Shown here in pieces: positions 1-64,000 of a DNA stretch of 64,000 nt (within the stretch, counting starts at the first letter, position 1; each line of letters begins with the position of its first letter). Source of the DNA: Isoetes taiwanensis (taxonomy: Eukaryota > Streptophyta > Lycopodiopsida > Isoetales > Isoetaceae); assembly GCA_021234155.1 (NCBI GenBank), contig JAJEKV010000028.1, positions 16,124,469-16,188,468 on the forward strand, read 5' to 3'. The notes beneath the pieces are model-generated. The model did not search any database. It was not told where the DNA came from and worked only from the letters and a program-made list of their open reading frames with translations. A program made the translations under genes and the position numbers.

Positions 1-3000
1 ATCGATGCTTCGTTCAGTTGCGTATTGCTCTCTAAGATGGTTAAGCCATAATAGATATACAGGCACTATTTCTATTTGATGCGGACCTATTAGGCTTTCC
101 AAATTATGCTCTGTGACATGCCTTGAAATAGGAAACACAGCAAAGGGCAGTTGTAAGATGCGGGTGCCTTACTATTTTGGACGTGTGCTGCTGCAGGCCT
201 CCTTGATCCTGCCTCAACATCAATGATTTGATGATATGGGCCTCGGTTCTCGGGGTTGGTGTGGGGCCGGTGGGGCGGGCTGTGGACCGAGGTCGGTAGG
301 TACGGTCGGGCCCGGCAGTGGGAGATTGCTTTAGAAGCTTGTGGGATGACACTTTTTGGTTTCAAGGTATTAAAATTAATAGGGTTTGTCGTTTATAGAG
401 GTAATAACTTAAATGATTGGATTGTGATTCTGAGTGTTTTGAAATGTGCAGTGGGCTGGTTTGGAGTGGCATTTGACATCCATTTGATGAGTCCATCATT
501 AACACATTTTAAAAGATGCGACATTTTGGTTGGGGTTGATTTGTTATTAGGGTGTGATGGGTATTCGTGGGTGGGTGGTTCATATTGATGATTGGGTTTT
601 GATTCCATTGAGGGGTGAGATTAGGGCAGTAGGGTGGGACGGGGTGGGGGTGGGACAGGGGTCAGGCGGGGCATGGGTGGAGGCAGGGTGGTGCGGCAAA
701 TGGCTGATTCCATTCGATGATGCATTTGATTGACTTGGGGTGTTTTTGGACGTGACGATTAGGGTGTGTGGTGGGGCCCTGATCTGGGTTTTAGCAGGTA
801 GCAGGATTATGGGGTTTTGACATGGATTCCATGATAGATGTGATTGATTTGATGATTGGTGACGGTGGCTGGGGTCGGGGTTGTGATCCGGCCAATTTTC
901 TGCCCGTCGTAGCTTCTCTATATGCCCACAAGTAGTCATGAATAGCCAGCGTGTTCCTTTCTTATCTTAGGAGAGCTAAATCTCTCTTATATTCTTGAAT
1001 CTGGAGCTAGTTCGGATCATAGTGTTAATAACTCTATGCCGCACTCATGTATGCCCGGTAGAATAACATCTCCATGAGGCATAGTTTGTTGGGTCTAAAG
1101 CTACGTGAAATTTAATTCCATGCTCCATCTAGGAATAACATCTCGAGCATAGATTTGCTGGGTCTAAAGCTACGGCCGAGGGCATTCAGAAGGCCTCTGT
1201 TTAATTGATCCACTATTACATACAATTTCTTCTTGTTTTGCATCAAATTGTTGAATGAAATGAAGAGTGATGTTATTTTTTCAAATCCATGGCTTGACAT
1301 CCACATATCATCCAAGACAGCCTAGGTGGTTTTCGGCACCTTTCTTTTTCTACAGTGGTAGTGTGCTTGTTAACTCTGATGTTCAATTCCATCACCGGGT
1401 ATGGTTCCTACATTTTGTTTGATGTGTACACCTTGAGTTTCTCTAGGTTGAGAGTTTAAATAGATGCAAGTTCAAAGTTCCTTGGCCATTGTGTATACGA
1501 GGTTGCAAATATCGGGGTTTGAAGAAAATTCTTACTTCGTAGCGGGCTTTTATGCAAGTAGACTTACAACTAAGTTTAGTAGAGCATTTGTATTTTGTTA
1601 TTGTTTCATCTTTGGAAAATGCTGATCTGACTTGACTCATTGGCTTTGTATTTATGTGAGATAGTGGCATGCATGGCACTGTTTTTTCTGATATGCTACA
1701 TAGGTAAGATCAATGTCCCTCTTTTAGATATATCGTGGCTGTATCCATGAATAGTGAGTGTGGGTGAGGATGAGGGTGTGGAAATGGCCACTGGATTATA
1801 TTCTTTCATAGAAAATAAAATTACAGTAGCAGCGGCTGGAAATAGTGAAAAGTCAAGCCAAAAATGAAAATTCGATTAACCTTTTGAATGATAGAAAATC
1901 AAATGACTCTTTATGCGAAGATCTTGAGGCATAGAAGGCGTAGGAAGAGGGAAAGATTTTTATCAAGACTTGTATTTTCAGGCATGTCCATGTTAATCTA
2001 GACATATCAAGACACAATAGGTAATTTCTTCTCTCCTCAATGGTTTCATGACTTCTAGTTTGAGACCATGATTTATCTGCAGAACTGATTTTAAAGTAGA
2101 ATTATGTATTTTGTTGTTTTCTCCTTGAGATTTGTCTTAGAGTAGCCTTTGCGATATTTATTTGCCATGATCTATATGTAGGAAATTTGATATCTTTCCA
2201 AAGCCTATGGTCTTGAGGATTTAGGGCTTTGAAGATAGTTAGATTGATTATATCGGTGTCACGTACAAGATCTTATATTGGTGGAATAAGATCTTACATA
2301 AGAATTTAGGGAGAGATGGGGGAATTGATGGGTGGATGGGGAGAGATCATGTTGCCTCTCACATTTTTGTGTTGAATGTAGATTTAATTGTGTGGTCCAT
2401 GACATTGGTGAGCTTTAATTGAAGTATTGTATATCATGTAATCGAAAGTAACATTATTCAGCAAGGGGCTCCGTCATAACTCCACATTGTTGAAAAGTCT
2501 TTAAAACTAGAGCAGTGGAGTACTTAGAGAAAGATGTGAGAATGTTTGCGGCTTTAAACAACAAAATATGTGATCTATAAGATATTAGGAACAATTGAAA
2601 ATAAGCCCAGGAAGGCTTTAGGCCATGGTGACCTACATTTTAACATGTTTAAAATTCACTGCGTACTAGCCTTGCTAGTTTAATACCTAAATACTGTATT
2701 AATAGTTTAAGGCGCAAAACCATATTGAGTAGAAATCCATCATATCAAATACTATTTCTGAACCATTTAACCATTTTATAATGCAGTCTTCTCATGGGGA
2801 GACAAAGGAATATCTCTAATTCTACAGGTATATTTCACAAATTGCATTAATAGATATATTGGTGGCTCATAATGGAATCGATTCATAGGTTTGGAAGGCA
2901 ATTACTTTGTGTAAAACTTCTTAATCACGGTGCTTCCTTCTAGAATACAAGGTGAAAAATGTAAGTCCAATCATGCATGTTTTAAACATGTGACAACATG

Positions 3001-6000
3001 AATGAAGAAATGTAGGCGTAGCGATAAATTTCTTGTATATATAAAGGGTCTTTCAATGAAGTCTTGTGTAGCCATCTAATGATGCATTTAAGCACAAAGT
3101 TTATCTAGCGGTAATATCTCTCATCATATAAAAATTATGTAGGTGTTTTGAAATGTGGCGTGGGGCAAGAGAAAAAGATGAGTAATGCACGAGGGGGAAA
3201 AATTCCACGTGACCAAGCCCGATTGGGATGGAGGCGGGGATTTCTTGGGGCTAAGCGGCGGGGCTTTGGCGTCAGGAGGAGCAGCAATGGGCCTGCTTTG
3301 GGCTTCAGATCGAGGAGAAGGAAAACCTCTGGCGTTTAAGCGGGGTCTTAAGCTGGTATGAGGGGCACGGAAGGAGTTAGAGTTGAGACAAAGTAGGTTG
3401 TGTCGCAGTGTTTTGAAAACCACTGTCTTTTAAGATATTTAGAGTTACTTACTTGAGGGGCAGCCCGTGATTTTCATCCAATAAACTAGATGAGCTAATT
3501 CCAAGCGGTAGCACTTGAGTAGATTATTTGTGCAGTACTGTCCGCGGTGTTTGAGTATCGAAGGAGGGCTTTAAAGGGTGGGGTCTTAAAGGCACCATAA
3601 GCCCAGGAGCTTAGGTTCTCCGTTCAACGAGAGGAACTTATCCAGTTTTCTCGAGGGTTCCATTTCTTACCTTGCTTTCTTCATTTTGGTTTGCCACCTT
3701 AAGCTATAGGCCAAAGGGACGAGCATTTTGGATAGATTGGGCCAAGAAATTTATGTAGAAGATGATTTGGTGGCATCACGAGGATACATAGAATTGCGGA
3801 AGATTAGGCGTTAGATCGCCCGGCGTAGGCCAAAATTCCGAAGGCCACAATTTTGCTTATGTGATGATTTGGCATGCAGCTGGCTCCTTGGGATAAGCAC
3901 AAATGGGCTTGATCCTTAGTAAAATAAAGGCATGGCCCAGGTGAAATAAAAATCTGACATATAAGCTGATATAGGGAGATTGCGTAAGAAGAAGTGGTCC
4001 ATAGTGAGAATAGCGGCCGCCCGAGGCATGGCGGGGAAAAGTGGAAGCCCAAGTGCTACTCATCACATCAAGCTATCACGAATAGGAATCAAAATTGCAA
4101 GGAACATGAAGGTGATTACAAAGCGGATCGTAGCTCTGAGATCTTTTGGTCAAATCCATTCTGAGGGCGGACCATTAACCTTGAATCTTTGCATCATAGT
4201 CCGATTGTATTGTACCGGTTGTGTGCGGCTTTGGGGCGAGAGAGCACACAACCTAGCGAGGGTGGCGTATGCGTAGAATAACCATCACGAAAGCTAGAAG
4301 GAATTATCCTAAAGAGGCGACCCGGTCAAGATTTAGGGAATCCTGGAAATTGCACGTGGGTTGAAAATTCATTGATTAACCAGGTCGCAAAGCATTTGTC
4401 CGGTTAAATTGCAAAACAAAATATTTCTGTGGATTGTTCTAAAGTGGGGTATATAGCTTGATTTATATGGCATTTAGGTTATGTTCCTAGACTCACAAGA
4501 GAATGATGCGTGAGTGTGTATCGATTAGTCAAGTGACATCATTTTAGGCTTTATAAAGACCATCAAAAATGAGGAACTGCTTTATTTCTTGCGGAAGGTG
4601 CTCATGTTCCAAGTATATTTGAAATGCCCGGATCATGAAGGGCGAGAAAATCCATTTGGATTAATTCCTATATTTCTCTGTGCATTTGGGGAAAAGGCTC
4701 ATAAAGATGGCTTCTTTGCTTTGTAGAGGATGCTGCTTGCTGAAGCTCACAGGTGACTTTAGCACCCTAGCATGGGCTTGATATTTAGAATGGATTCAAA
4801 TCCTCAAACAAATAGAATCTCTTTTATTTAAATCCGGGCCATAAACTAACAATTTGGATTGTATTTGTGACCGCGAGCTTAGCTTTAGTCTTGCAAATAA
4901 TGTAAATTTGGGTCTCAAATCCGGCCAAACATGGAAGAGTTGCTTAATATGCTTGGCATGTTATGCTGATTGTGGAAAACTGCAATTTTATTCTGAAATG
5001 GGATGAGGAAGCCTAATCTATTAAAATTATTTAGCATTTAACTTAAATGTGCATGTATGCTTGCATCCTATCACTATTATATAAAATGCATATAGAGAAA
5101 GTCACATACAAGTTATAGAAAGTAGGTTGTATCTCTATAGGTGATGGTAGCATCTTAAGACTACCTTTTTAATTTAAGATAATGTATCTTAAGAATATAC
5201 AATCTTTAAATTACTTTGTACACAATTAAGGTAGATGGTATTGCAAAATGAAGATTCCATTAGAAGGCTTCGTAAAAATATATCCAAACTTGACAATGAT
5301 AATTGAGTCAAATGTCTATAGTACAAGTGATGTGTGACAATTTTATTTGCTAATAAGCAAGCATGCTATATAGGGTGTTGAATACCCTAGCTAAGATGGT
5401 GGCTTACATCATTCATTTTCTACCATCGAGGAATTCTTTTTACTTCAAGAGTCCCTTTTACCGTACATAAAGCTAAAGATGATATTGTGGCACATAGTGA
5501 CAACAATCGTTCATTTTAGTTCATCTTTGCTAAGTCCTTGCCATGCATAAGTTCTTTTATGTTCTTTGGGCATATCAATCTACCATCCAAGCATGTCAGA
5601 ACATACATTTGCCATCTTTTCCTATTGATCTGGCATGTTATGAAGGTATAAAAGATCTGACCTTATCGACAGAGATATGGTGATTTACAAGGTAAATGGC
5701 AAATATGGATACTAAATATTGTGTATTGGAGTTGGAGCGGGATGGTTTGCAACATATTTACATGAGAAGTAGTATTTTTCATATACATACTCCTCTAGCA
5801 CGGGCCATGAGATAAGGCATTTCTGTGAAATCCACGTTTTCTACCATTGAAGTCTAGTTAGGACAAAAATACGAATTGTTAGAAGCGATAAATACAAAGC
5901 GTGAAAAGAACTTTCCTACTTTGTTAAGCTCCACTTGAGGGATAATTTTGTTCTGCATTTTACGTGAAGGCCTAATTATTAAAATCCATGAATATATAGG

Positions 6001-6079
6001 TTGCTTGCTCAATCAAAGGATTCTTTGCTTTTGCATTCTTTCTTTGGAGGGCCTGTTGTTTTATTTTTCCGGCCTTTTC
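1..6079. other. Gene-free stretch, no supported coding region
   Basis: Open frames here are short, lie on both strands and show no family motif. About 240-860 is G-rich on the plus strand, with repeated GATTTGATGAT-like words and runs of GTGGGG, so its open frames look compositional. The rest is AT-rich intergenic sequence with no structure I can name. Confidence 0.6.
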
Positions 6080-6123
6080 TTCTATCTATCTATCTATCAT
6101 CACCTTCTCTATCTATCTATCTA

Positions 6124-6174
<51 letters not shown>

Positions 6175-6176
6175 AC

Positions 6177-6219
<43 letters not shown>
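6080..6219 (+). repeat. (TCTA)n microsatellite
   Basis: An almost pure tetranucleotide array of TCTA units, interrupted near 6098-6107, near 6124 and near 6173. The long serine/isoleucine/tyrosine/leucine open frames across it are artefacts of the repeat. Confidence 0.97.
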
Positions 6220-9200
6220 ACAAAGTTTGCCAAAATAGAATTGAGAGTAAGATTTATTCACTGAAAAATGTGCATCTAACTTCTGATTACTGTGACCATG
6301 TGGTCACACATCCACCTTTGATTGTGTATAAGCTGAAGTCCATATCTTTGAACATGTCCATATGCCACCAATCAGCTTGCAAGGATAATAGAGATTTGAT
6401 TAAGATTCACTGAACTTGGTGCATAGATCTACCGTAGAAAGAAGTTCTTAGATAATACAAAATAAGAAGCCAAAAGAAAGTGGCTATGAGATCAAATGTT
6501 CTGGTGGAAGAAGCGAGTAGCTTGTTGGAAAATGCAGTACCGCCCAGAAAAGAAAAATATGACTCAGCAATGTGGCGATTTAGCCAACATACTTGCTACC
6601 AAGCAAATACCACACGAAGAAGTTGCGGTCGATCCAGCGGACCATTAACATCCATTACGTTTGTAGAAAGGTTCTACATGTAGCTCGAAAAGAATCCGTT
6701 CAGATCATTACGGTTTCTATTAACCTGCCGATAAACCCCAACTGTTCATTTGAAGTCTTTGTGCGTCTCCCTACATGGCCATCACGTTTATCGACTAACA
6801 AAAATACGTGCATCGGATTGGCCCTTAACCCATTCACACGAGGAGACTCACTTGCTCTAGAAGGGGGTGCATTTCAGAGAGCCATCTCCTTTGTTTGCCT
6901 CATGAGTCCTCATTTGACGTATATTTGCATTATTCCAAATACGTAATGAAGAATGTTCCAGCACATCAACCAACTAAATTTAATGGTATTACGGCTAACT
7001 ACTTGACTTAAGAACATAATTTAACACACTAAAGAGGAATAGAATTTTTCAATCTATCGCCTGCGAAATGAAACAATGCCAGCATTTCCATTTGATTTTC
7101 TTTCTTTGTCTTTAATGAAGTAGGAAGTGTAAGCGAGAGTCATAAACTTATAGCGTTACCTACCTATAGCATTATGCATACCTACTTGAGAACACTTGAC
7201 AATTGAGACACTCTTTATAGTGATTTGGAAATTGACCACTCTGTAACCTTGATACAAATATGCAAATGGTAGTAGAAAATATGCGGTATAAAAGAATATG
7301 CAAAATGGCCTGTGATGTTTTTCTTTGATTCTTTCTAAATAATGCGATGATGAAATTTGTCAAGCTGTGTGCGAGGCCGTCAGAAACATGCCAATAGCAT
7401 GCCTTAATAATAATATCGGCTCTCTAAAGATTCTTGATTAAAAAGCGCAACATCCCTTAAAATCTAGCTTTTAGCAAAGCAGTTTCCAAGCAATTACTTG
7501 CAAATGGCCCAAAGAACAAAATCTAGAATGCGATAAGCATACATAGGTCCACAAATGCATTAAGCATACCAAAGGGCGTAGTAAGCTTTTGATGTGACTT
7601 ACTGCGACATGACTCACATCCCTGTGGACATACTCAACCAGAAGCTTTGTTTTCTTAGATTTCTAAAGGCGACCAAAAACCGCGACCGAGAACCATATGT
7701 TTTCCGGCTCCACATCCAAAGAAACCCTACTTGATGCGAGGGAATGCGGAACCACAGAACCGCGGTTTTAGTGCAAGGGAATGCTGGCGGCGGAAGGATG
7801 TCGGAGGCCATATGCCAGTCCCAATGGCGGGATCACTCCGGTTTATAGCTCCTTCTCATGGCAGCCCCAAAATCGCAACAGGAAGAAAAATAATGGCAGA
7901 AAACCCACCTTACTGTAAGAGAAAAATCCATCGGCGCTACAACCCTAAACCTGAAATTGTGCTGCATCAATCTCAACCATCACGACAACATATCAAATCC
8001 CTAGCCTTGCGTCAAATTAGGTCTCCATTGAAGACCCGCCAAAACATTATAATAAAGATGTGACACACCTAGTATTTTGTATAGAAGTTATGATAATTTA
8101 TTTTCAAAGTCTTTGATATACTCATATAAATATCTTGGTTGCTACCATTAACTCATGGTGCATATGGATGCAAATGGGAGATTTTGGTTTCATACAAATA
8201 TATTTGGAGCTAAGACAACCACGGACAACAACGACACAATATAGTAGTGGGATCGACCTTTTAAATGCGCGTCTATTAAAGTTTCTCCGCGTGTCTACTT
8301 TATGGAAACTAACATGGAATGGAAATAAGCGGAGAACTAGCGGAGTTGCCAGAAAGTGGCTCACATGATGATGAGATCAACATCTAGCGGATGTCAAAAC
8401 TCAAAGCGGAGGGGTGTTGCATCACGAGGCTTTGGGTCAGATCATGATGCCATTACTTGAAGCGAGGATTTTTCACTTGTTGCCATTAGATTTTTTCGGG
8501 ATCCACACTTGATCGCCCGGACCTCCCGAGGTTCCACGTTTAAAGATGGAAGCAAAAGAAATTTAGGTACTTGCTGATTTTGTGATGCGGCGAGGATTAT
8601 CTAATGTGGCGGCAATGCTTCCAAAGAAGCGATCGGCTGACCCATTTTTGAGCAGTTGCTATCAGCGGGATTTCTTCCCTATCAAAATTTAGCATGTGAC
8701 CTCTTTATTTTATCGCCATTGGCGGCATTTAAACTGTTGTGGGATCATGTAATTTGGACCCTTTTGACGCGGAAGCGATTCCGTATGCGCCTCTCTCCAT
8801 TTGTAAGCCTCTCTCCTGCAATTTGAACAAATTCATATCAGCATGATTCATGATTTTAGAGCGTGATAGGAGATCACCGAGGCGCTGGCGGCGATCCGGT
8901 AAGTGCGGCGAAGAAAAACGGCAAGACTGGAATCTTCACTCACGATCCTCTCAAAGTGAGGCCTTCATCGCCGACATGAAGGAGTGATGTTAGCGAGGTT
9001 CATGTGACCTTACTCCTGCGCAAACGGTGAAGGGCATTAGGGGTTAGGTCAAGCGTTAGGGTTAGATAAATTGAGAGCATGCGGTGAGTTACGGTGGAAT
9101 TTCCTTGCAGCTATCCTGCAGGCTGGAATAAAGGAAACCTCTTGATGGATCACGAAGCTTTAGCGGTCTTTAAACAGTTTATCTTCTTAGGATCTTGGCC

Positions 9201-12200
9201 CGGTGCTTTTGCTTATGTACGTTCCATGATAGCATATTTTCGATCTTTGAACTGTATTTGGCTCTTAAATCGACTATTGATATTTTCATTCATTCTTGGC
9301 AGCTCAACGGCTTCAATTTGGCCAGAATATCTGAGCTAAAATTTGAGACCACGCTTATTGGTGGCAGGCCAGTGTGCCTTGAAGAAACTTATTACATGAG
9401 GGCTCAAAAACAAGTTGAATCAGCTTGATGAGCGAAAAGTGAGGAAAAGGCGCGACAACGGGGGAACCACGAATCGAATTTTGATGAACCAGGCCCATGA
9501 TTTTTGACCATTTTGTTTTAGCTTGAATCAAAGCTCAAAATCGCAAATTATTACTTGCGATCTTGCAGAGTATAAAATCGATCTTAGCAGGTATAACGAA
9601 CTTTGGTCTTCCGTTTTACCTTTTCAATTGAATTTGTTTGCTTTTACGCTTGAAGTGGTATGGAATTTCAAAAAAGTAAAAGTCACGATTCGAGGCAAAT
9701 CCAACGAGAAGATACAATCTTGATAGAAATCTTGAGGACTAAAATAAATTTGGAATGAAATTTAGAAAGAAAATTTTTGGCCGAGATCCGCGGTCCCGAA
9801 ACAAATCCACGAGCAAATCCCACTTGGGACTAATTTGATTAACTTCCAAAGTTGTACTTGCATCTATGATGTGTTAAGATCCGCATGAATTTGGTCAATG
9901 TAACAGCAGCATAAGGTACGAAGTGAAAACTAATAGAGATCTATATTGTATCCCAAGAGTGAATTTGAATTAGGCGAGTTTAAGTAAAAGGCATGCATCC
10001 TAAAGATAGATGTCAGAGTTACGGTAGGAGATTGACTCATGGAGTGAAAGAGATAGAACCCAATGAGATTTTAGATAAATTAAAGAGCATCTAAAAATCT
10101 TTCCCTCCATAATTCGAGATACCAATAGCCAGGTTAAAATAATCTAAAAGAAGCTTCTAGAGAATCTCGATAGATGCATATGTTTTTTGATAAAATTACT
10201 TTATCTTGAAATTTTAGGATACTTACTAGATTAAAAGCGAGCGTGTTTACTCCCTTCAAATACCCATTTACAATTTGTGCATAAATGGCGATTAATTTGA
10301 AGAGGTCTTCTAGGAAATGTTCACTACATAAAGGTATTGGAAAATTTGAAATTGTCATTGTCCCAACAAAGAATTCAAACCTACATTCAAAGTTTATTTG
10401 TGATTGTGATAACAACAAAATGCAATGAAGTAAATATATAACCTTTAAATAAGCTTGCTTATACATGTGCGTAATACTATAAAGTGATATTTAAGCGGTT
10501 TATACCATGTGGGAGACATGCAATATAAGAAGTCCATCACAAGTAGGAACAAATATACACTAGTACTTATTTAGGATTTCGTATGTTTCCTAATTGTTTT
10601 AAAACCATTTACGTCCCCAGACAATGTTGAGTGAAGCGAAAGGTCAAAGAAATGCGACGGAGACCTACTCCTTGCAATATCAAGTAATATTCCGTAAATA
10701 CACAAATATATGCACATTATGGCACAATGTTGATGAGCAGTTCGGATAGGCGTATCACATGAGGATAAGAGGGTTAATTGATCATTGAACCATTGCGTGT
10801 CGGCTGAAACTTGACATCAGTCCATATAATCATGGCGGTGCCAATTCGCTCAACAACACTTCCAAATGTATATGTAGCTTTAGATAAATAGAGACTCTTT
10901 GAAGCTCCTCTGATCCTCAGTTCTAAATCATGAGCATTGACTCACAAATCCATTCAAAGCTTAAAACTAAAACAATAAACACACATTATAAAAAATGTGA
11001 CTTTTTATTTACTATAAAAGAATTTGGCGAGATTCATTAATGAAAATACTTATTTCATACAATTCTGTGACTCTTAGGGAATCCCATATGTTTCCACATA
11101 GTTTCCCTTTCACATAAGCAGGACACAATTTCTACATTTAGAAGTCCATCCGACCAATCTAAAAAGCTGGGAATTCAATCACATGTCGAGGAGAATCATG
11201 AGTGTTTGTTTGGATATATCATAGTGTTTGTGGTTGTTGAATTCCCGTATTAGCTATTATCGATCAATAATGTGTTCTTAAACCCGATGTGTGATAGTAT
11301 TCTTTGAGGTACACTCTGGACATGCTAGTTGAGAAGAATTTGGCTTATTAACCACTTCAACTTTGTGTTAGTCGCAGTCACCTAATTTCAAATAAAAAGA
11401 AACACTGCTCTTGTATGCACTGCGTAAGTTCCCTCACCAAGAGAGATTGGCACTACTTTGAGCCATCTTGTTTCACAGCGCCTTCAGAATTTTAAAGAAC
11501 ACCATTCTAAGAACTCATGTAATCAGAAGCCTAGAAATTGGCAGCTTTGAAGCGGTGACGAATTTTATAAGCATAACCAGCTTGGTTAATGGCAAAATCT
11601 TCTATGGAAATGAAAAACACGGCGGAGTTTTTCATTTAATAAAGGAATGGCGGTGCTCAATTCCCCATTAAAATCTAAGACAAGGAGGATCTCCCGATTA
11701 ATGCTTGGAATTTTCTTGGATTGAGGGAGGTAGTAGCGTAATAAGGCATACTACATCTTATTGAGAATTCAAGGTTCAGCATCCAACTTCATTGGCGCAT
11801 CCTCTATGGCTCATGCTTAAGCAGTCTGAAGAACCAAGTTTAGGAGAATTACTTTTCCCCTCTGCTTGATTTGTAGGACTTTCTTCTGTGGTGAGATTTC
11901 TTAGTCTTGGTGCATAGAAAGTAAGATTATACATACTGCAATATAGTTGACATGAAAAGATCCTGATCAAAAGAAAAATGTCAATATATAAAACCACCAT
12001 TACGTAGCCTTTATTACTTACTTGATATAAGCGTATTAGTTCACTATCCAAATTTCTTTTTAGAGGATATTTGCTCGAGAGCGAGGATTTAATCTGAAGT
12101 ATCAATGGACTCAATTACTTAATTTTACTCGAGTGAGTATCTTGCGATATACTTAGTAGATTGATGCAATATAAATAAAAGCTAGAACAAGGTTAGAGAT

Positions 12201-13189
12201 GACAATATTTACACTCAAATGAGGTGTACCCAAAATATGGGAATGTGATAATTGGTGAGTTGCATTCATTTATGACAACTAGCAACAATTTACCCTCCCA
12301 TTTTAAACATACGTCCACAATGGGCAATCTTCATCATGCTCTTCTTACGCCATAGGAAATACTAAAAAGCATAGAGATCCTAAAAGGATATCATGGATCT
12401 TATCTTAAAAATCTCAAATACTAGCATTGAGGTTGTAGCTCAGTAAGGCTTCACATGCACTTAAGCTTAGTTCAATTCACCGCTAGTTTCTTGTTAAGCC
12501 CCGAGGGGGTAGGAGTTTTTGTATGCTCTGAAATTATTTTTCTAGGCATTATAAAGTTCACAAATCGTATTTTTAGGATTCCAAAAACATATTTCCGTAT
12601 TTTTTCCTACTTGGCCAAAGAAAAATTGGCGTAAAAGCGAAGTATTATCACGAAAATTAAAAAAATTAATTTTCTTTGTGGCAGAAATAAATTTATTTAA
12701 ACATCTTGAAACTATTTTCTTGATGTGAGAGCATTAAACTACATAAATTTTTTTATTAGAAATTCTTTTCCGCATGAATTTAAACTACGTAAAAGCAGTT
12801 CAGCGTCAGTAAGCGGCTAACCCTAACCCATGAAAAGTTTATTATTTGGAATTTTTTTTTTTAATCGTGTTTTTTGAAGCGTATACTTTAAATTTATGCA
12901 AGTATCATTCAAATAATATGTAATGAGTATAAAGCGTGCTCTGATATTGAACTTATTTACGGTTGGTTAGTCCAACGAGCAACAACTGTATCATTTGTCT
13001 CTTCATCCCTTAGTTCACTTACAGCGAACACCCTTTCTTGCTTTTGGAACACCATCATGATTAGTACGCCATTTTGTGCAAATTAAGCTCACTTGCTTGC
13101 GATGCGTTGCGCGGTATCCATGCGTATGTCATGTGCAAAGTATCCATTCCTTTAGAAGTCTACACGTAGTACGTAGCACAAACCACTAC
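6220..13189. other. Gene-free stretch
   Basis: No open frame here carries a recognisable domain and none is bounded by convincing splice signals that join into a longer product. The 7.7-9.1 kb part is richer in CG than its flanks. A T-run lies near 12850-12862. I see no transposon ends or tandem arrays. Confidence 0.5.
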
Positions 13190-13700
13190 CTTATATAACC
13201 GGCCTTCTAATAATTATAAATCATATAACGATGGCGAATACCACAATCCCTACACAACGAGCTACCATATAAACACCACAAAGCCTACGGTAGCAATACC
13301 ATTGCTTATCTGACCCACCCTCCCCAGACCCGCGGTAGTACACCATACCACCACACCGCATACTACCGGCCCCAGCCACCACTATTGAGTAGCACAACAC
13401 CCTGAACTACTTCACCTTACAAAGCGGTTTTCCATTAGCGTACTTGACATCCTGCACCACACTGCGGTGGTGCACCATACGACAGCTGCACTACCATTGT
13501 CACCATAATTGGTACGCATAACACCCTACCATCACCTGATACATGCATGATACAGTGGCATCCCCAACACCATGCATCACATCACACCGCGCCGCTACAT
13601 TTATCACTTTGCTCTGGCGGCACAATACCTACACTACATCTGGCCCGGTACACCACTCCCCACTATACTATCACTATCATCCCTTTTCGATCTAGGGGCA
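13190..13700. repeat. Low-complexity CA/CCAC-rich tract
   Basis: The plus strand is dominated by CACCA, TACCA and ACACC words for about 500 bases. Open frames in it are rich in His, Thr, Pro and Tyr, as expected from composition alone. No clean repeat unit is visible. Confidence 0.5.
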
Positions 13701-15015
13701 CAGAGGAGATGGAGCATTTTGCCAGTGGTCGATTTGGACCCGATTTTGACTTTCGCATGAGTCCAATGCATTCAAGTTGGCGTAGGGACCAACTTCCATA
13801 GCCAACCTATCAAAGCTCTACTTACTCTGAGAGAACAAGTCAACCTTTAGCTCAATGCATTCTTTTTAGTGTCTTTAGTGAGAGCCGGTAATAATACTCG
13901 GAACTCAAGTATATCTCAAGCGGATGTAGTTAATGTAGCCACATCAGATGCTCAATGGGGTGGTTAATGTGGCGAAAAAGTGGATTAATGTGGCCAAAAA
14001 CCAGAAGCTTCAAGCTGCTTGGCCGAGGGCAAAAATTCCAGTCGGCTAGTTCTTTTCTGCTCTATGGGCGGTTTGCTTGATCTAAAACCATGCCAATAAA
14101 CATGCGCTCCTTTTATGCTAGATTGAAGGGGAAGAGATTTGGCGAGAATGGAGTCGGATCGACCACGCCAAAAAGCAGGTTAGTTTTGGGCTAGCCGTAT
14201 TCTTACGTGCATTTGTCTGGTGTACATTAACCACATCTCGCTTGAGGATATACAGTTCGGTATGTACTCGACCTTTTTTTCTCAATGCACTCTTTTTTGA
14301 TTAATGCTAGACAAACCCGGTATGTGATCAGCAATCTGGACGTTTTGATCTTACGCTCCTTAAACATGTGTCTAGCTTCAACTCTAGCCTTTACAATATT
14401 TACCGCGCAATCGAAATGTTATTCTGTACTATTATGGCAAGCCCGGTCGCGAGATGCCCAACAATGGAACCAACAGTGAAATACCGCCGCAGGAGGGTCT
14501 TTCTGGATTTTGCTCTTCGTGTCTCTCTTCCAAACCCTCAAATGAACCTTGTACGCAAGTTCTCGTCCACTATTGAGACGGAGGAAGGCTATCAAAAAAC
14601 TGAACTTACAACCCAAATTCCCTAGCAATCTTCCTTTTCATAGCTCTGAGAGATCCATATCAACTCTTGACACTACTATCTATGGCGTGATCCAGTGTCT
14701 TATGGTTCAACATATTTAGATTGATTACAAAACACACATACCCATAAATTCACGTTACATGTTCATACATATCCATAGCAATTGGTTAATCCTTGACACT
14801 GAAATGCCTCTTCACGTTTATAGAGGCAAAGACCCTGCAAGACATACCCTGTATATTTAAACCAAAACTCTACATTTCTCATAAATACACGGGAAATGTA
14901 CCTTGTCCTCTTAGCTCAGTGGAACCTGAGAAACAACAGAAGGCCTATTTAATTCAGCTGCAGTCTTTCTACGTTCTTTCTCTTTCCAAGTGGGGTATCC
15001 CTCAAAAGAAGTGAG
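13701..15015. other. Gene-free stretch
   Basis: No supportable gene. Short open frames around 14.3-14.6 kb overlap on both strands and show no motif. Confidence 0.4.
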
Positions 15016-15680
15016 ATTTTTGCGGGTCAGATGAGATTTTTCTCAGCGGGTTCACTGAATCTGATTTTAGGACACTTGCAACTGAGTACAGCTTGGGTGT
15101 GTCTTCAGGTGGACTTTTAGGTACTTCATGGCCAAACAATGGTCCTCCAGGAACGCTCAAAGCCATGGCACTGGCACTCTGATTGGCTTTGATGTTGTCT
15201 CCTCTCCTTCATTCCCTCCTTGTCTTTTAATTGGAACAACTCCACGAGCCCATGTATCAAGTGGAAACAAAACTGGCTCTTGAGGATACTGCCATTCCTT
15301 TGCAACGTCCTTCACATTAGCCTGCCAGCTTTCCATCCTCCTTATTTGACTACATGAAACCATATGCACCATCTGCACTTAAACACCAAGTAAAATGTTT
15401 TAGACCTTTATAACCTCTCTCTTCATGAAAATCAGGTAAATGAATAGCATCCTATGCCTATGAACATTTAATGTAAATATGACACGTTACCGAGTTAATC
15501 TAGAGTCAAATCCTTACCTTTGCAACCGTTCTAGCCACCATGGCAAACAATTCTCGGAAAGATCAACTTTTCTTTCAAATGTGCTTCCAAGCCATTCCAT
15601 AGGCATTGAATGGCTAATGCAACACACTCATCCCGTAGTCCTGTAGATGGCTTGGGACCTTTGCCACCTTGTTTGCTCAT
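15016..15680 (-). pseudogene. Unidentified two-exon gene fragment
   Basis: On the minus strand an ATG at 15680 opens a tract to 15518, ending in a good donor (AAG|GTAAGG). An acceptor (GTGCAG) precedes a second open tract at 15372-15157. One frame joins the end of the first tract to the second as ...MVARTVAK|MVHMVSCSQIRR. The second tract continues with a protein-like composition (for example EWQYPQEPVLFPLDTWARG) to a stop near 15157. A different frame then stays open to about 15016, with TPKLYSVASVLKSDSVNP. In the first exon the plausible reading also changes frame. Retained splice signals plus frame changes suggest a decayed gene or an isolated fragment. I do not recognise the family. Confidence is limited because nothing here matches a motif I know. 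Confidence 0.35.
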
Positions 15681-15699
15681 ATTGCATGCTTAAGTTACA

Positions 15700-18600
15700 A
15701 ATCTTCTTCTCACATGAACTTTATGATGGTGTGTCATAATGCAAACTCCATATTTTAAAACATACTTACCATGCTCCAGCATTCCAACTTCAATAAAGAG
15801 AGCGAACACTGGCCACAAGATTTATTTAATTTAACAAGGTTAGCCATTACACACCTAACCCCAAACAATTATATTAAGTTAATATACCAATACCAATAGA
15901 ATATAATGGACGAATGCATGAATATGCATTCACACAACAAGCTGTTAGGGTTTAATTATCTTAACATTTAACTAACATAATGTGTACAAATGCATTCACA
16001 CAACAAGCTGTCAGGGACCTCCCCCCTCAGCCTCAAGTGTCTCAAGTTTCAAACCTATTATCTTAGAAGCCACAACCTGGTACAAGCGTGTGCTTATGTT
16101 ATGATGCAAGATGGTAGTAATCACGACAAAGCATTGTCTGCAACAATTGTATTCAATCACATTTTTGTTGAGATGACTGTTAAGAATGCTACAATACTAG
16201 AGCTTTCAAGTCAAGTGCAATATTATAGCTTTCAAGTCAAGTTCTATTGGCAGGTTGACTCAATACTTTTTATTTATTCTCTTCTTAATTCAATATGGTA
16301 TCTTAGGATATAAGTTACGAGATCGAGCATATGTACGAATCGCGGACAAGTAGAATATGTTCTAATATGGTGGCATATCAAAATATGGGATGTCCTTGCA
16401 TCCCATTTGTAACAAAAGTGCCATCAGACCATCATGTGGAGAAGATGGTTCTATTACACCACATAGGAGGCACCCAGTTCCTTGATTTTCTTAATCTATT
16501 ACCAAAGGTAAAAGACCTCTAGTTCCCTGGTGAAATACAAGAGTTCTACGACCTATAATTGAGTACAATCAGCAAATATGAAAAGCTGAAGTCCGAAATC
16601 ATTATACTTGGCATTTGAAAGTGCATATTAGGAAAGCTCTGATTCCATAAACATAAAATTTACTATGAAGAAGTGACAAAGATTCATTATGTATCATGTT
16701 CGTGAAAGTTAGATTAAACAGATGCAGTAAGGCACCTAAAAAAATAGATTGGAGAATTGAACAACACGCCCAAAAGACATATTTTTTCCTCTCTAGGAAG
16801 TCAATAAAATTCCCTTCAAAAAGTGGCTTGTTTAAAATAGAACTTTCAAGTTCTAGATCGACCTATACAAGCATTAAAGTCTCCAACAAGATTTTTGTAT
16901 ATTGTATGATTTCATGAAATGATCTTGACAACCCAAACATGAAATGGTTTGACACCCCAAAATTTAAATATCAAATTGTAATGCCCAGGTTATATGAGAG
17001 ATCAAACGAAATACTTGACAAAGAATTCTAGAAAGGATGGAGGTTCTTATTTGCCACAGTTGGCAGTTGAGGCACAGAGAGTATGCAATCTTATTTCTGG
17101 ATAATCCTTGAGCTGGAAACGCAGCCATAAACAATAGCACAGCCTAATATCATTCATGATCTTAATTTATTGAAACAAGCCTGACTTCCATAAGTAGCAA
17201 GCAACTTGCCTTCTTGAAGATGATCGTTAATTGACTGAATCCCTTTTTTATTTGTTTATCATAGAACTCCCAACTAATTCATAAGAATTGTTTCTTATCT
17301 ACCCAGAATTCATCAAACATATGATCTAAGGTGCATTTTTCTCGTGACACTCAGAACACCCCAAGAATTCAGCCCAACTCACCAAATCAGGCTCTATTGA
17401 TATTTTATAAAAAGTCCTCGACTTTAACTCCCAACGAGACATCTCCCTCACAAAGCATTGACGTTCTCATTGCATTGTTGGACTGTATGGCTGAGAGGCT
17501 GTTTCTCAAGGCCGTTTCTCTCGACGGTTTCTGTACTATGGAGTAGCAGCTTATCCTCTCTGCCAACTAGAAACCAGCATCTCAGTCTCATCTACATAAA
17601 TCTGTACCATTGTTCGTAGTAAACATTGAGTGAAAGCATATCACCATATCTGGACTGTATGTAGTTGTACTATGCACTTGTACTGGGCCCTCAAGATTGT
17701 TGTTTTCATCATATATCATGGTTATTTAAAAGCAGGAATTTTTAAAAGCTGCTAGTAGATGTGGTTTCTTTTCTTTAGAATTTCAATTTAAGTCATGTAT
17801 TGGTTTCAATGGCCAGTTTTACCAAGTAAGAACAAGCAATGGGCTAAACTACGTAATGAGCTGGAAATTCTCTGGAAATTTTTTGAGTAGGTTCTGCTCG
17901 ACAAGTTCGTACACACCCGATTACTTAGTCAAGTTCAATTGCCTCCAGGCATAGGATGTAAGGCCCCTCTAAACCCTGATAGAATAGCACTCCCCTGTGC
18001 CATCTTATGATCCTTTACTTCCTACGAAGTTCTGAAGGGCAACTTTACTTAGGGTCCTCCTTCTCTGTGCCTCCTTCCCTTGCGTTCATGCTTAAACATT
18101 TGAGCAAAATATGACGCATTCGCAAACCTGCTTGTCATAAGCACCAAAAATTCATGCGGATGTGGATGTTCTTAGCAGTCCTAACAAATGTTTGCTTTGT
18201 TTCATAAGTTGTCTATAATATTATGATTCTTCATACAGTCATGCCTTTGATGTATAGTAAAATAGAGTTTTTTATGGAATTTTATAACCTGTAATTAAAC
18301 AAGAAAGCACTTACGGTAGAACTCCAGCACATTTAAACCAGAATAAAGACCCTTGAGATAATCCTTCCACCCAATTGAGCTGCCTGCAAAAATCTACATA
18401 TGCCTAACACGATATCGTCTATAACCGCAATAAGAAATCCTCAAACAATTATCTTAAAAATAGAAGTTACAATAAGAAAGAACTAGATAGTTAGGCATTA
18501 CGCACCAAACAAAATACGAAGAAAGTTGGCGGACAAGACTGCAGCAGGTGCAGCAGGTTACGGCAGGCTGAGGGTCCACTACAGGACTTTCTTGAAGTTG

Positions 18601-18780
18601 GAAGCGACGAGACTTTCTTGAAAGGACACAAGCAACTAATTTTCAACATAATTCAGCTAAATCACGCTGAGTCTAAACCGAGAAAATAATGTCAAACAAA
18701 CAAATTAAATAACGCCAAATGGAGAATTAACTGTTCCAAAGAGGAATTGTCAATTCTATTGCATCCGTACTCCTTGGGAA
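15700..18780. other. Gene-free stretch with small duplications
   Basis: A ~21-base word (TGCATTCACACAACAAGCTG plus T) occurs at about 15928 and again at 15990. The word AGCTTTCAAGTCAAGT repeats at about 16200 and 16228. No gene is supported. Confidence 0.5.
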
Positions 18781-18781
18781 G

Positions 18782-18995
18782 CTTAGTCAACAGTTTAGAG
18801 GATCCCTATGCAGAGGTATCCTATTATACTGAGCATATGCACGGCCCTAAACATGACAAATATATTCTGAGGCAATTGCCTGGAATTGGGAAGCTGCCAA
18901 ACTATAATACTCCATCTAGCCGCTAGTTTAGAGGATGCCTATGTCTAGCCATTAGTTTAGAGGATGCCTATGCAGAGGTACCCTATTATACTGAG
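18782..18995 (+). repeat. Diverged short direct repeats
   Basis: The block GTTTAGAGGATCCCTATGCA and its continuation (AGAGGTATCCTATTATACTGAG) at about 18792-18834 recurs in similar form at about 18954-18997. A shorter version (AGTTTAGAGGATGCCTATG) lies between them at about 18924-18943. These look like local duplication products with no coding content. Confidence 0.75.
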
Positions 18996-19771
18996 TATAA
19001 TCACAGACCCTATAATCCAAGGAAAGGTAGGAGGCTTAGAAAGCAATATGCAGAGTCATAACCTCAAAAACGAACCAAGAATTGACTTTGTGCCAGCACA
19101 TATATGTTCTTTACCAGTTTGCAACATTATGTGCTGATATAATAAACCTAGGAAAGAAATGGCAAGCTGAAGGAGCGATGAGTGGCCACACTAGAGATAC
19201 AGAATGCTGCATTTTCATATAGAATTTTTGGTTCTGCAACACATCAGCAGCAAGGTACGTAGATCAAAATGTGGACTGACTACCATTATTGTCCTACATC
19301 ATAGCAAAGTGGGACGTTTTGGTCTTTCAAATTCCAATAACTAACGTAAACGAGTCATAGCCATATGATGATGCATTGAGTTCAAATCTCCCCTTCTTAT
19401 TTGAAGCATTGAAGGCAGCCGGCAACTTAAGAGACATACAGACTGGCATACCTTTGTGTTGACGAATTAAAAGCCATAGACTGTATAATTGCCATATAAA
19501 GGCTAGAACCAGAGAAATTATCACTCGGGCCCTGTTCATCAGATAAAACTTTTACTCATGTCATGCAGCAGTTTTTGCTAAAGAATGCATTGCACATGCC
19601 TTTGCAGCTAGAACTAGAACTGACCCCACCACATCTAAACATCAACTTGCACAGATCACAGAGCAAACTCTGGCAAACAGACATGTTGGTCCATACCAAA
19701 GTGAGAACCCGAAATGCAAATGGCATGGAAGAGTAACTCACGTCTCAAATGCCAGGACGTCGTCATTCTGT

Positions 19772-20225
19772 GATGACGGGAACTACAATCTTCTTGAATA
19801 TGATCTTAATTAAAACTGGGTGAAGCTACAATAAATAGGAGCTATAAAAACCCTAATTTACCTTTGTGGAGCTTCTGACCTAACCATAGACGACGATCCA
19901 TTCCTTTGTGGAGCATCTTCTGATCTAACCTAGGCGACGGTCCAAAACGGCCATTGAATTTTGGAAACAGTCTATTCTAGATCATGATCAAATGGCTTAA
20001 GCCACATCCAACTCAAATTATCTTGTGATGCCGGGAACTATGATCTTGAATATGATCTTAATTAAGGCTGAAATAGAGTTACGATAAATAGAGCTAACAA
20101 AACCCAGATTTATTTTTGTGGAGCATCATAAGGCGTCGATCCATACCTTTGTGGAGCATCTTCTACTCTAACCTAGGGGACGGTCCAGAAGGGCCATCGA
20201 ATTTTGAAGGACCGGTTAAGCCATA
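19772..20225 (+). repeat. Two diverged ~200-bp tandem copies
   Basis: Copy 1 (about 19772-19970) and copy 2 (about 20028-20222) are colinear. Both run through GGGAACTA, a GAATATGATCTTAATTAA word, an ATAAATAG word, ACCTTTGTGGAGCATCTTCT, CTAACCTAG, GACGGTCCA and CATCGAATTTT-like words. Each copy also contains an internal duplication of the TTTGTGGAGC segment. There is no coding capacity. The copies sit directly upstream of the hairpin-bearing element at 20328. Confidence 0.8.
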
Positions 20226-20421
20226 ACCACTCAGAAGCCCGCCACATGCAAATTTTCTTGCTACTGCTATTTTTAATTCTTGCTACTGCTATTTGGAAGA
20301 CTTTTTTTTTTTGCCCTTTTCAGAGGACCTTAACGTCCTTGGCCTCTGCATTTAGCCGTAGGATTGAATCTCGGCCGTCGATCTTTAGATGTTATATCCA
20401 GTAGCATTCTGTCGCCAAATT

Positions 20422-20456
20422 TGTTATGACCATAACAGGATGTTATGTCCATAACA
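20422..20456. repeat. Doublet of 16-nt palindromes in copy A
   Basis: TGTTATGACCATAACA (20422-20437) and TGTTATGTCCATAACA (20441-20456) are two adjacent palindromes differing at one centre base. The same doublet is present in the inverted copy near 61864-61899. Confidence 0.9.
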
Positions 20457-20993
20457 TTTCCTCTGTTTTCACGTTTGGGCCTCCGCCATAGCTACGCAAA
20501 GAATCTGCCGCCATAGCCAGGCAAAGAATCTGCCGCCATAGCCAGGCTTCTAAGTGTTGATTTTCGTGTTTTGGAATTTCATTTTTGCAGGCCTAAGCTC
20601 GCTCCCGCCCCTCGCTCGCCGCATCACAAGCAAAAGGTCGAAAAATCTTTTGCTTCGCTTTTGTTTCAGATTTTTTCGGATGATTTCTAATCTTCGATGA
20701 TTTGGATGATTCCACGTAAAAGCTTAAGGAAATGGAGGTCGAAGCGGGAAAATGAAATACTGTGTCCAAACTTCTCGCGAAATGCCCCAAAATTGCCGAT
20801 TCTCGTGAATCCGACTCATTTATGCCTCCCCCATTAAAATCGACTCCTTACTCATTTTTGTCCCCTCCTGGCCTCACATGTTCTATTTAGAAAACATAGA
20901 CTTACATTTAGTTTGTTTTTCTTGCCGGAATGCGATCGGGTCGCCAAGCTTGGCTATGGCGTATGCCGCCAAATGCGTTAAAGGCGATAACAT

Positions 20994-21122
20994 CCTCCCC
21001 TCGGGAGTTATGGGCGGAAAAATGGCCTCGTGGCCATGTGGCCATGGTAGGTCGCGGGCGGCTAATTTCGTGGCCACATGGCCACTCAGCCATTTTTATG
21101 GCCCATAACTCCTCGGGAGAGG
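20994..21122. repeat. ~53-bp arm imperfect inverted repeat in copy A
   Basis: The left arm (about 20994-21046) reads CTCGGGAGTTATGGGC, then AAAAATGGC and GTGGCCATGTGGCCA. The right arm (about 21070-21122) is its near complement. The spacer is about 23 nt. Transcribed, it would form a long hairpin. The same arrangement is present in the second copy at about 61175-61313. Confidence 0.85.
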
Positions 21123-21139
21123 ACGTTATCTACCCCGTC

Positions 21140-22270
21140 TTATTTCTAAAAGTATCCAAATAAAAAATAAAGGTTCGTCACTTAAGCGAAAGAGGATGAA
21201 GTTGTTTTCAATAAAAAAATAAAACATGTCTCATTTTATTTTATACTTGGGGGACTTCCCCCGACATAAATAAGATACCATTTATTGACCAATTATATTC
21301 AAAATAATAAGTGATCTTATTTTGTGATGGTTTTCATACTAGTGTTTGTTAGTGTCTTATCAACCCTTTTAATTTGGGATTTTCCGATTTGGCTAAAAAG
21401 GTTTTTGGAATTTTTCTTAGTCACATTTCCTAAGATTTTGAAGTGTTTAGTCGCCGGAAAAAAGTTCCGATTATCTAAAAATCGAAAAAAAATAATAATT
21501 TATGGTTTTAGAGTTTCATTCCTTTTTTCAATTTAGGTTAGGTTCCTAGGGGAAAATAATTTTTGACTGTGGAGGCCCTAATTGTTCACCGTGGAGGCCC
21601 GGAACACAGACCAAGCCATGAACACAGAGCTTGCTAGCTCAATCGGCCCTACTTCCTCTTCTTGCGGCACGTCAACACCTTTGCCTGCCCTGGCCAAATT
21701 GGGATCCTCTACAAATTGATTACTTCCAGTATTCATGAGCCAGGTAAGGAAACGATTTTGTTTTCTTAACTCTGGTTCTATTCCTTACATTCCAGGACTG
21801 CACCAGCAGATGGGTCTGCCTATGTTCATTGTAGAATGATTTCTTTGATGTTCTTTCTACTCTAAGGTCAGAATCTGCTTGACGACGCCTTGGATTTTGC
21901 AGAAATTAAACAAGGAAGACTGTGGCTGAACTGGTCTTGCAAAGGAAATAGGCCATAATATGGCATAAGGTAAGAAAATATGGCATCGTTCGGTTTGGAG
22001 TTTGCAAAAGGGAAGCATGCTACCGATTTAATCATGCCTATGTTTTGATCTTTTATATGTTTATTTCTTGGATGAAGAGCGTCAGGACTAAAATGCAATC
22101 GAAGACTGTAGGCTTAGGAGATGTTTTTGTTTTCTCAATTCTGGTTTTTGCAGGCATCTGGTCACAGAAATAAAGGCCCTTTTGCAAAAACGATTTTAGT
22201 AAGAGGTTCATATGAAGATACGAGGTGCCTTTCCTTCTCAATGGCAAGGCTTAATGCATGGAAAGATCGT
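21140..22270. other. Gene-free stretch
   Basis: AT-rich sequence without recognisable genes. Open frames at 21.3-21.5 kb and 21.9-22.2 kb have no motif. Confidence 0.4.
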
Positions 22271-22277
22271 TTCTGAT

Positions 22278-22364
22278 GAAGTATTCTGATAAATCATTAC
22301 CATATCTCATGTCTGTTTGAATTTATCTGACAAATCATTACCACACCTCATGTCTGTTTGTTTT
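22278..22364 (+). repeat. Direct duplication of ~42 bp
   Basis: TCTGATAAATCATTACCATA (22285 onward) continuing into CTCATGTCTGTTTG is repeated almost exactly from about 22326 as TCTGACAAATCATTACCACA, again followed by CTCATGTCTGTTTG. Confidence 0.85.
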
Positions 22365-22398
22365 TGTTACAGAAACCTTAATGAAGTACCCGATGAAG

Positions 22399-22442
22399 AC
22401 AAGCTTTTGATTGCTCATGTGCATGAGCAATCAAAAGCTTGT
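22399..22442. repeat. Perfect 44-nt inverted repeat with 2-nt loop
   Basis: Two 21-nt arms, beginning ACAAGCTTTTGATTGC and continuing to CTCATG, are perfectly complementary around a TG dinucleotide. The arm length equals a small-RNA length, but the loop is too short for a normal plant microRNA precursor. Confidence 0.95.
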
Positions 22443-22600
22443 TTGTATAAGACTACAAATAAGACACTACAGTGTGAAAGCAACTTATATATGTGTGTCT
22501 TATTTTTTGCTTTGGAGTCACAAATGATGTCTTATATAAAGTGGGACAACCGTATTTTAAGACACCGTGTGGAAAGGGTCTTAGCTGTTCATTTGGAGGT

Positions 22601-22709
22601 CGCCATTATCAAAACAAGATCTGCTTCAATATAATCGAAGAAGGGCTTCTCAAGTCGCCATTATCAAAACAAGATATGCTTCAATATAATCGAAGAAGGC
22701 TTTCTCAGG
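22601..22709 (+). repeat. Tandem duplication, 55-bp unit
   Basis: CGCCATTATCAAAACAAGAT followed by a TGCTTCAATATAATCGAAGA block is repeated head to tail (22601-22655 and 22656-22709) with only a few differences. It is a recent local duplication. Confidence 0.92.
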
Positions 22710-23539
22710 TTTTCGATTCAATCAATTTTGGAATTTTTGGAAGTTATTTGGACTTGAAGTTTTGTAAATAGCTCTTTGTAGACCCGCAGCCCAGCTTGGT
22801 CGAAATCTGTTGACATTCCGTCAAAGGTAAGATACAGAAATACAGCATTTTGTGTTGGGCACCCGAAGCTTTGGCCCCAATCCTTCGGCCACAGAGCTGA
22901 TGATTTACAAGTTGTTCTGATATGTCTTTCATTGATGGCAAGGTTGCAAAATGGGTATTATTATTTGGTATTGAGAAACGTCCTTTCTGATCGATTATGA
23001 CGTTCAATCCAAAGCAGCTAGATTCCAGTTTATGAGCGCTGCTCCTGAAAGGGCTTTTGATGCATGGAATAAGATTGCAGGTAGTTTTACAGCTGAGGCC
23101 CATGTTAGATATAGTTATGCGCATGAAACCGATCTAACTAGGAGCTTGGGTATGATTTTGGAACAGAGTCTTGGAATTAAGTTCTTAGAATACTTTGATA
23201 GTTGTAAATGAGACGAGAACAAGACCTTGCGGCCTTCTCTTTTTTTTTTTTTTGGAAGGATGACAAATTCTTGTTCAATATTCCAGAAGAAGTACACACA
23301 TAGATGCAGAGACATGAATAAAATCTCAGCAGACAAAGATAATCCACTGAGTTTAACCGCCTGTCTATGTATAAGATAAGATACCCAAATATTCCTCAAA
23401 AATCACACCGTTTTTTCACAGGAGCAAGCTGAGAACATAAGTATGCCTTCACCAATTTGTCTTGCGCCTCGTAAAGAAGTTGGTCGACACTAATTGATAA
23501 GCTTTTGAAGATACATAACCGCCTTCTTTTTCAAACAGA

Positions 23540-24272
23540 TCACAACAACCAGCCTGAAGCTAAGTGGAAAGCCTGTTGCTGCAAGCTATTCCAAGTGGAA
23601 GGATAAATGGCGAGAAGCACCTGCTGGCTAGTCAAGGCCACATGGAAGAGAGATAGTAACCATGACCAAACTGGCTGAACTTGGTCACATAGAAAGAAGC
23701 AGTGCTCAAGACTCTCAACTTGCCACTTACACAGTAGGTAGAGTTCTGAAATGCGGGGATAAAACTTATGAACCAGCACATTAACCCGCAGACATCTGTG
23801 AAGGAGTTGCCACCATAAAGTAGAAGCTTTGGGATGCAGCAATTTATTCCAGTCATAGGACCACATACGCTTCCAATGAGGAGGGGGGATGTGGAGCTGC
23901 CAACTAGCCCGAGGGAGGACAATGTCAACATCAACCAGCGATATAACGAATGCACAAGACGTTGTGCATTAACAATTTGGGGACCAGTCCAGATAGGCAC
24001 ATCAACTGATTGTGAAGGAGCATCTGGCAGAACATCAACCAGCTTTGAGGTCTGTCCCATCGAGATAGCATAAACTTAGTCTGAAAAGCATCCCAAGTCA
24101 ACAAGTGTCCAGCCCCATACCAAGCACCAATTGTGAGAATACCAGCAAGCCTCCAACGCTGTTGAGTCAATGGATATACAGTAGCACACAGAAGCATGTG
24201 ATTATCCAGAGGAATCCACTGACAGAGAGAACCTACCTGTGGACACACACCTGGATTAATGTTAAATAGCAC
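23540..24272 (-). mobile_element. LINE 3' fragment (zinc-binding RT tail), minus strand
   Basis: Minus-strand frames encode the C-terminal zf-RVT-like region of a plant L1-type LINE. The recognisable parts are WNKLLHPKASTLWWQLLHRC followed by LRVN, then YLLCKWQVESLEHCFFLC and VWSWL. This follows the usual pattern of Trp-rich linker, Cys pair, ES-x-x-H and FF-x-C. One Cys of the first pair is lost (CKWQ in place of C-x2-C). The protein is spread over overlapping frames, so it carries frameshifts. It shares LHPK...LWWQ..HRCLR with the plus-strand LINE near 39.2 kb, so both belong to one family. No RT core is present next to it. Confidence 0.65.
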
Positions 24273-24636
24273 ACGAACTGTCTCCCAAGAATCAACCCTT
24301 CAAGAAGGGGAAAGCCAAAGACAAAGAATCAGGTCAGTTTAAACTTTTTGCTGCTGTGCATTTGCAAGCTGATATTAAGTACTTGAGAAAACATGGAATT
24401 GTGAGTTCTGATTGATTTTGCAGCTTCTTTGATTTTCAGGGATCATAGCAAAAAGGAGTATGTATGCTTCAGCCATGTATGCAAACCTTTCACATTGTTT
24501 TTGCTCAATATTCTTGGGTAGAGGTTTTCATCTGCAACCTGAAGGGACTATACCACGCATGCCAATAATGAAAATCTCCATGCTTGCTTCTTAAAGATAA
24601 CTTTCTTCCATATCCGTCATCTGATTCAATAGCATG

Positions 24637-24662
24637 TAAGTCGTATTTAATTAAAGTGGGAC
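24637..24662. repeat. 26-nt motif identical (inverted) to 36430-36455
   Basis: TAAGTCGTATTTAATTAAAG followed by TGGGAC is an exact reverse complement of 36430-36455. A looser relative lies near 63536-63556 (ATTAAAATGGGACTCATTC). All three adjoin LINE-type sequence, so this is probably an untranslated end of one LINE family. Confidence 0.7.
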
Positions 24663-24784
24663 TCATTCCATTCCCATTTTTTTTCGGAACCCTGTTAATT
24701 TACATAAAAAGGAGCACCCCGACCCGAAAACTATCCTTAATTCGAATTTTTGTCTAAAACTCTGCATCCAAGCTTTGCTCCAGT

Positions 24785-25756
24785 TTTCTCTGGTTAGCGA
24801 GTCGAGAACAAGAACAATGCAACTGAAACAAAGGAAATTCATTAAAGATTGAAACCAAAGATCTAGTTGAAAGAGAATTTTTATTAATAAATTGAATAGG
24901 TACAATGTATTTTACATCGGACGCAGAGACCATGGCGGTCTTGCTGTCACTACAGTTACATCATCGTGGTAGGTGGTCCACCTTAGGGGATTAACTTGCG
25001 GCGCTTCTTCACGCCGACTGTAAGCCTTGGGGGCAACCTGAAGAGTGTGGAATGCCTCACGTGGAGGTGCCTCTGGAGCTACCGGCAGACCTGTCCACCC
25101 GACTGCTCCACTCGCCTCCCGCAGCCTTCCATCGAATATGCTCCTTCCCCAACCTCCGTGGATGTTATGCAATGCTTGCAAGATGCTTTGAGCTTCCTGG
25201 ACTTTCTCTTTGTTCTTCGCCTGTTCTTTATCCCCAGGGTGTAGCGAGCAACCTCTGAATTCGCGAGCAACCTTATCCCAAAGGCCGGGCAAGAGTGTAG
25301 CGTGACCGGATCCGTGCTGAAACGGTATTTCTTCCGCCTTTGAGCGGATCTCGTACCGCTGGGCGGTCTACGTGCCCGAGCGGGATCTCGCGGCCGGTGT
25401 CGGATCGTGCACGAACCACGGAGCAAGGAGAGTATTAACAATTACGGTGCCATTAGTCAAAACGAAGAAAAGAATGTTGAAATCAAATTACAATGGAGAA
25501 CATTCATTCCATACAACTGCATCCAATGACGTGGGAAGTAGTGTCTTTCTCGACTCGCGAGTCGAGAAAGGCCCATAAAAGTGAAAGTACAACCAGTGCC
25601 TTTCTCGACTCGCGAGTCGAGAAAGGCCCAGGAAATGCAACGTAGAAGCATTATCATAATAGATTGTGGCTGCATCCAGTCACACAATCAAACATACAAA
25701 TGGTCTCATCAACAGAACAAGCATGCCTTTCTCGACTCGTGAGTCGAGAAAGGCAT
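24785..25756. repeat. Palindrome family 1, cluster I
   Basis: Each copy is TTTCTCGACTCG followed by its own reverse complement. Copies: 25545-25570 (26 nt, perfect), 25598-25627 (30 nt, perfect, with GCC/GGC flanks) and 25723-25756 (34 nt; the centre reads CGTG instead of CGCG and the flanks pair out to ATGCC/GGCAT). A decayed copy with an intact right arm (GCGAGTCGAGAA) is at about 24785-24807. Spacers between the three good copies are about 27 and 95 nt. The copies read into overlapping frames as SRLASRE/DSRVEK in either direction, as expected from a palindrome. Confidence 0.95.
24905..25292 (-). other. Minus-strand open tract of unknown nature
   Basis: A frame open for about 126 codons from 25292 to 24912 on the minus strand is rich in Glu, Lys, Ala and Pro. 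It carries an acidic/basic patch (DKEQAKNKEKVQEAQ). It lies downstream, in transcription sense, of the FCP1-like relic. It may be the 3' part of that gene, another fragment, or chance in GC-rich DNA, since opposite-strand frames are open over the same bases. I recognise no family. Confidence 0.25.
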
Positions 25757-25889
25757 CGAAAACTCAATATACAAGTATATTCATTACAAAATGTTCAATA
25801 CATGTGTTCACGTTTGTTTACAATATTCACACAATTTGACTATCTGAAAGCAGAGGTCACTCTTCTTGTTCACCAAAATATTTGTCGTC

Positions 25890-26530
25890 CATAGCTTTCA
25901 TGATCGCCTTTGCTCTCTCGATCGGGTTCCGTGAGGGCTCGGATAGTTCCTAATCACATCGGGCGACAAGAATGGCAAAGAGGGATTCCGCCAAGACAGA
26001 CACAACCGAAGGACAACCACCTATCCGCCTCTCATATTCTTCAGTCGATATGGCTTAGCAATGATTGTATTTTGCGCGTTATGATAGCACTTGTAGGCGA
26101 GTCGCCTATGATCGGCCGTGTTGTGTTTGCCATAGTCCTGAATTGCTCATAAACCCCGGCCCAAATTTCTTTTCACCATTATAGGCTTCCCTTTGTGATG
26201 GCTGGATCGAGGTCCCACACATGCTCGACCCTTTCGCTTCCCCAAACGAACTTGAACTTCAAAACTGAAATGCCGAGAACACCAAGAACATTGACAATAT
26301 TTTTCTTTGCCATACAAGACCATATGCCCACTTCAATCCCCTTCGGGCACCATTCAACAATTTCCTTAGCTCTAGGCCTCGGATACACTATTTTATGCTC
26401 CGCTCGCCTGGGATCTGCGAGGTGTTAATCTCGGGGGCGCCTTTATCGTGGTATACCGCAGCTAATACTCCATTGACGCCAAATATTACAAGCTTGGCGG
26501 GACCAGCGGATCCCGCTTGGAGTTTGGCTC
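25890..26530 (-). pseudogene. FCP1-like (NLI-interacting factor type) phosphatase relic
   Basis: Three blocks of the HAD-superfamily FCP1 homology domain occur in the correct order on the minus strand, in different frames. Block 1 (about 26498-26440) is AKLVIFGVNGVLAAVYHDKG, where plant members usually have D-x-N-G in the catalytic loop. Here the first Asp codon is GGC (26480-26478), a Gly. Block 2 (about 26385-26297) is VYPRPRAKEIVEWC then EVGIWSCMAKKNI, matching the usual RP..EFL..C..FEVGIWSS...KN. Block 3 (about 26245-26075) is KFVWGSE, DLDPAITKG and IIGDSPTSAI, corresponding to the conserved LLIDDSPYKA. Such proteins dephosphorylate phospho-Ser/Thr. Loss of the nucleophile Asp, frame changes and a stop-rich tail argue against activity here. 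Some frame changes could be introns, but I could not place a consistent set. Confidence 0.55.
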
Positions 26531-26734
26531 GACCATATTTCCGTTCATCGGGATCCAAATGCGGGATCATTATCTTTTCGGTCCTTTCTCGGGCCGTGGA
26601 GCGGTGTCTTGCTCGATTGTCTTTGAGGAGTGCATTCTCCTCCTCGCGACGTGAACCGCCGGTATCCAATGACAATGATCCGAGTCGCTGACATGGAACT
26701 CCCCAAATGATATCCGCCGAAGGAACGATGAGTT

Positions 26735-26808
26735 TTCTCGACTCGCGAGTCGAGAATGAAAAGAAAAGGTATTGAAAGGAACGAGCTTTCGACTCGCGAG
26801 TCGAGAAA
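26735..26808. repeat. Palindrome family 1, cluster II
   Basis: Copies at 26735-26756 (22 nt, perfect) and 26787-26808 (left arm lacks CT, reading TTTCGACTCG, while the right arm is complete). They lie between the minus-strand tract ending near 26830 and the FCP1-like block 1. Confidence 0.95.
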
Positions 26809-26827
26809 CACCGATAGAGCAAAGTAA

Positions 26828-27222
26828 ACTCACCTCAATCTCGATTCTCAAGAATGTGTTCGGCAAAGATTCTTGTCTAAACCTTCGACATTCACGCCTA
26901 CGCCCCGCTTGGTCTCCCTCGTCCTCGCCGCCTTTATTTGCTTCCATTTGTCTTCCTCCCCTGAAATGCTCATGAAGCAGATCCGTATGACCGAATGGTT
27001 TCAACCATGTCCTTATTTCCAACCACGGATATAGGTTTCATTCCAAACAAAGATAGCCCCCGAGAGAACAGGCCATTCATGTACCACTCGCATATAATTT
27101 GATCTTCCTCGACCAAGTCGGGTTATGAAGTACTTGATAACTCTTGGCCGGATAGGAATTCTATGTATAGGACCCGCCGCACCATCTTTGCTGACCTTGT
27201 CCATCGATGGAACATCCTCCAT
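26828..27222 (-). pseudogene. Minus-strand coding tract upstream of FCP1-like block
   Basis: From 27222 a frame reads MEDVPSMDKVSKDG, then RPRVIKYFITRLGRGRSNYM, HEWPVLSGAIFVWNETYI. It shifts near 27013-27022 into a second frame reading EIRTWLKPFGHTDLLHEHF and then a basic/acidic Gly-rich stretch (GGEDEGDQAGRRRECRRF) to about 26830. The meeting of the two frames at YIRGWK/EIRTWLKP looks like a single frameshift in one original protein. It may be the N-terminal part of the FCP1-like gene that follows in the same direction. I do not recognise the domain. Confidence 0.35.
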
Positions 27223-27299
27223 AAATCTGCCCCCCTTCTAGGGTTCCATCTGCTCTTGAGAGCATGAACTGTCGAGATAATGATGCTCGCTAGACCACC

Positions 27300-28443
27300 A
27301 CTTATCCAGTCTCACGATCGATCTTGAAATCAAAACCAAAACTATGTTGGCAAAGCTTGGTGCCTTCGGCAAGCCAAGTCTACACTCATGATCAAGTTCG
27401 TATATGGAGTACATGATCTTGTTGGTGAAGTTAATATCAGCTGCCCATTGGGAGACAAAGTAGTTATGTCGATTGCCCTAAGATGCAAAAGACAAGGAAA
27501 CTGAAAGTATCAAGGTCGGTCATGTCCAGACACGTCTTGTACCACTGCTCTATGTCAGCTTTGTCATAAAAAAGGGTGGGGTCTTCGATCATATTGATGA
27601 CAAATAGTGCCACGGGTCCAGTGCCGGTTCCTGACCACCAAATCCCTTGTGTCCCAAAGTTACCGAAATGGGGGAGCTATCGTCGGCCTTAAATGGGACC
27701 ACCCCTCAATCCAAGCTTCCTCTTGAATTGCCATAGCACGCCGTTCGGGGAAAGGAAGGGTTTTGACGTGCAGCTTCAGCTTGGTGTTGATGTAGGGTTG
27801 ACATAGGCGGTTCAATTCCTTCATGTCTTCCTCATCAAGGGCAGCCTTTTCCTTGTAATAATCAAAATCATGGTATTCATTAGATGCAACGTTCTTGAGA
27901 ACTCCGTGATGCCTTCTTCTAATGACGCTGCCGCTTTAGGACTGTGGCATAATCCTTTAGCGCCCCGCATTTTAGAACTCCTAGTCTTCCTTAGCGGGAT
28001 TGTTCCATCCAAGATTACGCCTTTGCGGTCAAGCGTTTCTTTGTCCGGTGAGGCCCTCAGATCCTCTTCATGAACTGCTTGTCAAACAACTTGGGGTCCG
28101 GCCTGGATGGAAATTCTCCATTGATGTCCTTCAGCTTGCCTCTTGTCCATTGAGCCCATATCTCAGTCCATTTCTCCCAGACCACCTCAGTGCTAAGAAT
28201 GAGGTCATATTGGTCTGAGAGAGACTCCCTGCCTTTCCTTGGTGTTCTCTTCTTCTTCTCCTCTTCATCCTCTCCCTCATCATCTTCCTGGCCCTCCAGC
28301 AGAACATATCTGCATAGTTTCTCAAAGGTCTTCCACTTATCCGAGGGAGCCCTGTTTCCTTTAGGACGCTGAGGACAACCCAATGCTTTCCACTGTTGCC
28401 TAGCGTGTATGATCTGGTCAGGATAAGGGCTGCATTCAGTCAA
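27300..28443 (-). pseudogene. Unidentified decayed gene, minus strand
   Basis: A 128-codon frame starts at 28443 (MTECSPYPDQIIHARQQW) and includes WKTFEKLCRYVLLEG. It then has a highly acidic run followed by KKKRTPRKGRE, then VVWEKWTEIWAQWTRGKLK. Further along the same strand are YYKEKAALDEEDMKELNRLC, LKLHVKTLPFPERRAMAIQ and EEAWIEGWSHLRP (about 27860-27670). Next comes ADIEQWYKTCLDMTDLDTFS (about 27570-27480). These blocks are separated by stops and frame changes. Composition and Trp placement look protein-like, not random. The acidic-then-basic stretch resembles a nuclear linker. I do not recognise the family. It could be a host gene or a transposon protein. Confidence 0.4.
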
Positions 28444-28511
28444 TGTACCAATGTCAGAGCATGATAGTATCTACAAACACCCGAAATAAACAGTAAATAG
28501 TAGCCCCGGGG

Positions 28512-28716
28512 TTTCTCGACTCGCGAGTCGAGAAAGTCCCTTGAATGTCTAATTTTCTTTTACTTCTCTAGGTTTTCTCGACTCGCGAGTCGAGAAAGCT
28601 CTGCATCCTTTGATTTTCTGTGTTCCCCTGGCTTTCTCGACTCGCGAGTCGAGAAACCCCAGTGATAATCGGAAAATGTTAGGATGATAGGGCTTTCTCG
28701 ACTCACGAGTCGAGAA
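28512..28716. repeat. Palindrome family 1, cluster III (four copies)
   Basis: Copies at 28512-28535, 28574-28597 and 28633-28656 are perfect 24-nt palindromes. The copy at 28695-28716 has CACG at its centre and perfect arms. Spacing is regular, with starts about 59-62 nt apart. The sequence between copies is unrelated from one gap to the next, so this is not a conventional tandem array. Confidence 0.97.
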
Positions 28717-28739
28717 TGGAAAGAATCAGAGTTATTTAC

Positions 28740-29860
28740 CTTACGTAGCTGGCACTCGCTGCTATTGTGTTCTGGCAGTGGCTAATGCTGGCCAGTTCGG
28801 TTGCTGGCGTCTCCGCTGAAAGAACTCTGCACTCTAGCTTGGCATATCTATCCTTGATCCTTTGCGGCACCTCCTTCTCCGTCGCAATACTTGCGCCCTC
28901 CTCAGCGAATCTTGCCGTCCACTACCCGAGCGGGGACGTCTTTTCCCTTCGTCTTCCTCGGACTTCCGTGAACAACCGACCCGGTCGATCTGCTAAAAGG
29001 TATGACATCCGCGGGCATTGGATCTGCAACGGATGTCGCACCATCGTTCGAATCTCCAGCATGTGTGCCGGATTAAATTCCACGTGGTTGAACAAGGCGG
29101 CATCTCCTGCAAACCTTCACCGCCTAATGTCCAAAGAAATTTTGTGTGATATTCCCAACGGATATCTTGAGCCAGGTAGCTCCATTTTCTCGTGCCCCTC
29201 TCGTGAAATCTGATCTGATCATCCGGATCAATTATTGGGGACTTCGACCATATCTTCATCTCCTTCATCATCTGATTCCTCCCGTGTGGTGTCATCTTCT
29301 CCATCTTTGGTCTTTGGCGGACTTTTTTCTGTATGAACCACAACTTCATTCCCCACTGCAGAGTGTTGTAGAGTCTTCAGCAGTAGAAGTGAAGCTCCCC
29401 GTATTGAACAGTTTTTCCCTGACTCTGGAAATCTCCATTCCAAGCTCCCTGGATGTTAGGGTTCCGCCTCCTTCATCCCTTCCATCTTTCCACCCAAGGT
29501 TCTCGACAATTTAAAGGCGCTTTGCCTTTTTTCTCTCGTTATTTCGCCTTGCTCATGGAAGAGTGAGAATAATTTGAAACTGATAATTTTTTGGTGTGAT
29601 AGAACTTACTCTTCTGGCAGTCCTCGACATGTAGTGTTAAATGCTTCGAATCTGGCGCTGAGACGGAGAGCACAACACCGATTTTCTTGTACTTGTCTCC
29701 GGAGCTCTTCTTGTCTCTTTGGTGGAGAAACAGATCTTTCTCCTTCCCACTTGTTGATACCTCGACATACCACCAAGAATCTGGCGGTGTGTCAAGAAGC
29801 TCGTCTCCGGTCCCTCGATGACCGAAGAACGGAGTTCGCCCCGGATCACTAGTGAGTCCG
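28740..29860 (-). other. Minus-strand open tracts, unidentified
   Basis: Frames at 29849-29637 and 29349-28993 on the minus strand are open and rich in Arg, Trp and Lys. Frames on the plus strand are open too (28767-29213, 29146-29514), so neither strand stands out. The tract is GC-rich compared with its flanks. I recognise no motif. It may be the upstream part of the decayed gene at 27.3-28.4 kb. Confidence 0.2.
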
Positions 29861-30930
29861 CGGTGAATGTTGCAAGAAGAAAGGATGGATCGGGTTAAGG
29901 TATTCCGACAAAAAGATAAACCTCGAGCTCACACGGGGTGTTTGTCTTCTTCTTCTTGGTGCCGCTAGAACTAGCATCCCCTCCGGCCTGCTTCTTGGAC
30001 CCGAGTCGCCATGTCAGATGCCCCTCATCCTCTTCCCCGATCGGACCCCACAAAAATTAAGTTTCCTCCAGCATTGTGAGTTTTAGGACTGCATGTAAAA
30101 AAGATCGGGCGTGTTCTTTAGTTTGAATTTAAGGACATGCAATCATTTATGAAAAAAAGCGGGCTAAAAGGTACAAAGACGGTTAAGCCTTTAACCCGCC
30201 CAAACACTATTTCAAATTTAATCACATCAAGGGACTTAGTGAGTGGAGCGTAGTTTATCTTGATCTGCGGCATTGGCGACCTTGAGTTCGGAGGACATTA
30301 GCATTGATCGACTTTACTTCTGGAATGGCGCCGCGACGCGGTAAGTCGCTAACAAATGCTTTGCATATGTGTGTTTTTCCGACCGCTGGCCCCTATTGCA
30401 AGCGATTGATTTGATCGATGAGCACGAGCTAAGGTAGGAAGCGGAGAGGAGCCGCCGCATTAACGGGAACTCTACATGCTTCTGCGCCATGGAACGGGGG
30501 ATACGCGAGAATCGCAGCGGGACACAAGTATTAGATCTTAATACACTCTTGATGAGACCGGCCGGAGGAAGAAGCAAAGACTCTAGGTGAGGCTCATGGG
30601 ATCCGTGATACAAAGGCCCAAGGAATTACCGCGTGAAGAGGTGAGTTTCGAGAGATGCCTATGTTATTTCGCTTGTAGAACATGCCGCCCGTGTTTAAAT
30701 AATGGAACTATTTACGATAAGCTCGACCAGATTCATCGTTTCCTTGTCCAACATTTTTCAGCTTCGAGAGATGATTTACTCTCTGGGTTGAGAGATGCTC
30801 GGCGATGAAACAATGGATCGGGGGTAAAGAACAGTTCCGTTTTAGGTGTATTTTTTCTTGGACTGTTTTCTTGGAATGTTGTACATAGATCAGGCTAGGT
30901 CTAAGGCTCAGGAGATGCGGTTCAAATGCA
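29861..30930. other. Gene-free stretch
   Basis: No gene supported. Short open frames at 30.3-30.8 kb on both strands show no motif. Confidence 0.4.
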
Positions 30931-30941
30931 TCCTCTTGTAG

Positions 30942-31760
30942 TTAGTCGGAGGGGCCTCCACCTAGTTGGAACCACTCCTCTTCGCAATATTCGAGGAAGA
31001 TGGTTCAAGGAGAGTGGCTCGCATGTGCTAGAGGCACTTGGGACTAAAAAAAACAGAGAACAGTAAGTGCAAGAGTTGTAGAGAATGCAAGCCTTGGTCG
31101 TAAGGGGATTCTCGACAGGAGAATTGGCTGCAAGGGATTCTCGACTTGCGAGTCGAGAATGCTTGGCTTCCTGTCTACATGCTTGGCTGGCTAGAGGATT
31201 CTCGACTAGCGAGTCGAGAATGCGACTGTTGGCTTCGTGTCTACATTCTCGACTCGCAAGTCGAGAATGCCTTAGCCATCGAGAACTCCGGATGGTACAC
31301 ATGGAGTGCCGGTTGGGTAAGGCATTCCCGACTCGCGAGCCGAGAATGCATACAAAGAAGCTCGGTGGTTTCCCTGTGGTTAGTTGTAGAGGCCTCCACC
31401 CAATCAGAGCCCATCCCCTTCGCAATATTCGACGAAGATGGTTCGAAGGAGACGGTCTTTGATTGGGTAGAGGCCACTGCGACCACACACAGGAGAATTG
31501 GGTTGCTAAGAGTTGGCCTCCGGGACAAATCAAAACCACTTCCCTCGCAATGTCCGAGGAAGATAGAAGGAGAGTGGTTAAGATCGCCCGGCAGCCAGCT
31601 CTAGAGTGCACTAGAGCTGCGTTTTCGACTCACGAAGTCGAAAGCCGGCATTAGTCGCCGAGGCCTCCATCCGGTCGGAGCCGCCCCTCTCGCAATATTC
31701 CGATGAGCATGGTTCAAGGAGAGTGACTCGAGGCGGGTGGAGGCACCTCGCGACCGCACA
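30942..31760 (+). repeat. Four diverged ~90-bp repeats
   Basis: A unit containing GAGGCCTCCACCC, then CCTTCGCAATATTCGAGGAA and GATGGTTCAAGGAGAGTGGC occurs at about 30950-31030, 31385-31465, 31508-31585 (more diverged) and 31660-31745. The units alternate with the palindrome-rich stretches. Open frames on both strands come from these repeats and do not represent genes. Confidence 0.85.
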
Positions 31761-32008
31761 AAGGGCCATTGACAGTAGAGGATATTCTCCTCACGAAGTC
31801 GAGAAGGCTGCGGCGAGCTTAAAAAGAATGTGAAGACATTGGGTAGTCGTGTGCAATCCCGAATCACGAAGTCGAGAATCCCTCAACGGCCAACAGTCCG
31901 TAGTGTACACTCCCTCTTCTCCCATGAAGTCGAGAAGTTCTCGACTCGCGAAGAAATGAAGAAGGCCTGTACTTCCCGGATCGCTGGCAAGTCAAGTATT
32001 CTCAACTC
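31106..32008. repeat. Palindrome family 1, cluster IV (variant and decayed copies)
   Basis: ATTCTCGACT-type copies lie at 31137-31160 (centre TGCG), 31198-31221 (centre AGCG) and 31245-31268 (centre CGCA). The 10-nt arms are perfect in all three. The copy at 31324-31347 has one T-to-C change in each arm. A partial copy is near 31109. Further right are decayed forms sharing CACGAAGTCGA: 31622-31643, 31784-31806 and 31857-31879. More broken pieces lie at 31912-31955 and 31996-32008. The shared CACGAAGTCGA variant shows that the right-hand copies were duplicated after mutating. Confidence 0.9.
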
Positions 32009-32059
32009 GCCACTCCTACGCAGAGGATATCTTTGTGAGTTAGAAATGCAGATTCTGTG

Positions 32060-32990
32060 AAGCAATTTCTATTCTTAGTTCTTACTGGGAGAAAAACATT
32101 CCTAGTTATGTTCTCATTATGAAACATTCTTAGACGGTTTAGCTATATCTTTAGTGAATCTCTTACATTAATGCTCGCAATATCTTACTTCCTAACACCT
32201 GCCTCTCGATGAGTGACATCTCGGTTGCTTGTCGCTACTCTAACCATTATTCTCACTTTTGCCTGTACAATGTATTCAATTCAACCACAAGCAAGAAAAA
32301 GATAACAAAAACAGAAAACAATACAAAAGGAAAACAGATAACAGAGAGGTTAGTGAGATTAATGAGAAAACAGAGAACAGTGGAGACAAATGAGATTAAT
32401 GAGAAAACAGAGAACAGTACAGAGAAATGAGATTAAAAAAGGGTATGATATTACAAAAACATACCTGGATTTGCTGGATGAGGAGGAGGCTTCCGTGTTC
32501 GATTCCATGTGGGTATAGTCGTTCGCAAAGCGTGAATAAGGATTTGTCGGGTCAAAATTGTATCGTGGATTAATAAGAGCCTCTAACAACAGAATATAAG
32601 TAAAAATGCACTAAAGGACTTCTGAAAAACTAAAAAGCAAAGACTAAAAAGGGCCTTACTTTCTTTCTCGCGATGCAGAACGCTCGAACACTCAATCTAA
32701 AGAGAACTTCGGCGCTGGAAGCGTCCTGATCCGTCGACCACGCTACTGTCATAAGATGGCCTTGGAATGGCTCGGTTCGATCGATCGCCTGATCGGAAAA
32801 GCGGGCGCTTAAGGAAAATACAGAGCTCGAAGAGTGATCAGAGAAAACAGGGGAGGAAGAATGGTCGGGGGGGAGAGGAAGAGGGTGCAAGCACTACGGC
32901 CGCACCCTCGAACCTCGTAAAAAAAAGTGCAATAATAAACTTACATCACGTGTGGGCCATGCCCTCCATGACCGTGGCGGTCTTGAAGTT
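32060..32990. other. Gene-free stretch
   Basis: Contains a short A-rich direct repeat (TGAGATTAATGAGAAAACAG at about 32352 and again near 32390) and no supported gene. Confidence 0.5.
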
Positions 32991-32996
32991 CTTGAC

Positions 32997-33043
32997 ATGG
33001 CCACGCTTTCAGCCTCTGAGGAGGCGCCACGTGGCCATGACAA
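32997..33043. repeat. Short hairpin
   Basis: CATGGCCACG and CGTGGCCATG form the outer arms, with CAGCCTC and GAGGCG near the centre. The outer words resemble the GTGGCCATG words in the inverted repeat of the element at 21.0 kb, so this may be a tiny relic of that family. Confidence 0.6.
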
Positions 33044-33054
33044 GATATGAAAGG

Positions 33055-33300
33055 TTAGGTTATATGTTTATATATGTTACCTTATATATTTAATATGGTT
33101 TCAATGGTTGAATAGTTTCAATGGTTATATATGGTTACAATGTTTACATATGGTTTAGAATGAGTATGGTTGTATGGTTTAATATGGTTACATGATTTTA
33201 GTTAATATGGTTGTATGATTTAATATGGTTATATTTAATATGTTTGTATGGTTTTATATGGTTCATATGGTCATATTTGTGGTGTTTGGGGCTATATGGT
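33055..33300 (+). repeat. TATGGTT-rich minisatellite-like tract
   Basis: Irregular repetition of ATATGGTT, TATGGTTA and TTTAATATGG words for about 245 bases, with no strict period. Confidence 0.85.
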
Positions 33301-33714
33301 TTTAATGTGAGCTTTTTCATTCAGGGAGCATGTGACATGAGTAAAATGGAGCCAAGGAAGTCCAAACAGAGGCCATTGCCCTAGGCTCCAATGGAGGAAG
33401 AAGGGTTGCCTTTTGTTGCACCCTTGCAACCGTATCCGGTATTTGCAGAGGGCATAATAACCTGCTTGATCCATTTGATAGTGTGAATGATGAGAGGCTG
33501 GGAGATGAACATCTTGGAGTTGGCATTGTGAAGCTTCTTATCGAAGTTGATACAATCATGTCCCGTGGAAGCTCTAGTGATTGCATTGTGTGCTCGTGGG
33601 CTGCTTTGGAGTCCCAAGCTCGATTTGAGATGGCCAATTAGATATATTACACACAAGAATGGTGATACTCTAGAATGCCCCTCTTGAACTACACACCCCA
33701 AGGCCCACCCAAGG

Positions 33715-36258
33715 CCATGTGGAAGATTTGGTGGTCGATGAGCATCCTTTGATCACAAGGAAGAGACGCTATGTCTTTCATAAAAGGCAGCCAAGGGTGC
33801 CCAAGAGGCCTAGAAGTGACAAATATTTAGAAAGGATGGAAAGTATGGCACCAACCGGAGAAAACCCGGAGGCAATTAGGGGACAAGTGTGTTGCAACCT
33901 AGATTGCACAAGGCAAAGACAATGTGGATGACCTCGTGCGGATAAGGTCCCAAAGACATTGGACAACTTCAAAAGATAGGATTAATTTCATTTACTCCTT
34001 GTGTAGGAATTCCAAATATGATGAAAACACAGGACGGCTACTATATCAATTGAGGGGCATGAAGGTATGTATGAGAGCATTGAGATGGATTCTTGGGGTG
34101 AGCAAGTCTTCATTTTACGATCTTTGGGAGCAGGTTAGAAAAAGGGCACGCTTTGTTCCAACATGGTAATGCACTCACTTTGAAACCTAGAGCAAATACT
34201 CTCAAGGCCATTGCAGTCTTCGAGCTTTGTGAGATACATGTCTCAATCTATGCCCCACAAGTCGAAGGTGAACGAAAGCACGGTGTGCGAGTGGTGCAAA
34301 AGAGTGTTGCCACAACACTATATCCAAAAGGAGTGCCTTAAGGAGGTCAACTCCATCCTCGAAACTACCGGAGGTAGGCCTCTTTCTCAATCACATTTCA
34401 GCAAGTTATGGAGCACTCACTTCTCGACGTGAGTGTCCTACAACACATGCCATTCTCAAAGTGCAACACTTGCATTCAACTCAAGGATACACTTGCATCA
34501 ACTGCAATAGAGAAAGAAAGAATGGCAATTAGGGAGCAATTTGCGTGATCACCAAAGGGACCAAATATCATGTAGACAGGTTGTATTGGCGGTGGAGAAC
34601 ATTTTTCCGAGATGCAGGCCGGACAAATTTTTGTGTATAATTCATGATAAGATGGACCAACACAAGACTTTCTTGCCAAAGCTAGATCCTTTACCCAAGC
34701 GTTGTCAAAACGCTTTTTGGATGAAAGTAAGTCCGGGTGGGTGTATTAACACATGGTCATGGAACTGGAACATATGGTCATTTTGTGCTTGATCTATGGG
34801 GAGATGATCCAAACTTCCATGTGAGCTCTATTTTCAAGTGCATGAGAACACTAGAGAAAGGATCGATAGAAGGGAGGAGGTATTCCCCTTCAAAGACCCA
34901 TTTTGAGGCTTTGATGGATGATTGAACCGCTTTGTTACCAAAGGCGGATAAAAAAAAGCTCACATCCAAGGTGTCTAGTGAATCAAGGAGGACTTGGGAT
35001 GATTTCCCCTTACTTGAGAAATCACCACCGAGGAGCTATGTGTTGATTGGACAACCTGTTGGAAAGAAAACAAGAATAGATGGATGTTTGGGGCTATGTC
35101 ATACTTGACAGAAGGGGAGTATTCAAAGTTGTGAAAGTGGGATTCATGATGGTTGGGCATACGCATGATGATATAGATGGATTCTTTGGAACTCTCTCCA
35201 CCAAGCTCAAGAGAGAAAACGTGACCACTCTCCCTGAACTAATGGATGTGTTTGAGAGCTGCATTGACCCCAACCCAATGGCTTTCTTGATGGATGAGGT
35301 TGCAGATTGGAAATCATTTGTAGAAGGATACTTGCTAGATGGTAAGGACCAGTTGACAGGACACACAAAGCCACTTCAGTTCAAGTTTTGGGTTAGGGAT
35401 GGAATACCAATCATGCAATATAAGTGGAGACCAGGTGACAAGTTGTGGATGCCTGTACAAGGTATCGAGTTGTGGCAAAGGGGTGCTGCTGGTGAAGTTC
35501 TCATTCCTAAAGGGCAGCCAAAACCACTACCTCCCTTCAAGACAGTCAAAGACTCTAGCCAACTGGTGAAGGGCATCAAGGATTACATAACGCACTGGGA
35601 TGATGTTCGAAATGGAAAGCACACCTCCACTCTTAAGAAAAATCAAATGGACTCCCTAATCAAGTACTGGGAGAAAGTTGTGACATGCTTAGAAACTGAA
35701 CAGCCATGTGGGAGGGAGCTAAGAGACGGGTTCTTGCCAGAGTCAAGATGGGAGGGTTCTCAAGGTGCAAGCACGTCTAAGAATGCTCACTTGGGTCCCA
35801 ACAAGGGTTCCAAGTGGTTTGTGGGAAGTAAGGCCTCAAAGCCGAAGTGGTTTGATCTTCCCCCGAGTGGGATCCCTTTGAGGACATCAAGGAAGGATAC
35901 TTTGTGCTAGTAAGGCCCGATGATGAGGACTTGTCCAATATGGTTAGGGGTGGCACTCTCTGATGTAACCACCACTATGCCTGATGGAGAGGAGTTGCGT
36001 CCTGGATTCCAAATTCAATATTGGGAGCCCATTGGGAGACACAAGAAGGGCAACTTGAAGGAGCAATACACTGACTGCTGGAAGAAGAAGTGGAGGGCAA
36101 ATTATGCTGACCCTCAAAGGAGGGAATTGGTGGAGTGTGTGGTATGGTCATATCCAAGTTCTCACGTTGCAAAGGACAACACACACAAGATCCCAAGAAG
36201 GGAGATGGACAAGGCCATGAGCAACCTCCATGCTATATCATTGTATGAGGGTACATAA
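33715..36258 (+). mobile_element. DUF7869-type transposon relic
   Basis: Successive plus-strand frames encode one protein broken by several frameshifts. The N-terminal part has CCNLDC near 33893, followed by RINFIYSLCRN, YQLRGMKVCMRA and LGVSKSSFYDLW (about 33940-34130). Next come MPHKSKVNES and a QSHFSKLWSTHFS block (to about 34430). Then FSKCNTC, a HDKMDQHKTFLPKL block (about 34640-34690) and GVLTHGHGTGTYGHFVLDLW. The core is WKENKNRWMFGAMSYLTE running, across a frameshift at about 35080-35110, into VKVGFMMVGHTHDDIDGFFG (HTHDDID at 35158-35178). This order matches DUF7869 proteins, presumed DDE-type transposases. The longest open part is 276 codons (35080-35910). The C-terminal part needs shifts near 35865 and 35940 to read FVLVRPDDEDLS, then WLGVALSD and IQYWEPIG. 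No terminal repeats were found. Confidence 0.75.
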
Positions 36259-36429
36259 TATTGAGAAGTTTGAAAACTTTCTCAACTAGTGGTTTGTAAA
36301 ATTTATGAGGAAAACAAGTAACCCAATTCTATGTGTGTCATTTGTAATTCTATTCAAGCAATCAATTCAGAAATTTCTTTTATGGTGTGTGAGTCCCATT
36401 TTCAGTCCGAGTCCCAAAATTCAAGATTT

Positions 36430-36455
36430 GTCCCACTTTAATTAAATACGACTTA
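36430..36455. repeat. 26-nt motif identical (inverted) to 24637-24662
   Basis: This is an exact reverse complement of the motif near the LINE fragment at 24.6 kb. Here it sits between the DUF7869 relic and the LINE that starts near 37.0 kb. In both places it lies on the 5' side of a LINE and in the same orientation relative to it. Confidence 0.7.
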
Positions 36456-37019
36456 TGTTTATTCATTCTTCTCTATGTTTAGTGGTAACTCTTGACATCT
36501 TTGTTTATTAGATTCAAACGAAGATAACCATTATAATCTAGAGATTAAGCTATTACTTTAGCAAGGTATAATCATGCTTTTTCATTGTTGGCTCTCATTA
36601 TAATTACTTGACTTTTGGTTCCAGAATGCTTACAAACTAGATCAGGCTGTTGCGTAACCTAGAAGGTGTTAAAATATTTGTTTTTTTGTGTCCTGATTCA
36701 CATATAAATATACTAGACTCTTTTTTGCATTTCATGCAGCAGAAATGGCACCTCCAAACCCAAGCTCTAGGGTTGCTACTCTGAAGTGGACATCATTTAT
36801 CAGTAAGTTGCGCCACCCACCTTCTCTCCTGTTCCTTTGACCAATTTTCAAATAGATATAGCTGCCTATAATGCTACTATTCAATTTGTACAGATTGTTG
36901 AGCCCTTGATCCATTTTAGGCAGACATCAAAGACTGCACTTTCAGTTTTATCACCTCAAAAACGTTGCCCACTAAAATGTATTTGCTGCATACTTCAAAA
37001 ATATCTTTGTTTTGCAGGT

Positions 37020-39470
37020 TTTGTGATGGAGACCATTGTACATGCTTCTTTTTTCGTGCGGCTAAGAGGCGTCGCATGACGTCATTGCCGAATGGTTCGG
37101 TCCTAACAGAGCTAACTGAACTCAAGCAACATCTGCATAACCACTTCCAGACTTTTTCGCTGAGAAGCATCTACCCTTTCAATCAGAAATGCGAGATGCT
37201 ATTTTGTCTAGGATTTCCCCCAGCATCTCTGATGAGCAGCGCGAGTCAATAGAGGCGGCTATGACAGCTGATGATTTAGGTTCGGCAGTCTTTGACCTGA
37301 AAAGAGGCAAATGCCCAGGTTTGGATGGTTTGCCAATTGAGTTCTTCCAGGAGTATTGGGAATGCCTGGAGCTAGATGTGTATGATGCTTTCTGTGACTT
37401 TCGGCAGTCCGCTGCTTTGAATAGAATTCTAAACACAGGTGCCATATCACTCATCCCCAAGGTCAAGGATCCTCAGACTATTTCAGACTGGCGGCCCATC
37501 ACCTCATTGTCATCCGTATATAAGATCTTCGCCAAGGCTTTTGCAGAGCGGGTAAAGGACATCTTGGCAGAGTCCATCTCAACAACTCAGTCAGGTTTTC
37601 TTCAAAAACGGTGCATTCTGAACAATGTTGCTGCTGCTTACGAGGGAACTTATTGAGCACGTAAGAAAAACCTTCCAGTTGTGTACCTTAAGCTTGATTT
37701 TGCAAAGGCTTATGACAGTGTCAGCTGAGAATTCGTGCGTCGATGTATGCTAAGACTGGGATTTGGGGAACAATTCACATCAGATGTTATGAAGCTGCAT
37801 ATATCTGCTCGGGCGACTGTTATATTCCATGGTGAGCCGTCAGATGCCTTCTCACTCGGCCGTGGTATTCGCCAGGGATGCCCTTTAGCACCATTGCTTT
37901 TCACAATTGTTGCAGAGGCTTTGTCACAGTTATTCACCGTTGCAACCACAGAGGGACTTCTCCATGGTCTTGCAATGGAGGATGGCACACAAGAGGTTTG
38001 CAATCAATATGCAGACAACACGTTCCTCTTCCTAGTCGCTAATGCTGAGAATCTTGATGCTGCCAAAATGCTCTTAGATGCTTTTTCACTGGCTTCCGGT
38101 GTCCTTGTGGGGTGGCAGAAGTGTACAACTTTGTGGACATTGGATACTCCAGTTCCGGCGTGTGTTCATGATTATCCATGGAAATTACTTGCGCATGGAC
38201 AAGCCATCAAGTTGTTGGGGATTCCAGTTGGCATCCATGTTACTATGGGAGCTGCATGGGAGGAGATTATTAGGGGTTTGGAGAAGCACTTGTTCTGGTG
38301 GTCCACCGCAAAGTTGTCTCTTGCGGGTCACATTACAGTGGCCAAGTCAGTCCTTAGTAGTACCCATGTTTATATGGCATCCTTACTGCTAGCCCCACAT
38401 ATCAAAGTGTGTGAGCTCATTGCAATAGTTCGGAACTTTATTTGGGGGGTACTGAGGAAGGTGTTGTAGTTAAGTTGGCTTGGTGGAAGTGCATCCTTCC
38501 AAAATGGGCAGGTGGTCTAGGTATGATGGACTTCTTACTGCAGAGCAAAGTGCTTATTTCAAACTTCATTTGGAGACTCCTGAATGGTAAGGATGACTCT
38601 CCTCGTTCATCCCTTCTTAGACAAGCTCTTGGTCACTATATCCCTCTAGGCAAGAAGGCTGTCAAACCAGTCCTACCTTGGGCTTTATTTTAGACTCTGC
38701 AGCCTTTTCCAAGTGCTTCTCCATTTTTGCGTGGCTTGTTGACAGCATGGGAGGCGATCAGACATCTTTTCTGGCCATGCCCCTCTATCCACCCCCTATT
38801 GGAGACTCCATGGTGGTGGGCACCACTGCCTCCAGACCCCTCAGCACCTCCATTGGCAGCATCAGTTCATCCCCTTACACAGAGACATAGGTTCTTGCAG
38901 GTGTTGTCTCTATTTAAGCATGGTATGAAGCGGGTCGCCTACTGTCTCGGCCTGAACTTTAGGCAAAATTCTTGCTCTCTCGTTGGGATGTATCTCTATG
39001 GGAGAAGGTCGCAGAAAATTTGCCTCTTATAGTGCAAGTTGGTGTTGCTGAAAGGGTGCTATGGGATGTCATGAAAATATTCACAAAGGCAAGCACTTTG
39101 TCAGATCAGTATATCGCCTTCTTTTAGCACCACAGCCCCTCCAGTTGCCAGATGGGTGGCATCTACAGGTTCCACAGCCTACTTTATGTCGTACATGGCG
39201 ATGGCTTTGGAATAGGTTGGTCCACCCTAAAGTCTTTGTACTGTGGTGGCAGGTTATCCACAGGTGCCTGCGGAAGCTTAGGGCTATTTTTTCTTGTGAT
39301 GGTCATAGGTATTTACAACCTTTTATTCGTGAAGGCCACTTAGGAACAACTTACAAAAAGAAAGAGGAAATGGGTAAGAATGATGGTATTTTAGTCCATT
39401 TAATCTGGAACATTGATTCTGTATTCTTTTCTCTATTAGAATTGCAAATTAGAAGATGCTAGAAGGAAAG
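37020..39470 (+). mobile_element. Dead L1-type LINE (reverse transcriptase region)
   Basis: Plus-strand frames carry CTCFFFRAAKRRR, then SAVFDLKRGKCPGLDGLPIE, GAISLIPKVKDPQTISDWRP, and RT motif A LDFAKAYDSV (37693-37722). Motif B is RQGCPLAPLLFTIVAEALS and motif C is QYADN, where F/YADD is expected. Further on are the linker WWKCILPKWAGGLGM and a zf-RVT-like RLVHPKVFVLWWQVIHRCLR (about 39215-39280). In-frame TGA codons stand at 37654-37656 and 37726-37728, the second in place of the usual Trp. The second catalytic Asp of motif C is AAC (Asn, 38017-38019). The endonuclease domain is missing upstream and the 3' part is frameshifted. It is an inactive, 5'-truncated copy. Confidence 0.85.
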
Positions 39471-39479
39471 GTCGAAAGG

Positions 39480-40250
39480 TAAACTGTCTCGGGCGATAAG
39501 ATAGATCATACAAATCATGTTCTAGACTTTTTTTCTTATTGATTGTCCTCTTGTTTTGGCAGATACACTATTGTGATCTTCTGATGGATTGCTGAAAATG
39601 CCCATTATGCGTTTGAAGCGAATCTGCATGAAAAATAATATTGTTGAGAAAAACTTTACCTGAATGCGATGTATTTCTAGGAAAATACCCACATTTTGCC
39701 ATTCTGTAAGGGTGATCATCCCTAATTTTAGGTGTGGTCACTTGGGGAGAATCGGCCTAGCAAGTGGTACTCAAAACGTTTGAAGTTACCATCTAAAATT
39801 CTTAAAGTTCCCTTTATATTGGCATTTAATTGCATTTGTCCCTAAAGGTTGTAAGATTTGGATGTAAGATCTGGATTATTGATACACGCAATAATTTGAC
39901 TGCCATGTGTCTTCCAATGTTATTTTTCTTTAGAACTAGGGTGGTGCCATATCATCAATAAGCTAATATCTAGTTCCTTTATATTGGCATCTCAAATCTT
40001 AACACCTTTGTTTTCAAAGAGAGTATATTACCGATTTTCTCATCAAACAAAAGCCATTGGAATATTGGAAAAGCAAGTTTAAGGCGCCACATAGTAGAGA
40101 TGCATGGTGTCTTGGTTGTGTGGCAAACATATTGAAGAGCTTAGTTTCCACATATTGGATGCAAAGTCTGCTCTAATATGATGCAAAGAGAAGAAGAGGA
40201 GAAGGATAACTTTTTAACATTCACGATGGACTAGTTGGTTTATAGGAAAT
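39480..40250. other. Gene-free stretch
   Basis: AT-rich sequence with no supported gene or repeat. Confidence 0.5.
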
Positions 40251-40265
40251 ACACAAACACGAAAT

Positions 40266-40589
40266 ACACAAACAGGGGCATCGCTCTATATTGCCTCCAT
40301 TCGCACAGGTGCTCACCATCTTCGCATCGAGACGGGCAGGTGGATTGGGGAGCCCCGCCAGGACAGGCTCTGTCAGTGCTGTCAAACGGGTGCCATTGAG
40401 GATGAGTCTCACACTTTCCAGAGTTGCCCAGTGTTCAGTCAGATCCGGGCCAGATACGCTCCCTTAGTACGGCCGGACGTGCCCTTGCATTTGCTGATGA
40501 ACACACCGTCAGTACGTGCCCTGGGGTCATACATCCAGGAGGTACTGGACCTGCGAGGTCACATTTGCCCCCGCCTGGCTGTCCGCTGA
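40266..40589 (+). mobile_element. C-terminal end of a non-LTR retroelement protein
   Basis: A frame without ATG stays open for 107 codons to a TGA at 40587-40589. It reads YIASIRTGAHHLRIETGRW, then QDRLCQCCQTGAIEDESHTF and QSCPVFSQIRARY. The arrangement RTG-x-x-x-LR-x-E-x-GRW, then LC-x2-C, then ED-E-x-H-x-x-x-x-CP is the usual C-terminal Cys-His block of LINE-type reverse transcriptases. Its sequence differs from the zf-RVT of the two other LINE pieces in this window, so it is a separate family. The frame is clean, with no stop or shift, which suggests a younger insertion than its neighbour. The first codons come from an ACACAAACA repeat, so the 5' junction is near 40260. Confidence 0.65.
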
Positions 40590-41731
40590 CTAGGCACTAC
40601 GGGGGTGGTGCATGACTGTATATATTGGGATGTTTCTGCATTTTATATGATTAGCACAGTTTGTCAGCAGGCTGATTGCTGCCACGATTTTTCCCTCGAA
40701 AACCCTTCGGGGCAGGGGTTTTTTAATCCGGGCAGTAATCCGCTTGCTGCGTTTTTGTATTGGGTCCCATAGACCGATTGGTCTCCGTGGACGATAAAAG
40801 TACCTTCCTTCCTTCTATGGTCCCCCATTCATCTCATATTTGGTATGGTTATGGATGTTGCACACATTCCCTATGTGATTCACTTTCTTACACACAAGGA
40901 GCCGGGAAAGAGAAATGTTCGCGGCAGCCTTGGCCGCCACGATAAATTCCTTGTAGGAATAAGGGGAACTCTACGTTAATCTTATAGGAATAAGGGGTAT
41001 TCAGATAATAAACTCTGCCAACTTACTAAAGTGTGTGGATTGTTAACAGCCCCGAAAACTTGTACATGGTTTTGAACCATTGGATCAACCAAGGGTGTTT
41101 ACATTTCAAACTTGAAAACACAAAACATAGGATCCCTCCATATTCCTGATCAATGTGCATCATTCCATTTTGTTAGCTTTGCATTAACATGAATGTGCAT
41201 ACCAGCTTCAGCCCCGCTGGTAATACCTCATACTTCACTTTCCCGTAACTTTAAAACAGACATCAGTTAATTTAAGCTGAAGCCTCATGTTATGTACATT
41301 GGACACTAACCCCCATTGGGAGTTTACTTCCAAAAGAATAGTATCCACTCCATGTCTTTTCCTCTTCATTGACGAACCATCACTGCAGAATGTAGCTACA
41401 CAAGCAAAATGCAATCATTCAAAGACAAGATATGGATTCATATACACAGTAATATTGCAAAGAAAATAATTTCTGTAAGTTTTAGAAAGATCATCACCTG
41501 TCTTCGCTCATAGGTCATGCATCTGAACTGGGATGAATAACTTATTCTCTTAACTGCTAAGCCCTTGCTAATCCAAGGTGATGGCCATTCTTCAAGTTAG
41601 CCCATATATTAGTACAGTCATGTATATTAGCACAGAATTAAGACACAAAAGAGTACTTACCATGCAGAGGACACAATAGCATGCCTCAGCTGAGTCAAAT
41701 GTAGAGCCAAGAAAATAGAACCTGCTGACTA
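40590..41731. other. Retroelement 3' tail and gene 3' flank
   Basis: About 40590-40760 continues directly after the LINE stop codon. It includes a stem-like AACCCTTCGGGGCAGGGGTT and is probably its 3' untranslated end. The rest is AT-rich flank downstream of the PHD-BAH gene, where its 3' untranslated region must lie. I cannot place a poly(A) site. Confidence 0.45.
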
Positions 41732-44648
41732 TCAGGCACCTTCAGCGACCTTGCGAAATATACCTTTAGGAGCATCATAAAGCCACCTGCATATTGAAAC
41801 AAACTAATACTAATGCCATCTGTACTTCTCTCAACCAGCTTATATTGATATAAATAAACTTGTGAAGGTACCTGCAAATGTAGATGGGATGGAGATCTGT
41901 GATCTTCGACCCACTCTTTTGTAGCTTCACTCGTCTCTCCTTCTCCGTATAATATCTTTGAGGTGTTAGTACATGGCAAGGACCTTGGATGGAACCCACT
42001 AAATTGCTATCGGAATGATTTGACTCATAAACCTGGAAATTTATTTATCAGGTCAACAGCATATGCAGAAAAGGACAGTTAACCCTTCAAACTAGCATCT
42101 AAACTGTTTTTTTAATACATTAACCTGTTTTATATTTTTAGATCATAGACATCACCTCATCAGGTTCAGGTTGTGCAGGACGACCAGCCACTGATGGCAT
42201 ATCATTAGGATAATAGCACCAGTTCACTTTCACCCATTTTGCTCCTGTATCAACATCCTCCCATAGAACCTATAACACCCATAGACATCAATGTAAATAT
42301 TCATGGAGAGAACTAAGCAAATCAATAATATAAATAAAGAATAAGAAGACAGATTGCACTAAATAAAATAATAGCCAAATTATACTAGAAACCAAAACGA
42401 AAACTATATTGGTGATGGCCAAATTACAACAGAATTGTCATAATACACAGCAGTATCTCAAACTTATAATAAGCAAACATAATATAAGCCATGCCATTCG
42501 TATATTCTCTAACATGGCAAGCATGCTAACAAGTTGAAAAGGTTTATACAGGTGCAAAAAAGGTAAACCTTGACAGAACACATATGAAAGTCTTATTAAT
42601 AACCTCTACCTTAATCAACCTGATCTCATCTACATCCATAAATTTATACCTATAATTTGCAATATTTGCTACCAACACCCGTTTCAATGAGCTCTCTAAT
42701 GTAAATTGGGAACTAGCAAAATTTAAGCGCGAGTCCCATGTAGGAATGCAACTTGGAAATGAAATGCAGACATTGCATACCTTGCCGAGCACCCCTTGTA
42801 GAATGGAATTGAGAACCCAATAACGAACAAAGATTTTTGAACTTAAGTACACCACAGAAACAGAGGAACATAACAGTAAACGAACAATGGCCAACTTATA
42901 CCTGCAGTCTTGCAATATATGGAGGTATTTCAGGAGATTCTGGACGAAATAATGCACAATCATGCAGCTTATATGTATGCTCTCCAACATGACAGGAGCC
43001 ATAGTATGCCTTTCCATCTATAACTTGCAAGGCATCCCCAACCCACTTAACAGAGACAGGTGGCTGTCCCATATCATCCGGTTGATTTGTACCAGGCCCT
43101 TGTGGTTCATCCGTATAAACTAAGTTCTGCCCTGTCATGTTGTTGCCTATCTGAACTAGCCCCACGTTTGCACCAGATATCGCTTGAGCAAGCAGGCCTT
43201 CTGCAGACGGCATCAAAATTGGGGTGGTCATAACTCCCTGGTGCAAACCTTCTCTGCCAGAATCTTCCAATGCTCCATTACAATTTGCGTGACTACTGCC
43301 ATTTTCATTAAAATATGAGGCTTTTGATTCTTCTCCTTTACGAGCTGCGTCTAATGCATACTGACCAACCTCTGGTTGAGGAACAAATACTTCTACATGA
43401 TCTGGGACACTAGAAGGTGGTGCATCTCTGCTGCACACTTGACTTACAACCTGGCTTTCAACTGGAATGACTGCAGCAGGAGCGAGCAGTAATGAACCAT
43501 TAGATATAACATGATTCTGAGATATACCGGCATCATCTTCCACACCATGACCATCTGCTGGCCGGTTTTTGCTTGTAAAAATGCGCGAAGATCCTTTAAT
43601 GGGCCTGTATACAGGTGGTGGTTGCTGCCCCTTATTTTCCATCGCACACTTTGGACAAAACCAGTCATCTTTGGGAACACCTTTCAAATACAATGGCTGA
43701 ATGCATTTCACATGGGAAACCTTCTCACATCCATCACAAACAATAGCGGACCCTGTATCCTTTATAATAGTTTTGCATATCATACAAGGAAGTGGGGTGT
43801 TCATATATGACCTGTTAAGACTATTGGGTTCTATTGCAACTGAAGACGGAATAAGTTTTCTAATAAGTTTGACCAATTGCATATGTGTAAAGGATGATGC
43901 CTGCAAATCATTAGGGTCGTGTTCCATATTCATTCCCTCAAATTCAAGCAATCCATATGGTACGGCGCTTGAAACGTCATGAATAAGGTCAACATGTTCT
44001 TGTCCATTAGCAATGTGTGGATTCTCAGGTACTTCAGCATGCAAAGGTGATTTAACATCCTCTTCAGTAGTGACATCTGCATATAGAGACATATAAATCA
44101 CTAGCTTGAGCTGCTAAGAAATGAAATTTCTTCAAAACAATGGCGGCTAGAACTAACCTGCTAAAGTGGAAGCCAAAGTTGGGATCTCCTTTTCCTCAGG
44201 AAATGGCTCCTTAAGCTGAAAAATAAAAACCAGAAATTGAAGCTAATAAGCTTAAATCTTGGTTCCACATTTTCTAACAGTAAAACTGCAAGAACAAGTT
44301 GCAAATGTAACAGACCTCTTGGTCTCCATCAATCTGCGCAGAGTTAGCTAATGCTTCTCGCCTCTCAATTGCTCTTCTAAACCCCATATCAGAAATCAAC
44401 TTCTCTATCGATTCCTTCGACACCAAGCTTTTTGGGGACAGCCTCGAGATAAGACGAGCCAAATTACCCTGTGCTTGGAGCATAAGATCCATCTCCACAG
44501 GAGTGGGCAACCGACCACCTCGCATTTGCCCTAAACCTGCTAACACCAAAACAATCTCTGCCGTGGTTCCAAGAATACCATCTATCTTTCTCTTCTTCGC
44601 CAAATCATTACTTTCTTCGCCATTACTTTCCCTCTTAACGGCTGCCAT
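41732..44648 (-). CDS. PHD finger plus BAH domain chromatin protein
   Basis: Six minus-strand exons join in frame: 44648-44316, 44215-44158, 44076-42902, 42269-42156, 42032-41872 and 41786-41732 (stop at 41734-41732). All introns are GT-AG and the total is 631 codons. The N-terminus (residues 1-110) has a basic KKRK patch and a conserved-looking helical block (GGRLPTPVEMDLMLQAQGNL). Residues 228-274 are a complete C4HC3 PHD finger (C228, C231, C244, C247, H252, C255, C271, C274). Residues about 480-610 are a BAH domain (YKLHDCALFRPESPEIPPYI, then KWVKVNWCYYPNDM and YESNHSD). PHD fingers read histone H3 tails and BAH domains bind nucleosomes or modified histones, so a nuclear chromatin-reader role follows from family knowledge. 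It resembles plant PHD proteins annotated in the Arabidopsis At1g50620/At3g20280 group, but I am not certain of that link. The start was chosen as the first ATG of a frame open into the conserved block. This is the only intact gene in the window. Confidence 0.9.
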
Positions 44649-45187
44649 GGCAACTGAGCCTCTTCAGTCCAAAGAAGCGGAAAAACGCAGAGCAGTCAAA
44701 ATGAAATCTACCATTGAACTATTTGTTATTCCATTCGGATCAAATACGTGACAGATTCAGGGGCGAGGAAGATGGAACCGTGGAGGAAAAAGGGCAGAAA
44801 GATATTGGGCTTGTTTTGGGTTGCCGGAAAGGGCTAAGGTCGACGGAGATGGAAGCATTTAGAGCTATGGCGAACGAGAAAGGACTTCAAGGATGTGGGA
44901 TTTCAAAACGGAGATGCAAAGGCTTACTGCAGCGGCACTCTACTAGCCTTCACAAAAGAATAGCTGATAATGGAATTTCGTTTTCTCCGGCCAAAAAAAC
45001 ATAACTCCTTTTGTGATTGTTGAAAAAAGGGAAAAAAGCTTTAGTTGGAAACAAATTGGTGTATACCCGTATATCTATACTATACGATTTTGAGATGTAT
45101 AAATGTACTTTTGCTTGGTTTCTAGGTCAACCATAGTGGTGCAAAAGCTGCATGGTTGGATTTATGTTCTAGATGCAAAAGTCAGTG

Positions 45188-45252
45188 GTGACGTAAAATC
45201 CACGTGGGCTTCTTTCAGCTCCCGTATCCAATGAAATCATGGCACGTGCCAA
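45188..45252. promoter_or_regulatory. Cluster of ACGT-core elements upstream of the PHD-BAH gene
   Basis: Within 65 bases are TGACGTAA (about 45189), CCACGTGG (45200-45207, a G-box) and TGGCACGTGCCA (45240-45251, a 12-nt palindromic G-box). They lie 540-605 bases upstream of the ATG at 44648. G-boxes bind plant bZIP and bHLH factors. That these act on this gene is inference from position. Confidence 0.4.
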
Positions 45253-45259
45253 AAATTCA

Positions 45260-46300
45260 TTTCCGGGAATGTCACCCAAAATTGAGACGAAAGACAAAAC
45301 TTTTTACAGAATTTTTTCCAGAATGTCGACTAAGGGAACTTTTTTAGATCATATTTTTACACAGTTTTTAGCACGCCAACCCAACCAAGCCTACAACCTT
45401 TCCTGAAATTCTAGCCTATCCATGTAGCATGTCCACCTCATCAAAATACGAAGTGGCATTAATCTACACCATTAAATCCCCAATATTATAAATCGAAGGG
45501 TCAGCAAAATTAGAAAATAGCCAAGAAAATACAATGGAGATGGGAGAAAGCGCAACCCGAGGTCTTTCATAGCTTTCAAATTAGCAATGGCATGCAAAGG
45601 TAAGGCAGAAAGGTAAGCCTTGTAGGCGATAGTTTTCAAAACCAGCATTTCATCATTTTTTTTCCTAATGTTGGGGATGGCGCTCCGCTTCCGCCAATGA
45701 GCTAACAAGGAATAGACGATCCCGAAGATGGTGATGACGGTAGGTTGACCTCCTATAAATTTGGTATGGATCCGCAGGATCTTACTCAAGTCTCGCTTTC
45801 ATATATTTGAGCTTGGTAGAAGAAAAACAGAATGGTCGGTTTGCTTTTGACCTACTTTTTCAAAAAAGTATGCTGCTTCAGCTGAAAATTACATCCTGGC
45901 AACACAATACAAGGGTTCAAGAAACACCCAACAGATTGCTCGAATCTCACTAATGGTCTAATCGAGTTGTGCTAGATTTCGTTCAAATACTGCCATGCAT
46001 ACTAGCTAGTATATTTTACCTGCTTAGTAACGAGCGGCTTTGCTTCTAGGAAAAATACTACATGGATTGTTGTATAAGAGGGGTTGCAAAATCCAGAGGA
46101 AAGGTGGTTTTTTTTTAGTTCATTGTGTAGATTGTAGCTGTAAATATGTTCTTGGATTCAGTCATGATTTAACTGGTTGAATTGCGGGCTGTCCATTCTG
46201 GAGCAGACCTCGATTCTGCGATAGCTGCATGTATTGGATACTCTGCAAAGATAGTCACTAATTTTATACGGTGGCCTTTTATAGTGGACCATCGGGCAGC
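45260..46300. other. Gene-free stretch
   Basis: No gene supported. An open minus-strand frame at 45.5-45.8 kb has no recognised motif. Confidence 0.45.
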
Positions 46301-46301
46301 T

Positions 46302-47268
46302 GAAATTTGCTTAAGCGAATTTGTGAAATTCGCTTAAGCGAATTTCACAAGGGAATATTCTTTAAAGATCCAAGTTTTATGAAATTCGCTTAAGCGAATT
46401 TCAGAAGACGTCGCCGAAAAATTTTGTCAGGGTCTTGTCTAATTCCGTCAGAGCACGCCTGCATAGGTGGTTTTAAAAAAAAAACTGAAATTCGCTTAAG
46501 CGAATTTCAACCCAAAGTTTGTCCGTAGTTTGTCCACTGTATGGGGACATCTGGGTGCATCACAGTACCAATAAGTGGCCAGACTATGTATGCCACGAGC
46601 TGTTTGGGGGCCCAGACGCCTGACAGTCAGCCATATACCTCAATACTCCCTACGTGGCTTTCATAATCAGCGCCTAGACTAGCCTACCAACCATACTAGT
46701 ACAAAGGAAAAACCCTAATGACAACAATGCAAGTTATCTAATGGGGTCTGAGGGTACTTACCAGAAAGTGATGTATCCAATCAATCCCGGCTGTCCGCGG
46801 TCGACGTAATCCGGGAGCTCACTCTCATCCATCCCTATCGGGCGACTCTCCTGCCTAAGATCTCTGCCCCATCGGTCACCTGTCGCCATGTTGTAATGCC
46901 TGCACATTATGTATCGGGTCAGCAAAACATCGCTAACCAGAGTTACAACCGTTTGAACAGAAAATGGAAACATCATGCACCTGGTGATGCTACAAGGGTG
47001 GAAGGTGCTGAAGAAACGTGGAAGAACTGAAATTCGTTTGTAAGCAGGAAAGAACTTGAATTCGCTTACGCTGACTTGTGATAAGCGAATTTCCCTGGTC
47101 AAATCGAGCCCGTGCGCGCCAGGCCGCGTGTCGCCGCTCGCATGCGATCCGTGACGCCTCGGTCCACGCGTCGGTCCACTCGTGACGCCTCGGTCCGTGC
47201 CGGCAACAGTTTTCCGGCATGAAATTCGCTTAAGCGATTTTCAATGCCAAATTCGCTTATGCGAATTC
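46302..47268. repeat. Palindrome family 2 (seven sites)
   Basis: The core is GAAATTCGCTT followed by its reverse complement (22 nt). Copies: 46302-46323 (two mismatches), 46321-46350 (30 nt, perfect, extended to TTGTGAAATTCGCTT arms), 46380-46403 (24 nt, perfect), 46486-46509 (24 nt, perfect), 47058-47093 (two half-sites separated by ~13 nt), 47220-47243 (one mismatch) and 47249-47268 (centre TTAT). Intervening sequences are unrelated. The family is confined to about 1 kb and is unrelated in sequence to family 1. Confidence 0.95.
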
Positions 47269-47269
47269 G

Positions 47270-47652
47270 CCTGCGGCACGGCCCCCTTTCGGGAGCCAAA
47301 AAAGGCCGCAAATTTTATAGGTTCTTAGATTCAGATATGCGCGTCTTTACATTTTTATTCTACTTGGAATGTTTAGCAGGTAACTTCTGATATATTTGTA
47401 CTTCCTGTGATGGATATTTGATTTGTTTCCTATATTTGAATGTAAATAAAAATGCGACAAACAATTTATTGCAATGTATAAATACTGTAGGATTTGTGTT
47501 TTAATAGATTCTTTATGCTATTAAATGGTGGAAATGTATCATATTATGTTGCAAATGTAGGCCATGATAAACAGTGTCTGCGCTTTAATGTGTTGTTAGC
47601 GATCCTCTTGATGGTCTTGCAATGTTAATGTAACGACTCCATTCTCTTTCAG
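47270..47652. other. Gene-free stretch
   Basis: AT-rich sequence between the palindrome cluster and the dikinase remnant. It may be the intron preceding the exon that starts at 47653. Confidence 0.4.
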
Positions 47653-48291
47653 GGCTTTGACTTCATGAGAGATGTTCATATTCAGCCCATCAATGGATTG
47701 TCACCTTTAGTTTCTGTATGTAATTTCTAGATAATACATATTCCAATTCCATGCTTTCTGCTATCCACTTTCCGTTTTGAAGGAACTCATTGAGGACAAA
47801 GATGTGATTCCACTTCTTGAGGTTGGCTAATCTGAACAATTTTCTATGACGAATTAATTAATACTAAATTGTTGTCTTCCTTGTTTCTTCTAGTATACGC
47901 CTAATAGGCTGTCATTATTCTTAAAATTTGCAAGCTTATATTAATCCCCTAGATAAATCAAACAGGCAATTCTGGGAGCTCGAAGAGAATTATGGCCCAC
48001 ACTTCAGCAAAGAAATGATCGTCTAAGGGAAATCATATTTCTAGATCTTGCTCTTGATGGTATTGTCAGAACAGCAGTTGAAATATCGTTAGATGGTAAA
48101 AATGCTGCAAAACAGGAGCCCAAGGACCGTGGCTTCTTTTGTATCTAATTCGTGATGACTTGTTGTTGTTGTGGCTTCCTCTCTTTTGCACAGATATGCT
48201 ATTTTGGCCACGACATCTTGAATGACCTCAAGTTTAAGGATGGCAAGGTTGTGAAGATTACAGTTGGAAATTCATCTGAACTGAAATTTAG
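47653..48291 (+). pseudogene. Alpha-glucan water dikinase (R1/GWD1-like) exon remnants
   Basis: Four exon-like blocks with splice signals match GWD1 in order. The first is 47653-47715 (GFDFMRDVHIQPINGLSPLV; GWD has GFMVGVQINPVSGLPSG). The second is 47783-47821 (ELIEDKDVIPLLE). The third is 47966-48095 (ILGARRELWPTLQQRNDRLR then EIIFLDLALDGIVRTAVE; GWD has FLDLALDSTVRTAIE). The fourth is 48194-48291 (ICYFGHDILNDLKFKDGKVV; GWD has ICFATCFDSGILSDLQGKDG). GWD phosphorylates starch glucans in plastids before breakdown. Roughly 250 residues of GWD are missing between the third and fourth blocks, and neither the catalytic-His region nor the nucleotide-binding C-terminus is visible. Retained introns show that this was copied as DNA and did not come from a retroposed mRNA. 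It is a non-functional fragment. Confidence 0.7.
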
Positions 48292-48561
48292 GTATCTATC
48301 TTGCAGTCACAAGATGTATGTGTGTTTCCTTTGGATGAGCTAACCCTGATGCCGCAGATTCCCATTTCAACCTCTTCCTGTAGTTGCGAGAGGAAACAAC
48401 ATTTGCTTCTTCTGAAGCAGTCCTAAAGTCATCGGCAGGCCATATTCATAAGGTAATATTAGTCTATAGTCTATTGTAAATTAGCATGTCTTTTAGAATG
48501 ATCAAAATTATATACCGTAGCATAAGTTTTCTACGATGATCAAAATGATATGCCTATATTA

Positions 48562-49103
48562 TTTTTTTCTTTCTGAGTTTTCGGTTTGTGAAGCTGAGGC
48601 GAAAGTCATGGTGTGATCCATATATCTAGTCGTTGTCTATAACATGTTGCTCTTCATCATGATGTCTAGATTCCTTTGCAATATGTAAACCAAGGAGAGC
48701 AGAGAAGCATAAATAAATTCTGATAAGAGTAATGTTTATTTGCCAGGTTCCCTTCACTCTCGAGCAACCAGAATGGCAAAACATTATAGACAGATGTATT
48801 CTAAAATAATTCAGACCAAATGACGCTTGAAGGTCCAGAAATTTGTAATATTGTTCACGTAGATCGTATGGATCTTCAATAATTGTGATTAAATATATAT
48901 TTTTTTTCCTTCTGAGTTTTCTGTTTGTGAGGCTGAAGAAAAAGTCATGGTGTGATCCATATATCTAGCCATTGTCTATAACATGCTGCTCTTGGCTATG
49001 ATGTCTAGATTCCTTTGCAACATGTAAATCAAGGAGAGCAGAGAAGACTAAATAAATTCTGATAACAGTAATGTTTATTTGCCAGGTTCCCTTCACTCTT
49101 GAT
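48562..49103 (+). repeat. ~205-bp direct duplication of a UPL7 intron-exon junction
   Basis: 48562-48765 and 48899-49103 are about 90% alike over the intron end, the GCCAG acceptor and the first exon codons (VPFTLEQP versus VPFTLDEQ). They begin in T-rich words followed by TCTGAGTTTTC and run through AAAGTCATGGTGTGATCCAT, TGATGTCTAGATTCCTTTGC and AATGTTTATTTGCCAGGTTC. After the first copy the reading goes EWQNIIDRCILK and stops. After the second it continues as the UPL7 exon. Confidence 0.93.
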
Positions 49104-50651
49104 GAGCAGAGATTAATTTGTGCCATGTTAAATATGTTTGTTTACCATGGTTTTTTTTCAAAATCAAGACACCAGTTTCAATCTTTGATGGAGGTCACTT
49201 GTAGATGTCTTAGGTTGCTATATGCTAGAAATTGCAGACATTGTTTTTGTTCACCAGAGTTGTGGCTCTAGCAATTGATGCAGAGGCACACATATAGCAG
49301 CAGGTGCAGGGCCCATGAAGTAGCTTCGGCCTATTTAAGATCAGGGGGCACTCTGCAGGATCCAGCAATGGGGTCCATTCTCACTGCAATTCCTCATGTC
49401 ATGTCTTTTGAAGAAAGGTATATCTTTGATTTATCCACCGTTTATAATTTGTTGCTACGTCATTTTCCATTCTACTCTCTATGCAGCTGAGTCCATATGC
49501 TAAGCATATATAGAATTTTTATAGTAGAATCCTATATATGGTCTCTATAGTTCATAAGCAACCTGCTTTCAACAATACATGAGAGTGTGCCAAGGATCAG
49601 GAGCCTTTAATAACAATTGGGAACTTCTGATTCTATGGTGGCTTTGGTTTACCTGTTCGTGCTCAAGGTAATTTGATTTGTCCCTTAGAGATATATTCGT
49701 ATTGCCCTTAAGATGTGCCTTCTTATTCCTTGATCATTTACAAGTTTATTTGGTCAAATATATTGATGATAAACTATCCAGTCTCAACATCGGGTATGCC
49801 TAGTACCATGTTGTTACCAGCATCATAAGGGTATCATCTTCTATGTTCTCTTCCCATTTGAGGAAATGATTTCCTGCAGTGTATTGGATTGATGTAAGCC
49901 TTGGTTCAAAAGTTGACCTCTATTTTTCATGCATTCTGCCAGTAAGAAAGACTTTAATAATGCCATTCATCTCCTAAATAAACTGCTCTCTTCGCACTGA
50001 AAACTCATACCTGTGAAATCAACAACAGATATATGCTATAATGCAAATGTTGTTATGTAATGCCATTTTATTCTTTTAAATATATTGATAGCTAGTTTAC
50101 TGAATTGCAATGCCATAGTATACATATTTAGAGAATTAATACGAGCAGATAAGATGGTCAAGAAAATGGGAGGAGAATCAGTTGGACCTGGACCAGGTTC
50201 TATATTAGTTTCAATATATCGTGATCATATTATTGAAGATGGCCTTGCACAACTTACTTCTTTGGGTTCAAAGTTAAAATGTTGCGTTAATGTGTCATTT
50301 ACCAATGAGCATGGGCTTCCAGAGGCAGGAATAGATTATGGTGGCCTCTTTAAAGAGCTTTTAACAGACCTTCCAAAAGCCGCATTTGAACCAGGGTAAT
50401 ACTAATATTTTCAATGGTCTAACATACTACTAGCTCTAATATTTACTTTTTTGCCATTCATTAAAACCTTCAGTCATGGATTGTTCATTGCAAATAGCAA
50501 CAGAAGAAGCACTTCTCTTTCCTCACCCTGCAGCTACTACTGTAGGACGGGGACTAGAGACCATTCAATTCTTGGGGCGGATTGTTGGAAAGACGTTGTA
50601 TGAAGGAATCTTATTAGATTTCATCTTTCTTCATTAGGAATTGATTATCAG
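49086..50651 (+). pseudogene. UPL7-like HECT E3 ubiquitin ligase remnant
   Basis: Three blocks match plant UPL7. The first, 49086-49417, reads VPFTLDEQRLICAMLNMFVY, then LMEVTCRCLRLLYARNCRH, CSPELWL and PAMGSILTAIPHVMSFEER. It contains an in-frame TAG at 49269-49271. The second, about 50119-50395, reads ELIRADKMVKKMGGESVGPG, then LKCCVNVSFTNEHGLPEAGI and DYGGLFKELLTDLPKAAFEP, the start of the HECT N-lobe. The third, 50474-50651, begins HGLFIANS, shifts frame, then reads EEALLFPHPAATTVGRGLET, IQFLGRIVGKTLYEGILLD and stops at TAG. HECT ligases pass ubiquitin through a C-lobe cysteine, and no C-lobe is visible here. The stop, the frameshift and the missing C-lobe make it a pseudogene. Introns are retained. 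Confidence 0.82.
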
Positions 50652-51790
50652 GTGATCATCCCTATGTATACAAACGAACATAACTGTGTCCTCTATTTTT
50701 GTTTTCAGCAGAACAGAACCAACCATTGCATTTGTTTATTATTAGTAATAATTCCAAGAGTATGGATGATATTAGATGGCTTGCAAAAATTTACTTGAGA
50801 CTGTCAAATCTGATCACTTCGTAAACATGCAGGTGTCTTAATGGATGAATTCTAGTAAGGTGCAATTGCTTTGCTTTTGTTTATTAACCCTTGATTATAT
50901 TGTTGATTCATCCATCAGGCCATTCCAGTATCTGTCTGTGTATAGAATGCCTGCCTAGTCTTGTCAAATTATTGTCTCATACAGAGGACGACTTTATCTT
51001 GCTGTCATAGTTCATTATATGGTCCACGACCATAAAATAAATCATTCAAAAATAAAAATATGATGGTAATCAAACCTTGCCACTACATATGTAATTTAGA
51101 TTGTTGTTTTCCTTTTTTCTTTTTTGTTCCCTTGAAAAGTTTCTGGGCCGCAATCTAAATTCATTATTAAATGACACGTGCCTTTGGATTTAAAGAATAC
51201 ATCTGGGCCATTCAAAATATCCTGCGCCATTCACTATCCGGGCTTCTGCCTTCGCTTCCAAGCTTCAAGCTTTTGTTGAAATGAGGCATTGTGGCATTCC
51301 AATCCGCCATGCCCTAACTCTGTAGTTGCAGCGGTACTTCCGTTTGCATTCATTTCAGTGTAGTCAGCTGGGGATCCAGGCGGTGAACGCTTCAGACGGT
51401 GCTAATCATCTGGGCCGCAATCTTAGCGGCTACATTTTCTTCTGGAACATCTCCTGCGTCAAAGCTTTGAATCCTGGCAGTGGCCCTGTTCTGATCCAAG
51501 TTGTGGCAAGCTATCGGCCTTGGTTCCACAAGCTGGAACACTGCTCCGACGATTTTGTCCGACTACTTCTGCCTTGCCCGACAAGATAAAGCATGAAAAT
51601 GATTTCGTACTTTGATTTGTAGTTCGGCTATGGTGTTCTCCAGTCTTTGAAGCGATCTTTGGAGAAGCGCTTTCAGGTAAAATTGCACCTAAAGCCCCTC
51701 TTTTTGTGAATCTTTTTAGAATACCGTTAGTGCAGAGGATGATTCAATGCCTCTTGGGTATGTTGCTCTTGCTCTTGGGTATCTAGTGGG
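50652..51790. other. Stretch without a supported gene
   Basis: Beyond the UPL7 remnant the expected HECT C-terminal exons are not seen. A frame at 51326-51589 is open for 87 codons but has no motif. Confidence 0.4.
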
Positions 51791-52163
51791 TACGATGATG
51801 GCAGACCAGAAAGGCGTGCAGTGCTATTGGCACATCGTGCTTCAAGGCTTCTGCATGTGATTCAAGCAAAAGGTACATCAATATCGTTCTCTAAAGCATT
51901 TTTGTTCTCTACAAAGATGAAAATTCTCTTGAGTAAAGCATTTGCAGGTAGATGTGGGCATAAGAAGGCAACGATTGGAAGAGTCCATGAGGAAGGACAG
52001 GATTTTACAGTTTGGAAATTGGAAATTTGAACCAGAACAACTGCATGGTTATTTTAAGAATGAAAGTAGTGCAAAAGTCCATATATGGCAGAAAGATGAA
52101 GATCCAGCTAGCAAGCTATTGGAGGAGCACACAAGCTCAAACAACCAATTTGGTTTGATTTAA
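51791..52163 (+). other. Possible unidentified exon pair
   Basis: A frame reading DGRPERRAVLLAHRASRLLH and VIQAK ends at an AAAAG|GTACAT donor-like site (about 51872). An acceptor-like TTTGCAG precedes 51948-52163, which reads VDVGIRRQRLEESMRKDRIL, then FGNWKFEPEQLHGYF to a TAA. The two look protein-like but the phase across the junction does not fit exactly. I do not recognise the family. It may be another captured fragment next to the GWD and UPL7 remnants. Confidence 0.3.
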
Positions 52164-52505
52164 ATATGGTAAGCTAAAATTTTCGAGCATGCCACATCTG
52201 GGTGCCAAGCGAATGTGGGCGATGGCGATGTCCATGTGGGCAGCTACTCCTTCTACATCTGATCCGGCTCCTTATACCAAAAGGTCATAGTTAACCCTTA
52301 AAGCAAAGCTGAGTTTCATATAGGCATGCTTGGCTTTATTACTTTCTTTCAATTCTCAAGCACAATGTTTTCTATCTAAGCTTAATCTTTGGTGCTGGAA
52401 AAGCTTGGGTTCCTGCCTGGTCTGCAAACACAATATTCTGTTGTGGTTTTACTCACAGTGCAGATCAGACTGTCTTTGCAGAGTAAGAATGGCATAATTG
52501 TATCT

Positions 52506-52550
52506 TTAGATGTTCCTTTGGATGTTTCTTTAGATGTTCCTTCGGATGTT
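52506..52550 (+). repeat. 12-nt minisatellite
   Basis: About 3.7 units of TTAGATGTTCCT with small changes, giving an LDVP/LDVS repeat in one frame. Confidence 0.9.
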
Positions 52551-52708
52551 TTGGAAACGAACAGAAACCTCTACTCTAATGCACATTGATTGAAAATTGA
52601 TTGAAAAGTGCTTTGGTAAGGAAAGGATACTTAGGATAGTTATGTGTGACTTACAAAGAGGATTTTTGGTGTTGCCAGCTTATATCTGAATGCTTAGCCA
52701 TTGAAAAC

Positions 52709-52740
52709 ATCTCTCTCTCTCTCTCTCTTTTTTTTTTTTA
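52709..52740 (+). repeat. (CT)n-(T)n microsatellite
   Basis: About nine CT units followed by an 11-base T run. Confidence 0.95.
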
Positions 52741-55700
52741 TAAATGCTTAAGTGTAAGCTTTTCTTAGAGGTATATACCTTTGAACCAAATTGGGGCCTT
52801 GTATATTATGCCATGATTTATACAGGGATGTATTAAGCAAGGTGTTCGCCTTTCTTAGCCATGGAGACATGCTGGATTTCTAAACTATTCATTATGGTGT
52901 ATAACCACTTGTGCTATTGTGTAGAATAAAATATTCTATGAAATGCAAAGTTGTTGGCATTTCATTAATCCAAGGTGCACATAATTGCACTTTCTATATG
53001 TTGTTTTCTATACTTAGGTTACGCGGCCTTAAGTTACTTCTATACTCATGGTCCTTATTAGGACGTGCTTTATAGGCTGAGTACATTGCATAACCATTGT
53101 TCTCAAGTTGCTCGTATAGTTGAACTTATTCCTTCCCAAAAGGGTGCCTTGGTCATATGTATCCCAAAATGGCTTGAAGTTTTGTATTTATGAAAGGGGG
53201 CTGAGATGAAGTCCAGCACACAGAATATTCTAACCTTTTTGGCTAAGCTCAAGAATATCTTAGCGTGCCATATCCAAAGAAAGTTTTTTTCCTGTTTCCC
53301 GGCAAAAATACCATGGTCTCGGCTGGTTTAGATCCCCATGGCAAAATTTTCTTATCCGACTCCATTATTGAAGAACTGCCCTAGCTTTTCCGGGCAAAAG
53401 TCCATATGCCGTTTTGCCTCTGATAGGAATTTGGCGGCATGCTAAATAAGGGCAGAGTGATCTATTTTTGCAAGAAAGTAATCCACAGTCCAGTTTTCGG
53501 GGAGTTTTTCCTGTGTAAAAAATGTGGCCTACGTGTATTTGAGTCGCGGTTCTTGTTGTTCAAAGTATGAAGCATACTTCAAGAAACTATAGAGCTCTCA
53601 TAGGCAATGAGATGCTGAAGTTTCCAGTTCTGTTTCTGAAACTCAAAAGGAAGATGTGCTTGGATATGCTACACGAGAAAAACCAGGTACTATAATGATA
53701 ATTTATGATAAGGAAAAAAGCTTCTGAGTAGAGTTGAGATTTCATTAATGCATATGAACGCAGTTAAGATTAAAGCTTGCAAATGTCTTATGCGCACAAT
53801 CCTAATGTTCTGAAGCAGGGTAGTATATGCTAAAAGGACCCCTGTTTCTATTACAGTTATGGTATGACGATTTTATGGTTGAATTTTCGCTGTTAATACA
53901 CTTGGGTTTCCCTTCTTTTAGAAGGTGTAATTTTACATTCTTTAAGCTGAAAGTATATTTTTGCACAAGTGCACTTTCTTGATAAGGGTTGCTGAAACCT
54001 TTGTTTGTTTGCTACGAAGGAAATAATCAGCTGGTACAGTTTAAACAATTCGTAGTCCTTAAATGTTCTACTGGTCCAATATCTCTAATTTTTTGTTATT
54101 CTTCACTGATATATCGTTTAGATATAAAAAAATGGGTCTACTTGGCAGATGTCAGATTTATTCGATATGGCCCTTATGTTTTCCTTCGTTGGTCCCCTTA
54201 TGCACTAATATAAGAGGCCCTGAATTGTTTGCCTTCAAGCATAGGCAGCCTAATTGCAAGCTGTGCGTGACATAATGGATTTCCTCTGGCATTTGTATTG
54301 CTGTAACCCTTAACCTTAGGTTTCTGATCTGAGCAGGTTCCATTTGGAAGGCTAATGCCTATAATGACTGGTATAAGTGCTCTGGTTATAACATGGTTGT
54401 TTATCTTGGTTATTCAAGACTTATTTTTGAACCGTATTGCTTTAATAGTTTATTTGCATTATGATGTATGGGACAGTTGTTCTCTTTCTCTTATATTTAA
54501 ACTAAGTTTATTCCCTGCCATGCTCATTTAATCTGTTGGGCAAAAGGTTTACATTAGGTGATCGGTTGATAACCGAGAAGCCTAAGGTACCTTTTGGCCC
54601 TTGCATCTTTACCCTTATCAGGCTAATGATGTATTGGTTGGCTGCAGGTACGTGCTTCTCCTCTTAATATATTTCTTTTGTGCAAACTGTATTAGGTGAG
54701 CTTGGGAGTTTGCAGTCGATAGTGACCAAGATCAAAGTTTGACTATGGTTGAAAACAGAATGCATGACTATGGAAGTTTAGGCTGAAAATGTGATCTGAG
54801 GTGGGATCACATGCTGGTTTTTTGCTCTACATTTCTCCATACCAATGTACTCTGCTAAAAAGTCTTTTTGAGACTACTGCATAATGTTTTGAGGATATTC
54901 AGTTATGTTGACGTACAGTTCATACTTTAAGCATTAAAGTAATATTTTTTCATGATGATATGCAGTTTGGGGTGCTGGTTCTACCAGCATGACCAAGTTT
55001 TCTAATTTTACAAACGTACTTGATCTTTCTTCTGTGCTATTTGTACTGGCAGCAATAAGCTCCATGTTGTTTGGTACCATTCTAAGTTGGTAATGGAAAC
55101 TCCTTATTTATAGGATTATTGCATGACTTAAAAGTTTAGTCATACTATTCTTCGTTCCATTGTTTATGCTTGCTGTGGCAAATTATATTTCAGGGGTCCC
55201 TAAAATACAGTATATGATGTTTTCTCATGTTAATCCCCTTTATCTAATAGGGGTGGTTGCTAGCTGTAAGTGATTTAACAGAATGCTTTACTGAATACAT
55301 AATGTAGTTGTCAATAATTCAGGTTATGACAAGGAACATGACAGCCCAGTTTATGTGGAATCTGGTGTAATCGGTTAAGAAATATAACTTGGCATTTCCG
55401 TATGTTTATTTTGGATCAGTATGTAAAACTGATAGTAAGGTCTCGCTTGCACATTTTCTTGAGACCGGATCCTTGAAAAATATGGTCAAGTGTACACAGA
55501 ATGCAAGCAGTTGATCCGTGCATAAATGGCTGATGTCTTCTTGTGGCAAGTGGTCCCTCGTCTTTTTTATTTAAAAAAACGTCGTTCCGTAAATATCTCA
55601 CAAAGGTTGTCTGAATTTTTTATGTGATTCTTGGGCCTATGTGGCATATCATTTCATGATAGAAATGATGCAAATTGTATGGTCTATTTAAAGATCATTG

Positions 55701-56107
55701 AGATCACTACTGATAGGGTATGTTGGCTTATGGCTATCCAAATTATTAATGTCTGTTAAGAGTCTTTGGAACCTGATCATTACATATGTAACTGGCATAT
55801 GGTTCCCTTTTGGAATTATTGGATATTGGTTAAATTGGGCAAAAGACCTTGGCTTCTCTTTACAATGGAAATGCTAATAGAAATGCTAAGGTATGATATC
55901 ATTGAACATTGACCATCGGATTCAATCCTTAGGGATACAATTAGGAATCTAGACTAGAGTTTAGACTATTGTTATATGAGAACATTAATGCTGTACACCA
56001 GGAAAGGATGGTACCATCTAGGACTTAACAGTTCTTGTATGGCCAGATAAGACAGCGGCAGGATTGACCAATGCTGATGTTTGTGCTAGTATAGACTAGT
56101 TCAAGCC

Positions 56108-56108
<1 letters not shown>
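52741..56108. other. Gene-free stretch
   Basis: Long AT-rich sequence with many T-rich words. Open frames are short and without motif. It could be intron sequence belonging to a gene outside view, but nothing supports that directly. Confidence 0.4.
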
Positions 56109-56140
<32 letters not shown>

Positions 56141-56148
56141 TTTTTTTG
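56109..56148 (+). repeat. Poly(T) tract
   Basis: About 40 bases of T broken by a single A. It may mark the inverted poly(A) tail of an old retroelement, but no element is recognisable on the minus strand beside it. Confidence 0.9.
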
Positions 56149-56922
56149 GCATGTGGTAGTAGGTTGTACGGGCCACAAGGTGTTTTCAATCTGAGGATAA
56201 GTTGAGGTGCTCAATGCGCATATGTTGGAAATGTTCCCAAGTCTAAAAGGCTAAGGTTATCGATCTGCACATTTTAAAGCAGTTGAAACAGGTTATTGGG
56301 GTCAAAAGTTGCATACAAACCCCACATGGAACAAGTCCTAACATGCATCCCATTTTCAATGATGTTCTATAGAAGAAATTGTCTATATCTTCTCATCAAA
56401 TATGCTACGGCATTTTTTAGAATGTAAGGTTGAAATATATGCTAATTGGGCCAAACCCTTGATTGGGGCTAATTGGGGCTCATGTTGTGGAATGATTTAG
56501 TGATTGCAACATTGTAAGTTGCTTGTAGCAATGGCAAAAGTTACAAGCTAAACCGCACATGGAAAGGATAAAAGTTTCTTTGACCATTTCATTTTTCTAT
56601 TTTCAAATTTAGGGCTTTTCTAAATCGTGGAGTGAACCTCTAAGGTTTTGAAACCTAACAGAAAGTGTTGAAGCAAAATGGACTGCCGTCTTTGCAAAAC
56701 CGGTAAGCTTTTCAGTTTACCTATTCTATTTCTGCAAATGATGGTTACATGCAGCTCTCATCTGGCTGGCATAGCCGTAAGGATTGTATGCATTTGCACT
56801 CATGACGTCCCCAAGTACAGTCCCAAATTGCTCCTTAAAAATCTGCTTTTGTCTGCCAATTTATTTCATTTGCTTCCACCGGGTTGGGAGGAAGAAGGCA
56901 CCGATCTATGCAATCTAGATCT

Positions 56923-57134
56923 ATGGGCAGAAGAAAGGGGGATTCAATGCCTCCACTAAGAAAAAGCTTCAGGAGGAGAAGAGCTTTAATGCTAAAGGCA
57001 AGGAGATATTTTATTTTCATACCGTTGTTCTTCCTATCAAGAAAGGAAATGTAGGTGCTAATAATCCTGCATGCAATATCTTTGAATATGTTGGAATGCT
57101 AGCAAGTCCACAAAAGCTGCTGATGCACAGGTGA
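56923..57134 (+). pseudogene. Decayed copy of the MGRKKGG-type small ORF
   Basis: From the ATG at 56923 the reading MGRRKG needs a one-base shift to continue as KKGGFNASTKKKLQEEKSFN, then KGKEIFYFHTVVLPIKKG, to a TGA at 57132-57134. It aligns with the intact ORF at 62554 (MGRKKGGLNKATKLRLEQEK, then RKNIFDFHKP). Conserved positions are MGRKKGG-x-N, TK, the EK pair and IF-x-FH. So this is a diverged, frameshifted paralogue. The family is unknown to me. A basic N-terminal start such as this could be the beginning of a LINE ORF1, but no nucleic-acid-binding zinc knuckle is visible. Confidence 0.5.
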
Positions 57135-59324
57135 TAGCAGATAGCAATGTTCACTCATGCAAGCTAGCTTCAAGCAATTTACCAGATCTGGAGACAATGG
57201 AGACCTCTGGTCCAGACCAACATACTCAGGTTTGAGGTCTTGGAAATATGTATTACAACATATCTTTTTACTTTAAATAGACATAGGAAAATGCCTGTAT
57301 CTTATGTATGGAATAAACACCTAGAACAGAACTAGGTCTGCATATTTCATTGCTTTAAATTTCTCTGATAGGTGGAAGTAACCACATGAATTATGATGAA
57401 TCTGGCTAACTAGATCCTTTTGTTCTTAATGTAAGACTTCAATTCTAGATAGATCTAGATAGATCTGGGTCAAGAAACGACATTGCCATAGCTTACTATT
57501 TGTCATATATGGCTAAGGATCTGGTCTGCATATCAAATCTGAGGGGATATAGCTTTCCAAAAATACACATAGGCTGTGAGTTTTATATTCAGTTCCTATT
57601 GCTATAACATGAAACTGTTCTCTATGTTTTCTTATTAATAATATAAGCAGTGATTCTAGCCAAATTTAGTGCTAGAAATGCATAGGCTCTTGCACAATAG
57701 ATCTTAGCTACCTTTTAAAACTGCTATGATCTAAAAACGTATGGATATTAATAGACTAATCCTCATCTTCTATTTTTCTGCTTTATCTTTCTATTTATCA
57801 AGCAGAGTGAAGGGGATAACCTAAAAGATCCCATGACACCTGCTAGTGCTGCCATGATTACCCATTAGGCTAATTTTTTGTTGGTTTACTGCAGGTAACA
57901 GGATCTTTTACTCTTTGCATTGATATATTTACTTGTCAATTCATTGGAGCGTCTCTCTTGGAGTTCTACTTCGGATATTGGGAGGGACTTATACTTTACC
58001 TTTGTAAACCATGATACTTTGTATCTTGTCAATGAATTATGTAATTTCTTTTCACTTGAATTCTGATCTGAAACATTTGTATATCTGAATTTCAAAGGCA
58101 TGTTGGAATAATTGAACTTTATGGCTTCCAATGGTCTTTTGCTGAAAAAGGATTTAAACTTCTTATTTATTTGACATATGTCTTGTTGTCTACTTCCTTT
58201 ATTCTGCCCATGATAACCAAGTCAATATTTAGATGTGGCTGCTAATTGGACACTAATTTCTCAAATGGGATTTTGGTTGTAGAAGTCTTGGGTTCAGGAC
58301 TTGAGGTTTTTTTTTTTTTATATATATAGTTTCCTTTACTTTCTAACCTAAGTTATTTCCTATGTATCCAAGTTCAATTATGGGTCTCTTTGTATTCTAC
58401 AGCTTTTGAGCTGGTCTTAGCCATTAAGTTTTTGGCTTTTGTATTTTTATTTTAAATCCTAACTCTATGGTTTTCATTTTTTATTTTTTCGGCCAAAATA
58501 GCACACCAGCGGCCCCCAGATCCATGGCGGCCTATGGTCACCCAGATCCTTCCCTCAAATTCCTGGCTTGTCGGCTGCTATCCACGTGTGATTTCCATGT
58601 CATCAAAATCTGATGTGGCTTATTTTACACCATCAGATCTCTGATGTGACCATCAAAATCTGATGTGGCTTTCAAAACTTATAAGGTACCCATCACACAC
58701 AGAAAAAAACCTTCTTTGCTTTGCCTCTTTCTGTCTGCCCCTGTCTTTGCACCCATTATTGCCTTTCCAGACCGCAAAAATCCAATCTCTACTCAATCAT
58801 TCTTGCTTTCTGTCTACTTTTCCTGCATATTTTCTCAGATTTTGCATATCCAATTGAATTTGTGTATAGAATTGAATTATGCATTACAAACTACAACAGA
58901 TTTATCTAGCTTTCCGGTTCCAATTGTGCATGTAGTTTCTTATAATTGAAGCAAATTCACGCATCATTCATTCTTACGGCTGTTTCTGCCGAATTTTGTC
59001 ATAGAATTGCCTTGCATCAGCCAGATTAATTCAGAGCTGCATCTCATTGTTCCTGCATTTGATTCCGAGCATTATACCCAGCGAATTCCGCTGAATTCTT
59101 AATACGTCATCTTCCGATTCTAGATTACGCTGCCAATGCGTTTGGATAGATTAGCATCTAGGTCAAGAAATTGAATTGGGTCGCTGCAGTACTTAGTGTA
59201 GATGGTATTCTACACCGCTGCAACTTCGCCTTGATAAACGTAAAGAAATGGTTATTTTTCGGCACATCCAAGAGGCACGTCTAAGAACTGGATATGATGG
59301 AATTTAAATTTTTCTTTTTGGCAG
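57135..59324. other. Gene-free stretch, possibly intron of a NAC gene
   Basis: No coding block is supported. Short repeats CATCAAAATCTGATGTGG occur at about 58597 and 58649 with a related ATCAGATCTCTGATGTG between them. A T-run followed by TATATATA lies near 58306-58328. Confidence 0.4.
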
Positions 59325-59712
59325 GATTCAGAGTGGGTAGTATGCAGAATCTTCCAAAAGAGCTACATTCTACGACGAATCAGACGGATTGAGCAGTTTG
59401 CCGCCGCTGTTGGAACAGAGCGATGATGCAACAATAGATGTGGATGCAAATCTGAATTCCGAAAATGGTTTGAGTTTTTCGGTCCTCCATGACAGGCCTT
59501 ACTCCAGAATAAAGGATCAATTGGACATCTGGATTAGAAACAAAGACGCCGGAGCATCCTGTTCTTCCTCCGAACTCATAAAACAGGAAAATTCCCAATT
59601 TGGCTATTGCTATTCTGGCAACCAAACCCACAGAATTTCTGGGAATAATAGAAGCAGAGGATTGATGAATCTTATGAATCCGGATGCTACCGGCACTGGA
59701 TGCTCTGTATGA
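59325..59712 (+). pseudogene. NAC transcription factor last-exon remnant
   Basis: After a TTTTTGGCAG acceptor the sequence reads DSEWVVCRIFQK (59325-59360), the hallmark end of the NAC DNA-binding domain (subdomain E). The frame then has to change. One frame on reads KRATFYDESDGLSSLPPLLE, then VDANLNSENGLSFSVLHD and on to a TGA at 59710-59712, which looks like a normal NAC activation tail. The change falls in CCAAAAGAGC, so one or a few bases were lost. I found no exons for NAC subdomains A-D in the upstream 10 kb by eye. It is therefore either an isolated fragment or the end of a damaged gene with distant exons. Without the DNA-binding part it cannot act as a NAC factor. Confidence 0.65.
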
Positions 59713-61150
59713 TTTGTTAGCTAAGTGTTACGGTGAAAAAAAGTGACATGCATCTGGGAACCGCCTTTGAGGTTTCCCAAAAACAATCTATTGGATGTTA
59801 GATTCAGCAAATAATTATAGCACCTTAATCGCTAATCCTCTATAATCGCTAATCCTGACCATCGAAAAGGGGCATATTCCCAATGATATGCCCTGTCCCT
59901 AAACCAGAGCCCTCCAATCTAAGTCAAGATGGGGTCAAAACCCCATTTCCACGTCACCCTAAGGTGGATGAGGATGTATTCAATTGGAGTCAACTATGTA
60001 CATACACACAAGTACAACAGAATTGAACCTGTTCTGCAAACATACAGTTAAACCAACGTGTGTCCTACAAATCAATATTGTGCACAACAATGTCACTTCC
60101 AGAAAGCTTTACAGTGGAGCCATGTACATGCAAGCCCAAGCGTAACTCCCTTCACAAAGTGCACAATAATCTGCAAATAACAAACACACACATACACAAA
60201 TAACAAACAAGTACACCTGTTTTGCAAGCATACAGTTAAAGCACCATATGTGGTATCCAGCAATACTCAGCACAACTGTCCCACTGCTGCACATGCCACT
60301 GCAGCACCATTACTGCTGAACAATGGGCTGCTATGCACCCGATAAGTGAGGTTCCCTTGCAGGGTCTGTCATACTGCCCACAACAACAGAAAAACAAAGA
60401 ACAAAACGAAGGGGAGTTGAACCCCCTGCCCAAAAGGCAGTTCCAGAAAACCTCAAAATGAACCTCAAAATGCCAGGAACTGTCACTGCCACACAAACAC
60501 GTACAGAACAAAATCCTACTTCTTGCCTATGGTGGAAATCGAAAACGCTTTTGGCTGAAGAAAAAATCCCAAATCTCCCCTCCACAACAAGAAGCTCGAC
60601 TGATGCCATAGCCTGCCTCCGTGTTCCGCGCATCCGCGTGCCCTATGTACCGCTTTTGCACGCAACTTATTGCTTCCAAAACCCCGCATCTACCATGCTT
60701 GCAAACCCCCAACACTACCATGCTTCCAAATCCGGAAAAGCACCGCCTGTCGACCAAGGCCATGCCGCCTGCCACCCCACCAAGACCATGCCGCCACCGC
60801 CTGCCCTGCCTCACATCGCCCATACTGCGCCCTAGCTCGACTGCCCTATGCCATCGCCTCCAGCTCCACGCAGACGCGAAGGCATAGCCACGACTGGCCT
60901 TCTAAAAACTAAAATTTTGAAACTAAACCCTAAAGACCATTGAAGCAGCGAAACCCATATGCTGACATCAGACTTATACTAAAATCGCATACGAATACAC
61001 TTGGAAACCTTAGCAAACCTTATGTAACACCATACCAAAACAACATTTTGGAAACTTAATGCAAAATTTAGATGTAATCCCATTAAATGGTATCTAAAGC
61101 GGATTGTAAAAGACCCGGTAGCAAGGATGCTATCACGCTATGGTTGAGAA
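59713..61150. other. Gene-free stretch, C-rich in part
   Basis: About 60600-60900 is C/CA-rich on the plus strand, so frames on both strands are open without motifs. No gene is supported. Confidence 0.45.
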
Positions 61151-61992
61151 GGGGTAGATAACGTCCTCTCCCGAGGAGTTATGGGCCATAAAAATGGCTG
61201 AGTGGCCATGTGGCCACGAAATTCGAAGCCGTCTGGCAGCATCGCCCGAGGAATTTCGTAGGCCACATGGCCACGGCTCGGCCATTTTTCCGCCCATAAC
61301 CCGAGGGGAGGACGCGATCGCTTTAACGTCCTTGGCCGAGGCATTTGGCAGAGCTGCCATAGCCAAGCTTGGCAGCCCGCACTGCATTCCGGCAAGAAAA
61401 ACAAACTAAATGTAAGTCTATGTTTTCTAAATAGAACATGTGAGGCGCAGGGAGGCGGATTTAAACAGAGTATGGGAGTCGACGGCACGGGGGAGGCATA
61501 AATGAGTCGGATTCACGAGAATCGGCAATTTTGGGCATTTGCGAGAAAATTTGGACCTATTTCATTTTCCGCTCGACCTTTATTTCCCTTAAAGCTTTTA
61601 CGTGGAATCATCTCAAATCATCCTCAAGATTAGAAATCATCCGAAAAAATCTACGAAACAAAAACGAAGCAAAAGATTTTCCGACCTTTTGCTTGTGATC
61701 TTGAAGGAGCGGTAGGAGCGAGCTTAGGCCCCGCAAAATGAAATTCCAAATCTGAAAATCAACACTTAGAAGCTCGGCTATGGCGGCAGCATTCTTTGCC
61801 TGGCTATGGCGGCAGATTCTTTGCGTAGCTATGGCGGAGGCCCAAACGTGAAAACAGAGGAAATGTTATGGACATAACATCCTGTTATGGTCATAACAAA
61901 TTTGGCGACAGAATGCTACTGGATATAACATCTAAAGATCGACGGCCGAGATTCAATCCTACGGCTAAATGCAGAGGCCAAGGACGTTAAGG
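61151..61992 (-). mobile_element. Hairpin-bearing non-autonomous element, copy B (inverted)
   Basis: Colinear on the minus strand with 20328-21136 from end to end. It starts (plus strand) GGGGTAGATAACGTCCTCTC and ends AGGCCAAGGACGTTAAG. It keeps the internal inverted repeat (about 61175-61313), the CTATGGCGGCAG-type tandem units (about 61780-61835) and the palindrome doublet (about 61864-61899). It differs from copy A by substitutions and small insertions, so the two insertions are not recent sisters. No coding capacity. Confidence 0.75.
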
Positions 61993-62553
61993 GAAAATAG
62001 TTAAAAAAGAAAGAATCTTGAATGATAATGTTGATGCATGAGAGATAAAGATGATGCATGCTAAGTTTAACAGTTGGCATGCATGCCATGGTTGTTCAAG
62101 ATATCGGCTTTTTTGTCCAATAGCGGCATTGGTTCTTGCATATGGCAGAGAACCAATGTTTTAACGATGATTTTCCATGTCAATTTCATATTTACAACCT
62201 AAATTAGTTACCAAGTTCAAATACCTAACCAATTTGACCTTGTCAAAGCTTTCTGGTGTGCCTTTTGCTAGTTCTCTCTCTTTTCTGTTATGACGATTAC
62301 TTCATTCCTCCTCTTTAGGGTTTTCTCTTAACCTATTCCGGCTCTCAGGAAACCTATTCCGGCTCTCACGATGCACCAAGACGTCTTCTTACTTGTGTTC
62401 ACAGGCTGGCAGCTTCACGGCTATGGCTGTTACGGATGGGTCACTTCTGACAGCTTCATATCTACCTATATAATCATGGTCTTTTGTTCTATTAGTTCCT
62501 CTCCGCTCCTCTTTGCTGCTCTTGCATCTGTGTTTTGCTGTGTTTATTGGTGT
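61993..62553. other. 5' flank of the small ORF
   Basis: AT-rich sequence containing a GGAAACCTATTCCGGCTCTC direct duplication (ACCTATTCCGGCTCTC at about 62332 and 62351). No other gene. Confidence 0.5.
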
Positions 62554-62874
62554 ATGGGAAGGAAGAAAGGTGGCTTGAATAAGGCCACTAAGCTTAGATT
62601 GGAGCAGGAGAAAAGAATGGCTGAAAAAAGAAAGAATATATTTGATTTCCATAAGCCTGCTAAGGCTAAAGCCATGCCTGCAGCCAAAGGATTTGAAGGC
62701 AAGGATTGTTCCACCATGATCGCCCAAGGGCCTACTCCTAAACAGATGATTTCCTCTGAGAAATCTCCCATCATCATTACTTCTGATGATCATGTTACGG
62801 ATTTTTCCTTACCTGTTGCTGCACAAATTGGAGTCTCTGATCCCATCAACGCTTCCACCCAGGTTCTTGTGTAG
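62554..62874 (+). CDS. Small basic ORF, MGRKKGG family, function unknown
   Basis: The ATG at 62554 opens 106 codons to a TAG at 62872-62874. The start was chosen because a second, diverged copy at 56923 begins at the equivalent Met. Upstream in-frame sequence to 62371 is hydrophobic and lacks a counterpart there. The protein begins MGRKKGGLNKATKLRLEQEK, then RMAEKRKNIFDFHKPAKAKA. The first 40 residues are highly basic and probably helical, followed by a Ser/Thr-rich acidic tail. I do not recognise it. The repeated occurrence suggests a transposon-borne protein, perhaps LINE ORF1. About 660 bases downstream lies TTTCATTAAAATGGGACTC, related to the motif near the two LINEs, which supports that view weakly. 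A real host gene is not excluded. Confidence 0.45.
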   Translation: MGRKKGGLNKATKLRLEQEKRMAEKRKNIFDFHKPAKAKAMPAAKGFEGKDCSTMIAQGPTPKQMISSEKSPIIITSDDHVTDFSLPVAAQIGVSDPINASTQVLV

Positions 62875-64000
62875 CTTTCCATTTCTGGATCTGTGCCTGC
62901 TTAACCATTTCTTTGATCTTGACAGTTCTATTTTCTTTGTTTTCTCTAGTTTAAACGTTCTCATTTCGCCCCTGGTGTCCTATCTAAGTATTTTTAGACT
63001 TGTATATTTGATCCAGTTTGGGCAGTAGTTTCTTAACAATTTTAATTTATTGTTTCCTATTTTCTTAAACTTAGTATTGTTGTTGTCCAATTCATAATTT
63101 CACTTCAGGGTGTTTTCCTGCAACTTAATTGTCATTTTGTCTTAGAGATTTATTGTTCAGCCTTGTTTACCTTTATTTTGCCCATTGCTAGAGCTCCTTT
63201 GCTTATATCCTTTCTGTTCTTATGGTTCCTTTACCCTGCTCTAGTGTTTAGCTTCTGAATGGCACCGTTTTTGTCCTAGCTTGATTCTTTTTATAGGCTA
63301 TTTCTTGTGATCCAGCATATACCTTATTAGATTGTCTTGTTTAGCTCTTTATCTCCAGTTTTTTAACTTACATGGCCGATCAATTTTAACTCTGAACCTG
63401 CCATGGTTTCCACTCAGGTTTTTGAACCCCTTGTTTTGTTGATCCCTATTTTCTGCCCTGGTCTTATAGTGGTCCTTGGTATAGCTTCTATTTTGTTTCT
63501 CTTGTTTTAAGTTTTTTGTATCCAAGCTCCATTTCATTAAAATGGGACTCATTCATCAATTTGGGAAAACAAACACTCTTACATATCACATTAACCCATC
63601 TGTCAATTTGATCGGCAAAAAGGTACATAGTACATGTGAAGTAACATAATAACTAACATCTTTGCATTAGAGTACAAGAGCCCACAATGGCGGCTCTACA
63701 TTTTAAGTTTCTATCATACCATATATAAAGCAGTGTGTTTTCTGTTCTTAAAAAATAGGGAAGTAATTTTTCTGGGCTGAGCACAGCCCTGGCGCTGACA
63801 CGTATGTGTCCATTGCATTTTCCCATTCCAATAAAAAGAAAAATCTTCAGCCCGCCACGTGCACTCACTTATTCAAAGGCATTAATTTGTGTCCAGGACA
63901 TTTATGAGCATTTATGGCGGATTTATGAGCATTTATGTTCTTCCGCCTGGATGTTATCTCTTCCCTTCCGGACCATGAGACGGCAGCTCAAAAATATCAT
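62875..64000. other. T-rich flank, no gene
   Basis: T-rich plus strand (long 3'-untranslated-like composition) to about 63540, ending near the ATTAAAATGGGACTCATTC motif. Nothing supportable follows to the window end. Confidence 0.45.

Follow-up and report, generated by a model that had tools for sequence, protein, structure and literature searches.

VANDAL elements of Arabidopsis are Mutator-like transposons. En/Spm (CACTA) elements carry many short sites of approximately 12 bp for the transposon protein TNPA near their ends, and Sola1 elements are characterized by a 4-bp target duplication. As described in sections of two papers (PMC5735166, PMC10398659), the targets of VANC proteins are short, family-specific motifs found in tandem repeats within introns and between genes; the motif of VANC21 is the 9-bp YAGTATTAY, arrayed in one orientation (section of PMC5735166). 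These sections also name VANDAL, Spm, and MuDR, all from flowering plants, as transposons that counter silencing (PMC10398659, PMC5735166), and TnpA activation of Spm is described as correlating with demethylation (section of PMC10398659). Sola1 is listed from Physcomitrella in a section of PMC9033089.

This study analyzed a family of short palindromes in a 64-kb stretch of the Isoetes taiwanensis genome (hereafter, the window). The results revealed that the palindromes are part of a DNA transposon and share its dispersal, and that a core of approximately 24 nt is kept with sharp borders while the spacers vary. Judging from the sequences, we consider the palindromes to be transposon-internal cis-acting motifs, putative binding sites for a dimer of a transposon-encoded protein with a VANC-like role, and assign this reading a probability of approximately 0.55. 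The features of the locus are as follows.

24634-24637: left 4-bp target-site duplication (TSD), ATGT
24638-36454: whole DNA transposon, 11.8 kb, delimited by terminal inverted repeats and TSD, with all 13 palindromes inside
24638-24662, plus strand: left terminal inverted repeat AAGTCGTATTTAATTAAAGTGGGAC, perfect over 25 bp
24785-24808, plus strand: subterminal site lying approximately 150 bp inside the left end; one palindrome half is conserved (half-site 24796-24808)
24912-25367, minus strand: short left-end ORF, with relatives of at least 150 aa in the copies L027, L029, L030, L031, and L034
25546-25569, 25601-25624, and 25728-25751: palindromes 1-3, flanked by the left ORF and the NIF-like gene
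25857-26687, minus strand: inferred last exon of an NIF/FCP1-like phosphatase gene, frame broken in the window copy
26734-26808: palindromes 4-5, inside the inferred intron 26688-26833
28512-28717: palindromes 6-9, inside the inferred intron 28471-28744
31137-31347: palindromes 10-13, mostly of the ATTCTCGACT variant, between two oppositely oriented genes
31622-32011: decayed palindrome copies
35080-35910, plus strand: DUF7869 protein, taken as transposase (PF25273, E=8.8e-24)
36430-36454, minus strand: right terminal inverted repeat, perfect over 25 bp
36455-36458: right 4-bp TSD, ATGT

The 24-mer TTTCTCGACTCGCGAGTCGAGAAA had 12 matches with up to three mismatches in the 64 kb, compared with 0.00 expected from 100 shuffles. 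Allowing up to four mismatches yielded 13 non-overlapping sites at 25546-31347, and six of the 13 were perfect palindromes over at least 22 nt. A first-pass annotation had reported at least 13 copies, six of them perfect, with decayed copies nearby; these counts were confirmed, and decayed copies are present at 24796-24808 and 31622-32011. Among the 10 perfect palindromes of at least 16 nt in the window, seven belonged to the TTTCTCGACTCGCGAGTCGAGAAA family and six of these seven reached at least 22 nt; 20 Markov shuffles produced 29 palindromes in total, all of 16-18 nt. By inferred gene models, on which the non-coding status of the sites depends, exons contained none of the 13 sites, introns contained six, and seven lay outside introns. 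The subterminal sequence GCGAGTCGAGAA was exact in 11 and changed in six of 17 aligned left ends. At its default score, Tandem Repeats Finder reported no palindrome arrays in the window, and a tRNA search of the window found none.

The terminal inverted repeats and the fixed-length 4-bp TSD place the element among TIR DNA transposons. In 12 of 20 fetched 10-kb loci, the alignment to the window started at 24637 or 24638, and across the genome the terminal repeat occurred, with up to three mismatches, 1,887 times on one strand and 1,931 times on the other. Among the four two-ended elements, whose TSDs were judged by eye (that of the window was confirmed separately), the TSD was perfect in the window, L017, and L018 and matched at three of four bases in L019. 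Counted from hits of at least 40 nt, the latter three have approximately 170-240 bp of the left end and 65-110 bp of the right end in common with the window element, and L019 additionally shares palindrome stretches with it. All three have palindromes amid tandem repeats, and arrays are likewise present in short copies that lack the gene-bearing interior; L017 and L018 contain no ORF of at least 150 aa, and L019 contains three. The element resembles En/Spm in its many short sites, which serve the protein TNPA there, but its sites are mostly internal and its ends read AAGTCG rather than CACTA. The 4-bp target duplication recalls Sola, a likeness to the general description of Sola1 that is a lead only. 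Bacterial REP sequences are likewise dispersed palindromes of 20-40 bp linked to a transposase; they may be mobilized as separate units, whereas the palindromes described here ride inside a large transposon.

The motif was found at 9,725 genome places within three mismatches (reversed control, 0), and the label "locus-confined" in the first-pass annotation must therefore be dropped. All 13 window sites being inside 24638-36454, they are pieces of one longer transposon, the outcome that annotation had named as speaking against its own view. Of 50 listed perfect palindromes, 28 were located inward of a perfect terminal repeat and at most 12.8 kb from it, and such stretches constitute approximately 3% of the genome by arithmetic from the repeat counts. 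Another 14 were in fetched loci with an element end carrying two to five mismatches or a 1-nt deletion. Thus 42 of the 50 were assigned to one transposon family, and eight were not placed in an element. Two more palindrome families in the Isoetes taiwanensis genome suggest a wider habit.

Related copies carry degenerate tandem repeats in which the palindromes are the part that is conserved. The downstream region of L034 and L030 has units of 127-128 bp, the second inferred intron has units of approximately 60 bp, short elements have units of 58-68 bp, and L022 and others have units of 48-49 bp; the number of units varies between copies, and the spacers are repeated together with the palindromes. 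Sites 1 to 2 span 55 bp in the window copy and 127 in L034, and the periodicity is hidden in the window because approximately 72 bp are missing there. The earlier statement that the family is not a tandem satellite was thus half right: the related copies do show degenerate tandem repeats. When five sites were compared across 10 other copies, 44 of the 50 cells were occupied at the same position, three were shortened, and three were non-homologous; no cell showed a clean gain of a single site. Single copies present or absent at otherwise identical sites, the pattern expected of the self-spreading palindromic micro-element suggested in the first-pass annotation, were not seen in these 50 cells. 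That the palindrome inserts on its own is extremely improbable: the motif has thousands of genomic copies and eight of the 50 listed perfect ones were not placed in the transposon, but the other 42 are within one family and spacers duplicate along with the sites.

To avoid the inflation of a first information profile, for which sites had been picked by core match, we used an 11-nt half as the anchor. Across 155 anchors, with perfect sites entered on both strands, the 12 nt of the half not serving as anchor carried 1.12-1.64 bits and were within one mismatch in 119; the base adjoining the anchor on the right, still part of the core, carried 1.11 bits, and positions outside the palindrome at most 0.66 bits. 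At the first intron site, L021, L024, L027, and L030 are within one to three mismatches, and their 15-nt flanks are only 20-40% identical to the window. At five orthologous sites in nine related copies, mean identity was 0.823 for palindromes versus 0.808 for neighboring non-coding sequence; the palindrome surpassed its flanks at both intron sites and at the third downstream site and fell below them at the other two downstream sites, clearly so at the second. The orthologous palindromes thus being no better overall than their neighbors, the constraint is visible mainly across arrays and subfamilies. Changes in the core were one-sided in 173 and two-sided in 17 of 190 changed pair cells, which favors sequence recognition over pairing. 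Among the three guesses of the first-pass annotation, putative binding sites for a dimeric protein are the best supported; hairpins in intron RNA are possible, but core changes are mostly one-sided and only six of 13 sites lie in inferred introns.

The same symmetry bears on two further explanations. Palindromes in the same transcript might pair into 24-28-bp duplexes in intron or untranslated RNA and serve small-RNA production or processing. In the fold of the minus-strand RNA of the intron stretch 28480-28745 (266 nt), which has -118.5 kcal/mol (z = -9.8), palindromes form duplexes with one another, but such a fold is expected from any array of perfect palindromes. The 17 two-sided changes exceed the 11.0 expected under independence, and 15 of them preserve pairing; a neutral symmetrizing process would also produce this excess and kept symmetry. 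Two-sided changes being so few, seven of the 13 sites lying outside inferred introns, and arrays occurring in L017 and L018 despite their lack of ORFs of at least 150 aa, a role in RNA is rather unlikely. Alternatively, the arrays could be functionless minisatellites inside the transposon, their symmetry kept by hairpin template switching and unequal exchange. Consistent with this, orthologous sites decay approximately as fast as their surroundings, unit number varies, symmetry is mostly kept where changes are two-sided, one site in L016 is reduced to 7 of 24 nt between intact flanks, and a palindrome in L004 (part of L021) has flanks that likewise form an inverted pair. Nevertheless, one 24-nt word is kept across arrays whose spacers are little related and whose unit lengths differ, where flanks fell to 20-40% identity, and in two element size classes, and we regard the absence of function as doubtful.

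The letters themselves could also mislead. The Isoetes taiwanensis assembly is a nanopore assembly (section of PMC8566536), and methylated CAG/CTG may have been read as CG-rich words, in which case the true palindrome may differ. CAG/CTG is scarcer where CpG is high (r = -0.42, 500-bp bins), and CpG-rich bins remain short of it with the palindromes masked (log2 -0.42); 26-27 kb holds 11 CAG/CTG versus 54 CGA/TCG, two palindromes included in the 54, and, in another repeat, two copies show identical runs alternating with scrambled patches. Because the identical 24-mer recurs exactly in 41 of 114 sites across many contexts, we rejected the idea that the palindromes themselves arose as assembly artefacts; a palindrome would moreover survive symmetric misreading, and a different true word is very unlikely.

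Turning to the genes of the element, we read the DUF7869 protein as its putative transposase. Ten ORF pieces of the window gave only sub-threshold Pfam matches, including NIF at E=0.16, and the assignment was settled because open relatives in fetched copies matched Pfam (PF03031, E=1.2e-10 in L021); this gene is on the strand opposite to the DUF7869 gene. The short left-end ORF of the window copy had no Pfam match above the cut-off, which only DUF7869 and NIF passed among the element pieces tested, and Pfam recognized no DNA-binding domain in these pieces. Sequence searches of PDB chains returned no match for the DUF7869 protein or the L021 NIF-like ORF, searches of viral contigs no confirmed relative of the DUF7869 protein, and the papers searched no mention of DUF7869. 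An NIF/FCP1-like phosphatase gene within a DNA transposon is unusual in itself, and no such case was described in the titles and abstract openings of three papers returned by a search.

The element is best read, by analogy, as having an arrangement of sites similar to that of VANC-target motifs in Arabidopsis VANDALs. In the accounts of VANDALs cited above, as in this element, one DNA-transposon family bears arrays of its motif in introns and between genes, tandem repeats turn over from copy to copy, the motif differs by family, and extra genes accompany the transposase. Family-specific arrays in regions non-coding by inferred gene models were found here; a Mutator-like transposase and a VANC-type protein were not, Pfam on the tested pieces giving DUF7869 and NIF only. 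The element differs from VANDALs in these two genes and in its lycophyte host. The VANC21 motif is 9 bp long and the string "palindrom" is absent from the main text of PMC5735166, whereas the motifs here are 24-nt palindromes.

Under the preferred reading of dimer-binding sites, the palindromes would be kept as degenerate tandem arrays in the non-coding parts of the family, and each would bind a dimer of an element-encoded protein, the candidates being the DUF7869 protein, the NIF/FCP1-like protein, and the product of the small ORF. A high density of sites would label the element and its short derivatives for this protein, which would most likely shield the expression of the element from host silencing or regulate the element, as VANC does on VANDAL, or might be used directly in transposition. 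Expansion and contraction of tandem units would gain and lose sites. A bolder proposal, which we regard as improbable, is a novel VANC-like anti-silencing system independent of VANDALs, in which palindromic tags and the NIF/FCP1 phosphatase keep a lycophyte transposon transcribed and the 24-26-nt palindromes of other transposons are their own tags. If true, a transposon-encoded phosphatase of the RNA-polymerase-CTD type would be recruited to tags. If each transposon family of this seed-free plant indeed has its own array of a long perfect palindrome, Isoetes would provide a second setting for the joint change of transposons and their address motifs.

Searching the window with the family-1 palindrome, TTTCTCGACTCGCGAGTCGAGAAA, identified 12 matches with at most 3 mismatches at 25546-31268, compared with an expectation of 0.00 in shuffled sequence (n = 100), and 13 non-overlapping sites when up to 4 mismatches were allowed. 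The 64 kb contained 10 perfect palindromes of at least 16 nt, seven of them from family 1; the other three, at 46.3 kb, formed a second family. By comparison, 20 Markov shuffles of the window yielded 29 palindromes of 16-18 nt and none longer than 18 nt. The palindromes thus exist as the first-pass annotation claimed. Its description of them as confined to this locus was contradicted, because TTTCTCGACTCGCGAGTCGAGAAA occurred with at most 3 mismatches at 9,725 places in the genome (1,658,258,908 bases, 1,110 contigs; the window is G000:C1032:16124469-16188468), whereas the reversed control occurred at none.

We fetched 20 loci of 10 kb around perfect palindromes from 50 listed, a sample of perfect matches on low-numbered contigs. 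Among the matches listed, window alignments in 12 of the 20 loci started at 24637 or 24638, the left end of the DNA transposon (family-1 element) that encloses all 13 sites.

Features of the window (coordinates, strand where assigned, description)
20328-21140 and 61147-61992: two oppositely oriented copies of a repeat unrelated to the palindromes (86.6% identity)
24634-24637 and 36455-36458: 4-bp duplication ATGT flanking the family-1 element
24638-24662: left terminal inverted repeat AAGTCGTATTTAATTAAAGTGGGAC, with an inverted identical partner at the right end
25857-29900 (approximate), minus: NIF-like gene, running leftwards to the stop at 25857-25859
26833 (donor GTGAGT) to 26688 (end of acceptor AG), minus: first inferred intron
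28744 (donor GTAAGG) to 28471 (end of acceptor AG), minus: second inferred intron
35080-35910, plus: 276-aa ORF, DUF7869 match (E = 8.8e-24)
36430-36454: right terminal inverted repeat, AAGTCGTATTTAATTAAAGTGGGAC inverted, identical
46301-46509 and 47220-47270: clustered copies of the second palindrome, TGAAATTCGCTTAAGCGAATTTCA

By eye, 4-bp duplications also flanked the two-ended elements in L017 (AATG) and L018 (ACAG), and three of the four bases agreed in L019. With at most 3 mismatches, AAGTCGTATTTAATTAAAGTGGGAC occurred 1,887 times on one strand of the genome and 1,931 times on the other. Among 79 of 100 listed perfect AAGTCGTATTTAATTAAAGTGGGAC places (up to C114), there were 28 adjacent opposed pairs; 10 were 3.5-4.6 kb apart, nine 11.0-12.7 kb, and the other nine 5.8 kb or at least 14.6 kb. 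The terminal repeat (26-mer, at most 5 mismatches) was found in 17 of the 20 fetched loci and was absent from L032, L033, and L035; L035 nonetheless aligned with the element from its first bases, its repeat carrying a 1-nt deletion, and L033 aligned with the interior. Among the 50 listed perfect palindromes, 28 lay no more than 12.8 kb inward of a perfect terminal repeat, and another 14 were in fetched loci where the element end had decayed (L020, L022, L024, L026, L030, and L035). Eight had no element placement (two in L032, one in L033, and five in loci outside the fetched set).

The DUF7869 ORF is read as the putative transposase of the element. The last exon of the NIF-like gene had a broken frame in the window copy, and its relative in L021 comprised a 253-aa open frame matching NIF (NLI interacting factor-like phosphatase; E = 1.2e-10). 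A phosphatase gene of NIF/FCP1-like type is here the cargo of a DNA transposon. Close to the left end lay another short ORF, with related ORFs in five copies. With splice sites inferred from sequence signals, none of the 13 window palindromes fell inside inferred exons. Three occupied the interval separating the left ORF from the end of the NIF-like gene; the first inferred intron held two and the second held four; the other four, accompanied by decayed ones, lay between the two oppositely oriented genes. This last cluster is crossed by two frames lacking stops (235 and 166 aa), which we provisionally do not count as genes. Among 17 aligned left ends, 11 carried an exact copy of the half-site GCGAGTCGAGAA, approximately 150 bp from the end. 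Between the right-cluster palindromes, a longer repeat, itself partly inverted, was present in three degenerate copies (30937-31771).

The arrays varied between copies. Downstream sites followed a 127-128-bp period in L034 (919, 1046, and 1173) and L030 (909, 1037, and 1164; element coordinates); in the window, the first two were 55 bp apart, part of the spacer being missing. L028, L029, L031, and L035 had more second-intron units than the window, and 60 neighboring spacings below 400 bp included 29 of 46-68 bp and 15 of 110-128 bp. The proposal that the palindrome spreads by itself was not borne out by related copies: no single-site insertion was seen when 5 sites were compared in 10 other copies. 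Of the resulting 50 cells, 44 were filled by 21-28 aligned bases, some decayed, the remainder being shortened (3) or non-homologous (3). Site 2 of L016 retained 7 of 24 nt between intact flanks.

Across 113 distinct sites selected by core match (at most 6 mismatches), 23 of the 24 core positions held 1.13-1.85 bits of information, compared with no more than 0.56 for positions beyond the core; the core values are inflated by that selection. We then anchored only the right half, CGAGTCGAGAA (155 anchors, both strands, perfect sites counted twice). The non-anchored left half held 1.12-1.64 bits, being exact at 90 anchors and one mismatch away at 29 more; the left flank held at most 0.66 bits, and to the right, values fell from 1.11 at the last core base to 0.76 at its neighbor and at most 0.53 farther out. 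Across nine copies, orthologous sites were overall no better conserved than non-coding surroundings (mean identity 0.823 versus 0.808). Relative to their own flanks, sites 1 and 2 were less conserved (site 2 clearly), and site 3 and the two intron sites more so. There is thus no clear protection of individual dead copies. Constraint is visible across arrays and subfamilies: the first intron site kept its palindrome in four copies despite 20-40% flank identity. In hits of at least 40 nt, what L017-L019 had in common with the window element was limited to the outer ends, plus palindrome stretches in L019.

Other palindromes were also found. TGAAATTCGCTTAAGCGAATTTCA occurred at 637 genome places (at most 3 mismatches); its sole further fetched copy, L036, was enclosed by inverted ends reading GGGTGCTTTCCC, which by eye differ from family-1 ends. 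A third family, CAAAGTGTATTCCGGAATACACTTTG, flanked a family-1 element on both sides in L018 (625-819 and 6753-6895, mostly every 42-43 bp) and occurred singly in L022 (4170-4195). The window also carries a 44-nt hairpin-like palindrome (22399-22442; two perfect 21-nt arms, 2-nt center) and a minus-strand host-like gene (42896-44663), whose ORF 44274-44663 matches DUF7797 and whose adjacent ORF by eye resembles a PHD-finger protein.

The Isoetes taiwanensis assembly (1.66 Gb, 204 scaffolds and 909 contigs) is described in PMC8566536 as nanopore reads with Illumina polishing. CpG-rich window parts tended to be CAG/CTG-poor and CGA/TCG-rich, the CpG part following from bin choice, and scrambled patches interrupted identical runs between 20328-21140 and 61147-61992. 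The patches and the CAG/CTG scarcity look like nanopore consensus error at methylated sites. Such error could account for the frame breaks and may have changed some letters of the motif; it does not explain the existence of the arrays.

We favor the palindromes as putative recognition sites for a dimeric protein, with action through pairing as a serious rival. The intron RNA fold was strong (z = -9.8), as that of any palindrome array must be. Core changes were one-sided in 173 cases and two-sided in 17, against 11.0 two-sided under independence, and 15 of the 17 kept symmetry; this mild excess favors pairing or symmetrizing processes. The closest described system is VANC/VANDAL of Arabidopsis. 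According to PMC5735166 and PMC10398659, ChIP-seq and gel shifts showed that the anti-silencing protein VANC21 occupies a motif of 9 bases, located in introns and in intergenic and terminal non-coding regions; its motifs form fast-changing tandem repeats, and VANC6 has others. Because the proteins found in the family-1 element are DUF7869 and NIF, the element is not a VANC/VANDAL member; the likeness is in the layout of its motif arrays.
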